The notes under the pieces are model-generated. The model was not told the DNA's origin. It was given only the letters and a program-made list of their open reading frames with translations, and did no database searches. Both the position numbers and the translations under genes were made by a program. This document shows, piece by piece, positions 1-64,000 of a stretch of 64,000 bases of DNA. The DNA lies in the NCBI RefSeq assembly GCF_001027285.1, contig NZ_CP011509.1, positions 8,456,501 through 8,520,500 on the forward strand. Reading direction: 5' to 3'. The first letter of the stretch is position 1. Each line of letters starts with the position of its first letter. The DNA is from Archangium gephyra (GTDB taxonomy: Bacteria > Myxococcota > Myxococcia > Myxococcales > Myxococcaceae).

Positions 1-1010
1 TCCACGAACAGATTCCGGGCGCGGAGCTGGGGATCCGCCAGCACTTCGTCGCCTTCGAGTACGGGTTCGACACACACATCCGAGCCCGCGAAGCGCTCCG
101 TCCAATACGCCAGGGGATGCTCGGCGAAGATGCGGGAGAACTCCGCCTTCACGCGCGCGCCGGCCTCGCCGGTGTCATACGCCTCCGCGAGCAGGTCCGG
201 CCGTCCCAACACCTGACACACCCCGGCGAGGAACTTGGGCTCCAGCGCGCCCACGGACAGGTAGCGGTCATCGCTCGTGCGGTACAGCCCGTAGCAGGCG
301 AAGCCGCCATTGAGCGTCTCCTTGCCGCGGCGCAAGGGCTGGCCCTGCTCGCCCATGAAGAGCCGCGCGGCCAGGTGCATGTGGAGGAAGGCCGTGGCGC
401 CATCCGTCATGGACACGTCCACGAAGCGGCCCTGTCCGGTGCGCTCGCGCTCGTGCAGCGCCGCCAGGAGGCCCACCAGCGCGAAGAGGCTGCCGCCGCC
501 GATGTCGCCCAGCTGCACGCCGGGGAAGGCCGGTGCGCCGTCCGCCTCGCCGCCGTAGCCGAGCACGCCCGCGCGCGCCGCGTAGTTGAGATCATGCCCC
601 GCCTTGAGCCGGTCCGGCCCCGTCTGCCCGTAGCCGGAGATGGCGCAGTAGACGAGCCGCGGGTTCTCCGCGTGCAGCACGCTCCAGCCCAGGCCCAGCT
701 TGTCCATGACGCCGGGCCGGAAGCTCTCCACCAGCACGTCGTAGCCGCGCACCAGGCGCTTGAAGGCCTCGCGCGCCTCGGGGGCCTTGAGGTCCAACGT
801 CAGCGAGCGCTTGTTGCGGTTGAGCCCGTAGAAGAGCGCGCTCTCGTCGTCGCGCAGCGGGGCCATCTGGCGGAGGTAGTCACCGCCCTGGGGATCCTCG
901 ACCTTGTCCACCGTGGCGCCGAGATCGGCGAGCACCAGCGTGGCGTAGGGGCCGGGCAGAAGACGGGAGAGATCCAGGACCTTGAGTCCGGACAGGGGAA
1001 GCGTGTTCAT
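1..1010 (-). CDS. Type III CoA-transferase (CaiB/BaiF family), 3' end outside window
   Basis: About 336 residues are visible, starting at ATG (complement 1008-1010) and running off the left edge, so the C-terminus is missing. The N-terminus reads MNTLPLSGLKVLDLSRLLPG, followed by GPYATLVLADLGATVDKVE, the hallmark opening of the CaiB/BaiF/alpha-methylacyl-CoA racemase family. These cytosolic enzymes move CoA between acyl groups, or epimerise alpha-methylacyl-CoA, through an aspartyl-CoA intermediate. The candidate Asp lies in the HDLNYAARAGV block, and GQTGPDRLKAGHD matches the family's CoA-site region. The SCP2 and acyl-CoA ligase genes nearby fit a lipid or branched-chain acyl-CoA context. 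Racemase versus transferase cannot be decided from this part. Confidence 0.88.
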   Translation of the reverse strand, partial: MNTLPLSGLKVLDLSRLLPGPYATLVLADLGATVDKVEDPQGGDYLRQMAPLRDDESALFYGLNRNKRSLTLDLKAPEAREAFKRLVRGYDVLVESFRPGVMDKLGLGWSVLHAENPRLVYCAISGYGQTGPDRLKAGHDLNYAARAGVLGYGGEADGAPAFPGVQLGDIGGGSLFALVGLLAALHERERTGQGRFVDVSMTDGATAFLHMHLAARLFMGEQGQPLRRGKETLNGGFACYGLYRTSDDRYLSVGALEPKFLAGVCQVLGRPDLLAEAYDTGEAGARVKAEFSRIFAEHPLAYWTERFAGSDVCVEPVLEGDEVLADPQLRARNLFV

Positions 1011-1121
1011 GGTGGGGGGGTGGGGCTGGGGGGGAGGACAAAAAAGAAGCGGCGCGGCCCCGGAGGAGGAGCACACGCCGCCCGTGGAGCCACGCGCCCG
1101 AGGGCGCGGCTCCGTATGAGA

Positions 1122-1451
1122 CTAGCCGAGCAGCTTCGCCAGCTTCATGGCGAGGCCCATGTCCATCGGCTTGAACTTGAGCTTGCCCTGCATGGCGGCC
1201 ATCTGCGCGTTGAGCTGCTTGGCGCGGATCTTCACGAAGTCGTCGTTGCTGACGGTGACGGTCATCTTCGGGCTGCCCTCGGCGCCCTTGGTCACCCAGC
1301 CCTCGGACTTGGTGCAGTCCAGCGTCCAGGTGCCGCCGTTGTCGCCGGTGATGTTGAAGTGGATGACCGAGTTGATGTCCTTGGCCAGCTCCGGCTTCTC
1401 CTTCAGCACGCCCGGAATGTCGTTCTCGATGATGTCCTGTGCGCTCGCCAT
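1122..1451 (-). CDS. SCP2 sterol-binding domain protein
   Basis: A 109-residue single-domain protein. Its length and motifs fit the SCP2 sterol-transfer family: an amphipathic N-terminal helix, a beta-sheet core with TWTLDCTKSEGWVTKG, the conserved MTVTVSNDDFVKI strand-turn, and a C-terminal KPMDMGLAMKLAKLLG helix that closes the hydrophobic tunnel. There is no signal peptide, so it should be a cytosolic carrier of acyl-CoAs or sterol-like lipids. It starts at ATG behind a purine-rich AAAGGAGAG. It lies about 110 nt upstream of the CoA-transferase on the same strand, and the two may be co-expressed. The ligand cannot be inferred. Confidence 0.88.
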   Translation of the reverse strand: MASAQDIIENDIPGVLKEKPELAKDINSVIHFNITGDNGGTWTLDCTKSEGWVTKGAEGSPKMTVTVSNDDFVKIRAKQLNAQMAAMQGKLKFKPMDMGLAMKLAKLLG

Positions 1452-1550
1452 CGCTCTCTCCTTTGAGGAATTGACTGGTGAATCAACGACCGGGCGGCAC
1501 CGTAATGACGGGGCCCGGGCGGGTCAAGCCGCTGGTGGCTCGCGGGAGGC

Positions 1551-1964
1551 TCAACGTCCGGCGCTGGAGGCCTGGGCCTGGCTGAGCGAGCGCCGGACCA
1601 TGTCCAGCAGATCATTGAGCTCGAAGGGCTTGGCCAGGTGGCCCACCGCGCCAATGTCCGTGGCCTTGCTGCCCACGTTGCGATCCGCGCTGAGGACGAT
1701 GAGGGGGATGCCGGCCACGGAGGGCCGCTGCCGCATGCGCTGGGCGAACTCCCAGCCGTCCATCACCGGCATCATCAAGTCCAGGAGGATGAGCTGGGGC
1801 GGATCCGGCTCGAGCCGCTCCAGGGCCTCCTTGCCATTGCGGGCGCGGCGGATCTCGAAGCCCTCGGCCTCGAGGATCTCCGAGAGGGCCTCGAGGATGT
1901 CCGGGTCGTCATCGACCACCAGCACGACGTTGGACCCCTGGTGCTGAAGATTGGCGGAAGACAG
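1551..1964 (-). CDS. Single-domain response regulator (CheY-like receiver)
   Basis: The receiver domain fills the whole protein. VVLVVDDDPDILEAL gives the acidic pocket, LILLDLMMPVMDGWE carries the phospho-accepting Asp, LIVLSAD the Thr/Ser position, and HLAKPFELNDLL the conserved Lys. No output domain follows. No ATG or GTG lies close to the domain. I place the start at CTG (complement 1962-1964) because AGGAG sits 6 nt upstream of it. A GTG near 2090 would add about 40 residues of unlikely composition. The gene is divergent from the histidine kinase at 2102, its likely partner. Confidence 0.8.
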   Translation of the reverse strand: MSSANLQHQGSNVVLVVDDDPDILEALSEILEAEGFEIRRARNGKEALERLEPDPPQLILLDLMMPVMDGWEFAQRMRQRPSVAGIPLIVLSADRNVGSKATDIGAVGHLAKPFELNDLLDMVRRSLSQAQASSAGR

Positions 1965-2101
1965 GTTCTTCTCCTGAGTGGCGCGCGCCCTCGATTTTCG
2001 CTCAAGGGGCGGGAAGGGGAGGATGAATTCAACCGGCTCGCAGGGCAACGGGGCAGGCTCGTTGCAAAATCGACATTGCCGCCCCACCGTTTTCCTAACC
2101 C

Positions 2102-3126
2102 ATGGACCAGGAGACGGCAGGCGTGAGTCACGAGGGGGAATGGAGGCAGGCGGCGGCCGGAGAGGACGAGCCTGGGTTCGCCATCCTTTCGCGGCGAGGC
2201 CTGGTGCGCGAGGTGGATGGCCGGATGCGGGGCCACCTGGGCGTGGAGCGGCTTCCCGAGAGCGCGGGCTCCCTGGAGGAGTTGCTGGAGGCGGTGGGCT
2301 TCCAGCGGCGGCCGGGCGTGGAGCTCTGGGAGCACGAGGGGCGGCTGGTGCGGGCGGGCGAGAGCCCCCTGGAGGACGGGACACGGCTGGTGTGGACGCA
2401 GCCCGCCGAGGGCGACGAGGAGGTGGTGCGCCGGCGGGTGCGCTACCTGGGGCTCGCCTCCCATGACTTGAGGGGCTCGCTGGCCAACGTGCGCTCGTAC
2501 GCGGCCCTGCTGCTCAATGGCCGCATCCCCCTGGAGCCCAAGGCGAAGCGCGGGCTGGAGACCATCCTGCGCAACACGGACAAGGCCCTGGCCTTCGCCC
2601 AGGACTTCTTCGATGCCAGCCGGGCGGACCTCGGCATGCTGGCCTGCGAGCGGGAGAGGCAGGCGCTCGAGCCCCTGCTCGCCAACGCGGTGGAGCACCA
2701 CCTGGAGGCGGCGGGCACGGCGAGCGTGGCGCTGAGCCTGGAGCTGCCGGGAGGCTCCCTGCCCGAGGTGGAGGTGGACGCGGGCCGTGTACAGCACGCC
2801 GTGGAGGCCTTCATCCGCCACCACCTGCTGCGGGCCCAGCCCGGGGAGCAGCTCCGGATCCGGGCCCGGCCGGACGGAGGGATGCTCCGGGTGGAGGTGC
2901 GGCGGGATGGCGTGCCCCTGACGCAGGAGGAGCTCGCCCTCACCTTCGCACGGGAGGAGCGCGCCTTCCGGGAGAAGAAGCTGGAGGATCCCCTGCGGCT
3001 GGCGCTGGCCCGGCAGGAGGTGGAGGCGCTCGGGGGCTCCGTGGGAGTGACGGCCGACGCGGGGGCACCACGCTCTACCTTACGCTCCCCATCGCCCTCG
3101 CTTCCTCGGCGGGCATGCAGGTCTGA
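2102..3126 (+). pseudogene. Histidine kinase with degenerate ATPase domain and a late single-base frameshift
   Basis: The protein has an N-terminal region without a clear domain and then a dimerisation box, LASHDLRGSLANVRSYAALL, with the phospho-acceptor His. The ATPase half is degenerate: the N-box position reads VQHAVEAFIRHHLL without the Asn, and the glycine boxes are weak. After VTADAG the open frame changes to non-kinase sequence. Adding one G to the G5 run at 3061-3065 restores GGTTLYLTLPIALAS, the normal end of a kinase domain, with a stop at 3124-3126 and 341 residues in all. As written, the open frame runs on through tatA to 3436. It is either a sequence error or a real truncation. 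Divergent partner: the receiver gene at 1551-1964. Confidence 0.75.
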
Positions 3127-3202
3127 GTCCCCCCATCGTCATGCTGGCGACCCGCGCCCCGGGGGGCTATCCTGCCCGGGCCTTTTCCCAAGGGAGTTCG
3201 CG

Positions 3203-3436
3203 ATGGGTCTGAAGATGTCGGAGATTCTGCTGATCATGGCGGTGCTGCTGCTCCTGTTCGGAGCCTCGCGCCTGCCGCAGCTCGGCTCTTCGCTGGGGAG
3301 CGCCATCCGCAACTTCAAGCGCGGCTTCGGTGGCGAGGAGCCCGCGCCCGACGAGAAGAAGCCCACGGGCACGCTCGCCAGCAGCGGCACGGTGGAGAAG
3401 GACGCCACCGCCCGCAGCACCAGCCACCAGGGCTGA
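3203..3436 (+). CDS. tatA: Twin-arginine translocase subunit TatA/E
   Basis: A 77-residue protein with the standard TatA layout: a short N-terminal transmembrane helix (MSEILLIMAVLLLLFGASRLP), the FG hinge, an amphipathic helix LGSSLGSAIRNFKRGF, and a charged low-complexity tail. TatA oligomers form the variable pore that passes folded twin-arginine substrates across the inner membrane. It starts at ATG with AGGGAG 6 nt upstream. It lies in the same frame as the frameshifted kinase upstream, so an uncorrected prediction would fuse the two. No tatB or tatC is visible nearby, so it is a stand-alone copy. Confidence 0.93.
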   Translation: MGLKMSEILLIMAVLLLLFGASRLPQLGSSLGSAIRNFKRGFGGEEPAPDEKKPTGTLASSGTVEKDATARSTSHQG

Positions 3437-3538
3437 GTTTCCGAGCTTCGTTGCGCGCAGCACCACGCCCGCGCCGGTCTCCCCTCCAGGAGAGACGGGC
3501 ACGGGCGTCGTCGCTTGCGGGCCCGGCGCGCGGGCCGC

Positions 3539-5389
3539 TCAGAGTCCGCGATCGTCCTTGTCGTAGAGCCCGTCCAGCACCGCCTTGAACTTCTGGCTGA
3601 CGTGCTTGCGCTTCACCTTGAGGCTCGGTGTCAGCTCGCCCGTCTCCTGGCTGAAGTCCTCCTCCATCACCGCGAAGCGCTTGAGGGTGCTGTAGGACGG
3701 CAGCTCCGCGTTCACCTTGTCGAGCACCTCCTGCACCGCGGCCCGGAGCACCGGCTGGCGGCACAGCTCCGCGTAGCTCCCGGCCTGCACGCCCTTGTCG
3801 GCGAGCAGCTTGCGCGCGGGCTCCTCGGCCACCGTGACGAGCGCCACCAGGTACTTGCGCTTGTCGCCGTGGACCACCGCCTGGCTGATGAGGGGGAACG
3901 TCTTGAGCGTGTTCTCGAGGTTCTGCGGCGAGACGTTCTTGCCGCCCGAGGTGACGATGAGGTCCTTCTTGCGATCGGTGATGGTGACGTAGCCGTCCAC
4001 GTCCACCTCGCCGATGTCCCCGGTGTGGAACCAGCCATTGGCCTCGAGCACCTCGGCGGTGGCCTCCGGGTTCTTGTAGTAGCCCTTCATCACCCCCGGG
4101 CCGTGCAGGAGGATCTCCCCATCCGGGGCGATCTTCACCTCGGTGCCGGGCAGCGGCGGGCCCACGGTGCCAATCTTGATGCGCTCTGGCGGGTTGACGC
4201 AGGAGGCGGCGGACGTCTCGGTGAGGCCGTAGCCCTCCAGCACCTTGTAGCCGAGCAGATCGAAGAACCAGGCGATCTTCCGGGACAGTGGCGCGCCGCC
4301 GGAGACGAACAGGCGCATGTTGCCGCCCAGCTTCTCGTCGAGCGAGGCGCGCACCTTGCTGAACACCAGCTTGCGCGCCAGGGCCAGCCCCACCAGGGCG
4401 GGCTCGCGCCCCTGCGTCTTCGCCTCCACGTACTCCTCGAAGAGCGAGAAGGCCCAACGGAACAGGCGGCCCTTCACGCCGTGCGCGGCGGAGCCGTTGG
4501 CCACCACGCCGTTGTAGACCTTCTCGAAGACGCGCGGCACCGCCGGGAGGATGGTGGGACGCGTCTCCACGAGGTTGCTCAGCAGCTTGTCCGCGGACTC
4601 GGCGAACACCATGCGGAAGCCCATGGCCAGCCACGCGGCCTTCACCACCTGCCCGAAGGAGTGCGCCAGGGGCAGGAACATCAACACCGAATCGGTGGGC
4701 GCCATCGCCCCGACGCCCTTCACCCCGAGGGCCTCGTACGCCCAGTTGCCGTGGGTGAGCAGCACCCCCTTGGGGTCTCCCGTGGTGCCCGAGGTGTAGA
4801 TGATGCAGCACACGTCCTCGGGCTTCATCTCGCGCGCCCGCTCGTCGAAGGACTCGGGGCGGGCGGTGTGCGCCTCGCGGCCCTGCTCCATCAACCGAGC
4901 GAGCGTCAGCTCCGTGTCGCTGGTGCTGGCGCCCTCGAAGAGCACCACCTTGCGCACGCCGGGACACTCCGCGAGCTTCTGCCGCAGGCGGGTGGCGCGG
5001 CCCGCCTGCCTGGGTGTCTGCTCGTCATGGTCCACGAAGACGAGCGACGCCTCGGAGTGGTGGAGGATGTAGCGGGCCTCGTCCGGCGTGTTGGACGCGT
5101 AGATGGGGACGGTGATGGCCTGGGCGGCGGAGATGGCCAGGTCCGTCACCACCCACTGGAGGCTGGTGTCCGCGAAGATGGCCACCCGGTCTCCCGGCTT
5201 CACGCCCTGGGCGAGGAGGCCGGCGGACAGCGCCTGCACGTCCTCCAGGATGCGTCCCCAGGTGACGTCCTCCCAGCGCCCCCCCGTCTTCCAGCTCGCG
5301 GCGACCTTCGTGGGAGACTGCGCCCGTTGGAGCAGCAGCTCGACGAGGTTGCGCGCCTCCGAGGTGGCCAGCCGGTTTTCCGCCCTCAT
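3539..5389 (-). CDS. Long-chain fatty acid--CoA ligase (AMP-forming)
   Basis: An adenylate-forming enzyme of about 616 residues that activates fatty acids through acyl-AMP to acyl-CoA. The P-loop CCIIYTSGTTGDPKG lies near residue 200, GYGLTETSAASC is the A5 motif, and HTGDIGEVDVDGYVTITDRKKD is the A7-A8 hinge. The C-terminal domain carries the SPQNLENTLK helix and a late Lys-rich segment of the FACL/long-chain type. The first in-frame ATG is further upstream, but MRAENRLATSE at 5389 has GGAGAGG 5 nt before it and is preferred. No signal peptide is present, so it acts in the cytosol or at the inner membrane. Chain-length preference cannot be told. Confidence 0.93.
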   Translation of the reverse strand: MRAENRLATSEARNLVELLLQRAQSPTKVAASWKTGGRWEDVTWGRILEDVQALSAGLLAQGVKPGDRVAIFADTSLQWVVTDLAISAAQAITVPIYASNTPDEARYILHHSEASLVFVDHDEQTPRQAGRATRLRQKLAECPGVRKVVLFEGASTSDTELTLARLMEQGREAHTARPESFDERAREMKPEDVCCIIYTSGTTGDPKGVLLTHGNWAYEALGVKGVGAMAPTDSVLMFLPLAHSFGQVVKAAWLAMGFRMVFAESADKLLSNLVETRPTILPAVPRVFEKVYNGVVANGSAAHGVKGRLFRWAFSLFEEYVEAKTQGREPALVGLALARKLVFSKVRASLDEKLGGNMRLFVSGGAPLSRKIAWFFDLLGYKVLEGYGLTETSAASCVNPPERIKIGTVGPPLPGTEVKIAPDGEILLHGPGVMKGYYKNPEATAEVLEANGWFHTGDIGEVDVDGYVTITDRKKDLIVTSGGKNVSPQNLENTLKTFPLISQAVVHGDKRKYLVALVTVAEEPARKLLADKGVQAGSYAELCRQPVLRAAVQEVLDKVNAELPSYSTLKRFAVMEEDFSQETGELTPSLKVKRKHVSQKFKAVLDGLYDKDDRGL

Positions 5390-5603
5390 GTGAGCCTCTC
5401 CTCTCCCCCAGTTCACTTCAGCAACCTGGATGGAGGGGGCCCGCTAGAAATGTGACCGGCCCCCGGCTCCTACACCTGCCTACCCAGCGACGGCTCGGCC
5501 TTCGCGTCCGGGGACCCCCGGAAACGACGAAGGCGGTACCCGGGGTGCACCGCACCGCGAGTACCGCCCGAAGCTGTCGCCGGCATGGTGCCTGTCCCGG
5601 AGG

Positions 5604-6356
5604 TCAGGCGGCGTCGGCGGAAGAGGAGTCCTGCTGCTGCTCCTCGTCCTGATTGAAGGCCGCCAGGTAGCGCTCGAGGAAGTTCTTCGTCTTGAGCTCC
5701 ACCTGCCGCACGCGCTCGCGCGACACGCCCCAGCGCTGGCCCAGCTCCTCCAGCGTGCGCGGCTTGTCCTGCGTGAGCCGCTCCTGGAGGATGTCCCACC
5801 CCAGGTCGCCAATGCGCTTGCGCACCTTGGCCAGCGCCTCCTGCACCTCCTCGTTCTGCTCGCGCGCCAGGAACACCTGCTGAGGCGAGGGGCCCCCGTC
5901 CTCCAGGCGATCCAGGAAGGTCGTCTCGCCTTCCTCGTCGATGCTCGCGTCCAGCGAGAAGTCCGTCATGCTGCCGCGCTCGGCCTCACCGCCGCGCACC
6001 TGGCTGCGGTTGTCCTTGAGGTAGCGGGTGATGTAGGCGCGAATCCACCACACCGCGTAGGTGGCGAACCGCACGTTCTTCTTGGGGTCGAAGTGCTCGA
6101 TGGCCTTCATCAGACCCACATTGCCTTCCTGGATGAGGTCATCCAGCCGGGCACCGCGGTTGGAGAATTTCTTCGCCACCGCCACCACGAAAGCCAGATT
6201 GGACTGCGCGAGCGTCTGTCGCGCCGACTCATCGCCCTTGCGGGCGCGCCCGGCCAGCTCGTACTCCTGCTCTCGGGTCAACTGCGAATGATCCCCGAGG
6301 TGACGCAGGTAGTGCGACAGGCCCTCGGCGCCGTACTTCATCGTCCTGTTCGCCAT
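5604..6356 (-). CDS. RpoH/sigma-32-like alternative sigma factor (myxobacterial SigB/SigC group)
   Basis: A 250-residue sigma-70-family factor without region 1.1. Region 2 is complete: NLAFVVAVAKKFSNRGARLDD, then LIQEGNVGLMKAIEHFDP and FATYAVWWIRAYITRYL for -10 recognition and melting. Region 4 (RTLEELGQRWGVSRERVRQVE) is the helix-turn-helix for the -35 element. Size and the KFSNRG/HFDP signature match sigma-32-like factors, several of which control stress and fruiting-body development in myxobacteria. The start chosen is MANRTMKYG, with GGAG 9 nt upstream. An earlier in-frame ATG at 6431 would add 25 residues that do not resemble the family. The acidic Gln/Glu-rich tail is variable. Confidence 0.9.
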   Translation of the reverse strand: MANRTMKYGAEGLSHYLRHLGDHSQLTREQEYELAGRARKGDESARQTLAQSNLAFVVAVAKKFSNRGARLDDLIQEGNVGLMKAIEHFDPKKNVRFATYAVWWIRAYITRYLKDNRSQVRGGEAERGSMTDFSLDASIDEEGETTFLDRLEDGGPSPQQVFLAREQNEEVQEALAKVRKRIGDLGWDILQERLTQDKPRTLEELGQRWGVSRERVRQVELKTKNFLERYLAAFNQDEEQQQDSSSADAA

Positions 6357-6584
6357 GTTTCGCGTCTCCAGTTCCTCTGTGTGACGGACGCGCTCGCCCC
6401 CCGGTTCCGCGTCCACATCTCTAGGACGCACAACGTGCCGAAGCGTTTCTCATTTCCATTCGGGGATATTTGACCCGCTTACCCTGGCGACAAGCAGACC
6501 TGAGCCCCGTCACGAGCGCGTGACGGCCTGCAGTCCAGGGTGGGAGATGGTTTTTCCCCGAGGAACGAGCGTGCCCGCTGAGGA

Positions 6585-8015
6585 CTAAGAACACTTGGGC
6601 GCGGGAAAGATTTTCTCGGGGTTGAGCATTCCTGAAGGGTCGAAGAAGCCCTTCAACCGGCGCTGCAGCTCCAGCACGGCCTCGGATTGCTCCATGGCCA
6701 GATATTCCCGTTTGGCGTGACCCACCCCATGCTCGCCCGTGATGGTGCCACCCATGGAGACGGTCAGCTCCAACATGCGCCGGATGGCCGTCTCCACGAG
6801 GGCGCGCTGGTACGGGCCCTCGTAGAGGATGTTGGCGTGCAGGTTGCCATCCCCCGCGTGGCCGTACGTGGCCACGAGCAACCCCAGCTCCTCCCCCATT
6901 TTCTTCAAGGCCAGGATGATGTCGGGAATACGGGACCGGGGTACCGCGATGTCCTCCGAGATCTTGTGCGGACGCAGGGAGCGCAAGGCGGTGGACACCA
7001 CCCGGCGCACCGCCCAGAGCTTCTCGCGCTGGGACTCGTCCTGGGCCACGAGCACTTCCCGGGCGCCGTGCTGCTCACAGATTTCACCCAGCCAGGCGAG
7101 CTCGGCGAACAGGCCCTCCTCCATGTTGCCGTCCACCTCGGCGATGACGGCCGAGCCGGCGCCCGCCGGAAAGTTGAAGCCCCTTCCATCCACGGCCTGG
7201 AGCGCCACGTCGTCGATGAGCTCGAGGGTGCGCGGGAGGATGCCGGCCTTCAGCACGGCGGTGATGGCACGTGCGGCGGTGTGCACCGAGTCGAAGATGA
7301 CCAGGGCCGTCTTCACGTGCCGGGGCTTGGGGAGGAGCTGGAGGGTGATCTCCGTGGCCACCCCGAGCGTGCCCTCCGAGCCCACGAAGAGGCCCACCAG
7401 ATCGTAGCCGGCCACGCCCTTGATGGTGCGGCGGCCCACGCGGAGCACCTCGCCGCCAGGCAGCACCCACTCCAGGCCGATGACGTAGTCGCGGGTAACC
7501 CCGTACTTGAGCGCCCGGGGGCCTCCGGCGTTCTCCGCCACGTTGCCCCCCATCGTGCAGAACTCCCACGAGTTGGGGTCCGGCGGATAGAAGAGGCCCT
7601 GCGCCTCCACGGCCTTCATCAGATCGCCCGTGATGACGCCCGGCTGCACCACCGCGGTCAGGTCCTCCCCGGAGACGGAGAGGATGCGGTTCATCCGCTC
7701 CAGGCTCACCGCCACGCCGCCCAGCAGGGGCAGCGCGCCGCCACTCTTGCCACTACGCGCCCCGCAGGGCGTGAAGGGCACCCCGAGCGCCTGGCAGGTG
7801 CGGAACACGGCGGAGACCTGTTCGGTGTTCTCGGGGAAGACCACCAGGTCCGGCGGGTAGACGCCGGAGTCGGACTCGTCCTCGGCGTAGCTCTCCAGGG
7901 TGGCCGCGTCGCGGCGCACCTGGCCTGGGGAGAGCACCTGCTCCAGCGCGGCCTGCGCACGCTCCAGGAGGGCGGGGGAAACTCGGGGGAAGGTATGCTC
8001 CGCGGGCAGGGTCAT
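6585..8015 (-). CDS. FAD-linked oxidase, GlcD / D-lactate dehydrogenase type
   Basis: A 476-residue flavoprotein of the VAO/PCMH fold that oxidises a 2-hydroxy acid such as glycolate, D-lactate or D-2-hydroxyglutarate. The FAD-binding domain shows ALGVPFTPCGARSGKSGGA, NAGGPRALKYGVTRDYVIG and GLFVGSEGTLGVATEITL. The C-terminal substrate domain ends with the diagnostic GEHGVGHAKREYL. An in-frame TTG lies upstream at 8054, but ATG at 8015 (MTLPAEH) has GGAG at 8 nt and is preferred. It stands 48 nt behind the FolE-like gene on the same strand. The substrate cannot be assigned. Confidence 0.9.
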   Translation of the reverse strand: MTLPAEHTFPRVSPALLERAQAALEQVLSPGQVRRDAATLESYAEDESDSGVYPPDLVVFPENTEQVSAVFRTCQALGVPFTPCGARSGKSGGALPLLGGVAVSLERMNRILSVSGEDLTAVVQPGVITGDLMKAVEAQGLFYPPDPNSWEFCTMGGNVAENAGGPRALKYGVTRDYVIGLEWVLPGGEVLRVGRRTIKGVAGYDLVGLFVGSEGTLGVATEITLQLLPKPRHVKTALVIFDSVHTAARAITAVLKAGILPRTLELIDDVALQAVDGRGFNFPAGAGSAVIAEVDGNMEEGLFAELAWLGEICEQHGAREVLVAQDESQREKLWAVRRVVSTALRSLRPHKISEDIAVPRSRIPDIILALKKMGEELGLLVATYGHAGDGNLHANILYEGPYQRALVETAIRRMLELTVSMGGTITGEHGVGHAKREYLAMEQSEAVLELQRRLKGFFDPSGMLNPEKIFPAPKCS

Positions 8016-8063
8016 CCGGACGGCTCCACTCGACTGCGCATCACTCCAACTCAACGCCCCAAC

Positions 8064-8645
8064 TCAACGCCGCATGGTGCCCAGGCGCGTCCACAGCTCA
8101 CGGCGCAGGGCTCCGTCCTTGCGCAGCTGGCCCTCGTAGGCCTCCGAGTGCGTCCGGGCATCGCGCTGCCGGTCCCCCCGGATGCGCAGGCAGGACTGCT
8201 CCGCCTCGATGATGCAGGCGGTGGCCGGGCTCTTCAGCACGCGCGCCAGCGACGAGGCCACCGCGCGCGCCAGGTCCTCCTGGAGGATGAGCCGGTGCGC
8301 GAAGCAGTCCACCAGCGCGCCCAGCCGGCCGAAGCCCACCACCCGCGAGCGCGGCACGTAGGCCACGTGCGCCCGGCCCTCGAAGGGCAACAGGTGGTGC
8401 GGGCACATGGACTGGAAGCGCAGATCCGTCACCACCACCAACTCCCCGGACGAGTCCGGCGGTCCCGGGAACGTCTCCCCCAGCGCCTCCTCCGGCGTGC
8501 GCCCGTAGCCATCGAGGAATTGACCCCAGGCCTCGGCCACCCGCTCCGGTGTCCCCACGAGGTTGGGATCGCTCTCCAGGGGCAGGCCCGCCGCGCGCAA
8601 GAAGTCCCGGACAGCCGCGGCCATGGCCTCCCGGTCGGGTTTCAC
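8064..8645 (-). CDS. GTP cyclohydrolase I family protein (FolE-like, altered active site)
   Basis: About 193 residues with the tunnelling fold of GTP cyclohydrolase I, which makes dihydroneopterin triphosphate from GTP for folate and pterin synthesis. The zinc and active-site segment reads FQSMCPHHLLPFEGRAHVAYVP, which keeps the Cys and both His but has Pro where Glu is usual. The second catalytic block reads EAEQSCLRIRG: the second zinc Cys is kept, but the His expected two residues before it is Gln. The end (THSEAYEGQLRKDGALRREL) follows the family. GTG at 8645 has AGGAG 8 nt upstream; an in-frame ATG at 8681 would add 12 residues. It may be a paralogue with changed activity. Confidence 0.85.
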   Translation of the reverse strand: MKPDREAMAAAVRDFLRAAGLPLESDPNLVGTPERVAEAWGQFLDGYGRTPEEALGETFPGPPDSSGELVVVTDLRFQSMCPHHLLPFEGRAHVAYVPRSRVVGFGRLGALVDCFAHRLILQEDLARAVASSLARVLKSPATACIIEAEQSCLRIRGDRQRDARTHSEAYEGQLRKDGALRRELWTRLGTMRR

Positions 8646-8714
8646 GGGCGGAGCTCCTCGCGTCCTTCGAGCTGCGGCCATTGTGCGTGTCTTCCTCGTT
8701 GCCTGGTCGGTACC

Positions 8715-9056
8715 TCAGGGGACGGGCAACCTACCCGAAGCCGCCACCTGAATCTCGTCTCCAATGACCCGTACCGCGTAGATGCGCACGCGAGCGCCCG
8801 GATGCGTGGGGCTGTCGCCCGTGCGGACGTCGAAGGCCCAGGCATGAAGGGGACAGTAGAGAAGGCACCCGTCCTGGTCCCCCTCCGACAAGGGGCCTCC
8901 CCGGTGGGGACAGGCCTGCTGCACCGCATGCAGCCGTCCCTCCACCTGGACCAGGGCCACCCACTCCTCCCCTACCCGCACTACCGCCCGGCCCCGCTCG
9001 TCCAGGTCCGACAGGCGCGCCACGGGAATGAAGTGCTCCTCGCCCTGTCCATCCAT
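8715..9056 (-). CDS. Rieske [2Fe-2S] ferredoxin-like protein
   Basis: A 113-residue stand-alone Rieske domain. The two cluster-binding boxes are CPHRG (Cys49, His51) and CPLH (Cys68, His71), separated by the usual 16-residue loop, and they ligate a [2Fe-2S] cluster through two Cys and two His. Size and the HAWAFDVRTGD strand match NirD- or ferredoxin-type Rieske proteins that pass electrons to oxygenases or reductases. There is no transmembrane anchor. ATG at 9056 has GGAGG at 7 nt. It heads a same-strand run with FolE and the GlcD oxidase (gaps of 69 and 48 nt), so a shared transcript is likely. Confidence 0.9.
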   Translation of the reverse strand: MDGQGEEHFIPVARLSDLDERGRAVVRVGEEWVALVQVEGRLHAVQQACPHRGGPLSEGDQDGCLLYCPLHAWAFDVRTGDSPTHPGARVRIYAVRVIGDEIQVAASGRLPVP

Positions 9057-9130
9057 GACTCGTCCTCCAACGCTCCGCGTCGAGCGCGCCCTCCCCCCCT
9101 GAATACCGGGACGGAGAGGCCGTCGCACCC

Positions 9131-9159
9131 TTGACACCCCTCCAGGGGACCAGTAGAGC
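9131..9159 (+). promoter_or_regulatory. Putative sigma-70 promoter of the metal-uptake operon with a palindrome in its spacer
   Basis: TTGACA at 9131-9136 is a perfect -35 hexamer. TAGAGC at 9154-9159, after a 17-nt spacer, is a weak -10. The spacer holds a perfect 5-2-5 inverted repeat, CCCCTCCAGGGG (9137-9148), a place where a repressor or a MerR-type activator could sit. An AT-rich AAATAATTACC follows directly. The first gene of the operon starts at 9184. Confidence 0.35.
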
Positions 9160-9183
9160 AAATAATTACCGTCCTCCTGCCCG

Positions 9184-9600
9184 ATGAGAATCCGCGCCCA
9201 CATCGCTGGCCACCTCATCGCCACCCTGCTGGTGGTGCTCTGGGTTGCCCAGCCGCTGATCGCCATCGCGCACGCGCGGGAGCACGTCCACCGCTACTGC
9301 CCGACCCACCGCGCCTTCGAGGAGAGCTCGGCCAGCAAGGGCTCGGCGCTCTCGGCGCAGCTCCGGGACGCGAAGGCCTTCGAGAAGGTGCCCCCCACCT
9401 CCCCCGGAGGCACGCTCAAGCATGAGTCGTGCGCCTTCGTCTCGGTCAGCACCCGGGACGAGGTGACGAGCCCCGAGGTGCAGCCCGTCATCCAGGCCTG
9501 CCTCGAGGTGAGCCGCCCGGCCACCGCGCCGCCCCGGCCCCAGTCGTCGCTGTCCATCCTCGACACCGCCCCCAAGGGTTCGCCTCCCGCGCGCGTCTAG
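9184..9600 (+). CDS. Exported His/Cys-containing protein heading the metal-uptake operon
   Basis: A 138-residue protein with an N-terminal signal or anchor (HLIATLLVVLWVAQPLIAIAH). It then has a His/Cys patch, AHAREHVHRYCPTH, and a second one, KHESCAF, in the middle. These could bind a metal ion in the periplasm. No recognised domain is obvious, though it resembles small DUF2946-like exported proteins of metal loci. It is the first gene of a plus-strand run leading into the porin and the ZnuABC-type transporter. The protein at 47478-47915 has the same plan and nearly the same ending (APKGSPPARV here, APKSSPPRV there), so the two are paralogues. Confidence 0.7.
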   Translation: MRIRAHIAGHLIATLLVVLWVAQPLIAIAHAREHVHRYCPTHRAFEESSASKGSALSAQLRDAKAFEKVPPTSPGGTLKHESCAFVSVSTRDEVTSPEVQPVIQACLEVSRPATAPPRPQSSLSILDTAPKGSPPARV

Positions 9601-9669
9601 CGCTGTCGGAGCGAAGTCCTAGGGTCGACGTCCGCCTTGTCTTCGGACGTCCGGTTCGCGGAGTGCATT

Positions 9670-11001
<1,332 letters not shown>

Positions 11002-11025
11002 CCCCTCTCGCGCTGGAGCCTTCGA

Positions 11026-11949
11026 ATGAGCCCCTTTCGATTCTTCGTGGCCCTGAACGCCGTCCTCCTGGGCCTGCTGTCCCTTCCCGCCCGTGCCGAC
11101 CTCAAGGTGGTCACCACGCTGCCGGACCTCGCCGCCATCACCAAGGCCGTGGGCGGCGAGCACGTGCAGGTGACCTCGCTCGCCCTGCCCACGCAGGATC
11201 CGCACTTCGTGGACGCCCGGCCCAGCCTGGCCCTGGAGGTCAACCGCGCGGACCTGCTGATCGCCATCGGCCTGGAGCTGGAGGTGGGCTGGCTGCCCGC
11301 GCTCCAGAACGGCGCCCGCAACACCCGCATCCTCACCGGCAGCCCGGGCTACCTCGAGGCCGCCCAGTTCGTACGCACGCTCGAGGTCCCCACCACCCGC
11401 GTGGATCGCAGCCAGGGAGACGTGCACGCCGGAGGCAACCCGCACTTCCTCTATGACCCGAGGGCCGCGCTGCTGGTGGCCCGGGGCATCACCGACCGCA
11501 TGGCCTCCCTGGACGCGAAGAACGCGGCGGCCTACCGCGCCAACCTGGAGAAGTTCACCGCGGAGCTGGAGAAGGCGCGCGCGGGCTGGGAGCAGCGGCT
11601 GGCCGGACTCAAGGGCACGCCCGTGGTGGCCTACCACCGGACGACCGCGTACCTGGCCAACTGGCTGGGCTTCGAGGTCATCGCCTACCTCGAGCCCAAG
11701 CCCGGCATCCCGCCCAACCCCGCCCACGTGGCCCAGGTGCTGACGCAGGCGCGCCAGCGCAAGGCCCGCTTCGTCCTCCAGGAGGACTACTACCCCACCA
11801 CCACCTCCAAGCTGGTGGCGAGCAAGATTCCCGCGCCCGTCGTCCTCTTCACCTCGGGCACCGACTTCCGCGGCGGACAGACGTACCTGCAGCACCTGGA
11901 GGATCTGATGACCCGGCTGGAGAAGGGCCTGAAGGGCGAGGGGACCTGA
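11026..11949 (+). CDS. znuA: Zinc/manganese ABC transporter substrate-binding protein
   Basis: A 307-residue periplasmic cluster A-I metal-binding protein. A signal peptide (FFVALNAVLLGLLSLPARA) precedes KVVTTLPDLAAITKAVGGE. The expected metal ligands are present: His in TQDPHFVD, His in GNPHFLYDP, His in VVAYHRTTAYL, and an acidic residue in LQEDYYPTT. The His-rich loop seen in many ZnuA proteins is absent, so zinc versus manganese is not certain. It would hand metal to the ZnuBC pair downstream. The gap to the porin is 24 nt and to the following lipoprotein 3 nt, so they are co-transcribed. Confidence 0.88.
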   Translation: MSPFRFFVALNAVLLGLLSLPARADLKVVTTLPDLAAITKAVGGEHVQVTSLALPTQDPHFVDARPSLALEVNRADLLIAIGLELEVGWLPALQNGARNTRILTGSPGYLEAAQFVRTLEVPTTRVDRSQGDVHAGGNPHFLYDPRAALLVARGITDRMASLDAKNAAAYRANLEKFTAELEKARAGWEQRLAGLKGTPVVAYHRTTAYLANWLGFEVIAYLEPKPGIPPNPAHVAQVLTQARQRKARFVLQEDYYPTTTSKLVASKIPAPVVLFTSGTDFRGGQTYLQHLEDLMTRLEKGLKGEGT

Positions 11950-11952
11950 GCC

Positions 11953-12798
11953 ATGCGCCGCGCCATCCTCCTCCTGTCCTGTCTGGGCCTCGGTGCCTGC
12001 ACGTTCGAGCCCGGCCAGGGCTTCGCGGTGGTGGAGCCCACCGTGCGCGCCGCGTTCGAGCCGCTCGCCGACCGCACCACGCCCGACGGCTACCAACAGC
12101 TGGCCTCGAACTACCAGGTGCACGTGGCCGGAGCCTCGCTGCGGCTGTCCGGCATCGAGTTGGTCGCCTTCGCCGGAGGCTCGGGCGGAGGCTTCAATCC
12201 CGCCAACCCGCCCCCGGGCTACTCGCTCTGCCACGGCGGCCACTGCCACCGCGACGACGGAGCGCTCATCCCCTACGAGCAGATCGCCGCGGAGGCGGGC
12301 GGCGGGGGCGGCTCCAGCACGGTGGTGACGATGCCGGTGGCCGGGCCGTTGAACCTGCTGGCCGCGGAGCGGTTCGCGGTGGAGTGCCTGCCGGACTGCG
12401 CCCTGCCCCAGACCAACGTGTCCCAGGGCCGCTGGGGCATCGAGTCGCTGAACCTGGAGGGCACCGTGCGCGACGCACGTGTTCCCGCACGCTTCCCCGG
12501 CGAGCGCCGCTTCCGGTGGGTGCTCTCCCGGGCCTCGACCGGTGACGCGCCGGCGGCGGTGCTCGACGGCACGGTGGACCTGCCCTCGGACCGCTCGACG
12601 CCCCCCCGGGCGAAGCTGGACCTGAACCTGGTGCTCACGGCCCGGCTCTTCGACGCCGTGGACTGGAGCACGCTGACGCAAGGTTCTGACGGAGTGGTGG
12701 AGATCAATGGCGATTCCAACGCCGAGGTCCACGCCGCGCTGAAGGAGCGGCTGGCCACGGTCTCGCCCGAAGCGGAGGTGACCCGTGGCGAACGGTGA
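11953..12798 (+). CDS. Lipoprotein with CHGGHCH metal-binding motif, embedded in the znu operon
   Basis: A 281-residue lipoprotein. ILLLSCLGLGAC ends in a lipobox, so the mature protein should be acylated at Cys17. A Gly-rich stretch leads into SLCHGGHCHRDDG near residue 100, a compact cluster of Cys and His well suited to binding zinc or copper. The rest is beta-rich and unrecognised. The gene lies between znuA and znuC and overlaps znuC by 14 nt, so translation is probably coupled. A role in capturing or sensing periplasmic metal for the transporter is an inference from context. No named family is recognised. Confidence 0.75.
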   Translation: MRRAILLLSCLGLGACTFEPGQGFAVVEPTVRAAFEPLADRTTPDGYQQLASNYQVHVAGASLRLSGIELVAFAGGSGGGFNPANPPPGYSLCHGGHCHRDDGALIPYEQIAAEAGGGGGSSTVVTMPVAGPLNLLAAERFAVECLPDCALPQTNVSQGRWGIESLNLEGTVRDARVPARFPGERRFRWVLSRASTGDAPAAVLDGTVDLPSDRSTPPRAKLDLNLVLTARLFDAVDWSTLTQGSDGVVEINGDSNAEVHAALKERLATVSPEAEVTRGER

Positions 12799-13603
12799 GC
12801 ACGGCGCGGAACAGGCGGCATCCCACGCCACCCATCCCCATAAGCCGGACCTGCTCCTGTGCTGCGAGGACCTGGTCATCGGCTACCAGGGTCAGGCGCT
12901 GCTGCCGCCCATCAACCTCCAGGTGCACCGCGGCACCTTCCTGGCCGTGATCGGCCGCAACGGCTCGGGCAAGAGCACGTGGTTCAAGACGCTGCTGGGC
13001 CTGCAGAACCCGGTGTCCGGCCGCGTGTACCGCTCCAGCGCCCAGGTGAAGAGCGCGTACGTGCCGCAGACGTCCGCCATCGACGGGATGCTCCCGGTGC
13101 GCTCGCGCGAGCTGGTGCACTGGGGACGGCTGACGGGGTGGAACTTCCTGCGGCCCTTCTCCAAGCGGGAGGATCGCCAGGTGGTGGACTCGGCGCTGGA
13201 GACGGCCGGGGCGGGCCCCATCGCCAACCGGCCCTACCGCGAGCTGTCCGAGGGCCAGAAGCAGCGCGCCCTGCTGGCGCGGGTGCTGGCCACCGAGGCG
13301 GACCTGGTGCTGCTGGACGAGCCCACCGCGGCCATGGACGCCGTGGCCGAGCGGGAGACCATGAGGCGCCTGGCGGAGCTGGCGCGCGAGCGGCGCCTGG
13401 CCGTGGTGGTGGTGAGCCATGACCTGCGGGTGGCCGCCGAGTTCGCGGACCAGCTGCTCTTCGTGGATAGAGAGGCCCCGGCCGTGGTTCTTGGGGACGC
13501 GAACACCGTCTTCTGCCATCCTGCCTTCCGGCACCAGTACGGCGACGATTACTGCCCCCGCCATCCTTCTTCAGGACCCACCCTTGGACCCGCAACTGGC
13601 TGA
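12785..13603 (+). CDS. znuC: Metal ABC transporter ATP-binding protein
   Basis: A 272-residue ABC ATPase with Walker A GRNGSGKSTW, signature LSEGQKQR, Walker B ADLVLLDEP and the switch His in VVVVSHDLR. The N-terminal 25 residues are His-rich (HGAEQAASHATHPH), which may buffer metal. GTG at 12785 overlaps the end of the lipoprotein gene, and the end overlaps the permease start by 20 nt, so it is tightly coupled. It powers uptake through the permease encoded next. The metal is inferred from the operon and not from this subunit. Confidence 0.9.
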   Translation: MANGEHGAEQAASHATHPHKPDLLLCCEDLVIGYQGQALLPPINLQVHRGTFLAVIGRNGSGKSTWFKTLLGLQNPVSGRVYRSSAQVKSAYVPQTSAIDGMLPVRSRELVHWGRLTGWNFLRPFSKREDRQVVDSALETAGAGPIANRPYRELSEGQKQRALLARVLATEADLVLLDEPTAAMDAVAERETMRRLAELARERRLAVVVVSHDLRVAAEFADQLLFVDREAPAVVLGDANTVFCHPAFRHQYGDDYCPRHPSSGPTLGPATG

Positions 13604-14462
13604 GACCTCCACCTGGGCACAGTTCTGGGACGCCTACGAGCTGTTCCGGGACCCGATGCTCTGCGCGCTCATCGCGGGCAGCGTGCTGGGTTTCCTCAGT
13701 GTGTACGTGGTGCTGCGGCGCATGGTGTTCGTCAGCGCCGCGGTGACGCAATCGGCCGGCCTGGGCGTCGCGCTGGCCTTCTACGCGGAGATCCACCTGG
13801 GGCTGCACGTGGCGCCCACCCTGGGCGCCGTGGGCCTGTCCCTGCTGGCCACGCTGCTGCTGATGACCGAGCCCACGCGGCTGCGCATCTCCCGCGAGAG
13901 CCTGCTGGGCCTGGCCTACGCGTTCACCGGGGGCGCCTCCATCCTCGTGGGAGATCGCATCTCCCAGGAGGCCCATGACATCCAGGGCATCCTCTTCGGC
14001 ACGGCGGTGCTGGTGGAGCGGCCCCAGCTCATCGCCGTGGCGGTGGTGGGCGCCCTCACCCTGCTCTTCCACCTGTGGTGGTTCCGCGGCCTCACCTTCG
14101 CGAGCTTCGATCGCACCGGCGCCATGGTGCAGGGGCTGCCGGTGCGGGCGCTCGACGCGGTGCTGATGATCTCCATCGGGTTGATGGTGGGTGTGTCGGC
14201 GCGGGCGCTCGGCGCGCTGCCGGTGTTCGCCTTCTCCACCCTGTCGGCCATCGCCGCGCTGGTGTTGGACCTGCGGCTGCCGTGGACCTTCCTGCTGGCC
14301 ACGCTCGCGGGCGCCATCTCCGGCCTGGGTGGCTACATCTTCGCCTACTTCTACGACTTCCCCGTGGGCGGCTCGCAGACGGTGCTCGCCAGCGCGCTGG
14401 TGGTGCTCGCGCTCGTCGCCCGGGGCGTGCGGCAGCTCGTCACGGGCGGCGGGACGCGCTGA
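13584..14462 (+). CDS. znuB: Metal ABC transporter permease (ABC-3 family)
   Basis: An integral membrane protein of about 292 residues with eight or nine hydrophobic segments, typical of ABC-3 permeases. It begins FLSVYVVLRRMVFVSAAVTQSAGLG, the family's first conserved block, and has GALPVFAFSTLSAIAALVL later. The TTG at 13584 has AGGA 7 nt upstream and gives a normal N-terminus (MDPQLAETSTW); the longer frame from 13419 is shadow sequence inside znuC. It is the last gene of the operon. The 340 nt that follow contain the first vestige of the kelch/barrel array. Confidence 0.88.
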   Translation: MDPQLAETSTWAQFWDAYELFRDPMLCALIAGSVLGFLSVYVVLRRMVFVSAAVTQSAGLGVALAFYAEIHLGLHVAPTLGAVGLSLLATLLLMTEPTRLRISRESLLGLAYAFTGGASILVGDRISQEAHDIQGILFGTAVLVERPQLIAVAVVGALTLLFHLWWFRGLTFASFDRTGAMVQGLPVRALDAVLMISIGLMVGVSARALGALPVFAFSTLSAIAALVLDLRLPWTFLLATLAGAISGLGGYIFAYFYDFPVGGSQTVLASALVVLALVARGVRQLVTGGGTR

Positions 14463-14611
14463 GCGTCCCGGCTCTTCCACGGGCTCCATCCCCAGACATT
14501 CGTTGGATGTGAAGTCTTCAGCCCTCCGCAAGAGGGCCGGGGTGGGGTCTGTCTTGTCCGCATGACGGGCAGGAGGATGCGGCGAACGCAAGCTTCGCGG
14601 GCTGCTCTCCC

Positions 14612-14763
14612 ATGAAATACCCGCGTGCGAAGACAGCGTTCATTGCCCGTCACGGAGTCCTGCCCTCCGCGTCCCTCGCGGCCCTGTTCCGGAACCTGGA
14701 CCTCCCGCCTGTATGCCTTTGCCGGCATGGGCATGAGCCTTTTCCCCCGAGTCCCGGGGATGG
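14612..14763 (+). pseudogene. Vestige of a TPR/beta-barrel gene (cassette 1)
   Basis: The stretch 14695-14755 matches the 3' end of the barrel gene at 20065-21005. In frame it reads TSRLYAFAGMGMSLFP, against TSRLFAFAD and GVGLFP in the intact copies, with the section between them lost. The stop position is CGA instead of TGA, and the following GTCCCGGGG matches the barrel-kelch linker. ATG at 14612 (MKYPRAK) may be the old start, but that part is too diverged to be sure. I see nothing else in 14463-14805. The vestige shows that the kelch gene at 14806 once had a barrel partner too. Confidence 0.55.
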
Positions 14764-14805
14764 CCCCACGCTGGAAGAAACACAGCTCAACCGAAGGAGA
14801 CAGTC

Positions 14806-17800
14806 TTGCCCCATCCCTCGAGAACCCGGGTGGAAGCCGTGACATTGCTGGCCCTGGTCCCGGCGCTGCTGTGGCTTGCTTGCGGCGAGAGGCCGCGAAG
14901 CGGAGACGAAGCGTTGCAACGGGAGAGGCTCGGGACCAGGGTCCTCCAGGCCACGTCCGGTGGGCAGTGGAGTCTCACCGGCGCTCTGGCGACAAACCGT
15001 GTGGACCACACGGCGACGCTGTTGACCTCAGGAATGGTGCTGGTCTCCGGGGGCCATGGCCCAAGCGACTATCTCGCCAGCGCGGAGGTGTACGACCCGG
15101 CCACGGGGGCGTGGAGCCCCACGGACGCTCTGGCCATGGCCCGCTCCAGCCACACCGCGACGCTGTTGCCCTCCGGCAAGGTGCTGGTCTCCGGTGGCCA
15201 TGGCCCAAGCGGCCCCCTCGCCAGCGCGGAGGTGTACGACCCGGCCACGGGGGCGTGGAGCCCCACGAGCGGCCTGGCCATGGCCCGCCACGGACACACC
15301 GCGACGCTGTTGCCCTCGGGCAAGGTGCTGCTCTCCGGTGGCCATGGCCCAAGCGGCTCCCTCGCCAGCGCGGAGGTGTACGACCCGGCCACGGGGGCGT
15401 GGAGCCCCACGGGCGCTCCGGCCACGGCCCGCGCCAGCCACACCGCGACGCTGCTGCCCTCGGGCAAGGTGCTGGTCTCCGGTGGCTATGGCCCAGACGG
15501 CACCCTCTCCAGCGCGGAGGTGTATGACCCGGCCACGGGGGAATGGAGTCCCACGGGCGGCCTGGCCATGGCCCGCTCCCATCACACCGCGACGCTGTTG
15601 ACCTCGGGAAGGGTGCTGGTCTCCGGTGGCTATGGCCCAGACGGCTCCCTCGCCAGCGCGGAGGTGTACGACCCGGCCACGGGGGAGTGGAGTCCCACGG
15701 GCGCCCTGGCCACGGCCCACTCCAGCCATACCGCGACGCTGCTCCCCTCGGGCAAGGTGCTGCTCTCCGGTGGCTATGGCCCAGGACCCCTCGCCAGCGC
15801 GGAGGTGTACGACCCGGCCACGAGGACATGGAGCTCCACGGACGCTCTGGCCATGGCCCGCGTCAGGCACACCGCGACGCTGTTGCCGTCCGGCAAGGTG
15901 CTGGCCTCCGGTGGCTCTGAAGGCTCTGACGCGGAGGTGTACGACCCGGCCACGAGGGCGTGGAGCCCCACGGGCGCTCTGGCCATGGCCCGCGCCAGTC
16001 ACACCGCGACGCTGCTGCCCTCGGGCAAGGTGCTGCTCTCCGGTGGCTATGGCCCAAGCAGCCGTCTTGCCAGCACGGAGGTGTACGACCCGGCCACGGG
16101 GGTGTGGAGCCCCACGAGCGCTCTGACCACGGCCCGCTCCAGCCACACCGCGACGCTGTTGCCCTCCGGCAAGGTGCTGCTCTCCGGAGGCATTGGCCCA
16201 AACGGCCGTCTCGCCAGCGCGGAGCTGTACGACCCGGCCACGGGGGTGTGGAGTCCCACGGGCGCTCTGGCCACGGCCCGCTCCAATCACACCGCGACGC
16301 TGTTGCCCTCGGGCAAGGTGCTGCTCTCCGGGGGCATTGGCCCAGGCTACACCCCCCTCGCCAGCGCGGAGCTGTACGACCCGGCCACGGGGGAATGGAG
16401 TCCCACGGGCGCCCTGACCATGGCCCGCTCCAGCCACACCGCGACGCTGCTGCCCTCGGGCAAGGTGCTGGTCTCTGGTGGCTCTACCCTCGCCAGCGCG
16501 GAGGTGTACGACCCGGCCACGGGGGAATGGAGTCCCACGGGCGCTCTGGCCACGGCCCGCTCCCACCACACCGCGACGCTGCTGCCCTCGGGCAAGGTGC
16601 TGCTCTCCGGTGGCTCTGGCCCAGGCCCCCTCGCCAGCGCGGAGGTGTACGACCCGGCCACGGGGGCGTGGAGTCTCACGGGCGCCCTGGCCATGGCCCG
16701 CTCCAGCCACACCGCGACGCTGCTGCCCTCGGGCAAGGTGCTGCTCTCCGGTGGCTCTGGCCCAAGCGGCTCCCTCGCCAGCGCGGAGGTGTACGACCCG
16801 GCCACGGGGGCGTGGAGCCCCACGGACGCTCTGGCCATGGCCCGCTCCCATCACACCGCGACGCTATTGCCCTCGGGCAAGGTGCTGCTCTCCGGGGGCT
16901 ATGGCCCAAGCGGCTCTCTCGCCAGCGCGGAGGTGTACGACCCGGCCGCGGGGGAATGGAGTCCCACGGGCGCTCTGGCCAGGGCCCGCTCCAACCACAC
17001 CGCGACGCTGCTGCCCTCGGGCAAGGTGCTGGTCTCCGGTGGCCATGGCCCAAGTGGCCCCCTCGCCAGCGCGGAGGTGTACGATCCGGCCACGGGGGAG
17101 TGGAGTCCCACGGGCGCCCTGGCCATGGCCCGCTCCCATCACACCGCGACGCTGCTCCCCTCGGGCAAGGTGCTGGTCTCCGGGGGCATTGGCCCAGGCG
17201 ACTACCCAGCCCCCCGCCTCGCCAGCGCGGAGGTGTATGACCCGGCCACGGGGGTGTGGAGCCCCACGGGCGCTCTGGCCACGGCCCGCTCCCATCACAC
17301 CGCGACGCTGTTGCCCTCGGGCAAGGTGCTGCTCTCTGGTGGCTCCGCGAGCGACCATCCCTCCAGCGCGGAGGTGTACGACAGCGCTGAGGTGTATGAC
17401 CCGGCCACGGGGGTGTGGAGCCCCACGGGCACGCTGGCCACGGCCCGCTCCCATCACACCGCGACGCTGTTGCCCTCCGGCAAGGTGCTGCTCTCCGGGG
17501 GCATTGGCCCAGGCGGCTATCTCTCCAGCGCGGAGGTGTACGACCCGTCCACGGAAGGGTGGAGCCCCACGGGCGGCCTGGCCATGGCCCGCCACGGTCA
17601 CACCGCGACGCTGTTGCCCTCCGGCAAGGTGCTGCTCTCCGGTGGCGGGAACTCGAGCGTCTCTCTCTCCAGCGTGGAGGTGTATGACCCGGCCACGGGG
17701 GGATGGAGCCCCACGGACGAGTTGGCCACGGCCCGCTCCCATCACACCGCGACGCTGTTGCCCTCCGGCAAGGTGCTGGTCTCTGGTGGCTATGCCCCAG

Positions 17801-20652
17801 GCGATGACCTCGCCAGCGCGGAGGTGTACGACCCGGCCACGGGGGTGTGGAGCCCCACGGGCGCTTTGATCATCGGCCGCGAGCAACATACGGCAACGCT
17901 GTTGCCCTCGGGCAAGGTGCTGCTTTCCGGTAGCTATCTCCGCAAAGCCGACTATCTCGCCAGCGCGGAGTTGTATGAGGACACGGGAGCTCGCCAGGAC
18001 TGGAGCCCCATCGTCACCGCACTCACGGGGCAACGGCCGGGTGAGGCAATTCGCATCACGGGGAGCCGCTTGAGAGGAATCTCGGAGGCAAGCAACGGCA
18101 ACGCCCAGAGCTCAGCCACGAATTTCCCCCTGGTCAGCCTGCTGTCGCTGGAGGGAGGAAGGCTGACACGTGTCACGCCTCTGGACTCGTTCTCCGACAC
18201 GGAAGTGACGGTCCGGATGCCAGGCGTGCCGAACGGCTACTATCTCCTTTACGTGACGGCCAATGCCATCCACGGCGGGCAGTTGGTGCTCGTGAACGGG
18301 CCGCCTCTCGAAGCACCCACCGTGACAACGCCCGAGGAGGGAGCCTTCGTCAACAACCCGTGGTCAACCCTTCGTGGCACGGCCAAGGCCGGGAGCACGG
18401 TGACGGTGTGGCTGGAGGGGACCCTGGCGGGGACGACCCGGGCCTCCACGGAGAAGACGTGGGAATTCAGCCCCACCGCGCCCCTGGCCCAGGGCAACCA
18501 CCGGGTCACGGCCACCGCGACAGATGCGGTGGGCAATGTCAGCCCTCACTCCGAGCCCCGCGCCTTCACCGTGGACGCGGAGGCCCCCGCGGTCCCCACG
18601 GTCACAGCGCCCGAGCAGAGCGCCCTCATCAACACCACACAGCCCGCCCTTCGTGGCACCGCGGAAGCAGGGAGCACGGTGACGGTATGGCTGGATGGAG
18701 CCGTGGCGGGGACGACCCGGACCTCCGACAATACAACGTGGGAATTCAGCCCCACCACTCCATTGGCCCAGGGCAACCACCAGTTCACGGTCACGGTCAC
18801 GGATGTGGCGGGTAATGACAGCCCTCCCTCCGACGCCCGCGGCTTCACCATCGACTCGGAGGCGCCAACGGCTCCCACGATGACAGCTCCCGGAAATGGG
18901 GCCCTCATCCACCCACGGACCGCTCTTCACGGAACGGCCGAGGCCGGGAGCACGGTGACGGTGTGGCTGGAGGGGACCCTGGTGGGGACGACCCGGGCCT
19001 CCACGGAGAAGACGTGGGAATTCAGCCCCACCACTCCCCTGGCCCAGGGCAACCACCGGGTCACGGCCACCGCGACAGATGCGGTGGGCAATGTCAGCCC
19101 TCACTCCGAGCCCCGCACCTTCACCGTGGACGCGCAGGCCCCCGCGGTCCCCACGGTCACAGCGCCCGAGCAGAGCGCCCTCATCAACAACACACAGCCC
19201 GCCCTTCGTGGCACCGCGGAAGCAGGGAGCACGGTGACGGTATGGCTGGATGGGGCCGTGGCGGGGACGGCCCTGGCCGCCACGGATGACACCTGGACCT
19301 TCTTCCCCACCACCCCGCTGGCCCAGGGCAATCATCAGCTCACCGCCAGGGTCACGGATATGGCGGGCAATGACAGCCCTCTCTCCGAACCCCGTGACTT
19401 CACCGTGGACACGGAGGCGCCCATCGCACCCCAGGTCACAGCGCCTGGGAATGGAAGTTTCGTCAACGGCGCGCGGCCCACCCTTCGCGGCACCGCGGAG
19501 CCCGGGAGCACGGTGACGGTGTGGCTGGATGGGAAGGAAGTGCTCGGTACGAACATCGTCGTGGACACGGAGGGCTCCTGGAGTTTCACCCCAGCCACCG
19601 CGTTGAGGCCTGGCCATCACCGGCTCGAGGCCAGGGTCACCGACATGGTGGGGAACACCAGTCTGGCCTCGGAAGAGTATTCCTTCGGCATCCAGAGAAG
19701 TCATTACGGCTGGAGTTGCGCCACCGCCCCCTCCTTCTCCGCCACCTGGGCCTTGCTGGCACTGCTCGGGGCTCTCGTCAGGCGCCGGCCCGGCTGGAGG
19801 GCAGGGCTTCGCCTACATTCACAGTGGTGGCACGGAGGTGTACGACCCGGGGACGGGAAGTTGGAGCACCACGGGCCGCTGGAGCCCCACCAACAGGCGG
19901 CCTGGGCGCCGAGCAGCGAAGCAGATCACCGTTCGAGTGTGATGCACGTCACCATGCTCGAACGCTTCACGTGTTACCTTTCCCTCTCACCTCGAGCCCA
20001 CCAGCACCCCCAGACGAATGGACGGGGGTGTTTGTCTTTCATCCCCTTTCCAACGGCTGACTCCATGAAGCTCCTCCTACGGCATACACTGCGGTTGTTC
20101 CTCGTATGCGCGCCGGTCTCCGCCGCCTACGCCCAGGAGCCCTCGACGCTCCAGGTCCCCCAATCCCAGAACCCCTACATCTCCGCCATCGCCACCCTCT
20201 ACAACCAGGGCAGGTACCAGGAGGCCCTCTCCAAGCTGGAGAAGGCCCTGGACGGGAAGTCCAATGGCACCGAGGAAGTCGTCTGGCTGCTGCTCATGCA
20301 GGGCGTGCTCCAGGCCGAGCTGTCCCAGGGCGAGGCCCTGGAGTCCTTCAAACAGGCCCTCGCCCTCGACAAGGACGCCCAGCTGCCCCTGCAGGGCTCC
20401 AGACGGCTGCGCAAGCTCTTCGAGCAGGCGCGCAGCACGCTCGGCCTTCCCGCGGACAAGGAGCTCCTCGCCCAGGAGCTGGAGCAGAGCGCCGCCGCTG
20501 CCAAGGCGCCCCAGCGCTCTGGCCCCCCACCCCGCCGCTACGGACTGAGTCTGGGCGTGCGGGGCGAGGTGGATGTGCTCGGGTTCCGCCTCACCACCGC
20601 CTCCACTTCCGAGGACAGCTCCGGCGACCCCCCCAGCAGCTGCTCGGCGTGA
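14806..20652 (+). CDS. Giant kelch-repeat/Ig-like lipoprotein, reading through into the next barrel gene
   Basis: An open frame of 1948 codons. Residues 10-25 are a lipoprotein signal ending LLWLAC. 21 kelch units (about residues 58-1055) follow, each about 49 residues with [15 protein letters not shown] and [16 protein letters not shown]. Next come an E-set/IPT-like domain (about 1065-1165) and five Ig-like domains (about 1168-1632). The tail, SHYGWSC plus helix plus RRR (about 1633-1665), is a Cys-type sorting signal. Related genes stop here; this one does not, and it runs in frame into the barrel protein at 20065. TTG at 14806 aligns with the ATG of the sister genes (GGAGACAGTC before both). 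A surface or outer-membrane adhesin-like role is inferred. Units are almost identical at DNA level, suggesting recent homogenisation. 17365-17400 is a micro-duplication of SAEVYD. Confidence 0.8.
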   Translation: MPHPSRTRVEAVTLLALVPALLWLACGERPRSGDEALQRERLGTRVLQATSGGQWSLTGALATNRVDHTATLLTSGMVLVSGGHGPSDYLASAEVYDPATGAWSPTDALAMARSSHTATLLPSGKVLVSGGHGPSGPLASAEVYDPATGAWSPTSGLAMARHGHTATLLPSGKVLLSGGHGPSGSLASAEVYDPATGAWSPTGAPATARASHTATLLPSGKVLVSGGYGPDGTLSSAEVYDPATGEWSPTGGLAMARSHHTATLLTSGRVLVSGGYGPDGSLASAEVYDPATGEWSPTGALATAHSSHTATLLPSGKVLLSGGYGPGPLASAEVYDPATRTWSSTDALAMARVRHTATLLPSGKVLASGGSEGSDAEVYDPATRAWSPTGALAMARASHTATLLPSGKVLLSGGYGPSSRLASTEVYDPATGVWSPTSALTTARSSHTATLLPSGKVLLSGGIGPNGRLASAELYDPATGVWSPTGALATARSNHTATLLPSGKVLLSGGIGPGYTPLASAELYDPATGEWSPTGALTMARSSHTATLLPSGKVLVSGGSTLASAEVYDPATGEWSPTGALATARSHHTATLLPSGKVLLSGGSGPGPLASAEVYDPATGAWSLTGALAMARSSHTATLLPSGKVLLSGGSGPSGSLASAEVYDPATGAWSPTDALAMARSHHTATLLPSGKVLLSGGYGPSGSLASAEVYDPAAGEWSPTGALARARSNHTATLLPSGKVLVSGGHGPSGPLASAEVYDPATGEWSPTGALAMARSHHTATLLPSGKVLVSGGIGPGDYPAPRLASAEVYDPATGVWSPTGALATARSHHTATLLPSGKVLLSGGSASDHPSSAEVYDSAEVYDPATGVWSPTGTLATARSHHTATLLPSGKVLLSGGIGPGGYLSSAEVYDPSTEGWSPTGGLAMARHGHTATLLPSGKVLLSGGGNSSVSLSSVEVYDPATGGWSPTDELATARSHHTATLLPSGKVLVSGGYAPGDDLASAEVYDPATGVWSPTGALIIGREQHTATLLPSGKVLLSGSYLRKADYLASAELYEDTGARQDWSPIVTALTGQRPGEAIRITGSRLRGISEASNGNAQSSATNFPLVSLLSLEGGRLTRVTPLDSFSDTEVTVRMPGVPNGYYLLYVTANAIHGGQLVLVNGPPLEAPTVTTPEEGAFVNNPWSTLRGTAKAGSTVTVWLEGTLAGTTRASTEKTWEFSPTAPLAQGNHRVTATATDAVGNVSPHSEPRAFTVDAEAPAVPTVTAPEQSALINTTQPALRGTAEAGSTVTVWLDGAVAGTTRTSDNTTWEFSPTTPLAQGNHQFTVTVTDVAGNDSPPSDARGFTIDSEAPTAPTMTAPGNGALIHPRTALHGTAEAGSTVTVWLEGTLVGTTRASTEKTWEFSPTTPLAQGNHRVTATATDAVGNVSPHSEPRTFTVDAQAPAVPTVTAPEQSALINNTQPALRGTAEAGSTVTVWLDGAVAGTALAATDDTWTFFPTTPLAQGNHQLTARVTDMAGNDSPLSEPRDFTVDTEAPIAPQVTAPGNGSFVNGARPTLRGTAEPGSTVTVWLDGKEVLGTNIVVDTEGSWSFTPATALRPGHHRLEARVTDMVGNTSLASEEYSFGIQRSHYGWSCATAPSFSATWALLALLGALVRRRPGWRAGLRLHSQWWHGGVRPGDGKLEHHGPLEPHQQAAWAPSSEADHRSSVMHVTMLERFTCYLSLSPRAHQHPQTNGRGCLSFIPFPTADSMKLLLRHTLRLFLVCAPVSAAYAQEPSTLQVPQSQNPYISAIATLYNQGRYQEALSKLEKALDGKSNGTEEVVWLLLMQGVLQAELSQGEALESFKQALALDKDAQLPLQGSRRLRKLFEQARSTLGLPADKELLAQELEQSAAAAKAPQRSGPPPRRYGLSLGVRGEVDVLGFRLTTASTSEDSSGDPPSSCSA
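14990..17990 (+). repeat. Tandem in-frame kelch units, 21 copies of about 147 bp
   Basis: The same block recurs 21 times with few changes at DNA level: gtgtacgacccggccacggg, then cacaccgcgacgctg and ggcaaggtgctg. Most variation falls in the short loop after SGG (GHGPSGP, GYGPDGS, GIGPGDY and so on). The unit codes for one kelch blade. Near-identity between neighbours suggests ongoing unequal exchange or gene conversion, and it makes the copy number liable to assembly error. Confidence 0.9.
18310..19430 (+). repeat. Duplicated two-domain Ig-like block (Ig1-2 and Ig3-4)
   Basis: Four consecutive Ig-like domains are arranged as a duplicated pair of about 560 bp. Domain 1 resembles domain 3 (both with AGTTRASTEKTWEFSP or VGTTRASTEKTWEFSP) and domain 2 resembles domain 4 (both with TVTAPEQSALIN). 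A fifth, more diverged domain follows. Sister genes have two or five Ig domains without this pairing, so the duplication is recent and local. Confidence 0.75.
19826..19891 (+). repeat. Out-of-frame kelch-unit fragment behind the first kelch gene
   Basis: In its own frame this stretch reads [17 protein letters not shown] followed by RWSPTN, a clear piece of a kelch unit. It lies after the sorting tail and in a different frame from the host gene. It sits where sister genes have their stop codon and GC hairpin, so a recombination event probably replaced those with this fragment. The rest of 19795-20064 holds only the 36-bp element at 19918. Confidence 0.7.
19918..19953 (+). promoter_or_regulatory. 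Conserved 36-bp element upstream of barrel gene, copy 1
   Basis: One of three ungapped 36-bp copies, each ahead of a barrel gene. The shared pattern is GAAGCRGATCACC, five or six variable bases, RGTGTGAWGC, and TCACC at the end. TCACC and GGTGTGA give it weak dyad symmetry. Here it ends 111 nt before the ATG at 20065. It could be a promoter or operator; no protein can be named. Confidence 0.6.
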
Positions 20653-21005
20653 CGCCGGGTGTCAGTCTCGGCTACACCCAACAGCAGTGGGGCGGCGTGG
20701 CCACCGTGCTGGTGCAGCCCTCTCCGGGACTCCGGGCCGAGGGCCAGTTCCACCCCCTCACCCTGGGCTGGGTGCGTCCCTATGCCCGCCTGGGCGCCAC
20801 CGCTTTCTTCGTGGAGGAGGATGCGCAAGGAGCGACCACCTTCTTCGGCGGCGTGAGCGGCCGGGCGGCCCTCGGCGTGGACGTGCAGTTCACCTCCCGC
20901 CTGTTTGCCTTCGCCGACGTGGCCTACGAGCACTTCCTCACCAGTGGGGATCGGTACCAGCCCCGGTCCGTGCTGTTCTCCCTGGGCGTGGGCCTGTTTC
21001 CCTGA
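20065..21005 (+). pseudogene. TPR/beta-barrel outer-membrane protein with single-base frameshift (cassette 2)
   Basis: The first part has a signal peptide (HTLRLFLVCAPVSAAYA) and TPR-like helices (AIATLYNQGRYQEALSKLEKAL, EALESFKQALALDKDA). The second part is a beta-strand barrel ending VLFSLGVGLFP. The frame breaks at the C7 run 20628-20634; one extra C joins GEVDVLG to VSLGYTQQ as in the copy at 26299 and gives 313 residues. Without it the frame stops at 20652. The upstream kelch frame also runs into this gene without a stop. The kelch gene of the same cassette starts 48 nt downstream. Function is unknown. An outer-membrane partner or exporter for the kelch lipoprotein is a guess from the fixed gene pairing. 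Confidence 0.75.
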
Positions 21006-21053
21006 GTCCCGGTCGAGACCCTGGCCGACAAGAAAAACATCACGGAGACAGTC

Positions 21054-24000
21054 ATGACATCGACATCCAGACTTGAAACGCGAGCGGCCCTCCGGTGGCT
21101 GGCCATGGCCTCCGCGCTGCTCTGGCTCGCCTGCGGCGAGGCGCCACGAGGCGGAGAGGCCCACCCGCGCCGCGAAGGACTCGAGAGCCCATTGCTCGAG
21201 TCCACGGCCGGCGGGCAGTGGAGCGACACGGGCTCCCTGACCACGGCCCGTAGCTTCCACACGGCCACGCTGCTGCGCTCAGGCAAGGTCCTCGTCGTCG
21301 GAGGGGGAGACGCCGACACCACCCGCCTCGCGAGCGTGGAGGTGTACGACCCGAGCACGGGGATATGGAGCCCCGCGGAAAGTCTGGCCACCCCCCGCGG
21401 AGGCCACACGGCGACGCTGCTGCCCGACGGCAAGGTGCTGGTCGTCGGAGGTCTGGGCCCGGCCTCCCGTCTCACCAGCGCGGAGCTGTACGACCCGAGC
21501 ACGGGAAGGTGGAGCCCCACCGGCGCGCTGACCACGGCCCGCTTCATCCACACGGCGACGCTGTTGGACAATGGCACGGTGCTGGTCTCCGGAGGTACAG
21601 GCGAGCGCGGCGCTCTCGCCGGAGCGGAGGTGTATGACCCGGCCACGGGGAAGTGGAGCACCACGGGCTCTCTCAACCAGCCGCGCGCCTTGCACACGGC
21701 GACGCTGTTGGACAATGGCACGGTGCTGGTCGCTGGCGGTGAGGCCGCCACGGAGCTACCCCTCAACAGCGTGGAGCTGTACGACCCGGACACGGGGACG
21801 TGGAGTCTTCTCACTGAAGTCCTGGGCCATGACCACTCCTGGCATACGGCGACCGTATTGTCCTCGGGCCAGGTGATGGTCACCGCGGGTGCACTGAAGG
21901 GCCGCCTCGGCAGCACCCATGTCGAGGTGTACGACCCGGCCTCGCGCACGTGGAAACCGACGGGTGCCCTGTCCACGGCCCGTTACAACCACACGGCGAC
22001 GCTGTTTCCCGATGGCAAGGTGCTGGTCACCGGTGGCACGGGCAAGAATTTGGCGAGTGCCTCTCTCGCCAGCGTGGAGCTGTATGAGCCGAGCACCGGG
22101 ACGTGGCGCGACCTGAGCTTCCTGCGCACGGCGCGCTCCGCGCATACGGCGACGCTGCTGCCAGACGGCAGGGTGCTGGTCGTCGGCGGCGTGGCTCAAG
22201 GCGGCGTTCTGGCCACCGCGGAGGTGTACGCCCCGGGGAGGGGGAAATGGAACTCGATGAAGCTCCCGGCCATGGCCCGCTCCAAGCACACGGCGACCCT
22301 GTTGCCCGATGGCAAGGTGCTGATCGCCGGTGGGGAGTCCTCCACGGAGGTACGCCTCGACAGCGCGGAGGTGTACGACCCGGCCACGGGCAGGTGGAGC
22401 CCGGCGGGCGTCCTGGGAACGGCCCGCTCCAACCATACGGCGACCCTGCTGCGCTCGGGCAAGGTGCTGGTCACTGGCGGCTCGATCCAGAGCAACAGCG
22501 CTCTCTCCAGCGCGGAGCTCTACGACCCGGCCACCAGGACCTGGAGCACGACCCATGCGCTGACCGCGGCCCGTTATGGACATACAGCCACGCTGCTGCG
22601 CAGCGGCCGGGTCCTGGTCACGGGAGGCCGCGGCCCCGATGGCTTTCTCGCCACCGCGGAGGAGTACGACCCGGTCACCGGGAAATGGAGCTCCACGAAA
22701 GACATGGGCATGCGCCGCCACCTCCACGCCGCGACGTTGTTGCACGACGACCGGGTGCTGATCACCGGAGGTATCAATCCGGAAGGTGCGAGCCCCCAGG
22801 CGGAGATCTACGACCCGAATACGAGGAAATGGCTCTACATGGGCCACATCGATGCGCGCCTCCAGCACACGGCGACACTGCTGCCCTCGGGCCTGGTGCT
22901 CATCACCGGAGGCACCCACCTGAGTGGCGCCCTGGCTGTCGCGACGGTGTACGACCCGGGGACGGGGCAATGGGATTACACGGGCCGCATGACCACGGAC
23001 CGCAAGGGCCACTCGGCGACGCTCCTGCCCTCGGGACAGGTGCTGGTCACCGGCGGCCATGGTCCACAAGGTCTCCTCGCCTCCGCGGAGCTGTATGATC
23101 CAGACAAGCAGACGTGGAGCCCGGCAACCTCCCTGCCCACCGCCCGCGAGTCGCACACGGCGACGCTGCTGCCCAACGGCCAGGTGTTCGTCACCGGCGG
23201 GACGAAGCAGAGCACGGTCTACAACGAGGCAGCCCTGTATGATCCGGGCGTGGGCCGCTTCACCACCACCGGCACGCTGGCCCAGGATCACCAGCACCAC
23301 ACGGCGACGCTGCTGCCGGATGGACACGTCCTCGTGGCCGGAGGACTGGATTCCAGCGGAACCGCGCTCTCCCTCGCGGAGGTGTACGACCCGAGCAAGG
23401 AATCCTTCACCGCCACGGGCTCGCTGATGCGGGCTCGCCACCACCACACAGCGACCCTGTTGGTCGGCGGCCAGGTGCTCGTGACGGGAGGCCAGGACTC
23501 CAGCGGGCCACTCCAGACAGTGGAGGTCCATGATTCGCGTACGGGCCATTGGACCACCACCGGGCCGCTCACCCAGGCGCGTTCCTCCCATACCGCCACG
23601 CTTCTGCCCGGCGGCAAGGTGCTCGTGGCTGGAGGCCAGGACTCCAACGGGCCAACCCAGACAGTGGAGGTCTATGATTCGCGTACGGGCCAATGGACAG
23701 CCATCGCGTCGCTCACCCAGGCGCGTTCCTCCCATACCGCCACGCTTCTGCCCGGCGGCAAGGTGCTCGTGGCCGGAGGCCAGGACTCCAGCGGGCCACT
23801 CCGGACAGTGGAGGTCTACGATTCGCGTACGGGCCAATGGACCACCATCGCATCGCTCGCCCAGGCGCGTTCCTCCCATACCGCCACGCTTCTGCCCGGT
23901 GGCAGGGTGCTCGTGGCCGGGGGACAGCAAGGCCTCACCTCCCTCGCCAGCACGGAGGTGTATGACCCGGGTACGGGCCAATGGACGGAAACAAGTCAGC

Positions 24001-25232
24001 TGGCGCAGGCCCGTTCCTCTCATACCGCCACGCTTCTGCCTGGCGGCAAGATACTCGTGGCCGGGGGACGGGGCGCGAGCGGCACACCGCTCCTGGGCGC
24101 CGAGGTGTACGACCTGGCCACCAGCCAGTGGACCCCCACCGGCTCGATGGCTTCGGCCCGGCTCGAGCACCCCACGGCGACGCTGCTGGCCGGTGGCCAG
24201 GTGCTCCTCATCGGAGGAGGCCATGCCAGCGCGGAGAGGTACGAAGACCTCACGCCCCGCGAGGAGTGGCGCTCCGAGCTCCATCCGCTCGAAGCCTCTC
24301 CCACCCGGAATGGGGAATTCAGGATCACGGGCAGCCGCTTGCGAGGCTTCTCGGAAGCCAGCAGTGGGACCGCGCAGTCCTCCGCCACGAACCTCCCCCT
24401 GGTCAGCCTGATGGCGGTGGAGGGAGGAGCCGTGACATATCTCCCGCCCCTGGCGTCCTCGAGCCCGTTCTCCGACACGGAGATGACCCTCCGGATGCCG
24501 GCGACCGTGCCGGATGGCCATTACATCCTCTCGGTCGTGACCAATGCCATCCACAGTGGACAGATGGTGTGGGTGAAAGGACCGGAGCTGGTCGCCCCCG
24601 AGGTGAACGCACCTGGAGCCTTCGTTCCCCAGAAAAGGCCAGACATCCAGGGCACGGCGAAGGCCGGCAGCAGCGTGACGGTGTGGTTGGACGGAACGAT
24701 GTTGGACCCGGTCGTGACGGATGCGGACGGCAATTGGAGCCTCTCCGTGGCCAGTGACCTGGAAGAGGGAGGCCATGAGCTCAAGGCCATCGCCCAGGAC
24801 GAGGCCGGCAATGTCAGCCCCAGCTCCGAGGAGCTCGGCTTCACGGTCGACACCGTACGGCCGGAGGCGCCCGAGGTGCTCATGCCTGGGAGTGCCGTGG
24901 GCACCCAGAGGCCAGACATTGGCGGCAGGGCGGAGCCGGAGAGCACGGTGACGGTGCGGCTAGATGGCCAGGAGGCGGGAACGGTCCGGGCGGATGAGAA
25001 GGGGGAGTGGGTCTATCGCCCGGCCGGGGATCTGGCCGCGGAGCGCCACGAGGTCTCCGCCACCGCGACGGATGCGGCGGGCAACACCAGTCCCCCCTCG
25101 GCCGGGTACGCCTTCATCATCCAGAAGAGCCACTACGGCTGGAGTTGCGCCACCGCTCCCGCCTTCCCCGCGACCTGGGCCTTGATGGTGCTGGCCTTGT
25201 CTCTCGGTAGGCGCCGGCGCGCGTCTCGTTGA
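21054..25232 (+). CDS. Giant kelch-repeat/Ig-like lipoprotein (cassette 2)
   Basis: 1392 residues. A lipoprotein signal ([10 protein letters not shown]) is followed by 21 kelch units (about residues 50-1063). An E-set/IPT-like domain (about 1066-1180) contains [20 protein letters not shown], and two Ig-like domains (about 1181-1357) follow. The sorting tail is SHYGWSC, a [10 protein letters not shown] helix and RRRR, with a normal stop. Early units are diverged; units 16-20 ([19 protein letters not shown]) are close copies of each other, so expansion continued at the 3' end. ATG at 21054 has GGAG 6 nt upstream. It should reach the cell surface as a lipoprotein and be processed again at its C-terminus; see the findings on the double signal. 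Ligand unknown. Confidence 0.85.
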
Positions 25233-25238
25233 CGGCCT

Positions 25239-25275
25239 GGAGGCCCCACGTCTGTTCGTCGCGGGCGTGGGGTCT
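25239..25275 (+). terminator. GC hairpin closing cassette 2
   Basis: GAGGCCCCACGTC pairs with GGCGTGGGGTCTC (two G-T pairs) around a loop of about 11 nt. There is no T tract, so termination would rely on the strong stem. The same hairpin follows the kelch remnant (26105-26142) and the last kelch gene (31419-31446), always just after the kelch stop. Confidence 0.55.
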
Positions 25276-25282
25276 CGCAGGT

Positions 25283-25318
25283 GAAGCGGATCACCCCCCA
25301 GGTGTGAAGCCCGTCACC
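25283..25318 (+). promoter_or_regulatory. Conserved 36-bp element upstream of barrel gene, copy 2
   Basis: This copy reads GAAGCGGATCACC, a variable CCCCCA, GGTGTGAAGC and CGTCACC, ungapped against the copies at 19918 and 26159. It ends 120 nt before the ATG at 25439 and begins 7 nt after the cassette-2 hairpin. Confidence 0.6.
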
Positions 25319-25438
25319 GCGGACAGGCGGCTCGCGGGGCAACATGGTGTCTCACAACGAGCAAGCAGGCATTGCCAGTTGAACGGATGATCTGTTCCGA
25401 GGACGCCTGGCTTTGCGCCCCTGTCGAAGGCGGACACC

Positions 25439-25993
25439 ATGAATCTTGTCTTGAGGCATACCTTGTGGCTGTTCCTCGTGTGCGCCGCGGTTCCCACCGC
25501 CCACGCCCAGGAGATGGAGCAGAGTGCCGACGCCGCCGAGGCTCCCCAGGTCTCTGACCCCACCCCCTGGCGTCAAGGCCTGGGTGTGGGCGTGCGCGGC
25601 GAGGTGGATGTGCTCAGGCTGGGCCCCACCACCGAGCTCATCCCCGCGGTGAGCGTCAGCTACACCTGGCAGAAGCTGGGCGGTGTGGCCACGGTGCTGG
25701 TACAGCGCGCCCCGGGGCTCCGGGCCGAGGGCCAGTTCCACCCCATCACCCTGGGCCAGGTGCGTCCCTATGCCCGCCTGGGCGCCACGGCTTTCTTTGG
25801 CGAGAAGGATGCGCAAGGGGCGCCCACCTTCCTCGGTAGCGTGAGTGGGCGGGCGGCCCTCGGCGTGGACATGCAACTCACCCCCCACCTGACCGTCTTC
25901 GCCGACATGGCCTACGAGCACTTCCTCACCCGTAACGAGCTGTACAGGCCCCAGTCGGTGCTGTTCTCGCTCGGCGTGGCCCTGTTTCCCTGA
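25439..25993 (+). CDS. Shortened beta-barrel outer-membrane protein lacking the TPR part (cassette 3)
   Basis: 184 residues: the signal peptide (LWLFLVCAAVPTAHA) is joined directly to QEMEQSADAAEAPQ and the complete beta-barrel half, which ends VLFSLGVALFP. The 113-residue TPR section of the sister proteins is missing exactly between two GCCCAGGAG repeats (at 20131 and 20470 in the cassette-2 gene), and only one copy of that repeat remains here at 25505-25513. The deletion keeps the frame, so a short barrel could still be made. Its kelch partner has been deleted (see 26032). Whether it is functional cannot be told. Confidence 0.7.
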   Translation: MNLVLRHTLWLFLVCAAVPTAHAQEMEQSADAAEAPQVSDPTPWRQGLGVGVRGEVDVLRLGPTTELIPAVSVSYTWQKLGGVATVLVQRAPGLRAEGQFHPITLGQVRPYARLGATAFFGEKDAQGAPTFLGSVSGRAALGVDMQLTPHLTVFADMAYEHFLTRNELYRPQSVLFSLGVALFP

Positions 25994-26031
25994 GTCCCCG
26001 GGCTGAGAAGAACAACAAGCGCGGACAGAAT

Positions 26032-26097
26032 GAGGTCTCCGCCACCGCGATGGATGCGGCGGGCAATATCAGTCAGCATTCACCCGGTTATCGCTGA
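26032..26097 (+). pseudogene. Remnant of a deleted kelch/Ig gene: last 22 codons (cassette 3)
   Basis: The reading EVSATAMDAAGNISQHSPGY then R-stop matches the end of the last Ig-like domain of the cassette-2 protein ([21 protein letters not shown]). Just upstream, the linker after the barrel stop and an ATG at 26030 align with the normal barrel-kelch junction. About 4 kb from the start codon to the last Ig domain is therefore gone, and the sorting tail is also missing. The cassette hairpin follows at 26105. Confidence 0.7.
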
Positions 26098-26104
26098 CGA
26101 CCTG

Positions 26105-26142
26105 GAGGCCCCCACGCCTGCCCGTCGCGGGCGTGGGGCCTC
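26105..26142 (+). terminator. GC hairpin closing cassette 3
   Basis: GAGGCCCC and ACGCC pair with GGCGT and GGGGCCTC, with one bulged C. It is homologous to the hairpin at 25239-25275 and sits 8 nt after the remnant stop. It outlived the kelch gene it once terminated. Confidence 0.5.
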
Positions 26143-26158
26143 GGCCGCGGTGCGCAAC

Positions 26159-26194
26159 GAAGCAGATCACCGTCCGGGTGTGAAGCGCCTCACC
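26159..26194 (+). promoter_or_regulatory. Conserved 36-bp element upstream of barrel gene, copy 3
   Basis: GAAGCAGATCACC, GTCCG, GGTGTGAAGC and CTCACC, ungapped against copies 1 and 2. It ends 104 nt before the ATG at 26299. Spacing to the gene is similar in all three cases (104-120 nt), as expected for a transcription-control site. Confidence 0.6.
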
Positions 26195-26298
26195 GCACTA
26201 GAGAGGCCCACGTGGCAACGTGGCCTCTCACTGCAAGCACTCCCATGTGGACGGACGCCAAGGATGTCTGTGCTCCCCCTCTCTCCAGGGCTGAACCC

Positions 26299-27222
26299 AT
26301 GAAACGCCTCGTGCGACATACCGTGCCGCTGCTCCTCGTGTGTCTGGCCGCCTCCACCGCAGACGCCCAGGAGTCCTTCAAGGTCGTGCTGCCTTCTCGA
26401 ACCCAGAACCCCTACATCAACGCCATCGCCACGCTCTACGAGCAGGGCAGATTCCCCGAGGCCCTGTCCAAGCTGGAGAAGGCCCTGGACTCGGAGTCCA
26501 ATGGCCCCCAGGAAGTCCTCTGGCTCAAGCTCATGCAAGGCGCGCTACGGGTAGAGTTGTCCCAGGGCGAGGCCCTGGAGCCCTTCAAGGAAGCCCTGGC
26601 GCTGGACAAGGAGGCACAACTGCCCGTGCAGGGCGCCCCCAGGCGCTTGCGCAAGCTCTTCGCGCAGGCTCGCAACACGCTCGGGCTACCCGCTGACAAG
26701 GAACTCCTGGCCCTGGATTTGGAAAAGGCCGCTTTGGCGTCCAAAGCGACAATGGCTGTCCCCCCACCGCGGCGCCATGGACTGAGTCTGGGCGTCCGAG
26801 GCGAGGTGGATGTGCTCGGGCTTGGCCCCCTCTCCTCCGCCCCCTTGGATATGCTCCTCTCCTCCTCCACTCCCGCCGTGAGCCTCTGCTACACCCAGCA
26901 GGAGTTGGGCGGCGCGTTGTCAGTGCTGGTGCAGCCCTCGCCGGGGCTCAGGGCCGAAGTCCAATTTCACCCGGTCACGATGGGATGGATGCGGCCCTAT
27001 GCGCGCCTGGGCGCCACAACTTTCTTTGCAGAGAGCGATGTGCGAGGGGGGCTCTCTTTTTTCGGCGGCGCGAGTGGGCGGGGAGCACTCGGGGTGGACG
27101 TGCAGTTCAACTCGCGCATGTATTTCTTTGCCGACATAGCATACGAGCGTTTCTTCACCACTGGAGAACGCTACAAGTTGGACTCGGTATTGTTCTCAGT
27201 GGGCGTGGGCCTGTTTCCCTGA
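26299..27222 (+). CDS. TPR/beta-barrel outer-membrane protein, intact copy (cassette 4)
   Basis: 307 residues with a signal peptide (HTVPLLLVCLAASTADA). TPR-like helices cover about residues 40-140 (AIATLYEQGRFPEALSKLEKAL, EALEPFKEALALDKEA), and a beta-barrel-like half runs from GLSLGVRGEVDVLG to VLFSVGVGLFP. The end with an aromatic residue fits outer-membrane insertion. ATG at 26299 was chosen over the earlier 26212 start because it begins the signal peptide and aligns with the sister genes. The kelch gene of the same cassette starts 54 nt downstream. This is the only intact pair, so it is the best reference for the family. No named family is recognised beyond TPR and barrel. Confidence 0.78.
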   Translation: MKRLVRHTVPLLLVCLAASTADAQESFKVVLPSRTQNPYINAIATLYEQGRFPEALSKLEKALDSESNGPQEVLWLKLMQGALRVELSQGEALEPFKEALALDKEAQLPVQGAPRRLRKLFAQARNTLGLPADKELLALDLEKAALASKATMAVPPPRRHGLSLGVRGEVDVLGLGPLSSAPLDMLLSSSTPAVSLCYTQQELGGALSVLVQPSPGLRAEVQFHPVTMGWMRPYARLGATTFFAESDVRGGLSFFGGASGRGALGVDVQFNSRMYFFADIAYERFFTTGERYKLDSVLFSVGVGLFP

Positions 27223-27276
27223 GCCCCCGGGCAGCATCGAGTTGAGAAGAACGACAAAGACTTCAAGGAGACAATC

Positions 27277-30200
27277 ATGACATCCATTTCCAGACATGGG
27301 ATGGGAGCGGTTGCCTGGCTGGCCATGGCCTCGGCGCTGCTGTGGCTCGCGTGCGGCCAGGTACCGCAGGGCGGGGACGAAGTTCCGCAGAGCGAAGGCA
27401 TGGAGTCCCAGGCACTCCTGAGTGAGGGATGGCTCATCACAGGCTCCATGCATGAGCGCCGCATGGAACATACGGCGACATTGCTGCCAGACGGCAAGGT
27501 GCTCGTCGTTGGGGGGACAAATAAAACGGAAAAAAGTGGAGGCACCACCGTGTACAACAGCACGGAGGTGTACGATCCGGGCACGGGCCAGTGGAGCCTC
27601 ACTGGCAATCTGAACGTGGCTCGCCACGCTCACACGGCGACGCTGCTGCTCGATGGCAAGGTGCTTGTCGCCGGCGGAGCGGACAATGATGGCAATCCCC
27701 TCGAGAGTACGGAGGTGTACGACCCAGGCACGGGCCAGTGGAGCCTCACTGGCAATCTGAACGTGGCTCGCCGCGCTCACACGGCGACGCTGCTGCTCGA
27801 CGGCAGGGTGCTCGTCGTCGGCGGAACGAACAGCAAGTACAGCACGAGCAGTGATTACGTCTCTGCCCTCAACAGCGCGGAGCTGTACGACCCGGTAAGC
27901 AATAGCTGGACCCACGTGGACGCTCTGATGAAAAAGCCCCGCACGGACCACACGGCAACGCGACTACAGAACGGCAAGGTGGTCGTTATCGGGGGGCGAA
28001 ATACCACTGAAGAACTCGACAGTGCGGAGGTGTTCGACCCGACTTCAAAAACATGGGAGGTAAAAGGCGGGTTGATACTTGCGTCCTTCAACCACTCGGC
28101 GACCTTGCTGCCGGATGGCAAGGTGCTCGTTGTGGGGGGCCAATTCAAAAGTCCCTTGGATCCTGGTTGTCATGACTCCCGTCATAGATCAGAGCTGTAC
28201 GATGCCGAAGACGGAGTAGCCCGTTACGCTCATGATATGGGCGAGGAACGCACCCAACACACGGCCACGTTGCTGCCGAGCAGCAAGGTGCTCATCGCTG
28301 GCGGGGCGTACATGAACGTCATCAAGCGCCTCGACAACAGCAAAGAAACCACAGAGTGCCTTGTAAAACCTTTCTACCTCGCCGAGATTTCTGATGGTGG
28401 CATCTACTCCGACGCTGGAATGGAAAGAGCTGATTATATCAACACCCCCCGCACCAAACACACAACGACGCTGCTGCCAAACGGCAAGGTGCTCGTCACG
28501 GGGGGTAGGTTCCAGAACGCTGTCTATAACAGCGCGGAGTTGTACGACCCGGGAGCGGGTCAGTGGAGCCCGACCCAAGAACCGCCTTTCAAGAACCGTC
28601 TCCAACACACGGCCACGCTGCTGCCAAACGGCAAGGTGCTCATCGCTGGAGGTCAGAACACCAGCAGAGCTCCCCTCCAGAGCGTTGCAGAGTACAACCC
28701 ATACGCAGACGCGGGCACAGACGCGGGCCAATGGGCTGAGCGCGGCTCGCTCAATCATGCCCGCCACTCCCACACGGCCACGCTGCTGCCGAACGGCAAA
28801 GTGCTCATTGCAGGCGGCCAGGGCACCAGCGGAGTTCCCCTTCAGAACGTTGCAGAATACAACACAGACGCAGACGTAGATGCAGGCGTAGACGCTGGCC
28901 AATGGGCTGAGCGCGGCTCGCTCAATCATGCCCGCTACTCCCATACGGCTACACTGCTTCCCGGCGGTAAGGTGCTCGTTGCAGGCGGCCAAGGCACCAG
29001 CAGCGACGGTGGTGTCATTGCTCTCGCCAGCACGGAGGTATATGACCCGGGGACAGGTCAATGGGCTGTGAGCGGCTTGCTCAATCATGCCCGCTACGCC
29101 CACACGGCCACGCAGCTTCCCGGCGGCAAGGTGCTCGTTGCCGGGGGGCTAGACACCAGCGGCAACTCCCTCAACCAGGTGGAGATATACGACCCCAGTA
29201 CACTCCAATGGACTCGTGTTGACCAACCGTTGCGCCAGGCCCGCTATGACCACTCGGCCACGCTGCTGCCCGATGGCAAGGTTCTCGTTGTCGGAGGGCG
29301 GGACATCAGCGGAGCCCCCCTCACCAGCGCGGAAGTGTACGACCCGGAATGGCGCCAATGGGTATCTACCGGCGCGCTCAAGCAAGCTCGTTTCCAGCAT
29401 ACCACTACGTTGCTCTTGAGCGGAAAGGTACTCGTTGCCGGAGGACAAGGCGACAGCGCCACCATGCTTCCCAGCGAGGTATACGACCCGGGCACGGGCA
29501 GATGGAGCGCCACCCATTCGCTCAATGAGGCACGCACCCACCACACGGCGACGCTCCTGACCAGCGGACAAGTGCTCGTCACCGGGGGAGGGGACGTCGG
29601 AGTGGAGATATATGAAGACACGGGAGCCCAACAGCAATGGCGCCCTGTAATCAAACCACTCGATACGCGAAGTCGAGGGGATGAACTCATCATCAGCGGG
29701 AGCGGCTTGCGAGGTCTGTCGGAGGCCAGCAGTGGTACCAACCAGAATTCCGCCACGAACTTCCCCCTGGTCAGTCTGATGTCAGTCGAGGGAGGAGCGC
29801 TGACTCGACTGAAGATCGAAGGCTCGATCTCAAACACGACCCTGACTCTACAGATGCCGGACTTGCCGAATGGCTATTACATCCTTTCTGTCATGACTAA
29901 TGCCATACACGGTGGGCAGTTGATGCAGGTGAAGGGTCCACCCCTCGCAGCGCCCGTGGTCACCGCGCCTGGGATTTTCGTTAACGTCTCACGGCCCAGC
30001 ATCAGCGGCACGGCGGAAGCTGGTAGAAGAATAACGGTGTGGCTGGATGAGACCGTCATAGGAACCACCATGGCCGATGAGGAGGGCGCCTGGAGTTTTA
30101 CCCCGGCTACATCGCTGGCCGAGGGGATTCGCCGGGCCAAGGCCACTGCGACGGATGCGATGGGCATTGTCAGCCCGTTCTCCGGGGAGCACAGCTTCAC

Positions 30201-31407
30201 GGTCGACACAGTACATCCAGTAGCGCCCGTGGTCACCGTACCAGGGAACAGTGTCAACACGACCACTCCAACCATGGGTGGCACGGCGGAGCCCGGTAGC
30301 ACGGTAACGGTGTGGCTGGATGGGGCCGCGGTAGGAACCATTGTAACCCACGAAGGGAATTGGTCACTCACTTCCGACAGGGTGCTGGACCCTGGTCCTC
30401 ACGAGGTCTCGGTCACCGCAGTGGATGCGGCAGGCAATCTCAGTGCTCACTCCGCGATCCATCGCTTCGAGATTGACCTCACGCCGCCGGTAGCACCGAT
30501 GGTGACCGAGCCCGATCGCCTGATCACCGGTCTGAATCCAGTCATTGCTGGTACGGCTGAGCCTGGCAGCACTGTGAGGGTGTGGCTGGACGGAGCCGAG
30601 GCTGGGGAAACCCCGGCAACCAAGGATGGGAAGTGGTTCTTCAGACCAGACAACGTGCTGAATGAGGGTCGCCACGTAGTCTTGGCCACCACAATGGATG
30701 CGGCGGGTAACCTCAGCGCTAGCTCTGTGCCCATCAGCTTCGAGCTCGACTCCACAGCGCCGGAACGGCCCAATGTGACCGAGCCCAGATTTGGGACCTC
30801 CATCAACGACCCACAACCCACCATTCGAGGCACGGCGGAGGCCGAGATCGTGGTGACCGTGACGCTGAATGGGAAGACAGTGAGCACTGTGACCGACAAG
30901 ATGGGGAATTGGAGTTTCACCCTGGACACGCCGCTGGGACACGGAAGTTACTCTGTCAAAGCCCTCGCATGGGATGCGGCGGGAAATGACAGTGCACCCT
31001 CCGCGCTCCACATCTTCGAAGTCGACCTCATCCCACCGGAGGCGCCCAAAGTGAGTGGACCTGGGGCCGTCGTCACAACCCACCAGCCAATCATCAGCGG
31101 CATCGCGGAGCGCGATAGCGCGGTGAATGTGTGGGTGGATGGCAAACGGGCAGAAACAGTCCGGTCGAATGGAAATGGGGACTGGTCTTATGTTCCGGCC
31201 AATGGGCTGGCCGGAGGCAGCCACAATGTTTTCGCCACCGCGACGGATGAGGCAGGTAACACCAGTCAAACCTCAGCCATGCACCCTTTCTTCATCCAGA
31301 GGAGCCATTACGGCTGGAGCTGCTCCTCTGCGCCCGATTTCCCTGCCAGTTGGGCCTTGCTGACACTGGCATTGGCTCTCCACAGGCGCCGGCTCAGGTC
31401 TCCTTGA
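27277..31407 (+). CDS. Giant kelch-repeat/Ig-like lipoprotein, intact cassette 4
   Basis: 1376 residues with lipoprotein signal [10 protein letters not shown]. 14 kelch units (about 50-778) include two with long inserts: unit 6 carries about 60 extra residues, and units 8-10 carry Asp/Ala stretches such as DADVDAGVDAG. The E-set/IPT-like domain (about 783-888) is followed by five Ig-like domains (about 889-1340). The sorting tail is SHYGWSC, a WALLTLALAL helix and RRR. The DNA looks richer in A and T and in rarer codons than the rest of the window, so this copy may be older or acquired separately. It ends convergently with the CHAT gene, overlapping it by 14 nt. ATG at 27277 has GGAG 6 nt upstream. 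Confidence 0.85.
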   Translation: MTSISRHGMGAVAWLAMASALLWLACGQVPQGGDEVPQSEGMESQALLSEGWLITGSMHERRMEHTATLLPDGKVLVVGGTNKTEKSGGTTVYNSTEVYDPGTGQWSLTGNLNVARHAHTATLLLDGKVLVAGGADNDGNPLESTEVYDPGTGQWSLTGNLNVARRAHTATLLLDGRVLVVGGTNSKYSTSSDYVSALNSAELYDPVSNSWTHVDALMKKPRTDHTATRLQNGKVVVIGGRNTTEELDSAEVFDPTSKTWEVKGGLILASFNHSATLLPDGKVLVVGGQFKSPLDPGCHDSRHRSELYDAEDGVARYAHDMGEERTQHTATLLPSSKVLIAGGAYMNVIKRLDNSKETTECLVKPFYLAEISDGGIYSDAGMERADYINTPRTKHTTTLLPNGKVLVTGGRFQNAVYNSAELYDPGAGQWSPTQEPPFKNRLQHTATLLPNGKVLIAGGQNTSRAPLQSVAEYNPYADAGTDAGQWAERGSLNHARHSHTATLLPNGKVLIAGGQGTSGVPLQNVAEYNTDADVDAGVDAGQWAERGSLNHARYSHTATLLPGGKVLVAGGQGTSSDGGVIALASTEVYDPGTGQWAVSGLLNHARYAHTATQLPGGKVLVAGGLDTSGNSLNQVEIYDPSTLQWTRVDQPLRQARYDHSATLLPDGKVLVVGGRDISGAPLTSAEVYDPEWRQWVSTGALKQARFQHTTTLLLSGKVLVAGGQGDSATMLPSEVYDPGTGRWSATHSLNEARTHHTATLLTSGQVLVTGGGDVGVEIYEDTGAQQQWRPVIKPLDTRSRGDELIISGSGLRGLSEASSGTNQNSATNFPLVSLMSVEGGALTRLKIEGSISNTTLTLQMPDLPNGYYILSVMTNAIHGGQLMQVKGPPLAAPVVTAPGIFVNVSRPSISGTAEAGRRITVWLDETVIGTTMADEEGAWSFTPATSLAEGIRRAKATATDAMGIVSPFSGEHSFTVDTVHPVAPVVTVPGNSVNTTTPTMGGTAEPGSTVTVWLDGAAVGTIVTHEGNWSLTSDRVLDPGPHEVSVTAVDAAGNLSAHSAIHRFEIDLTPPVAPMVTEPDRLITGLNPVIAGTAEPGSTVRVWLDGAEAGETPATKDGKWFFRPDNVLNEGRHVVLATTMDAAGNLSASSVPISFELDSTAPERPNVTEPRFGTSINDPQPTIRGTAEAEIVVTVTLNGKTVSTVTDKMGNWSFTLDTPLGHGSYSVKALAWDAAGNDSAPSALHIFEVDLIPPEAPKVSGPGAVVTTHQPIISGIAERDSAVNVWVDGKRAETVRSNGNGDWSYVPANGLAGGSHNVFATATDEAGNTSQTSAMHPFFIQRSHYGWSCSSAPDFPASWALLTLALALHRRRLRSP

Positions 31408-34400
31408 CTGCCTGGCGTCCCCACGCCTGCTCGTCACGGGCGTGGGCCTCGCGGGCTTCCTCGGGGCGCTCGCCCAGGTAGCGTTGGCGCTGACGTACTT
31501 CCAGGCTCGCGCTGGTTCTCTGGCGCAGGCGCTCGCGCAGCGATTCCACCCCCAGCCCCCACACCCGCGCGCTGCCATCGTTCAGGGCAATCGCCAGCAC
31601 ATCGCCCCCCGGACTGAAGGCCGCCACCGTCACGCGGTCTCCGTTCCCGGTGAGCACCAGGGGCTCGCCGCTTCCATCCGCGGGCCACACCCGCACCGTT
31701 CCGTCCCCCGAGGCCGTCACCACCCGCGTGCCTCGGGGCTCGAACCGCGCGGTGAGTCCTCGCAGCACCACCGCCTCCCCTCCCCCCTCGGCGGACCACA
31801 CCCGCACCGTCTTGTCCGGGGAGGCGGTCAACACCCGCGCTCCGTCCGCGCTGAACTCCACGCTCACCACCGCCTGGTCATGGCCCCGGAGCACCACCGG
31901 CTCGCCCCGCCCGTCCGCACGCCACACCCGCGCCGTCCCGTCATCCGACGCCGTCACCACCCGCTCCCCCTCCGGGCTGAACGCCGCCGCCACCACCCGG
32001 GCCGTGTGCCCTCGGAGCACCACCGGCTCGCCCCGCCCGTCCGCCCGCCACACCCGCGCCGTCCCGTCATCCGACGCCGTCACCACCCGCTCCCCCTCCG
32101 GGCTGAATGCCGCCGTCCGGAGGAACTCCGTGTGCCCCTGGAGCACCACCGGCTCGCCCTGCCCGTCCGCCCGCCACACCCTCGCCGTCCCATCCCACGA
32201 GGCCGTCACCACGCGCTCACCCTCCGGGCCGAACGCCGCCGTCACCACCCGGCCCGTGTGCCCTCGGAGCACCACCGGCTCGCCCTGCCCGTCCGCCCGC
32301 CACACCCGCGCCGTTCCATCCACCGACGCTGTCACCACGCGCTCGCCTTCCGGGCTGAAGGCCACCGTCCGCACCTCCGCCCCGTGCCCCTTGAGCACCA
32401 CCGGCTCCGTGCCGGCACCGGGCCGCCACACCGCCGCCGTGCCATCCGCGTGCGCCGTGGCCAGGTGCTCGCCCCGAGGGCTGAAGGCCAAGGCCTGCAC
32501 CGCGCCCGCACGGCGCTGCAGCGTGAGCGCCTGTGGCTGCGCGCGCCATCGCCACACGCGCGCACTGCCATCCCTCGAGGCCGTCACCACCCGCTCCCCG
32601 TCCGCGCTGAAGCTCGCGGACAACACCTCGTCCGTGTGCCCCAACAGGTCCGCGACCGGGCCCGCTCCGTCCGTGCGCCGTACCCGCGCCGTCCCGTCCC
32701 GCGCCGCCGTCACCACCCACCGGCCATCCGGGCTGAAGGCCACCGAGAGGGTCTCCCCGGTGTCTCCCGCCAGCCGCATCGCCCCACCCTTCCCGTCCGC
32801 CCGCCACAGGCGCACCGAGCCATCCGCGTGCGCGCTCACCACCAGCCCCCCGTCCGGGCTGAAGGCCACCGCGTTGACGAAGCCGGAGTCGCTCGGATGC
32901 ACGCTCGGCTCGCCCTGCCCGTCCGCGCGCCACACCCGCACCGCGCCATCCACCGAGGCCGTGGCCACCCGCTTCCCATCCGGGCTGAACACCGCGGCCC
33001 GCACGTCCCCGGGGTGGGCCAGCACGGCCAGCTCGCCCCGCCCATCCGCGTGCCACACCCGCGCCGTCCCGTCCCGCGACGCCGTCACCACCCGCTCGCC
33101 CGTGCCGTCGAAGGACGCGGCCACCACCACCTGCTCGTGGCCCCGGAGCACCACGGGAATCCCCGTGCCATCCGCGCGCCACACCCGCGCCGTCCCGTCC
33201 CGTGAGGCCGTCACCACCCGCTGCCCATCCGCGCTGAAGGCCGCCGCCACCACCTCGCCCATGTGCCCCGCGAGCAGCTCCGGGCCCGCGCGCCCCTCCA
33301 CCGCCCACACCCGCGCCGTCCTGTCCGCCGAGGCCGTCACCACCCGCCGTCCATCCGGGCTGAAGGCCACGGCCAGCACCTCTCCGCCGTGTCCCTCGAG
33401 CACCCGCGGCTCGCCCGTGCCATCCGCGCGCCACAGCCGCGCCGTGCCGTCTCGCGAGGCCGTCGCCACCCACTTGCCCTCCGGGCTGAGCACCGCCGCG
33501 CGCACCGGCCCCCGGTGGCCCCGCAGCACCGCCGAGGCCACCGGCTGCTGGAGCACCTCCAACGCCGTCTGCGTCCACGCCAGGTGTTGTCCGGGCTCGC
33601 GCACCTCCAGCAGCACCAGCAGGGCCGCCGTGGGGTCCTCCTTGCGCAGCTTGTCCGCGACGATCAGCCGGGCGAAGTCCCGCAGCCGCTCCTGGTGCTC
33701 GCGCGCTTCCCGGGCCAGACGCTCCGCCCGCCCCCGGCTCGCGCCGATGAACGGGAGCACCCGCTCGTCCAGCTCGTCCGGGTGGGCTTGCAGGAACTCC
33801 AGGGCGTCCTCCAGGCGCCGGCCTCGCAGGAGGTAGTCCTCCGCGTACGGTGACTCCCGGTGGGCATGCCAGCCCTCCGCGCCCGCGCGCAGCTCGAGCC
33901 TCTTGCGCCGGCGCTGCTGGTCCTCGCGGATCCACTCGACCAGGGGCAGCCAGTGGCGCAGCAACGCCTCGTGGGCCACCTCGATGGAGACCTCGCCACC
34001 CTCCGCGCCGCCGCCGAGCACCAGCACCCGGCCCTCCACGAGCCGCCCCAGCGCGGTGTCGAAAGCCCGGCGCGCCCGCTCCTCCCCGGGACGCACCCGC
34101 TCGCGCCACACGCGCTGGCAGGTGAAGGGGGCCGCGCCTTCCCGCACGTCCACCAGCTCCACCAGGAGCCGGCGCAGCTGGTGCCGCTCCTCCTCCTCCA
34201 GCCCCCCGTACAGCCTGTCCAGCTCCTGGGCGAGCGCCCCGGCCACTCCGCCCAACGCCTGGTAGGCGCTGTGCGTGAGCCACCGTCCCTCGCGCAGCCG
34301 CCAGAGCCGATCCAGCGCATGGGCCAGCAGCGGCAGTCCTCCCGGCTGGCGCTCCACCTCCTGCACGAGCCGCTCCGTCAGCCCCTGCTCCAACAGGAGG

Positions 34401-36093
34401 CCCTGCTGCCGCGCGGGGTGCTCGATGGCGTCGCGCAGCTCCCCGGCAGTCATCTCCGGCACCAGCAGCAGGCGCCCACCCTCGAAGAGCACCGCGTCCA
34501 GCCGGAGCCCGTCCTCGCCCAGCCGCACCTCCGCGCAGCGCCCGAGGTAGTCCACCCGCAGCGTGGCGAGCACCACCGTGCCCCGCTCGGGCTCCCGCGA
34601 CGCCTCCCACAGCGCGCCCAGCAGCGCCAGGCGCTCGCCCTCGCCCAGCCGGGAGAAGGCCTCGTCCAGTGGATCCACCACCAGGAGCCTCCGCTTGCCC
34701 GGAGAGGCCCGCGCCGAACGCACCGCCTCCAGCGCCCCGGCCTCGCCCGCGCGCACCCGCGTGAGCTCCCAGCGCTCGGGGACAGCCCCGGCAACAACCC
34801 GGCCCGGAGCAACGAGGACTTGCCGCTGCCGGAGGCGCCCGCGAGCACCTGGAAGGTGGGGCCCTGTCCCGCCGCGGCGGCCTCCACCCGCTCGCGCAAC
34901 GTCTGGCGGAGCGCCTCGCGGCCGAAGAAGCGCCGGTGGTCCTGGGGCTCGAAGGGCCGCGGGCCGCAGTAGGGCGCGAAGATGAAGGGGCGCAGGTCCG
35001 GCCCCTCCCCGGCGCGCGCGTAGAGCTGGAGCGAGGCCCCATCCATCCGGGCGCCCTCGAGCCGCAGCGCCTTGCGCGCCTCGGCCAGGGCGTGCTCCAG
35101 CGAGGCGTGGCGCTCGAGCAGCTCGCCATAGAGGGTGCGGGTGAAGGTGACGGAGCCGCCCGTGGAGAGCGGCAGCCGGGAGGCGACCACGGCGGAGAGG
35201 CCCGCGCGGTGGAGCTCGCGGGCCGGGCTGCCCAGGTGGTTGCCGGGGAGGCCCGCGTCGCCCCCGCGGCAGGCGCACAGCACCACCATGCGGATGCGCG
35301 CGGCGTGGGGCTCGAGCGCGGCCCGGAGCGCGGCGGCGTCCACCACGTGCACCTCGCCATCCCCCCACGAGGAGTCCCAGGCGAGGCCATACGCCCCGGG
35401 CTCGGAGGGGACGCCATGGCACAGCAGGTGGAGCGCGGCGATGGGCTCGTCATGGGCCCGCAGGGCCCGCTCGAGCGAGGCGAGGCTCACATGGGGGAGC
35501 ACGTCCCGGCGCGGATCGAAGTCATGGCCGGAGCGGGCGCAGGCCTCGGCGAGGGCGCGCTGGTGCGCCGCGACGGGCACGTCCCCGGCCCAGGCGAAGA
35601 GGATGCGGCCTCCGGCGGGAGGCGGGGAGGACGGGGACGGGAGCGGCGGCGTCCCGGGCCGCTCGTAGGACAGGGTGCAGCCCTCGAGGTCGCTCAGCGC
35701 CAGGCCGGTGGGCTCCAGCGTGAGCAGCTCCCAGGGGAGCACGCACAGCTCGGCGGGCTCCAGGCGAAGGGTGAGCCGCACGGGCCGGCGGGCCTCGAGT
35801 GCCTCCCGGAGCCGTTGCTCGTCCTGGGCCCACCCCAGGGGCGCGAGGAAGGCGCGCAGCAGCTCCCCGAGCCGCTGGGCGGCGTTGGGGCTGGGGCGGC
35901 TGGAGCCCAGGCTGGCCAGGTCCTCCAGGGCGCGCTCCCACGGGAAGGAGGCGCGCACGGAGGTGCCTTCCTCGCGCAGGCGCAGGTAGTCCCGGGGCTG
36001 GAAGAGGAAACGATCGGCGTCGCGCGTGCGCTCGCCGGAGACGAGGTGGAGCGTGAGCTCCAGGGGCTCGGAGAGGACGGGGTGCGGGATCAC
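31394..36093 (-). pseudogene. CHAT protease - NTPase - WD40 protein, one apparent single-base frameshift
   Basis: With one base added this is a 1566-residue protein. The CHAT caspase-like domain (about 100-340) has catalytic His in ALHLLCHG (near 224) and Cys in VVLCACRGGDA (near 269). A STAND-type NTPase follows, with P-loop GASGSGKSS (near 419) and Walker B RLLVVDPLDEAF. About 16 WD40 repeats (about 854-1511) of the form VVTASRDGTARVWRADG end the protein. The frame breaks at the G4 run 34778-34781; one extra base joins GLLPGLS to PERWELT. GTG at 36093 lies 3 nt after the TIR gene's stop, so translation is probably coupled. CHAT-NTPase-WD40 proteins are thought to be NLR-like sensors whose protease is released on activation. 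Catalytic residues are intact, so a read error is plausible. Confidence 0.8.
31419..31446. terminator. GC hairpin after the last kelch gene, inside the end of the CHAT gene
   Basis: CCCCACGCC pairs with GGGCGTGGG. It is homologous to the other cassette hairpins. It also codes for the last residues of the CHAT-WD40 protein on the other strand, so the array and the operon meet at this point. Confidence 0.45.
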
Positions 36094-36096
36094 GGC

Positions 36097-37686
36097 TCAG
36101 CCCACATGCAGGCGCTCACGGAAGTAGCGCCGGTACAGTTCGCAGCGTGGCAGCACGGCGGCCCCCTCCTGGCGCACCAGGCCCGCGCCTCTCAGGCGGA
36201 TGAACACGCTCTCGTCCGGACAGACGTTGCGGTGCAGCACCTCGCGCAGCCCCGACTTGAGCTGGGGCTGGCTGCCCAACCGGAAGAGCAGGTGGCGCAG
36301 GTGGTCTCCAAACGGCCCCCGGTCCTCCGCCGCCTGGGTGAACAGGTCCTCCACGCGCAGGCTGCTGCTGGCCACCAGGTACAGCGCCTTGCGGATGAGG
36401 TACGGGTGCCCGCCCAGCAGGGTGAAGAGCTCCTGCTCCTGCTTGGGCCCCAGCGGCGAGCCATGCCGCCGGTTGAGCTCCGCCACCTGCTCCGGGGCGA
36501 AGTCTCCCAGCTCCACGGTCTGCCCCACGTTGAAGGGAGACTGGGTCAGGTTCTTGATGAACAGGAAGGGCTCGGTGGACGTCACCAGGACGATGCCGAG
36601 CTTCTTCCAGACGGGCGTGGTCGGCAGCGCGCGGTTGTTGTGCCAGCTGCGCAGCATGCCGAAGAAGTCCGTGCCGAAAGGCAGCTCGAAGAGCGTCTCC
36701 ACCTCGTCCAGCCCCAGCACCAGGGGAGCGTCCAGGTTCTTCAGGATATGGCCGCTCATGTACAGCCCGCAGCGCTGGCTGCTGCCCATGGGCTTCTTCC
36801 AGTAGGTCTCCACCTGGTTCTCCAGCTCGAGCTGCTCACTCAGGGTGATGCAGAAGCGCTGGAAGAAGAGGTCCGGGTCGGAGAAGGTCTGGGTGTCGAA
36901 CTCCTGGAACGAGAGGTAGGCCACGCGCTTGCCGGCCTCGAGGGCGGAGGCCATGCCGCGCATGAGCAGCGAGCTCTTGCCCATCTGCCGGGCGCCCTTG
37001 ATGGTGACGGTGGTGCCCTGCTTCTGCGAGACGGCCCGCGTCACCGTGCCATCGGCGTCGCGCACCACATAGAAGGCCGACTGCGTGTCCATGGCCCCCT
37101 CGAGCGTCGCATCCAGCTCGAGCGGGGCCGACGGCAGGGGTTGTGACAGAGCGGCGGAGCCAGGAGGCGAGCCTCCGCTCATGGCCCTGGCGAGCTGCTC
37201 GAGCAGTTCTGGAGGATGCTCCTGGAAGGCGGTGCCCGTGGGCGAGGCCGCCGGTGCGGTGCCCCGCTGCAGGCCTCCGCTCATGGCCTTGCCGAGCTGC
37301 TCGAGCAGACGCGGCGTGTCCTCTGGTCCCTCCCACAGGGCCCAGTTGATGGCGCTGAGGTAGCCGCTCAGGGGCGGAGGCAGACGCTCGTGGTACGCGA
37401 CGCGGATGGGGAGCAGGACCGGCTGGCTCTTCTGGGTGTGGAGCCGGTACGCCAGTTCGATCTCCGTCTGGGCCATCTCACTGTTGACGGAGAAGGGCGA
37501 GAGCAGCGCGATGAAGAAGTCCGCCTGGCGGATCTCCGCGTCGATGCGCTCCACCCACTTCTCGCCCACGAGCATGGAGGTATCGATGAAGACCTCGTGA
37601 GTGGCCTTGAGCGCCTTGTAGAGCGCCTGGGCGAGGTCTTGATCGGGCGTGACATCGCGCTTGTAGCTGATGAAGACACGGGCCAT
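36097..37686 (-). CDS. TIR domain - AAA ATPase protein
   Basis: 529 residues. The TIR domain (about 1-150) opens MARVFISYKRD and contains FIALLSPFSVNSEMAQTEIE; a Glu near residue 75 is in the place of the NADase catalytic Glu. The linker holds two similar segments, LLEQLGKAMSGG and LLEQLARAMSGG. An AAA-like (AAA_35 type) ATPase follows, with P-loop GARQMGKSSLL (near 235) and Walker B LVLGLDEVETLFE (near 325). A winged-helix-like C-terminus ends it. TIR domains of this kind hydrolyse NAD or make nucleotide signals when triggered. The start chosen is MARVFIS; the longer frame is antisense-like sequence. It is third in the operon, 29 nt after the AAA-WD40 gene and 3 nt before CHAT. Confidence 0.85.
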   Translation of the reverse strand: MARVFISYKRDVTPDQDLAQALYKALKATHEVFIDTSMLVGEKWVERIDAEIRQADFFIALLSPFSVNSEMAQTEIELAYRLHTQKSQPVLLPIRVAYHERLPPPLSGYLSAINWALWEGPEDTPRLLEQLGKAMSGGLQRGTAPAASPTGTAFQEHPPELLEQLARAMSGGSPPGSAALSQPLPSAPLELDATLEGAMDTQSAFYVVRDADGTVTRAVSQKQGTTVTIKGARQMGKSSLLMRGMASALEAGKRVAYLSFQEFDTQTFSDPDLFFQRFCITLSEQLELENQVETYWKKPMGSSQRCGLYMSGHILKNLDAPLVLGLDEVETLFELPFGTDFFGMLRSWHNNRALPTTPVWKKLGIVLVTSTEPFLFIKNLTQSPFNVGQTVELGDFAPEQVAELNRRHGSPLGPKQEQELFTLLGGHPYLIRKALYLVASSSLRVEDLFTQAAEDRGPFGDHLRHLLFRLGSQPQLKSGLREVLHRNVCPDESVFIRLRGAGLVRQEGAAVLPRCELYRRYFRERLHVG

Positions 37687-37715
37687 GGGTCTCTCGGGGT
37701 GAGGCAGTGCGGATA

Positions 37716-40700
37716 TCAGGGCAGGCCGGGGCACGTCTTCCGGTAGGGTACAACCACGGCCACATCGGCGGGCCACTCCTGGGGAGTCAGGTTGCGGGGC
37801 AGCAGGGAGCACGCGACCTGGCTCCAGTCCTCGGGCCGCACGGGCCACACGCGCGCGGTGCCATCTCCGCTGGCGGTGGCCACGCGCGTGCCATCCGGGC
37901 TGAAGGCCACGGAGAGGACGCGGCTGGTGTGCGGCAGATGCGCGAGCCGGCGGCCGGTGGCGGCATCCCACAAGCGTGCCGATTCGTCCTCGCTGGCGGT
38001 GGCCACGCGCGTGCCATCCGGGCTGAAGGCCACGGCGGTGACGGTGTTGGCGTGCGGCAACAGCAGCCGCTGCTCGCCCGTGGCCACGTCCCACACGCGC
38101 GCGGAGATGTCCTCGCTGGCGGTGACCAGGCTCCTTCCGTCCGGGCTGAAGGCCAGGGAAGTGACGAAGAAGTCATGCTTCAGGGGCTCGCCCAGGGACT
38201 CACCGGTGGCCCTGTCCCACAGGCGCACGGTGTTGTCCTCGCTGGCGGTGGCCACGCGGGTGCCCTCCGGGCTGAAGACCACGGCGAGGATGCTGGCGCC
38301 GTGCCGCAGGGGGCCGGCCTGGAGCTCGCCGGTGGCCGCGTTCCACAGGCGCGCGGTGCCGTCATGACTGGCGGTGGCCACGCTCCCGCCCTCCGGGCTG
38401 AAGGCCACGGCGTTGACGGCGCTGTCATGGGAGAGCAGCGCCCGCTGGCGCCCCGTGGCGGCATCCCAGAGCCGTGCGGTCTTGTCCTCACTGGCGGTGA
38501 GGAGCGAGCCGCCGTCGGGGCTGAAGGCCACGGCCAGCACCTTGCCGCCATGAGGCAGGGACGCCAGGGACGCGCCCGTGGACGCGCTCCACAGCCGTGC
38601 CGTCTTGTCCTCGCTGGCGGTGGCCACGCGGGTGCCCTCCGGGCTGAAGGCCACGGCCCGGATGCGGGCGTCATGCCGCAAGGGCCTGGCCACGGGCTCG
38701 CCCTTGTCCACACGCCACAGGCGCGCGGCGTTGTCCTCGCTGGCGGTGACCACGGTCCTGCCATCGGGGCTGAAAGCCGTGGCGGTGACGGCCTTTTCGT
38801 GCGGCAGGAGTACGAGCGGCGGGCGGGGAGCGACCTCCCACAGCCGCGCCATCTTGTCATCGCTGGCGGTGGCCACGCGCTTGCCATCCGGACTGAAGGC
38901 GACACCGTTGACGGCCTTGTCATGGGGAAGGAACACGAGCGGCCGTCCGGTCTCCACCTCCCACAGGCGCGCCGTCTTGTCGCTGCTGGCGGTGGCCAGG
39001 CGCTTGCCATCCGGACTGAAGGCCACGGACATGACGGCCTTGTCATGGGACAGCACCACACTCCTGGGCAGGCGGGTCGCCACCTCCCAGAGCCGGGCGC
39101 TCCTGTCATCGCTGGCCGTGGCCACGAGCGTGCCATCCGGACTGAAGGCCACGGCGTTGACGGCCTGTGGATGGAGCAGGTGCCCGGGCTGGAGCTCCCC
39201 ATTGGACGTCTTCCACAGGCGCACGGTCCTGTCCGTGCTGGCGGTGGCCAGCAACTTCCCATCCGGGCTGAAGGCCACGGCGTTGACGCGGCGCAGATGT
39301 TGCCGCAGGGGCTCGCTCAGGGGCTGGCCGGTGGCCGTGCTCCACAAGCGCGCGGTGTTGTCATCACTGCCGGTGGCCAGGCTCTTGCCGTCCGGACTGA
39401 AGGCCACGGCGTTGATACTGAAGGCCACGGCGTTGATGGAGACGCCATGGCCGAAGGCCGTGGGCAGCTTCTTCCCGTCGGCGGTGTTCCACAGCCGCAC
39501 GTGGCCATTGTCACTCGCGGTGGCCACGAGCGTGCCATCCGGGTTGAAGGCCGCGGCGGTGACGGGGCTGTCGTGGGGCAGCACGGCCCGCTCGCGGCCC
39601 GTGGCGGCGTCCCACAACCGTGCCTTCTTGTCCTCACTGGCGGTGATGACCAGGCCCGCCGCGGGGCTGAAGGCCACCGCCAGGACGTTGTCCTCGTGGG
39701 CCAGGCGGGCCTGGGGCTGACGGAGCTGGACGAGTCCCCGGATGAGCGAGTCCATGGCCTCGGCGGAGGGATGGATGCGCGCGGCTTCCAGGGAGAGCGC
39801 GGTGCTGACGGGCAGGGCCGAGGAGGCTCCGAGCAGCGTGGCATTCGCCTGGTTCACGAACACATAGGAGGCGGCCTCGTTCAGCTTCTGCTCGGCCTGG
39901 GTCCTGGCGTGGGAGATCTCCAGCTCCGCCAGTTCCTTCTTCTCCAGGGCCAGGCTCGCCTCTCCCTTCAGCCGCTGCGCGTCCCTGCGGAACCTGTCGG
40001 CCTCGTCCTTGGCCTGGAGGGCGTCCTTCTGGAGCCTCTGCGCATCCTGCTTCGCCTGGGCCGCATCTTCCTGCGCCTGGGCCCGGATCCTCTCGGCATC
40101 CTGTTGCACCGAGAGCATATTGGCCTCGGCCTTGGCATTGGTCTCCCGCGCCTTGCCCAACTCCTCGACGACCGCCTTGCGATTCCGCTCCGCGTCCGCC
40201 AGCCGCATGAACAGCAGCACGGAGAGGGGCAGGAGCACGGCGAAGCCGGTGATGACGAGCCCGAGGGCGGCCAGCCGCACCACCCGCCAATCCACCGGGA
40301 GCTGGGTCCGGGCCCAGGCCACGGTGAAGACGCGCTCGTAGATGGCGTTGCGTACCCGCAGCACCTCGCCCTCGCGGCGCACCACGCCCGAGAGTTTGAG
40401 GTGCGCCTTCACCAGCACGCGCTCCTCGTCGAGCACCCGGCGGCCGCGCCGGATGTCCTGGTAGGTCCTGAGCACCCGCTCGGGCTCCGGCGCGCGCCGG
40501 GTGAGCATGTCGCGGACGAACACCAGGTTGTTGTCCTGGAAGCTCTTCTCCGCGAAGAAGGTCCGCTCCACCACCTCCCGCACACCCTCGAGGGTCCAGG
40601 CGCCGCCGCCGGTCCGCTGCGCGTGGTGGTCGACGAGGGCCTGGCACAGCCGCTGCGTCAGGTAGGGGTGTCCGCCCGTCCAGGACAGCACCCACTCCAG

Positions 40701-41420
40701 CACCCGCCTGCCCTCCTCGGGCGAGCTGCCCAGCCCCTCGGCCAGTGGCGCCGCCTCCTCCAGGGTGAAGTCCGTGAGCTCCACGCGCTGCCCGAGGTTG
40801 AAGGGGGTGCGCTTCTCGTCCTGGATGAGGTCTCCCGGCGTGGCCACGCCCACGAGCACGAAGGAGAGCCGCTCCAGCTCCGGGTTGCCGGCCCGCGCGT
40901 TGTAGAGGTAGCGGATGGCGGCGTAGAAATCGTCGGTGAAGCCCATGCCGAGGGTGGTGTCGATCTCGTCCACGAACACCACCACGCGCTGCTTCACCTC
41001 GGAGAGCACCACCTCTTCCAGGAAGCGCGTCATGCGCTGCACGGGCCCCTGGTCGCGATGGAGGCCCCACCAGTCCGTCACGTCCGTGCTCAGCTCGAGC
41101 TGCTCCTGGAGGACGACCAGCAGGCCCACGTACCACTGGTCCGCCGTCACCTGCTTGCCGATGCGCGTCAGGTCGATGATGACCGAGCGGATGCCCTCTT
41201 CGTAGAGCTGCTCGGCGGTGCGAACCATCAGGCTCGACTTGCCCATCTGCCGCGCCGTCAGGACGAAGGCGAAGGTGCCGGCCCGGCACAACTCCAGCAT
41301 CTCCGGGTCCGCTCGCCGGGCCAGGTAGACACCCCCACCCGCCTGCACGGTTCCGCCGACTGTGTACAGGGGCGTGTCGCTCACGCCGCGAGTATCATCG
41401 GACGCCGCCCGCGCGTCCAT
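37716..41420 (-). CDS. AAA ATPase - transmembrane - coiled coil - WD40 protein
   Basis: 1234 residues. The AAA_35-type ATPase (about 30-360) has P-loop TARQMGKSSLM (near 57) and Walker B VVVFVDEIDTTLG (near 150). A single hydrophobic helix lies at about 380-405 (AALGLVITGFAVLLPLSVLLF), then an Ala/Gln/Lys/Asp coiled coil to about 510, then 15 WD40 repeats (about 570-1200) such as VATASEDKTARLWDAATG. If the helix spans the membrane, ATPase and propellers lie on opposite sides, an unusual layout for a sensor. Repeat 3 carries an exact 21-bp duplication (39396-39437). RQMGKSSL is shared with the TIR protein, so the two ATPases may pair. ATG at 41420 lies 6 nt after the isochorismatase stop. Confidence 0.85.
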   Translation of the reverse strand: MDARAASDDTRGVSDTPLYTVGGTVQAGGGVYLARRADPEMLELCRAGTFAFVLTARQMGKSSLMVRTAEQLYEEGIRSVIIDLTRIGKQVTADQWYVGLLVVLQEQLELSTDVTDWWGLHRDQGPVQRMTRFLEEVVLSEVKQRVVVFVDEIDTTLGMGFTDDFYAAIRYLYNARAGNPELERLSFVLVGVATPGDLIQDEKRTPFNLGQRVELTDFTLEEAAPLAEGLGSSPEEGRRVLEWVLSWTGGHPYLTQRLCQALVDHHAQRTGGGAWTLEGVREVVERTFFAEKSFQDNNLVFVRDMLTRRAPEPERVLRTYQDIRRGRRVLDEERVLVKAHLKLSGVVRREGEVLRVRNAIYERVFTVAWARTQLPVDWRVVRLAALGLVITGFAVLLPLSVLLFMRLADAERNRKAVVEELGKARETNAKAEANMLSVQQDAERIRAQAQEDAAQAKQDAQRLQKDALQAKDEADRFRRDAQRLKGEASLALEKKELAELEISHARTQAEQKLNEAASYVFVNQANATLLGASSALPVSTALSLEAARIHPSAEAMDSLIRGLVQLRQPQARLAHEDNVLAVAFSPAAGLVITASEDKKARLWDAATGRERAVLPHDSPVTAAAFNPDGTLVATASDNGHVRLWNTADGKKLPTAFGHGVSINAVAFSINAVAFSPDGKSLATGSDDNTARLWSTATGQPLSEPLRQHLRRVNAVAFSPDGKLLATASTDRTVRLWKTSNGELQPGHLLHPQAVNAVAFSPDGTLVATASDDRSARLWEVATRLPRSVVLSHDKAVMSVAFSPDGKRLATASSDKTARLWEVETGRPLVFLPHDKAVNGVAFSPDGKRVATASDDKMARLWEVAPRPPLVLLPHEKAVTATAFSPDGRTVVTASEDNAARLWRVDKGEPVARPLRHDARIRAVAFSPEGTRVATASEDKTARLWSASTGASLASLPHGGKVLAVAFSPDGGSLLTASEDKTARLWDAATGRQRALLSHDSAVNAVAFSPEGGSVATASHDGTARLWNAATGELQAGPLRHGASILAVVFSPEGTRVATASEDNTVRLWDRATGESLGEPLKHDFFVTSLAFSPDGRSLVTASEDISARVWDVATGEQRLLLPHANTVTAVAFSPDGTRVATASEDESARLWDAATGRRLAHLPHTSRVLSVAFSPDGTRVATASGDGTARVWPVRPEDWSQVACSLLPRNLTPQEWPADVAVVVPYRKTCPGLP

Positions 41421-41426
41421 GGACCG

Positions 41427-41975
41427 CTAGCGGACGGCGGCGGAGACCTTCTTGAACTCGGGGGTGCCCGCGCACCCGAGCAGATCGAACAGCACGGCCT
41501 CCACGGTGACGATGTGGGCACCCGCCTCGCGGCACATGTCCAGGCCCACCCGCCGGTCCTCCGGGTGGCGAGACATCACGGCGTCCGCGCAGAGGAACGG
41601 GGTGAAGCCCTTGTCCGCCAGGTCGCGCACCGTCTGGAAGACACACACGTGCGTCTCCATGCCGATCAGGATGACCTGCTTGCGCTCGCCCAGCCGAGTG
41701 GCCACCTCCGGCACGCAGGCGGTGAAGTCGATCTTCTCCACGGCGGAGTAGTTGCCCAGCCGCATCTTCACCAGCGAGTGCGTGGGCCCCAAACCTTTGG
41801 GGTACTGCTCGGTGACGAGGATGGGCAGCTCGAGTGCCTTGGCACCCTCGATGGCGGCATTGGTGCGGTTGAGCATCCGGTCGAGCGCGTCCCGCTCCAT
41901 GGCGGCGGTCAGGCGCTCCTGGATGTCCACGACGAGCAGCGAGGCCTGGTCTCTCTTGAGGCGGAAGGTGGGCAT
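41427..41975 (-). CDS. Isochorismatase-family cysteine hydrolase (ISOC1/2-like)
   Basis: 182 residues with the alpha/beta isochorismatase fold. The catalytic Asp lies in LLVVDIQERL, a Lys in EQYPKGLGPTH, and the nucleophile Cys in LIGMETHVCVFQT. The Asp-His-His zinc site of nicotinamidases is not visible, and the pattern is closer to the ISOC1/2 group of unknown substrate. ATG at 41975 has GAGGAG 7 nt upstream. The stop is only 6 nt from the AAA-WD40 start, so it may lead that operon, or the later genes may have been inserted behind a housekeeping gene. Confidence 0.88.
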   Translation of the reverse strand: MPTFRLKRDQASLLVVDIQERLTAAMERDALDRMLNRTNAAIEGAKALELPILVTEQYPKGLGPTHSLVKMRLGNYSAVEKIDFTACVPEVATRLGERKQVILIGMETHVCVFQTVRDLADKGFTPFLCADAVMSRHPEDRRVGLDMCREAGAHIVTVEAVLFDLLGCAGTPEFKKVSAAVR

Positions 41976-42096
41976 GAACGGACTCCTCTCGGTTGGGAGC
42001 CCAGCCTTCCCCGAAGCCCCGCCCACTCGTCAAGCACGCCCCACTCGGAGACGCGGGAGATTGACGCCCCCCCAACGCGTGACCAAGCTCGCGGAC

Positions 42097-42498
42097 ATGA
42101 AGGGACATGCCCGCAACCTGATGACCGCGCCGGTGAAGTCCGTCTCCCTGGGGACGCCGCTGTCCGACATCGCCATCCTGCTCGTCGAGGAGCGCATCAG
42201 TGGTGCGCCGGTGACGGACGACGATGGGCGGGTGCTGGGCATGATCAGCGAGCTGGACATCATGAACGCCCTGCTCCGGGGCCTGCCGCTGCGCACCCCG
42301 GTGGACGAGGTGATGACCTCGCCCGTGCAGACGGTGAACGAGTTCGATCTCACCGACGAGGTGATGGAGCTCTTCCGCAAGCACCGCATCCACCACCTGC
42401 CCGTGGTGCGCGAGGAGAAGCTGCTGGGGATGATCACCCCCTCGGACGTCATCCGCTTCCTGGCCGAGGACCTGCCCGAGAACGGCCGGATGGCCTGA
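42097..42498 (+). CDS. Two-CBS-domain protein
   Basis: 133 residues made of a tandem CBS pair that binds adenosyl nucleotides: ARNLMTAPVKSVSLGTPLSD with GRVLGMISELDIMNALL, then VDEVMTSPVQTVNEFDLTDE with EKLLGMITPSDVIRFLAEDL. No effector domain is attached. The start is uncertain; ATG at 42097 begins the first domain directly, while GTG at 42079 and TTG at 42061 are in frame, and the latter has CGGAG at 10 nt. Divergent from the isochorismatase. The partner protein is unknown. Confidence 0.85.
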   Translation: MKGHARNLMTAPVKSVSLGTPLSDIAILLVEERISGAPVTDDDGRVLGMISELDIMNALLRGLPLRTPVDEVMTSPVQTVNEFDLTDEVMELFRKHRIHHLPVVREEKLLGMITPSDVIRFLAEDLPENGRMA

Positions 42499-42540
42499 GA
42501 CACGGGACAGCGGGGAGCGCGTGCGGTATGCGGGAGCGCG

Positions 42541-43386
42541 ATGAGCGACCCCCTGCACCTGGATGATTGGGGTGGCACCGGCCCGGTGCTGCACCTCGCG
42601 CACGCCAACGGCTTCCCCCCGGGCACCTACCGCAAGCTCATCGAGCGCCTCAAGACGCGCCACCACGTCTTCACCCTGCGCAGCCGCGGCCTCGTGCCGG
42701 GGACGGATCCACACTCCCTGCGGGACTGGGAGGACATGGCCGATGACCTCGCCGGGGCCCTGCGCGCGCGCGGCCTGGAGGGCGTGGTGGGCGTGGGCCA
42801 CAGCATGGGCGGCGTGGCCACCCTGCTCGCCTCGGTGAAGAACCCGGGCCTCTTCCGGGCCGTGGTGGCGTTGGATCCGGTGCTGTTCACGGGCACGCGG
42901 CTGCTGGCCATCCAGGCGCTGACGCTGCTCGGGATGCGGAGCCGGGTTCCTCCCGCGAGCCTGGCCCGCCGCCGCCGCGAGACGTGGGGCTCGCGCGAGG
43001 AGGCCGCCACGAGCTACCGCAAGAAGCCCCTCTTCCGGCGCTTCGACCCCGAGTGCTTCCAGGACTACCTCACCCACGGCCTCACCGAGGTGCCCGGAGG
43101 CGGCTTCCGGCTCACCATCCCCACCGCCTGGGAGGCCCGCATCTTCGAGACCTCACCGCGCGGGGTGTGGCGCAAGCTGCGCTCGGTGAAGGTGCCCACG
43201 CTCGTGCTGCGCGGGAGCGACTCGGACACGCTCCTGCCGGAGGCCCTGGCGCGCGCCGGACGGACCATCCCCGGAGCCCGCGCCGAGGAGCTGCCCGGCA
43301 CCCACCTCTTCCCGCTGGAGCACCCGGAGGAGTGCGGTCAGCGCCTCCTCACGTTCCTCGAGGAGGCGGCCCCGCACCGGGCGTGA
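42541..43386 (+). CDS. Alpha/beta-fold hydrolase
   Basis: 281 residues with a classic alpha/beta hydrolase layout. LHLAHANGFPPGTYR gives the oxyanion loop, VVGVGHSMGGVATLL the nucleophile elbow with Ser, VLRGSDSDTLLP the acid, and LPGTHLFPLEHPEE the catalytic His. There is no signal peptide. It resembles cytosolic carboxyl-esterase or haloalkane-dehalogenase-like members; the substrate is unknown. ATG at 42541 has GGAG 4 nt upstream. It lies 42 nt after the CBS gene on the same strand. Confidence 0.88.
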   Translation: MSDPLHLDDWGGTGPVLHLAHANGFPPGTYRKLIERLKTRHHVFTLRSRGLVPGTDPHSLRDWEDMADDLAGALRARGLEGVVGVGHSMGGVATLLASVKNPGLFRAVVALDPVLFTGTRLLAIQALTLLGMRSRVPPASLARRRRETWGSREEAATSYRKKPLFRRFDPECFQDYLTHGLTEVPGGGFRLTIPTAWEARIFETSPRGVWRKLRSVKVPTLVLRGSDSDTLLPEALARAGRTIPGARAEELPGTHLFPLEHPEECGQRLLTFLEEAAPHRA

Positions 43387-43395
43387 GCGCGGCCC

Positions 43396-45111
43396 TCAGC
43401 AGGAGACATTCTCCAGCGCGCGAAGCGGGATGACGTTGACGGGCCTCGAGGCCGCCACGCTCACCCCACCCCGGCCCACGAGGAAGGCCCGGGCGCGCCG
43501 GAGCTCCGGCAGCTGTGGATCCGCGTCACGCCAGCAGTCCAGGAAGGAGGCGAAGGCGGAAGCCGCCTCGGCGAAGGAGCCCCGGGCCACGTGCACCTCG
43601 GCGAGGAGGAGCCAGGCATGGCCACTGCCGGACCGCTCCTTCACGAGCGCCTCGGCCAGCTCCACCGCCTTGTCCTCACGGCCGCCACGCATCCGCGAGC
43701 GGGCCAGCGTCTCACGGGCGGGGCGGGAGAAGGCGGAGGGCCCCGGCGCACGCAGCCGGCGCTCCAGCCGCATGGCCTTGATGAGCGAGGCCTCGGCGCG
43801 GGCGAAGTCCCCCTGACGTGACTCCAGGGCGCCCCGCAGCTCACACGCCGCCAGCTCCACCACCCGGGCGACGTCGCGCGGGCAGAGCAGACGGTGCTCG
43901 GCCTTGCGCTCCTCGGACAGCGGCGGGTGCAGCGCGTCGAGCTCGTCACACACCCGCTCCGCCTCCACCAGCTTGCCCGTCTCCAGGGCGCGCAGTCCCC
44001 GGGCATACGTCTCCATGCCGGTGAGCAATCCCCGCTCGGCCACGCTCGACTCCGGCGAGAGCTCCACGCGCAGGTCCGCCGCCGCGCGCCAGAAGCCGAA
44101 GCGCAGGTGCACGCTGGAGAGCGCACCGGCGGCGAACACGAGCGCCTGTCCGGAGTGCGGCGTCATCGACTCCACGCGCTGGCGCAGACGGCGCGCCCAG
44201 GCCTGGGCCTCGCCATACCGTCCCGCGTCGGCACACGCCTGGACGAGCAGGCGCAGCGCCAGGCCCGCGGCGGGTGCGGCGGACTCGGGCAGGGACTCCT
44301 GGGAGAGCCAGGCGTCATCCGCGGCCACCACCGCCTCGAGCACCTCGCGGGCCTCGCGGGTGTGGCCGGTGCGCAGCATCAACCGGCCGGAGCCGAGCAG
44401 GGCCGTCCCCACGCGAGGCGCCAGCAGCCGCAGGCGCCGGGCGCTCTCCAGGGCCGCCTCGGGCCGGGCGCTCTCCACCATCACCTGCACCCAGGCGTGG
44501 TGGACGCCCTCGTGGTGGGGGTGCGTGCGCAGCAACTCGCGCAGCAGGGCCTGGGCGTAGGGCTGGCCCGCGCCGGGACGCCCATCCGGCTCGTACCCAT
44601 CCGAGAGGAAACCGGCGAGCAGCAGGCGCGCCTCGGCGTCCTCGGGGAAGTTGTCGACGAGCGCCTCCATCTCCCGCACGAAGCCGTGGCGGCCGTTGGC
44701 GGGGCCCTTGTCCGCCAGGAAGGTGGCCGCGACGATGTAGCGCTGCTCCGCGTCCGAGGTGCCCTCGCTGAGGGTGAGCGCCTTGTGGATGGCGTCCGCC
44801 CGATCCGTCGCGAAGCGCGCGCCGGCACCGCGCGTCAGGGCCAGGCCCCAGTACGCCATGGCGAGCTGGGGATCCCGCCGGGCGGCCTCCGCGAAGGAGC
44901 GCCGCGCCTCGGCGCCCCAACCGAGGTGCATCAGACGCAGGCCCTGGTCGAAGTACGCCTGGGCCAGGGGAACCCGGGTGCTCACCTCGAGGTGCGCGCG
45001 TCCCAGCCCCTCGTGCAACGGAGGCGTGGGCAGCTCCAGGTCGGGGACGTCGTCCCAGGGCGTGGAGGGGAAGAGGGAAGGCTCCTCGGCTCGAAGGTGT
45101 CGCGTCAGCAT
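43396..45111 (-). CDS. TPR-repeat protein
   Basis: 571 residues, almost entirely paired helices of TPR type. Examples are LAQAYFDQGLRLMHLGWGAEARRSF near residue 55, LRLLVQACADAGRYGEAQAWA in the middle, and AWLLLAEVHVARGSFAEAASAF near the end. No catalytic domain, signal peptide or membrane helix is seen, so it is probably a cytosolic scaffold. The ATG at 45111 was chosen over longer frames because the upstream part is the neighbouring gene in another frame. It lies 11 nt after the 201-residue hypothetical gene, and both belong to a long minus-strand run. Confidence 0.78.
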   Translation of the reverse strand: MLTRHLRAEEPSLFPSTPWDDVPDLELPTPPLHEGLGRAHLEVSTRVPLAQAYFDQGLRLMHLGWGAEARRSFAEAARRDPQLAMAYWGLALTRGAGARFATDRADAIHKALTLSEGTSDAEQRYIVAATFLADKGPANGRHGFVREMEALVDNFPEDAEARLLLAGFLSDGYEPDGRPGAGQPYAQALLRELLRTHPHHEGVHHAWVQVMVESARPEAALESARRLRLLAPRVGTALLGSGRLMLRTGHTREAREVLEAVVAADDAWLSQESLPESAAPAAGLALRLLVQACADAGRYGEAQAWARRLRQRVESMTPHSGQALVFAAGALSSVHLRFGFWRAAADLRVELSPESSVAERGLLTGMETYARGLRALETGKLVEAERVCDELDALHPPLSEERKAEHRLLCPRDVARVVELAACELRGALESRQGDFARAEASLIKAMRLERRLRAPGPSAFSRPARETLARSRMRGGREDKAVELAEALVKERSGSGHAWLLLAEVHVARGSFAEAASAFASFLDCWRDADPQLPELRRARAFLVGRGGVSVAASRPVNVIPLRALENVSC

Positions 45112-45122
45112 GGTGACCTCAC

Positions 45123-45728
45123 TCACGCCCCGGCGAACGGGGCAAACGATTCGTCCACGACAGGCCGCTCCAGCGCCTCGACGCGCCCGGCCAGACACCG
45201 CCACTCCCCCGCCAACGACTCCGCGCTCACGGGCGAGGCCTTGGGCCGCGCCGCGAGGCACTCGTGCCGCCAACCCGGGCCCATGAGCCCGAGCACCCAC
45301 TCCTCGTATCCGGCCAGCCACCGGGCCAGGACGCTCACCGCGGTCCGGGCGGCGGACTGCTCGCGCGGGGTGACGGGTGCACGCGGGCCGCCGAGCCCCG
45401 CCGCCTGGAAGACGGGCCAGGTGACGCGCGCCTCCTCCACCAGGACGGGAGAGAAACCATCGCGCGGCACGTAGATGGACTCGCCGCACACGCGGCATAG
45501 CGCCCCAAAGCCCCACAGCGTGAGGGCCCCTCCCCCGGGCAACGCACCCGAGTAGGCGCTGGTCCCCTGCTGCCCCGCCGGCATGCGCTCGCGGGTGAGG
45601 CCATGGCGCAGCAGCAGGTTGTCCGCGTGGGTGACATCGCGGCCGATGCACCACATGGAGACGTTGAACAGCCGCTCCCCGTCGCGCCGCACGTCCTGCG
45701 GGAGGGGGTGGAGAAGGGAGGAGCCCAT
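45123..45728 (-). CDS. Conserved hypothetical protein with one CxxC
   Basis: 201 residues that I do not recognise. An N-terminal part (DGERLFNVSMWCIGRDVTHAD) is followed by a Gly-rich loop and CRVCGESIYVPRDGF, a lone CxxC that could be half of a small zinc site. The C-terminal half is helical. No signal peptide. ATG at 45728 has GAGGAG 8 nt upstream. It sits 12 nt after the preceding gene's stop and 11 nt before the TPR gene, so co-expression with the TPR protein is likely. Confidence 0.68.
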   Translation of the reverse strand: MGSSLLHPLPQDVRRDGERLFNVSMWCIGRDVTHADNLLLRHGLTRERMPAGQQGTSAYSGALPGGGALTLWGFGALCRVCGESIYVPRDGFSPVLVEEARVTWPVFQAAGLGGPRAPVTPREQSAARTAVSVLARWLAGYEEWVLGLMGPGWRHECLAARPKASPVSAESLAGEWRCLAGRVEALERPVVDESFAPFAGA

Positions 45729-45740
45729 CCGCGTGTCTCC

Positions 45741-46118
45741 TCAGCTCGCCTTGGCCGCCGCGCCCTTGCGGACCGGCACTTCGCCGAACAGCGCCTTGAA
45801 GTCCACCGGCTGGCCACCCTTCTTGGACAGCACGGCGTTCACCGCGCGCACCAGCTTGCCGCGCACCTTCGCCGGCAGGGGCTGGTCCTCCAGCGCGGCG
45901 GTCACCTGCTGCACGCTCACGCCGCGGCCGCTCCTGGGCTTGCCGATGCCCAGCTCCGCGTACGGCTTCGCCTGCTGCTCCTTGTCGCGCCGCTTGTCGG
46001 AGCGCTGCTTCGCCAGCTTGCGGTCGTCCCCGGCGCGGGCCTCGAGCTGGCCGGACAGACGCACCAGCGTCTCGGGCTTCAGCTGCTTCTCGTCCAGGAA
46101 CTGCTTGAAGGTACCCAT
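45741..46118 (-). CDS. Small basic hypothetical protein
   Basis: 125 residues, not recognised. It starts MGTFKQFLDEKQLKPETLVR. A strongly basic middle (RKLAKQRSDKRRDKEQQAK) and a C-terminal helical part, LEDQPLPAKVRGKLVRAVNAVL, follow, with an Ala/Lys tail. The charge pattern could suit nucleic-acid binding, but no domain supports it. The start used is the ATG at 46118, with AGGAG 6 nt upstream; an ATG two codons earlier is less well placed. Same-strand neighbours lie at 12 and 73 nt. Confidence 0.68.
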   Translation of the reverse strand: MGTFKQFLDEKQLKPETLVRLSGQLEARAGDDRKLAKQRSDKRRDKEQQAKPYAELGIGKPRSGRGVSVQQVTAALEDQPLPAKVRGKLVRAVNAVLSKKGGQPVDFKALFGEVPVRKGAAAKAS

Positions 46119-46191
46119 GGTCATCTCCTGCGAAATCAGGTGGAAGGAAGTGGAGCGGGAGGTCCCCCCCGGCCTCCCGCTCCGGCTGCCG

Positions 46192-46683
46192 TTACTTCGT
46201 GCCGCCGGTGTGCGCGCCGAGCATCCGGCGGTGCTCCTCGCCCAGACGCTCGTGCTCGCTCACCATGGACTTGTGCTCGTCACGCATCTTGCGGTGCTCG
46301 TCCTCCATCCGGTCGTGCTCGGAGGAAGCGGGCTTGCCTTCGCCATGGGAGGCCTCGAGCTGACCGTGGTCACCCACGAGCTTCTGGTGGGCCTCCACCA
46401 CCGACTGGTGGCGGGAGAGCAGCTGCTCGTGCTGCGCCTCCAGCGCGTCGTGCTCCGCGTCGGCCGCGCCGCCCTTGACGCGGTCGTGCTCGGCCACCCA
46501 CGCGCGGTGCTCGGCCTCCATCTTCTGGTGGGCCGCTTCCATCTCCTGGTGGTCCGCCTCCATCTTCTGGTGGGCGGCGGCCAGCTCGGGCTCCAGCGCC
46601 GTGGAGGACTTCGCGCAGCCCGTCAGGGCCAGCACCGCGCCCGCGAACGCCGCCAGCAGCTTGCGCTCAGTGCTCGTCCGCAT
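46192..46683 (-). CDS. Lipoprotein with a histidine-heptad coiled coil
   Basis: 163 residues. A signal with lipobox (AVLALTGC) makes this a lipoprotein. The mature chain is one long helix in which His recurs at almost every seventh residue, 17 in all, as in AAHQKMEADHQEMEAAHQKM and SEHDRMEDEHRKMRDEH. A heptad places all His on one face of a coiled coil, where they could bind metal or protons in the periplasm. ATG at 46683 has GAGGAG 7 nt upstream. Its start overlaps the end of the next lipoprotein gene by 17 nt. Function not known. Confidence 0.78.
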   Translation of the reverse strand: MRTSTERKLLAAFAGAVLALTGCAKSSTALEPELAAAHQKMEADHQEMEAAHQKMEAEHRAWVAEHDRVKGGAADAEHDALEAQHEQLLSRHQSVVEAHQKLVGDHGQLEASHGEGKPASSEHDRMEDEHRKMRDEHKSMVSEHERLGEEHRRMLGAHTGGTK

Positions 46684-47146
46684 GGGAGGTCTCCTCGATG
46701 ACCAGCGAGACACTGCTCTCGGACGTGGGGCCGAAGGTCAGCGTGTACGAGCCCACCGACAGCGGCGCCACGTAGCGGCCCTTGACGTTGGTGCACTCCG
46801 TCGAGCTCGTCGCGGACTCCTCGAACGCCACCTCTCCGGAGCCGTTGGTGACCTTCAGCGTCACGTTCGAGCCCAGGAAGAAGACGTAGTCGGAGGCCTC
46901 GGCCACCGCGAACGACACGGAGCCCACGTTGCCCCCGGTGCCCGCCGGCAGCGAGATGTCGTAGCGCTTGTGATCATTGCTCACGGCCTGGAGGGTGCCC
47001 GTGGCCGAAGCACTCGCGGTCACGGCGGCGCTGGGGCCCTCCTGGAGGTGCTCGCACCCCTCGACATCGGCCTCGTTCTTCTCGCCACCACACCCCGCGA
47101 GCAGCGCGCTCGACAGAAGGCAGGCGGACAGCAACTTCTTCATCAT
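46667..47146 (-). CDS. Lipoprotein of unknown function
   Basis: 159 residues with a clear lipoprotein signal (LLSACLLSSALLAGC). The mature part begins with an acidic GEKNEADVEGCEHLQEG and continues as a beta-sandwich-like domain (DYVFFLGSNVTLKVTNG, RYVAPLSVGSYTLTFGP). Two Cys (in EGCEH and TECTN) may form a disulfide. ATG at 47146 has GGAG at 9 nt. It overlaps the His-heptad lipoprotein gene downstream, so the two are probably translated together and may act together at the cell envelope. Confidence 0.72.
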   Translation of the reverse strand: MMKKLLSACLLSSALLAGCGGEKNEADVEGCEHLQEGPSAAVTASASATGTLQAVSNDHKRYDISLPAGTGGNVGSVSFAVAEASDYVFFLGSNVTLKVTNGSGEVAFEESATSSTECTNVKGRYVAPLSVGSYTLTFGPTSESSVSLVIEETSHADEH

Positions 47147-47387
47147 GATGTGTGACTCCAGCTGTTGACGTGTGGGTGCTGCAATGCCCCCACGCTCCCG
47201 TCCCGGAAGACGGCTTGGGACACCCGGAACGTGGGGAAGGCGCGCGCACGGACGCACGGCGGGGTGGGCATTGCCTCACACACCGATGCCAGGGATTGGA
47301 GCTCCCAGGGCGTGCAGGGCCAAAGCCATACACGGAGGGAGTCTCCACGGGCACGAGTGCTAGCGATTGCTCGAAGGATGCTCGGGA

Positions 47388-47470
47388 ACCCACCCCCACC
47401 CCTTCCCAGAGGGAGAGGGAGGACGTGCTCCGGGCACCTTCACCCCGCTCCTCTCCCGAGAGAGAGGAAG
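47388..47470. repeat. Pair of diverged REP-like elements
   Basis: Two copies (47388-47424 and 47437-47470) of a hairpin element of the form CCCTCACCCC, then CTCTCCC and GGGAGAG. They match, in inverted orientation and with changes, the pair at 56737-56833. Apart from this pair I see nothing in 47147-47477. Confidence 0.6.
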
Positions 47471-47477
47471 GGCGTGC

Positions 47478-47915
47478 TCAGACCCGTGGCGGTGAGGACT
47501 TGGGGGCCAGGTGGAGCCAGGCGACCTGGGGCTCCACGGCCACGCTGTCCGCCTCCAGCACCTGTCCCGACAGGACGGGCGCTTCCAGCGACAGCATCAC
47601 TCCCGCCGAGGGCTGAACCACCCGGCGGAGGAAGACATGGGCGCAGTGTGCATCCGCGCCGTGCACGGACACCTGGGCGTCCGTGCGGGTGATGCGCTCG
47701 TCCTCGAAGGACTCGCGCACCTGAAGCTGAGCTTCTCCCTGCCCGGCCGAGGCCTCGTGCACCATGTCCCCGTGCTCGACGCACGCGGCGTGCTGCACGA
47801 GGAAGAAGTGCGCCGCGCTTCCCAGGTACGCCAGCACGCACATCAGCACCAGCGGCAGCGCCAGCAGGCGGGGCCGTCGGTACAGCGCGGGCTCTTGGCG
47901 GTGGAGGCGGCTCAC
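47478..47915 (-). CDS. Exported His/Cys protein, paralogue of the one at 9184
   Basis: About 145 residues. A hydrophobic segment (LLALPLVLMCVLAYLGSA) leads to AHFFLVQHAACVEHGDMVH and later GADAHCAHVFLRR, two His/Cys patches. The end, LHLAPKSSPPRV, nearly equals that of the protein heading the zinc operon. Both look like small periplasmic metal-binding proteins. The start is uncertain; GTG at 47915 is used because it sits just before the basic N-terminus, but no good ribosome-binding site is seen. It leads the minus-strand run containing the His-heptad lipoprotein. Confidence 0.6.
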   Translation of the reverse strand: MSRLHRQEPALYRRPRLLALPLVLMCVLAYLGSAAHFFLVQHAACVEHGDMVHEASAGQGEAQLQVRESFEDERITRTDAQVSVHGADAHCAHVFLRRVVQPSAGVMLSLEAPVLSGQVLEADSVAVEPQVAWLHLAPKSSPPRV

Positions 47916-48021
47916 GGGAAACACGGTTTCAGGGAAAACTACGTTTGCGTCTATGTTTGTACGCGAGGGCGCCCGCGCGTGCAAGTCCAGACACGGCGGC
48001 GCCCCCAAATAACGCGATGAA

Positions 48022-49674
48022 TCAGACGGCGTAGCCCATGGCGCCCGCCTTCACCGGCGCCTCCGGGTCGAGCATCACGTTGACGCACGCCACGGTGCCG
48101 CTGGCCAGGGCGCGCTCGAGCGCGGGGCGGATCTGTGACGGCTCCGTCACGAACTCGCCATGGCCGCCGAACGCCTCCACCACCTTGTCGTAGCGGGTGG
48201 GAGCCAGCAGCGTGCCCGGCGACTTGTCCTCGCCGAACATCTGCACCTGCGGCAGGCGGATCTGCCCCCAGGCGGCGTCGTTGCCCACCACGCACACCAT
48301 GGGCAGCTTGAAGCGCAGCGCCGTCTCGAAGTCGAAGCCGTTGAGGCCGAACGAGCCGTCGCCCTGGATGATCCAATGCGTGCGCTCGGGGTGGAGCACC
48401 TTCGAGGCCAGGGCGAACGGCGCGCCCACGCCCAGGCACCCGAGCGGACCCGGATCCAACCACCGGCCCGGCCGGCGCAGCTCCACCACCTTGGCGGCCA
48501 GGGCCACCCAGTTGCCACCATCGGCGATGAACACCGGATCCTGCCCGGGCCCGTTGGCCACGTCCGACATCTCCTTGGCCAGCCGGTAGTGGTGGATGGG
48601 CGAGCTGTCGTCCTTCGTCCAGATCTCCAGGTCGCGCAGCTTCTTCTGCTCGCGCTCGCGCAGCCCCGAGAGGAAGGAGTCCCGCTTGCCCTTGGACGCC
48701 GCGTCCGCGAAGGCGGTGAGCGCGCTGTAGCTGTCCGAGATGATGCCCACGTCCACCACGCGGTTGCGCCCCACCTCCGTCGGATCGATGTCCACCTGGA
48801 CGATCTTCGACTCGGCGCTGAAGGTGGGCTCGGCGCCGTAGTTGAGCCGGAAGTCGAAGGGCGTGCCGATGACGAACACCAGGTCCGCCCCGCTCAGCGC
48901 CTCCTTGCGCGTGTGCTGGAAGAAGAGCGGATGGCCCGCCGGCAGACAGCCGCGTCCCGCGCCATTGAGGAACACGGGAATCTGCGCGGTCTCCGCGAAG
49001 CGGCGCAGCGCGTCCCACGCCCCGTCCCAGTACACCGACGAGCCGGCGATGATGGCCGGGCGCTCGGCGGACTTGAGCAGCGCCATGGCCTCGTCCACCT
49101 TGCGCGGATCCGGCGCCTGCCGCGCGTCCGTGCGGTAGCTCTTGGGAATCTGCAGGGTGTCCTCGTCCACGCCGTTGCAGAGCACGTCCCAGGCGAGCTC
49201 CAGGAACACGGGCCCCGGCCGTCCGGAGAGCGCCACGCGGAAGGCCTTGGCGAGGTACGCCGGTACCAGCTCCGGGGTGGGAACGCGATCCGACCACTTG
49301 GAGATGCGGTGGAAGAGGTCCACCTGCTCCATCTCCTGCAGCGAGCCGCGGCTCTGGTTGAAGATGGGGGCCGCGCCGCCCAGGAGGATCATCGGCGAGC
49401 TGGCGGCGTGCGCGTTGGCCACGCCGGTGAGCGCGTCCGTCACGCCGGGGCCGGCCGTCACCACCGCCACGCCCACGCCGCGCGTCACCCGGGCATAGGC
49501 ATCCGCCGCGTGGGCGGCCGCCTGCTCGTGGCGCGTGTCGATGACCTGGATGCCCTCTTCCACGCACCCGGCGTAGATGGGGGCCACGTGCAGCCCCGAG
49601 AGGGTGAAGATGTGCCGGACGCCCTCCTTCTTCAGCATCCGTCCGACGAGCTGTCCTCCAGTGACCATGCCCAT
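48022..49674 (-). CDS. ThDP-dependent enzyme, acetolactate synthase/2-hydroxyacyl-CoA lyase type
   Basis: 550 residues with the three-domain thiamine diphosphate fold. The activating Glu lies in VIDTRHEQAAAHAADAYAR. A central Rossmann-like domain follows, and the ThDP/Mg motif starts IIQGDGSFGLNGFDFETA and ends VVGNDAAWGQ. Resemblance is to the acetolactate synthase, oxalyl-CoA decarboxylase and hydroxyacyl-CoA lyase group. The FAD-site residues of true acetolactate synthases are not obvious, so the reaction is not assigned. ATG at 49674 has AGAGG 9 nt upstream. No small regulatory subunit gene follows. Confidence 0.82.
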   Translation of the reverse strand: MGMVTGGQLVGRMLKKEGVRHIFTLSGLHVAPIYAGCVEEGIQVIDTRHEQAAAHAADAYARVTRGVGVAVVTAGPGVTDALTGVANAHAASSPMILLGGAAPIFNQSRGSLQEMEQVDLFHRISKWSDRVPTPELVPAYLAKAFRVALSGRPGPVFLELAWDVLCNGVDEDTLQIPKSYRTDARQAPDPRKVDEAMALLKSAERPAIIAGSSVYWDGAWDALRRFAETAQIPVFLNGAGRGCLPAGHPLFFQHTRKEALSGADLVFVIGTPFDFRLNYGAEPTFSAESKIVQVDIDPTEVGRNRVVDVGIISDSYSALTAFADAASKGKRDSFLSGLREREQKKLRDLEIWTKDDSSPIHHYRLAKEMSDVANGPGQDPVFIADGGNWVALAAKVVELRRPGRWLDPGPLGCLGVGAPFALASKVLHPERTHWIIQGDGSFGLNGFDFETALRFKLPMVCVVGNDAAWGQIRLPQVQMFGEDKSPGTLLAPTRYDKVVEAFGGHGEFVTEPSQIRPALERALASGTVACVNVMLDPEAPVKAGAMGYAV

Positions 49675-49785
49675 GGCGTGTGTCCTCTCTCTGTGGGGAA
49701 CCTCGGAAGTCCGGCATCATCGCCGAATCGGGCCGCCCGGGAAGCCCCTGGACGCCCGGCTGTTCACGTCGTAAGGATTCCCATC

Positions 49786-51252
49786 GTGCAAGAACTCCTG
49801 GAAGTGCTGCGACGTCAGGCGGTCCACTTCGGGCCCGAGCTCGCCCGCACCGCGTACAAGCGGGGGCTGGCCGTGACCCAGAAGGACGGCTCCACCCGGC
49901 CCATCCCCGTCACCGCCACCCCCGTCATCCTCGACGCCGCGGAGATCCGCCAGCGGGCCACGCTCTCGGCTCACCTGGCCTCGGCCACCGTGAAGGTGAC
50001 GCGCACGGTGCTCGCCAGTGAGGAGCGGGAGCTGCTGCTGGGTGGCCTCTCTCCGCTGGAGCGGGAGCTCACCGAGCGCACCTTCGCGCGGCTGGAGCGG
50101 CTGGCCACCACGCGGGTGGACTACTTCGTGGACACGAAGCCGCGCGCCCTCGAGGTCAACGCCACCATTCCGGCCATGCAGGGCTATTCGGACATCGCCG
50201 CGCGCACCTTCATCGAGGTGGTGGCCCGGCACTTCCGCTACCCCGAGAAGGCCCTCTACGCGGTCATCTCCGCCAACGGCAGCAACGCGCTGGCCCTCTA
50301 CCGCGCCCTGCTGGACGGCTACGCGGCCGAGCGTGACGGCAAGCTGCCGGACACCATCGCCCTGCTCTGCCGCCGCAACGACGCGCAGATCACCGAGCAG
50401 CGCTACCTGTGCGAGCGCTTCCGCGAGTTCGGCGCGGACGCGGACGTCGTGCACCCGGACGAGGTCTCCGGCGAGGAGCACTTCGAAGTGCGCGGCAAGC
50501 GGTACGACCTGGTCTACCGGCACCTCTTCACGCGGCGGCTGGAGGAGACGCCGGCCCCGTGGATCCAGGACTTCTTCGGCACGGTGCCGGGGCGCAAGGC
50601 GGTGCTGCTCAACCCGCCGGCCTCGCCGGTGGAGGTGAAGACGACGTTCGCCCTGCTCTCGCAGGCGCTGGTGGAGCCCGCGCGCGCCGAGGCCGCCGGA
50701 CTGACGCCCGAGGAGCTGGAGGCGGTGCGCACGTCGGTGCCCTGGACGCGGCCCTTCCGGCACGGCCCCGGCGTGGGCCCGGACGGGCAGCGGGTGGAGG
50801 ACCTGGTGGCGCTGGTGGTGGCGGAGCCCAAGCGCTTCGTCCTGAAGCGGGCCTGGGACTACGGGGGCCGGGCGGTGTACCTCGGCCGCTCGGTGGGCAC
50901 TCCGGCGTTCGAGGAGCGGGCGAAGGCCGCCTATGGCACCGTGCCCACGTGGGCGGAGCTGTGCGAGCGCGCCGCGACGGATCCGGTGGGCGGCGGCTTC
51001 GTGGTGCAGGAGGTGGTGGAGACGACTCCCGAGGAGCACCTGCTGTGCGAGGAGAGCGGCGTGACGCCCCTGTCACTGCACGTGGACTACTCCGCGTACG
51101 CCTCGGTGGGACTGGCGAAGCAGCCGGCCTGGGGCGGGGTGTGCCGGGGCTCCACCTCGGAGATCGTCAACATCGTGGGCGGGGGCGGCGTGCTGCCCCT
51201 CATCACCACGGAAGTGGCCCAGAAGCTCCTCATGGCCTGGAAGGCCATTTGA
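49786..51252 (+). CDS. ATP-grasp-like conserved protein
   Basis: 488 residues. An N-terminal part ends with VDYFVDTKPRALEVNATIP. A Rossmann-like middle (TIALLCRRNDAQITEQRYL) follows, and then KRFVLKRAWDYGGRAVYLG, which resembles the Lys/Gly ATP-binding segment of circularly permuted ATP-grasp ligases such as glutathionylspermidine synthase relatives. It would join a carboxylate to an amine or thiol using ATP; substrates are unknown. GTG at 49786 has AAGGA 8 nt upstream; longer frames on this strand are shadows of the ThDP gene. Divergent from that gene. Confidence 0.65.
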   Translation: MQELLEVLRRQAVHFGPELARTAYKRGLAVTQKDGSTRPIPVTATPVILDAAEIRQRATLSAHLASATVKVTRTVLASEERELLLGGLSPLERELTERTFARLERLATTRVDYFVDTKPRALEVNATIPAMQGYSDIAARTFIEVVARHFRYPEKALYAVISANGSNALALYRALLDGYAAERDGKLPDTIALLCRRNDAQITEQRYLCERFREFGADADVVHPDEVSGEEHFEVRGKRYDLVYRHLFTRRLEETPAPWIQDFFGTVPGRKAVLLNPPASPVEVKTTFALLSQALVEPARAEAAGLTPEELEAVRTSVPWTRPFRHGPGVGPDGQRVEDLVALVVAEPKRFVLKRAWDYGGRAVYLGRSVGTPAFEERAKAAYGTVPTWAELCERAATDPVGGGFVVQEVVETTPEEHLLCEESGVTPLSLHVDYSAYASVGLAKQPAWGGVCRGSTSEIVNIVGGGGVLPLITTEVAQKLLMAWKAI

Positions 51253-51374
51253 CGGCCCGCGGCGGACATCCGGGAAGGGATGTTCCGCACGCGGGTTGAA
51301 GGCGCGCTATAAGGAGCACGTCGGGCGGGGGGGACCACCCGTCCTCACGCAGCAAGGAAAGGACACTCGATTCC

Positions 51375-52085
51375 ATGTCTTGGCAGACTCAAGATGGTTT
51401 TCAGGTGGCGCGAGGCCACGTCAGTGATGCTGTCATCGCCGAGTCGCGGCGCGCCTTCATGTCGCGCGTGTACGGCTGGATGTTCGCCGGTCTGTCCGTG
51501 ACGGGCCTGGTGGCGCTGTTCACCGCCACCTCCCCGGAGCTGGTGATGAAGATCGCCCAGTTCCGCTGGCTGTTCTTCTTCGCGCAGCTCGGCCTGGTGT
51601 GGTTCATCTCGGGGAAGGCCCGGCAGATGTCCGGCGCCCTGGCTGGAGCGCTCTTCCTGGGCTATTCGGTGCTCACCGGGCTCACCTTCTCGGTGCTCTT
51701 CTACGTCTTCACGACCGGCTCCATCGCCAACGTCTTCCTGATGAGCGCGGGCGCCTTCGGGGCGATGAGCGCCTTCGCCACCTTCACCAAGAAGGACCTG
51801 AGCTCCTGGGGCACCTTCCTCTACATGGGCATGATCGGCGTGTTCGTCGCCAGCATCGTGCAGGTCTTCGTGCAGAGCTCCATGCTCAACTTCGTGCTCG
51901 GGTGCGCGGGCGTGCTCACCTTCGCGGGTCTCACCGCGTATGACACGCAGAAGCTGCGCCAGCTGCACGCCGAGTCGGGCTACGACTCGGCCGCCTCGCT
52001 GAGCATCTACGGCGCCCTGGAGCTGTACCTGGACTTCATCAACCTCTTCATCGCCCTGCTGCGCCTGTTCGGCTCGCGCCGCTAG
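51375..52085 (+). CDS. Bax inhibitor-1/YccA family membrane protein
   Basis: 236 residues with seven hydrophobic helices, the TMBIM/BI-1 plan. After a soluble N-terminus come RVYGWMFAGLSVTGLVALFT, SGALAGALFLGYSVLTGLTF, FGAMSAFATFTKKDLSSWGT and the C-terminal ALELYLDFINLFIALLRLFG, which are family signatures. Known members conduct Ca2+ and H+ in a pH-dependent way, and bacterial YccA modulates FtsH. The conserved acidic pair on the last helices is present (TAYDTQKL and YLDFIN). A strong terminator follows at 52111. Confidence 0.93.
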   Translation: MSWQTQDGFQVARGHVSDAVIAESRRAFMSRVYGWMFAGLSVTGLVALFTATSPELVMKIAQFRWLFFFAQLGLVWFISGKARQMSGALAGALFLGYSVLTGLTFSVLFYVFTTGSIANVFLMSAGAFGAMSAFATFTKKDLSSWGTFLYMGMIGVFVASIVQVFVQSSMLNFVLGCAGVLTFAGLTAYDTQKLRQLHAESGYDSAASLSIYGALELYLDFINLFIALLRLFGSRR

Positions 52086-52110
52086 CGCCTCCGCGGTGAA
52101 CGCGGCACGA

Positions 52111-52142
52111 GGCGGTGGGCCCCCGGGCCCGCCGCCTTTTTT
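52111..52142 (+). terminator. Rho-independent terminator after the BI-1 gene
   Basis: GGCGGTGGGC pairs with GCCCGCCGCC (one G-T pair) around a CCCCGG loop and is followed by six T. It lies 26 nt after the stop at 52085. Confidence 0.88.
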
Positions 52143-52172
52143 CTTGGGAGCGGGCGGATTAGCCTCGCCGGT

Positions 52173-52997
52173 ATGTCGAACGACAACCGGCAGCCCAAGG
52201 GTGACAGCGAGTTGGAACTGGACTGGAAGGGGCGCGGCGCGCCGGAGGAGCGCGTGCAGCCAGCGGCGCTCGCCGAGGCGGGCGCGGGCCGGGGGACGCC
52301 GGGAGACATCCGCTTCATGGGTCCGGAGGTCCGTCACGCGCTGGGCCCCCTGCTGGAGGGCTCCGGCCTGTGCGTCCGGCAGATTCACGAGTGGGCGGAG
52401 ATCCTCGTGGGTTGGGAGACGGGCAACCGCTACGAGGCCATGGATCAGAACGGCCAGTTCATGCTGTACATCGGCGAGACGGGCGAGGGCTGGGGCAACG
52501 CGCTGCTGCGCAACTTCTGGCCCTTCCGCCGGGTGGAGCTGGAGTGCATGACGAAGGGGGGCGCGCTCGCCCTGCGCATCGAGCAGCCCTGGACGTTCTT
52601 CTTCACGTACGTGGAGGTGAAGGCCTGGGATGGGCGCCTGATGGGCATCATCCAGCAGCGCTTCGGGCTGCTGCGCCGCACCTTCGAGCTCTGCACGCCC
52701 GGGGGCGCGGTGCTGGCCACGCTGGAGGGCCCGCTGTGGCGGCCGTGGACCTTCCATGTGAAGCAGAACGGCCAGGAGGTGGCCACCATCCGCAAGCAGT
52801 GGAGCGGACTGGCCCGGGAGATGTTCACCGACTCCGACTTCTTCGGCGTGGAGTTCCAGCCGGGCCTCACCGACCCGCGGCTGCGCCAGCTGGTGCTCGC
52901 CGCCACGCTGATGGTGGACCTGGCCTACTTCGAGGAGCGCACCAGCGGCACCGGCAGCGTGTTCAACATCCTCGACATCTTCAACATCTTCGACTGA
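52173..52997 (+). CDS. Phospholipid scramblase family protein
   Basis: 274 residues. After a charged N-terminus, the scramblase/LURP-one beta-barrel spans about residues 55-250. Signatures are IHEWAEILVGWETGNRYEA, LLRNFWPFRRVELECM, FTYVEVKAWDGRLMG, RTFELCTPGGAVLATLEG and PWTFHVKQNGQEVATI, ending with a hydrophobic helix. Bacterial members are thought to act at membranes, but lipid scrambling is not proven for them. It begins 30 nt after the terminator of the BI-1 gene, so it needs its own promoter. Confidence 0.88.
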   Translation: MSNDNRQPKGDSELELDWKGRGAPEERVQPAALAEAGAGRGTPGDIRFMGPEVRHALGPLLEGSGLCVRQIHEWAEILVGWETGNRYEAMDQNGQFMLYIGETGEGWGNALLRNFWPFRRVELECMTKGGALALRIEQPWTFFFTYVEVKAWDGRLMGIIQQRFGLLRRTFELCTPGGAVLATLEGPLWRPWTFHVKQNGQEVATIRKQWSGLAREMFTDSDFFGVEFQPGLTDPRLRQLVLAATLMVDLAYFEERTSGTGSVFNILDIFNIFD

Positions 52998-53004
52998 GCC
53001 GGGC

Positions 53005-53340
53005 CTACTCCTCGGCCTTCTTGCGCGAGAACGGCATCAGCAGCCGCTCCACGGGCTGGCCACCCACGAGGTGCTCGTCGACGATGGCGGGCACGTCCTC
53101 GGGCTTCACCCCGCCGTACCAGGTGCCCTCGGGGTAGACGACCACCGACACGCCGAACGAGCACGTGTCCAGGCACCCGGCCGCGTTGGCCCTCATCTGC
53201 CCCTTCATCCCCCGCTTCTCCAGCTCCTCCTTGAAGCGGGCGCGGACGTCCTCCGCGCCCTTGGTGGCGCAGCAGCCCTTGGGGTGCCCGTCCGGGCGGC
53301 GGTTGGTGCAGACGAATACGTGACGCTTGAAGGGGGGCAT
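53005..53340 (-). CDS. Thioredoxin-like [2Fe-2S] ferredoxin
   Basis: 111 residues of the Shethna/NuoE-like thioredoxin-fold ferredoxin family. The four cluster Cys are in HVFVCTNRRPDGHPKGCC and NAAGCLDTCSFG, spaced as in stand-alone (2Fe-2S) ferredoxins. VVVYPEGTWYGGVKPEDV is the conserved strand and loop. Cytosolic electron carrier; the partner is unknown. Convergent with the scramblase gene, with only 7 nt between stops. Confidence 0.9.
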   Translation of the reverse strand: MPPFKRHVFVCTNRRPDGHPKGCCATKGAEDVRARFKEELEKRGMKGQMRANAAGCLDTCSFGVSVVVYPEGTWYGGVKPEDVPAIVDEHLVGGQPVERLLMPFSRKKAEE

Positions 53341-53704
53341 GTCGTCCTCCTAACGCGCCTTTCGTCCAAAAGCGACTAACCCGCCCGGGGTGCCCCTGCC
53401 CCTTTCTTGCCACGGGGCCTGGCACCCCTGACGATCCGTGCACAGACTCACAGCAAACATCCGCTAGTGATCATCGGCCTTTTCGCGGGAGTGACAATAC
53501 ATGACTCGTCACCCATTGACGATCCACTGCACGAAGGGCTGCGCAAGAGAGTTGATCGCCAGCCGGGCAGGCTTTAGATCGGCTCCCCCGACCGGGTCCC
53601 AGACCGCGGGCGGAGAGCCGGACGTGGACCGTCCAATCGGTCACACTCCCCTATCCATAGGTGGCGCAATGTTGGCGGACACAAGATCTGGGGGGCACAG
53701 AACC

Positions 53705-53734
53705 TTGACGAGTCCGGATCGAAGATCGTACCTT
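53705..53734 (+). promoter_or_regulatory. Possible nrdJ promoter
   Basis: TTGACG at 53705-53710 and TACCTT at 53729-53734 with an 18-nt spacer resemble sigma-70 hexamers. ACACAAGATCTGG just upstream (53679-53691) is a partial match to an NrdR box, but too weak to call. Confidence 0.3.
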
Positions 53735-53836
53735 TGCCTACCTGCCCGCCGAGCCAGCAACCAGGCGGGATCCCAAAAAACAAGAGATTGAACCCTCGCC
53801 ACGCACCTCTCCCCACCGGGAAAGGACGTGTCGAAT

Positions 53837-53864
53837 CGAGATCACTCGATCCCGAGAGATCTCG
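53837..53864 (+). promoter_or_regulatory. Leader hairpin, possible attenuator
   Basis: CGAGATC pairs with GATCTCG, and inside it CTCG pairs with CGAG around an ATCC loop, with an A-A mismatch between the stems. A T5 run follows 10 nt later, 61-88 nt before the nrdJ start. Confidence 0.5.
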
Positions 53865-53878
53865 CGGGCTTGGCTTTT

Positions 53879-53891
53879 TGCAAATTTTGCA
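53879..53891 (+). promoter_or_regulatory. AT-rich perfect palindrome before nrdJ
   Basis: TGCAAA, T, TTTGCA is a perfect 6-1-6 inverted repeat, 33 nt before the start codon. It stands out in GC-rich DNA and could be an operator. Confidence 0.4.
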
Positions 53892-53924
53892 GTCATACGC
53901 TGAGTGAAAGCAGTGGGAGGGACC

Positions 53925-56708
<2,784 letters not shown>

Positions 56709-56736
56709 AACACGGCTGCAAGTGGGCCCCCAATAT

Positions 56737-56833
56737 CCCCTCTCCCCTCGGGAGAGGGACGGGGTGAGGGTGCCGGAAGTACTCGGGTTCAACCCACTCC
56801 CCTCTCCCTCTGGGAGAGGGACGGGGTGAGGGT
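56737..56833. repeat. Tandem pair of REP-like palindromic elements
   Basis: Two nearly identical 35-nt copies (56737-56771 and 56799-56833) of CCCCTCTCCC, a short loop, GGGAGAGGGACGGGGTGAGG and GT. Each can fold on itself. The same element, diverged and inverted, forms a pair at 47388-47470. Confidence 0.75.
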
Positions 56834-56870
56834 CTCCGAGAAACCCGGACATGAACCCATGAGTCAAAGA

Positions 56871-56901
56871 GGCTCCGGTACACACGTACCGGGGCCTTTT
56901 T
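56871..56901 (+). terminator. Strong rho-independent terminator behind nrdJ
   Basis: GGCTCCGGTAC pairs with GTACCGGGGCC (one G-T pair) around an ACAC loop, followed by five T. It lies 163 nt after the nrdJ stop, beyond the REP-like pair. The following 250 nt to 57153 hold nothing I can support. Confidence 0.85.
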
Positions 56902-57153
56902 CGTCACCCGTCGATATCGGGCAGTGGGCGCGACCACCGTGCGTCACGAGACGCCGATGTCCGCTGAGTCCCCGAAGCGCGCTGGAGCACCCGCACAGTG
57001 CGCCGGCCGGGTCACACGCATACAGGCCCGAGCGCCAGGAGGGGTTCAGCTCGGTGCACGCGCCACGAGAGGAGGGAGGCCTCCGTGGCGAGTGCGATGG
57101 AATCGTCACGGAAGCGCGGCGAGAGCAGCAGGACGGGCACGAACGCCCCTATC

Positions 57154-60100
57154 TCAAGACGAGGCGTCGTGCAGCCGGCCGTAGGTCTCGGAGGCCGCCG
57201 AGAGGAGCTGCTCCAGCTCATCGAGCTCCTCGGCGCCGAACGGAGAGGGCCCGCTGTCGAGGACGACGAAGCCCACCGTGCGCTGGTTCAAGCGGATGGG
57301 CGCGGCCATCAGGTGCGAGAACGACTCGCCCAGCGCGGCGAAGAGCTGCTCGTCCACCGGGCTCTCCGGCACGCTGGAGACGACGGCCCTGCCCCCCGCC
57401 GCGGCCATGGCCAGCAGCGAGGGCGCCTCGAGGTCCACCTGCAACGCCGAGACCTCGTGCTTGTCGCTGCCGGGGCCGTACGCACGGCCCACGCGGGCGT
57501 AGCCGAACGTCTCGCCCAGCAGGAAGCCTCGCGGGAAGCGCCCCTGGCAGTAATCCAGCAGCACCTTGCCCAGCTCGCCCCGAGTCGTCGCCTGCCGCAG
57601 GGCCTCGAGTGACTCCTGGAACTGCACCAACTGGATGCGCTCCGAGGCCCCAGCCGGAGCAGCCTCCGGCGCTCCCGTCCCGTCTGCCTCCCAACCGGTG
57701 AAGCCCTCGGGCTGAGCACTCGCTTCCGGCTCCGCCGGGGGCGGCTCGGCCGAGGGATCCCAGGTCGGGATGAACTCGTGAACGGAGGCCAGGGGAATCT
57801 CCCCTTCCCCCTCGGAGACGCCCGCATCGGTGGGCAGCGCCTCCTGCGACGAGAAGTCCACCTCGATGGCCCGCCGGCCCCACGGAGACGCGGCCTCGGA
57901 CCCCTGCCCGGCGTCCGCCGTCTCCGACTGGCGCCAGTCCATGAGCTCCAGGTGCGACGCCACCTGCATGTCTCCAGCGGGCTCCGAGGGCAGCTCCACG
58001 GCCTGCACGGCAAGGGTCCGGGGCTTGCGCTCGGGAGAGGCCGGGGCCGGATCCGCCGCGGGCGCGGTCGCCACCGGGCTTGCCGCGAGGGGCTCGCGTG
58101 CCGGAGCGGACGTCCCGGAAGGAGGCACGGCGACAGCCACCTCGGCCAAGGGCTCCGCCTTCTTCGGCTCCGGCGCGGGAGACGGAGCAGTGGGCGCGGA
58201 CTCGGCCTTCGGAGACGGCTGCGCGCTGGCGGCGGGGGCCGCGGGCTCCTGGGCGGGAGCAGTGGGGGGCTCCTCGGCCAGCAGGGGAACCGCGCGCTTC
58301 TCCTGCGCAAGCTCGGCGTCCAGCGCCGGGAAAGGCACATCCCTGAGCGTGACGGGGAAAGGTCCCGCGTGATGAGCAGGAGCAGGTGCCGGAGAAGCCA
58401 TGGCCTGCGCGGGGGCAGGCGCCGGAGCCGCCGGAGGAGCCACCACCGCCGCGGGCGTGGAAGGAGCCTCGGGCTTGCGAGCGATGTCCGGAGAAGCCGC
58501 CACGGGCCTGGCCTCGGGCACGGGAGCGGCGGGCGCGGGCTGGGCGGGAGGCGTGCTCTGGACCGGCCCCGGCACCGGAGCGGACTGCACGCTTCCAGGC
58601 GTCGCGGCCTGCGGCGCGGTGGGCCCAGGAGCGGCAGCCCGAGGCGCCACGGGAGCGGGCTGGGGCACGGGGGCGCGCGCGGGCTGCGGAGCCGCCACAC
58701 CCAGAGCCGCCGCCTTGGGAGCCGGCACGGGCTGAGGGGACACACCCGCGCCCGGAGCAGGCGCGGTGGCCGAGGGAGGCGTCGCCGGAGAAGCGCCAGC
58801 GGGAGGCACCGCCCCACCCTGTACCTGCGCGGAAGCAGGCGCCCCCGGAAGCGGCGCGCCCACGGGCGCGGGACGAGGCGCGGCGCCCGGAGGTGGAGCA
58901 CCCACGGGAGGACGCGCCACGGCGGGCGCGCCGGGAGGAACCTGTGCGCCGGGAGGAACAGGCGACGCCCCAGGAGCCGGAGGACGCACGGCCTGAGGCG
59001 GAACCTGGCCCGCGTTCGCGCCCGGAGCAGGCGCGGCGGTACCCGGGGCTCCCGGCTGAGACGTGCCCGGAGCGCTCCGAGGCATCATGCCCGGAGGCAG
59101 GTTCTGGCCGGGCTGCGCGGGACCGGCCACTCCCGGAGGGGTGCCCGCGGGCTTCGCGGCCACCGGGGCTCCCGGCGTGGGAGGCGTCGAGGGAGCCGGT
59201 GCGGCGGGCGGCTTCGCCACCACGGGCTGCTGCGCGCCAGCTCCGACAGGCGCCGCGGCGGCCCCCGGCACTCCAGGCGCCCCAGGCATGCCAGCGGCGG
59301 CCGGACGCGGAGCCACGGTCGCGGAGGGCGGTGCCCCTGGCGCTCCCGGCGGCACAGGAGCTCTCGGCGCGGCGGCAGCCTGAGGAGACGCGGCTGCGGC
59401 GGGAGACGGAGCAGGTGCGGCGCCAGCCGGTGCACTCCCCGGCGCGCCAGGCGAAACGGGCGGACGAGGCGCCACGGCCCCGGCCGGAGCACTTCCAGGA
59501 GCCCCTGGAACTGGAGCGCCGCCCACGGGCGCCGGAGGCCTCGGAGCCACGGCGGCACCGGGCACGGCACCCGGAGCTCCAGGCGCGGCGGGCGCACCCG
59601 CCACCGGAGAGGAAGCAGGCTTCGCGGCAACACCCGGGGCCACGGCAGGAGCCGCGGGCGCGGACCTCATGCCCGGGGGCTGGCCCACGGCGGACGCCGC
59701 TGGAGGGTTGATTCCAGGGTTGGAACCCGGAGCGGGACCCACGACGGGCGCGCCACCGGGACGCGCGGCGGCGGCCATCGCACCCGGAGCACCGGCGGGC
59801 GGCTGTGCCTGCGGAGGCATCCCGGGGTTGGAACCCGGAGCGGGACCCACGAGCGGCGCGGCCCCGGGACGCGCGGCGGCGGCGGGAGGCTGCGCGGCAC
59901 CCGGAGCCGCGGGAGCCGGAGCCCCCGGGGCCACGGGCCGCGCGGCGGCGGCCGGAGCCGGCTGGGCCGAGGCGGGCGTGGGCGTGGGCGTCAGAGGGGA
60001 CAACGACGTGGGCCGCTGAGCGACGGGGGCGCCCTGCCCCACCGCGGGCTTGGGCTGACCCGGACGCACGGGGCGGGACGGCTTGGGGATGCCGTAGCGC

Positions 60101-60516
60101 TTCTCCAGCAAGTCGAAGAGGCGCAGCTCCGGAAGGATGGCCGGCACGATGCGCATGCCCGTGGCGAAGCCGAGCGCGTCCACGTGCTTGGGATCCTGCG
60201 GGTTCACCATGGCCACGCGCAGGCGGCGGCCCTCGAGGGCCAGCGGGAACGCCAGGTGGTTGCGCACCTGCTCGGGCTTGAGCAGGGCGATCGTCTCGGC
60301 CGTCACCGCCTCCAGCTCCGCGTCCGGCGCGAGCGGGAAGTGGTACGTGTCCGCGAGGGCCTGCCCCAATGTGCCCAGGTCGAGCACTCCCAGCTCGACC
60401 AGGTTGGTGCCCAGGCTGCCACCGTAGATGAGTTGCGACTTCAGCGCCTCGTCCAGCTGCGCCTGCGTGATGAGGCCCTTGCGGACCAGATGCGCTCCGA
60501 GCTGTTGTTCAGCCAT
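57154..60516 (-). CDS. MshEN-domain protein with giant Pro/Ala linker and C-terminal GAF-like domain
   Basis: 1120 residues. The first 140 (LGAHLVRKGLITQAQLDEAL, LLKPEQVRNHLAFPLALEGR) form a type II secretion/MshEN N-terminal domain, the module that binds c-di-GMP or the inner-membrane platform in PilB/GspE proteins. No ATPase follows. Instead about 800 residues of low-complexity Pro/Ala/Gly sequence (repeats such as PGAPG, APGSNPG) lead to a GAF-like domain (about 955-1115) with QFQESLEALRQATTRGELGK and FVVLDSGPSPFGAEELDELEQL. It may be a c-di-GMP- or pilus-linked sensor of gliding or export. ATG at 60516 begins the domain exactly. It adjoins the polysaccharide genes. Confidence 0.8.
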   Translation of the reverse strand: MAEQQLGAHLVRKGLITQAQLDEALKSQLIYGGSLGTNLVELGVLDLGTLGQALADTYHFPLAPDAELEAVTAETIALLKPEQVRNHLAFPLALEGRRLRVAMVNPQDPKHVDALGFATGMRIVPAILPELRLFDLLEKRYGIPKPSRPVRPGQPKPAVGQGAPVAQRPTSLSPLTPTPTPASAQPAPAAAARPVAPGAPAPAAPGAAQPPAAAARPGAAPLVGPAPGSNPGMPPQAQPPAGAPGAMAAAARPGGAPVVGPAPGSNPGINPPAASAVGQPPGMRSAPAAPAVAPGVAAKPASSPVAGAPAAPGAPGAVPGAAVAPRPPAPVGGAPVPGAPGSAPAGAVAPRPPVSPGAPGSAPAGAAPAPSPAAAASPQAAAAPRAPVPPGAPGAPPSATVAPRPAAAGMPGAPGVPGAAAAPVGAGAQQPVVAKPPAAPAPSTPPTPGAPVAAKPAGTPPGVAGPAQPGQNLPPGMMPRSAPGTSQPGAPGTAAPAPGANAGQVPPQAVRPPAPGASPVPPGAQVPPGAPAVARPPVGAPPPGAAPRPAPVGAPLPGAPASAQVQGGAVPPAGASPATPPSATAPAPGAGVSPQPVPAPKAAALGVAAPQPARAPVPQPAPVAPRAAAPGPTAPQAATPGSVQSAPVPGPVQSTPPAQPAPAAPVPEARPVAASPDIARKPEAPSTPAAVVAPPAAPAPAPAQAMASPAPAPAHHAGPFPVTLRDVPFPALDAELAQEKRAVPLLAEEPPTAPAQEPAAPAASAQPSPKAESAPTAPSPAPEPKKAEPLAEVAVAVPPSGTSAPAREPLAASPVATAPAADPAPASPERKPRTLAVQAVELPSEPAGDMQVASHLELMDWRQSETADAGQGSEAASPWGRRAIEVDFSSQEALPTDAGVSEGEGEIPLASVHEFIPTWDPSAEPPPAEPEASAQPEGFTGWEADGTGAPEAAPAGASERIQLVQFQESLEALRQATTRGELGKVLLDYCQGRFPRGFLLGETFGYARVGRAYGPGSDKHEVSALQVDLEAPSLLAMAAAGGRAVVSSVPESPVDEQLFAALGESFSHLMAAPIRLNQRTVGFVVLDSGPSPFGAEELDELEQLLSAASETYGRLHDASS

Positions 60517-60611
60517 GCGGGACCGATACTAGACCGGTCCGCAACCGGGAGCGCAGGAGACTCGACCCCGGGCGTGCGGCAGCCCACACACCCGCCCGGG
60601 CGCTCTGCGAG

Positions 60612-62006
60612 CTAGTAGGCGTTCTTCGACAGGAAGCCGCCCAGTGCAGTGCGGATGAGAATCTTCAGGTCCATCAGCAGCGACCAGTTCTCGATGTAGT
60701 ACAGGTCGTACTCAATCCGCTTCTGGATGGACGTCTGCCCGCGCAGGCCGTTGATCTGCGCCCAGCCGGTGATTCCGGCCTTGACCTTGTGGCGCAGGTG
60801 GTAGCGGGGAATCTGCTTCTTGAACTCCTCGATGAACACGGGGCGCTCGGGGCGCGGGCCCACCAGGCTCATGTCGCCCACCAGCACGTTGAAGAACTGG
60901 GGCAGCTCGTCGAGCGAGTACTTGCGCAGGAAGGTGCCAATGGGCGTGCGCCGGGGGTCGTCCTTGCTGGCCATCCTGGCGCCGGAGGACTCGGCGTCCA
61001 CGCGCATGGTGCGGAACTTGAGGATGTGGAACGTGTCGCCGTCCAGGCCCATGCGCTCCTGGGCATAGAGCAGGGGCCCGCGGCTGGTGAGCTTCACCGC
61101 GAGGGCCACGGCCAGCATGATGGGCCCGCTCACGGCGATGGCCACCAGCGCGAAGAGGATGTCGAAGACGCGCTTGGCCACCATGTTCCAGCCCGTCATC
61201 GGATCGCCCTGGAGGCTGATGATGGGCAGCCCGCCGAACTCCTCGAGCCCGCCGTACAGGGTGACGTACTGGTAGAGGTCCGGCACCACCTTCACGTCCA
61301 CGGTGCGCAGCGCCAGCTGCTCCATGAGCGGCTTGACGGCGGCCTGCTCCTCGAGCGGCACGGCGATGATGACCTGGTCCACCGGGTGCGCATCCAGCAC
61401 GGCGTCCACGTCCTTGACGTGGCCGAGCACGGGCACGCCCTGCACCTGCTGGCCCACCTTCTCGGGGCGCAGCGTGAGCACGCCCGCCACGCGGAAGCCC
61501 AGCTCCTTGTGGCCCTCGACCGTCTCGATGACGCGCTGGCCCAGCTCGCCCGCGCCGATGACGAGGATGGACTTGAGGTTGAAGCCGCGCCGGCGCACCT
61601 CGTTGAGCACCGCGCGCAGCACCAGCCGCACCGCGGACACGCCCACGAACGAGTAGGTGGAGAAGAAGGCCAGCATCAGACGCGAGTAGCGCTCACGGGT
61701 GAAGTACGTGAGGGCCACCACGATGAGCGTGGCCATGATGGTGGCCTTGAAGACCTCGAAGACCTCGCCGATGTGCGTGCGCGCCCGGTTGGTGGCGTAC
61801 AGCCGCGCCTGCCGGTAGGTGACGGGGAAGACGACGAGCACCGTCGCCAGCGACAGCAGCGTCTCCTGTACGGCGGGCAGGCCGTAGTAGACGGGGATGG
61901 GGCCCTCGAAGCGGCTGACGTAGGCGAGCGCGAACGCCAGCGTCAGCATCACCACATCGGCGGCGACCTTGATGGACGTATAGAAGCGCTGGAACCGGTT
62001 GAACAC
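60612..62006 (-). CDS. Polyprenyl-phosphate glycosylphosphotransferase starting exopolysaccharide synthesis
   Basis: 464 residues of the WbaP/CpsE type. Five N-terminal membrane helices (VVMLTLAFALAYVSRF and others) are followed by a CoA-binding-like Rossmann domain (SILVIGAGELGQRVIETVEG). The C-terminal catalytic domain begins at MVAKRVFDILFALVAIAVSG and contains FHILKFRTMRVDAE, RRTPIGTFLRKYSLDELPQF, VGDMSLVGPRPERPVF and GWAQINGLRGQTS. It transfers a sugar-1-phosphate to undecaprenyl phosphate at the inner membrane. GTG at 62006 has AAGGAGG 6 nt upstream; the longer frame to 62099 is not supported. Confidence 0.93.
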   Translation of the reverse strand: MFNRFQRFYTSIKVAADVVMLTLAFALAYVSRFEGPIPVYYGLPAVQETLLSLATVLVVFPVTYRQARLYATNRARTHIGEVFEVFKATIMATLIVVALTYFTRERYSRLMLAFFSTYSFVGVSAVRLVLRAVLNEVRRRGFNLKSILVIGAGELGQRVIETVEGHKELGFRVAGVLTLRPEKVGQQVQGVPVLGHVKDVDAVLDAHPVDQVIIAVPLEEQAAVKPLMEQLALRTVDVKVVPDLYQYVTLYGGLEEFGGLPIISLQGDPMTGWNMVAKRVFDILFALVAIAVSGPIMLAVALAVKLTSRGPLLYAQERMGLDGDTFHILKFRTMRVDAESSGARMASKDDPRRTPIGTFLRKYSLDELPQFFNVLVGDMSLVGPRPERPVFIEEFKKQIPRYHLRHKVKAGITGWAQINGLRGQTSIQKRIEYDLYYIENWSLLMDLKILIRTALGGFLSKNAY

Positions 62007-62228
62007 GCGGGCCTCCTTCTGTGGCCTGCAAGACGCTCGGCCGCGACCTGCAATCGTCGCACCCCGCTCCCACGCGCCGTCCTGTAGCGGACAGCCCATG
62101 CGGCCGGGTGCGCTCCTACCATGGAAATCGCCCGGAATCCAAGGGGTTGCCCCGGCTTGTGGCCAACGGTGCGAGCCCCGGGCGAGGGGGCGGCCCCCTC
62201 GGAAAAGGCGCCCACCAGGACAGCGGTG

Positions 62229-63368
62229 TCAGGGGACGGCGGCCCGGCGGGCGGGGACGGACGGAGCACCCATCAGCGCGTCCACCTCGGCTTGCACCGA
62301 GCGCAGGAAGGCGGCGCGGCTGAAGCGCTCGGCCTGGGCGCGGGCGTCGGCGGGCTGGAAGGCGGGCTCCCACTGCTCGAAGCGGCGCACGGCCTCCACC
62401 AGGGCGTCGGGCGTCTGCTCGTCGAAGAAGAGGCCCGTGAGGGGGCTGACGGTCTCCAACGCCCCACCCCGCCCGTAGGCGATGACGGGGCGGCCCGAGG
62501 CCTGGGCCTCCAAGGGGACGATGCCGAAGTCCTCCTCGGGGGTGAAGATGAGGGCGCGCGCGTCGCGGTAGAGGCCGGCGAGCGCCTCATTGGGCACGGA
62601 GCCGAGGAAGCGGATGTGCGAGGGCAGCGGCCCCGAGGTGAGCTTCGCCGCCTCCTGGCCGGTGCCCACCACCCACAGCGGAGCATCCAGCTGGCGGAAG
62701 GCCTCCAGGGCGATGTCGAGCCGCTTGTAGGGGGCGAAGGCGCCCAGCCACAGGTAGTAGCCGCCCTGGCCGAGTCCCTCGAGCGGGTGCTGGCAGAAGC
62801 GGTCCAGGGCGATGGGCGGATACACCACGGAGGCCTCGCGGCCCCAGAAGCGCTGCACCTTGCCGGCGATGTGCTGGCTGTTGACGAGGATGCGGTCCAC
62901 GCCCGCGGTGCTCTCGCGGTCCCACTTCTGGAGGTACGGACGGACGGCGTGCGCCGCCACGCGCACCGGCAGCGAGGCGCGGCCCGGCCCGAAGTAGTCG
63001 TCGAAGAGGTCCCACATGTAGCGCATGGGCGCGTGCACGTAGGCGAGGTGCCTGGCGCCGGGCGGCTTGCGGATGCCCTTGGCCACGCAGTGGCTGGAGG
63101 AGATGACGAGGTCATAGCCCTCCAGACGCATGGACTCGATGACCTGGGGGAGGACGGGGAGGAAGTGGCGGTAGAGCTTGTGGATGCGGGGGATGCGCTG
63201 GAGGACGGAGGTGTGGATGGGCCGCGACTCGATGCGCGGGTGCACGACGCCGGGGCGGTGCACGAGGGTATGGATGTCCGCCTGCGGGAACAGCTCGCAC
63301 AGTGCCTCGAGCACGTGCTCACCGCCGCGCTGGGTGACGAGCCAGTCATGGACGAGGGCGACCTTCAC
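62229..63368 (-). CDS. Glycosyltransferase family 4 protein
   Basis: 379 residues with the GT-B fold. The N-terminal Rossmann domain opens MKVALVHDWLVTQRGGEHVL and contains YDLVISSSHCVAKGI and LAYVHAPMRYMWDLFDDYFG. The C-terminal domain has YYLWLGAFAPYKRLDIALEA, which binds the nucleotide sugar, and the retaining-enzyme motif FTPEEDFGIVPLEAQASGRP with catalytic Glu pair. GTG at 63368 has AAGG at 7 nt. It is a mannosyl- or glucosyltransferase of the exopolysaccharide cluster; the sugar is unknown. Confidence 0.9.
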   Translation of the reverse strand: MKVALVHDWLVTQRGGEHVLEALCELFPQADIHTLVHRPGVVHPRIESRPIHTSVLQRIPRIHKLYRHFLPVLPQVIESMRLEGYDLVISSSHCVAKGIRKPPGARHLAYVHAPMRYMWDLFDDYFGPGRASLPVRVAAHAVRPYLQKWDRESTAGVDRILVNSQHIAGKVQRFWGREASVVYPPIALDRFCQHPLEGLGQGGYYLWLGAFAPYKRLDIALEAFRQLDAPLWVVGTGQEAAKLTSGPLPSHIRFLGSVPNEALAGLYRDARALIFTPEEDFGIVPLEAQASGRPVIAYGRGGALETVSPLTGLFFDEQTPDALVEAVRRFEQWEPAFQPADARAQAERFSRAAFLRSVQAEVDALMGAPSVPARRAAVP

Positions 63369-63460
63369 GGGCGGGCCTTGTACCACCGCCGGGCCCGCTT
63401 GCCGACAACCAGCCAACCGAGCCCCCCACTCCGGACCGCGCGTGTGGTAGGGCCACCTCC

Positions 63461-64000
63461 GTGGCGAGCATCCTCATCGACCTGCGGATGGTGCGTGGCC
63501 GGCTGCACGGCATCGCGCGTTACGCGCTGGAGCTGGCAAGCCGGCTGCCGGAGCTGGCGCCGGATCTGAGCTTCAGCGGCCTGACGGGCCCGGAGGGGCT
63601 GCCAGCGGGACTGGGAGCGCTCACACCGCGCATTCCCCTGCACCGCTGCCCGGTGGGCTTCCTGTCGCCGCTGGAGCAGCCGGCGCTCGCCGCCTCGCTC
63701 GTCCGGCTGGCGCCCGATCTGTTCCACGCGACGTCCTTCTCGGTGCCGGCGCTGTGGCCCGGGCGGCTGGTGGCCACGCTGCACGACGCCAACCACCTGG
63801 TGCTGTCGGCGGAGTACGGCCTGGGCCAGCGCGCCTACTACAAGCTGGTGGTGGGACCGAGGGCGAAGACAGCCCGGGCGCTCATCACGGTCTCCGAGTT
63901 CTCCCGCGAGGAGTTGGCGAGGGAACTCGGCCTGTCGCCCTACCGCCTGCAGGTGATTCCGAATGGGGTGGACGCGCGCTACCAGCCATCGACGGCCTCG
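63461..64000 (+). CDS. Glycosyltransferase family 4 protein, 3' end outside window
   Basis: The first 180 residues of a GT-B glycosyltransferase: ASILIDLRMVRGRLHGIARY, FHATSFSVPALWPGRLVATL, HDANHLVLSAEYGLGQRAYY, ALITVSEFSREELARELGL and VIPNGVDARYQP, all typical of the N-terminal half of GT4 enzymes. GTG at 63461 starts the domain. It is divergent from the neighbouring GT4 gene, with 92 nt between starts, and runs off the right edge. Part of the polysaccharide cluster. Confidence 0.85.
   Translation, partial: MASILIDLRMVRGRLHGIARYALELASRLPELAPDLSFSGLTGPEGLPAGLGALTPRIPLHRCPVGFLSPLEQPALAASLVRLAPDLFHATSFSVPALWPGRLVATLHDANHLVLSAEYGLGQRAYYKLVVGPRAKTARALITVSEFSREELARELGLSPYRLQVIPNGVDARYQPSTAS

Follow-up and report, generated by a model that had tools for sequence, protein, structure and literature searches.

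A predicted three-helix protein with a histidine core, encoded near zinc-type genes in several bacterial lineages, is probably a zinc-binding protein

Introduction

The first paper on histidine zippers, coiled coils with histidines in regular repeats, is reportedly that of Nostadt in 2020. Three-helix bundles with His metal sites have also been made de novo, for example by designing a zinc site into a single-chain three-helix bundle. The histidine zippers of Hartmann and Lupas include the CASP14 targets T1083, T1084 and T1087 and the structure with PDB code 5LOS (PMC8616854). In the accessible text of that paper they are presented as a novel sort of coiled coil, with a role that is only guessed, and are hairpins of two helices with interdigitating His, many of which are homo-oligomeric. 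No function is assigned to them there; a role as metal ion scavengers is proposed as possible, with no gene context named, and members are 15-23% identical to 5LOS (PMC8616854). Among exported His-rich proteins, the periplasmic silver-binding SilE provides peptides whose HXXM motifs bind Ag+, according to the accessible part of PMC10080550. For gene context, the accessible part of PMC2770081 reports that genes of subfamily 5 of the COG0523 GTPases cluster with genes for WD40 proteins, with znuABC, and with Zur sites.

General features of the His-heptad gene

The window analyzed here is a stretch of 64,000 nucleotides from Archangium gephyra (Myxococcota; assembly GCF_001027285.1, contig NZ_CP011509.1, positions 8,456,501 to 8,520,500 of the forward strand). 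It contains a gene, referred to below as the His gene, with the following features.

46192..46683, minus strand: His-heptad lipoprotein gene, 163 amino acids, 17 His
46615..46683, minus strand: signal peptide and lipobox LTGC (residues 20-23) with predicted lipidated Cys23, assigned by eye

The gene is present in a single copy (the second match has an E value of 0.027) in the genome, which consists of one contig of 12,489,432 bases. All 17 His of the product (the His protein) lie in the mature chain and none in the signal peptide. They form three runs, the first with five His (38, 45, 52, 59, and 66), the second with six (78, 85, 92, 99, 106, and 113), and the third also with six (123, 130, 137, 144, 151, and 158). 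In total, 14 of the 16 His-His gaps are exactly 7 residues, and the two breaks measure 12 and 10 residues. When the mature chain was shuffled 200,000 times with its composition kept, no shuffle matched the 14 gaps of multiples of 7, the maximum being 8. A simpler statistic, how many His share one fixed register (6), is unremarkable, being reached by 24,956 of the 200,000 shuffles, because the two breaks shift the register twice.

A reading of the sequence alone (the sequence-only reading) had described a lipoprotein coiled coil with His at every seventh residue over the whole mature chain and a stripe of His along one face of the helix. The lipoprotein with heptad His is confirmed by the lipobox seen by eye and the spacing given above, and all of the His are indeed in the mature chain; the register, however, is divided into three separate His-heptad segments rather than being continuous. 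His occupies heptad position a, and position d is mostly Met or Leu: reading three residues on from each of the first 16 His gives M, M, M, W, and V in the first run, L, L, V, L, L, and G in the second, and M, M, M, L, and M in the third. The stripe thus faces the presumed core on each helix rather than an exposed side. A trace of a 21-bp tandem repeat (3.2 copies, 82% match) at positions 46506-46573, within the first predicted helix, suggests that the heptads grew by duplication.

Predicted fold

The mature chain was predicted by AlphaFold2 to form three helices.

46474..46590, minus strand: predicted helix 1, residues 32-70, with His 38, 45, 52, 59, and 66 (AlphaFold2)
46348..46458, minus strand: predicted helix 2, residues 76-112, with His 78, 85, 92, 99, and 106 (AlphaFold2)
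46204..46323, minus strand: predicted helix 3, residues 121-160, with His 123, 130, 137, 144, 151, and 158 (AlphaFold2)

His 113 sits just beyond the end of predicted helix 2. The model of the Archangium protein, built with three sequences, has a mean pLDDT of 83, with most helix blocks above 90, and a pTM of 0.72. With a gammaproteobacterial homologue, from a Methylococcaceae metagenome-assembled genome (MAG), as the target, AlphaFold2 placed helices at residues 25-63, 70-108, and 114-159 (mean 81.7, pTM 0.70). The two modelled members, which share 34-37% identity, thus both appear as three helices joined by short loops, and the two breaks in the His register coincide with the predicted interhelix loops. 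One continuous His rod, a shape considered in the sequence-only reading, is ruled out by this coincidence and is not borne out by either model. Loops as short as those of the models imply that neighboring helices are antiparallel, in an up-down-up bundle with the His turned inwards. A Foldseek search against the PDB gave no match at an E value of 0.001 or better, and the best VIA-align Z score, 12.8, is of a size that the notes of that program describe as common among helical bundles. Histidine zippers were not among the entries seen in the match lists of the two programs, an absence that is uninformative.

Relatives and conservation of the His

In total, 12 full members were found, in 8 Myxococcota genomes, in 3 Methylococcaceae (order Methylococcales), and on 1 plasmid of Persicobacter (Bacteroidota), with identities to the window protein from 89% down to 31%. 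Among the 195 Myxococcota genomes, 11 had matches, comprising 8 full members, 2 divergent homologues, and 1 artefact. The only true relative among 369 sampled Gammaproteobacteria was in the centre genome itself, and the same was true among 398 genomes of its phylum; within its order, 3 of 201 genomes carried a relative. The search of plasmids gave the Persicobacter relative only, and searches of viral contigs and of phages gave none.

Four genomes with matches (G042, G244, G310, and G612) were left out of the member counts. The His heptads of G042 are a repeat artefact, because positions 324-686 of L023 (contig 117) are a 21-bp DNA tandem repeat of 17 copies read as His-Trp heptads; G042 has further matches on four other contigs, and its repeat mimics the family in searches. 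The match in G244 is a 7-bp tandem repeat and that in G310 a 986-amino-acid coiled coil. In G612, the His protein is reduced to 44 residues of its C-terminal part (L057, 1495-1629), encoded directly after a CobW-type gene. Weak matches to the His protein, with E values of 2e-4 to 6e-4, occur in G020, G034, and G058.

Among 8 non-redundant members, most of which share pairwise identities of 30-44%, no columns of the protein are better conserved than those of the His. In the alignment of the 12 members (window protein included, residues 24-158), 13 of the 17 His columns are invariant, compared with 7 of the 118 other columns (Fisher P = 3e-10), and the non-His cells in the remaining four His columns are Asp (five) or Glu (one). 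Each member has 15 to 17 His in register out of 16 to 18 in total. Across the members, position d of helix 1 is mostly Met, Leu, or Trp, that of helix 2 mostly Leu, and that of helix 3 mostly Met, with Met filling 19 of 40, 4 of 40, and 30 of 40 cells, respectively, in the 8 non-redundant members; Met at d is often exchanged for Leu, Ile, or Trp while the His stay. A lipobox-like Cys was recognized by eye in 7 of the 12 members, and the other 5 have a signal peptide with no clear lipobox, which indicates that predicted export is kept and lipid anchoring is not.

Homologues that keep the heptads without the His, which the sequence-only reading had named as evidence against it, occur in part. 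Two divergent homologues, in G563 (where the gene adjoins groEL) and in G007, retain 10 and 7 of the 17 His, and the other 12 of the 14 aligned sequences retain 15 to 17. These two homologues argue most strongly against His being strictly required; by eye, no zinc gene was recognized adjoining either of them.

The conservation also bears on a structural explanation, by which the protein would be an Lpp-like envelope coiled coil whose His are tolerated core residues or belong to heptads spread by expansion of a 21-bp repeat. The repeat trace in helix 1, the two divergent homologues, and a weak score with the Lpp/OprI alanine-zipper model (18.2 bits) fit such a protein. However, that score is below the cut-off of 43, the His are the best conserved columns at such low pairwise identities, and nearly all of them are kept in 12 of the 14 sequences, so that this explanation is improbable.

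Zinc-type gene neighborhood outside the Archangium group

CobW-family genes (PF02492, COG0523) were searched for in 12 genomes. The sequence-only reading had suggested looking for homologues near metal genes, and they were found: in all six of the full members outside the Archangium group with a genome to search (G641, G558, G120, G621, G010, and G520), the His gene has a CobW/COG0523 GTPase gene at a distance of 0.6-5.1 kb. Two genes of this family are present in G558, each no more than 10 kb away. The chance of a CobW/COG0523 gene within 6 kb, a radius chosen after the distances had been seen, is 0.4-1.4% per genome. Since three of the six genomes share one family, the product over four lineages, 8e-10 assuming independence, is the fairer figure. 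The 15-kb locus of the Persicobacter member contains no COG0523 gene, and no CobW/COG0523 gene was found on the contig of the divergent homologue in G007. An open reading frame (ORF) adjoining the Persicobacter homologue (L033, 4826-6139) resembles a ChrA-type chromate transporter by eye.

The GTPases of loci L050 and L053 score 677 and 614, above the cut-off of 600 for the NCBIfam model of the zinc metallochaperone GTPase ZigA, and those of L052, L022, and L018 fall under it. A DUF1826 gene adjoins the His gene in L050, L052, and L053; it is located away from the His gene in G010, G018, G084, and G120 and is absent from 6 of 13 genomes. The DUF1826 gene of L053 (8378-9047) is split across two frames, which reflects either a broken gene or a sequencing error. 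In L018, L022, and L049, the adjoining gene encodes a WD40 protein. For the TonB receptors of L052 and L053, the best-matching model is that of the zinc receptor ZnuD, with 401 and 373 bits, below its cut-off of 950; for the receptor of L049, the match is to a siderophore receptor model, also under the cut-off. L050 also has a cation efflux gene, and L022 a gene for a NicO-type transporter that scores just over the cut-off. ZnuA-family genes are on a contig other than that of the His gene in G010 and G520, and none was found in the G558 genome.

The Fur-family genes in L049 and L050 have PerR and Fur as their best NCBIfam names, both under the cut-off. A scan with a gammaproteobacterial Zur box consensus gave one site with 3 mismatches upstream of the TonB receptor gene in L053 (expected number, 0.04) and no site in L052, and a looser scan with the same consensus gave no site in 10 of 12 sources.

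The Archangium group and the surroundings in the window

A CobW/COG0523 gene is near the His gene in none of the five Archangium-group genomes. The window contains genes of the ZnuABC type.

11107..11925, plus strand: ZnuA-family (PF01297) substrate-binding protein domain, the only one found in the genome
12785..13603, plus strand: ABC transporter ATPase, ZnuC type
13602..14462, plus strand: ABC-3 family permease, ZnuB type

The ZnuA-family gene is 34 kb from the His gene in this genome. The distance was checked in four Archangium-group genomes (G004 was left out), and in three of the four it is 6-8 kb: the only ZnuA-family gene of the genome lies 7.8, 6.4, and 7.3 kb from the His gene in G001, G018, and G084, respectively. 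A ZnuC/ZnuB-type pair lies within 4-6 kb of the His gene in L019, L020, and L021. ABC transporters of the ZnuABC type can also carry manganese, and the zinc assignment in the Archangium group therefore rests on the other clusters.

Three further genes close to the His gene in the window have products with no Pfam family.

46667..47146, minus strand: small lipoprotein upstream of the His gene
45741..46118, minus strand: uncharacterized protein downstream of the His gene
47478..47984, minus strand: small protein encoded further upstream, with one likely membrane helix and with His and Cys in its tail, start uncertain

The upstream lipoprotein gene shares the 17 bp at its end with the start of the His gene, and the two proteins are likely cotranslated. 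This lipoprotein and two proteins downstream of the His gene, including that encoded at 45741..46118, are kept in L017, L019, L020, and L021. The protein encoded at 47478..47984 has relatives in the same four loci and also one in the zinc-type cluster of L049, with about 34-37% identity. A proposed neighbor shared between the window (45123-45728) and L022 (159-689) was rejected as too weak (28% identity, pairwise E value of 5e-5). Elsewhere in the window, a small His-bearing protein with no Pfam family (9184-9597), related to L020 75-491, is encoded near the znuACB-type genes, and three tandem ORFs (14806-20652, 21054-25232, and 27277-31407; 1,948, 1,392, and 1,376 amino acids) appear by eye to encode lipoprotein-like products with Kelch-like repeats.

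Possible function of the His protein

The export signal, the His register, the conservation of the His, and the gene neighborhood point to a zinc-binding protein of a little-known coiled-coil type, which, judged from sequence, the His protein probably is. The main reading, to which a probability of roughly 60% is given, is that of a periplasmic zinc buffer or carrier whose His bundle may hold several zinc ions. The protein would be exported, and in Archangium lipid anchored, and its mature chain would fold into the predicted compact three-helix bundle. On the inner faces of this bundle, some 17 His at position a would alternate, ladder-like, with Met, Leu, Val, or Trp at position d. Several zinc ions would be held by these His, in the periplasm and at or close to the membrane, and under zinc scarcity the protein may buffer or carry scavenged zinc and hand it over to a ZnuABC-type importer. 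Of the periplasmic metal-binding rod put forward in the sequence-only reading, the metal-binding part is thus favored, at the level of sequence, by the conserved His and by neighbors of the CobW/COG0523, ZigA, DUF1826, ZnuD-like, and ZnuABC types, and the rod is lost. A more specific proposal is tentative and somewhat less likely than not: this natural single-chain bundle would load a column of zinc into its core of about 17 His, fold or tighten on filling, and act, in bacteria that are unrelated to one another, as the periplasmic zinc store of a cluster for zinc starvation. Counting against zinc are the lack of a nearby COG0523 gene throughout the Archangium group, the long distance to the ZnuA-family gene in the window, and the Met-rich d positions, which would also suit Cu(I) or Ag(I).

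Copper or silver is the main rival, on account of the enrichment of Met at d in the first and third helices but not in the second. The protein would then be a periplasmic sponge of the SilE type: His together with Met from shared helix faces would take up Cu(I) or Ag(I) and so protect the cell. The H-x-x-M motif that binds Ag+ in SilE peptides recurs in helices 1 and 3, and the NCBIfam SilE model gives a weak score (18.9 bits, E value of 0.0015). However, this score is far below the cut-off of 200, the neighbors that can be named are of zinc type and not of copper or silver type, and Met at d is often replaced where the His are retained; a copper or silver sponge is accordingly considered unlikely.

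His at core positions would titrate near pH 6, and the sequence is compatible with a pH-sensitive zipper in which buried neutral His, binding no metal, open the bundle when protonated in acid, but an acid sensor would not be expected to be associated, in one lineage after another, with genes for metallochaperones and zinc-type uptake, which makes this reading of the core a poor prospect.

Comparison with known systems

Searches of the His protein against the Pfam profiles (best E value, 0.097) and the NCBIfam profiles gave only matches under the cut-offs, and a literature search, with subscription papers mostly outside its reach, gave no paper on the protein or on a three-helix histidine zipper. 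Sequence searches of the PDB up to an E value of 10 gave no histidine zipper chain, the known members themselves being only distantly identical to 5LOS in the accessible text of PMC8616854.

Like SilE (NF047789), the His protein is small, exported, and rich in His and Met, with H-x-x-M motifs; it scores far below the SilE cut-off, as given above, and is predicted to be helical, whereas SilE is disordered without Ag+ according to the accessible part of PMC10080550. It shares with the Lpp/OprI alanine-zipper lipoproteins (NF040598) the character of a small helical lipoprotein but fails their cut-off, and its core consists of His with Met or Leu. The designed three-helix bundles resemble it in being single chains with His pointing inwards; they are artificial and hold one site, whereas the His protein is natural and has up to 17 His.

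The closest likeness is to the histidine zippers. The sequence-only reading knew of no named family for such a protein; a named kind does exist in these coiled coils (PMC8616854, accessible text), which are likewise helical with His in regular repeats along the helices, as are the 14 of 16 seven-residue gaps and the 13 of 17 invariant His columns here. One histidine zipper member comes from Methylobacter, of the Methylococcaceae, the family to which three homologues of the His protein belong. As to interdigitation of His between antiparallel helices, the short loops of both models imply antiparallel neighbors, and arithmetic on the helix ends is compatible with His layers opposite either His or d residues. 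Histidine zippers are hairpins of two helices in that text, whereas two members of the present family are predicted to have three helices, each with its own run of His. With no hairpin predicted and no sequence link from the PDB searches, the His protein is best taken as a variant rather than a proven member, and it would be a three-helix variant of the histidine zipper built on the same idea. The clear genetic link of such a relative in kind to zinc-handling genes across several lineages opens the guessed role as a metal scavenger to direct testing. If the zinc reading is true, histidine zippers, so far without a function, would gain a job and a metal, and a multi-site buffer with a His core would join the known periplasmic zinc proteins.
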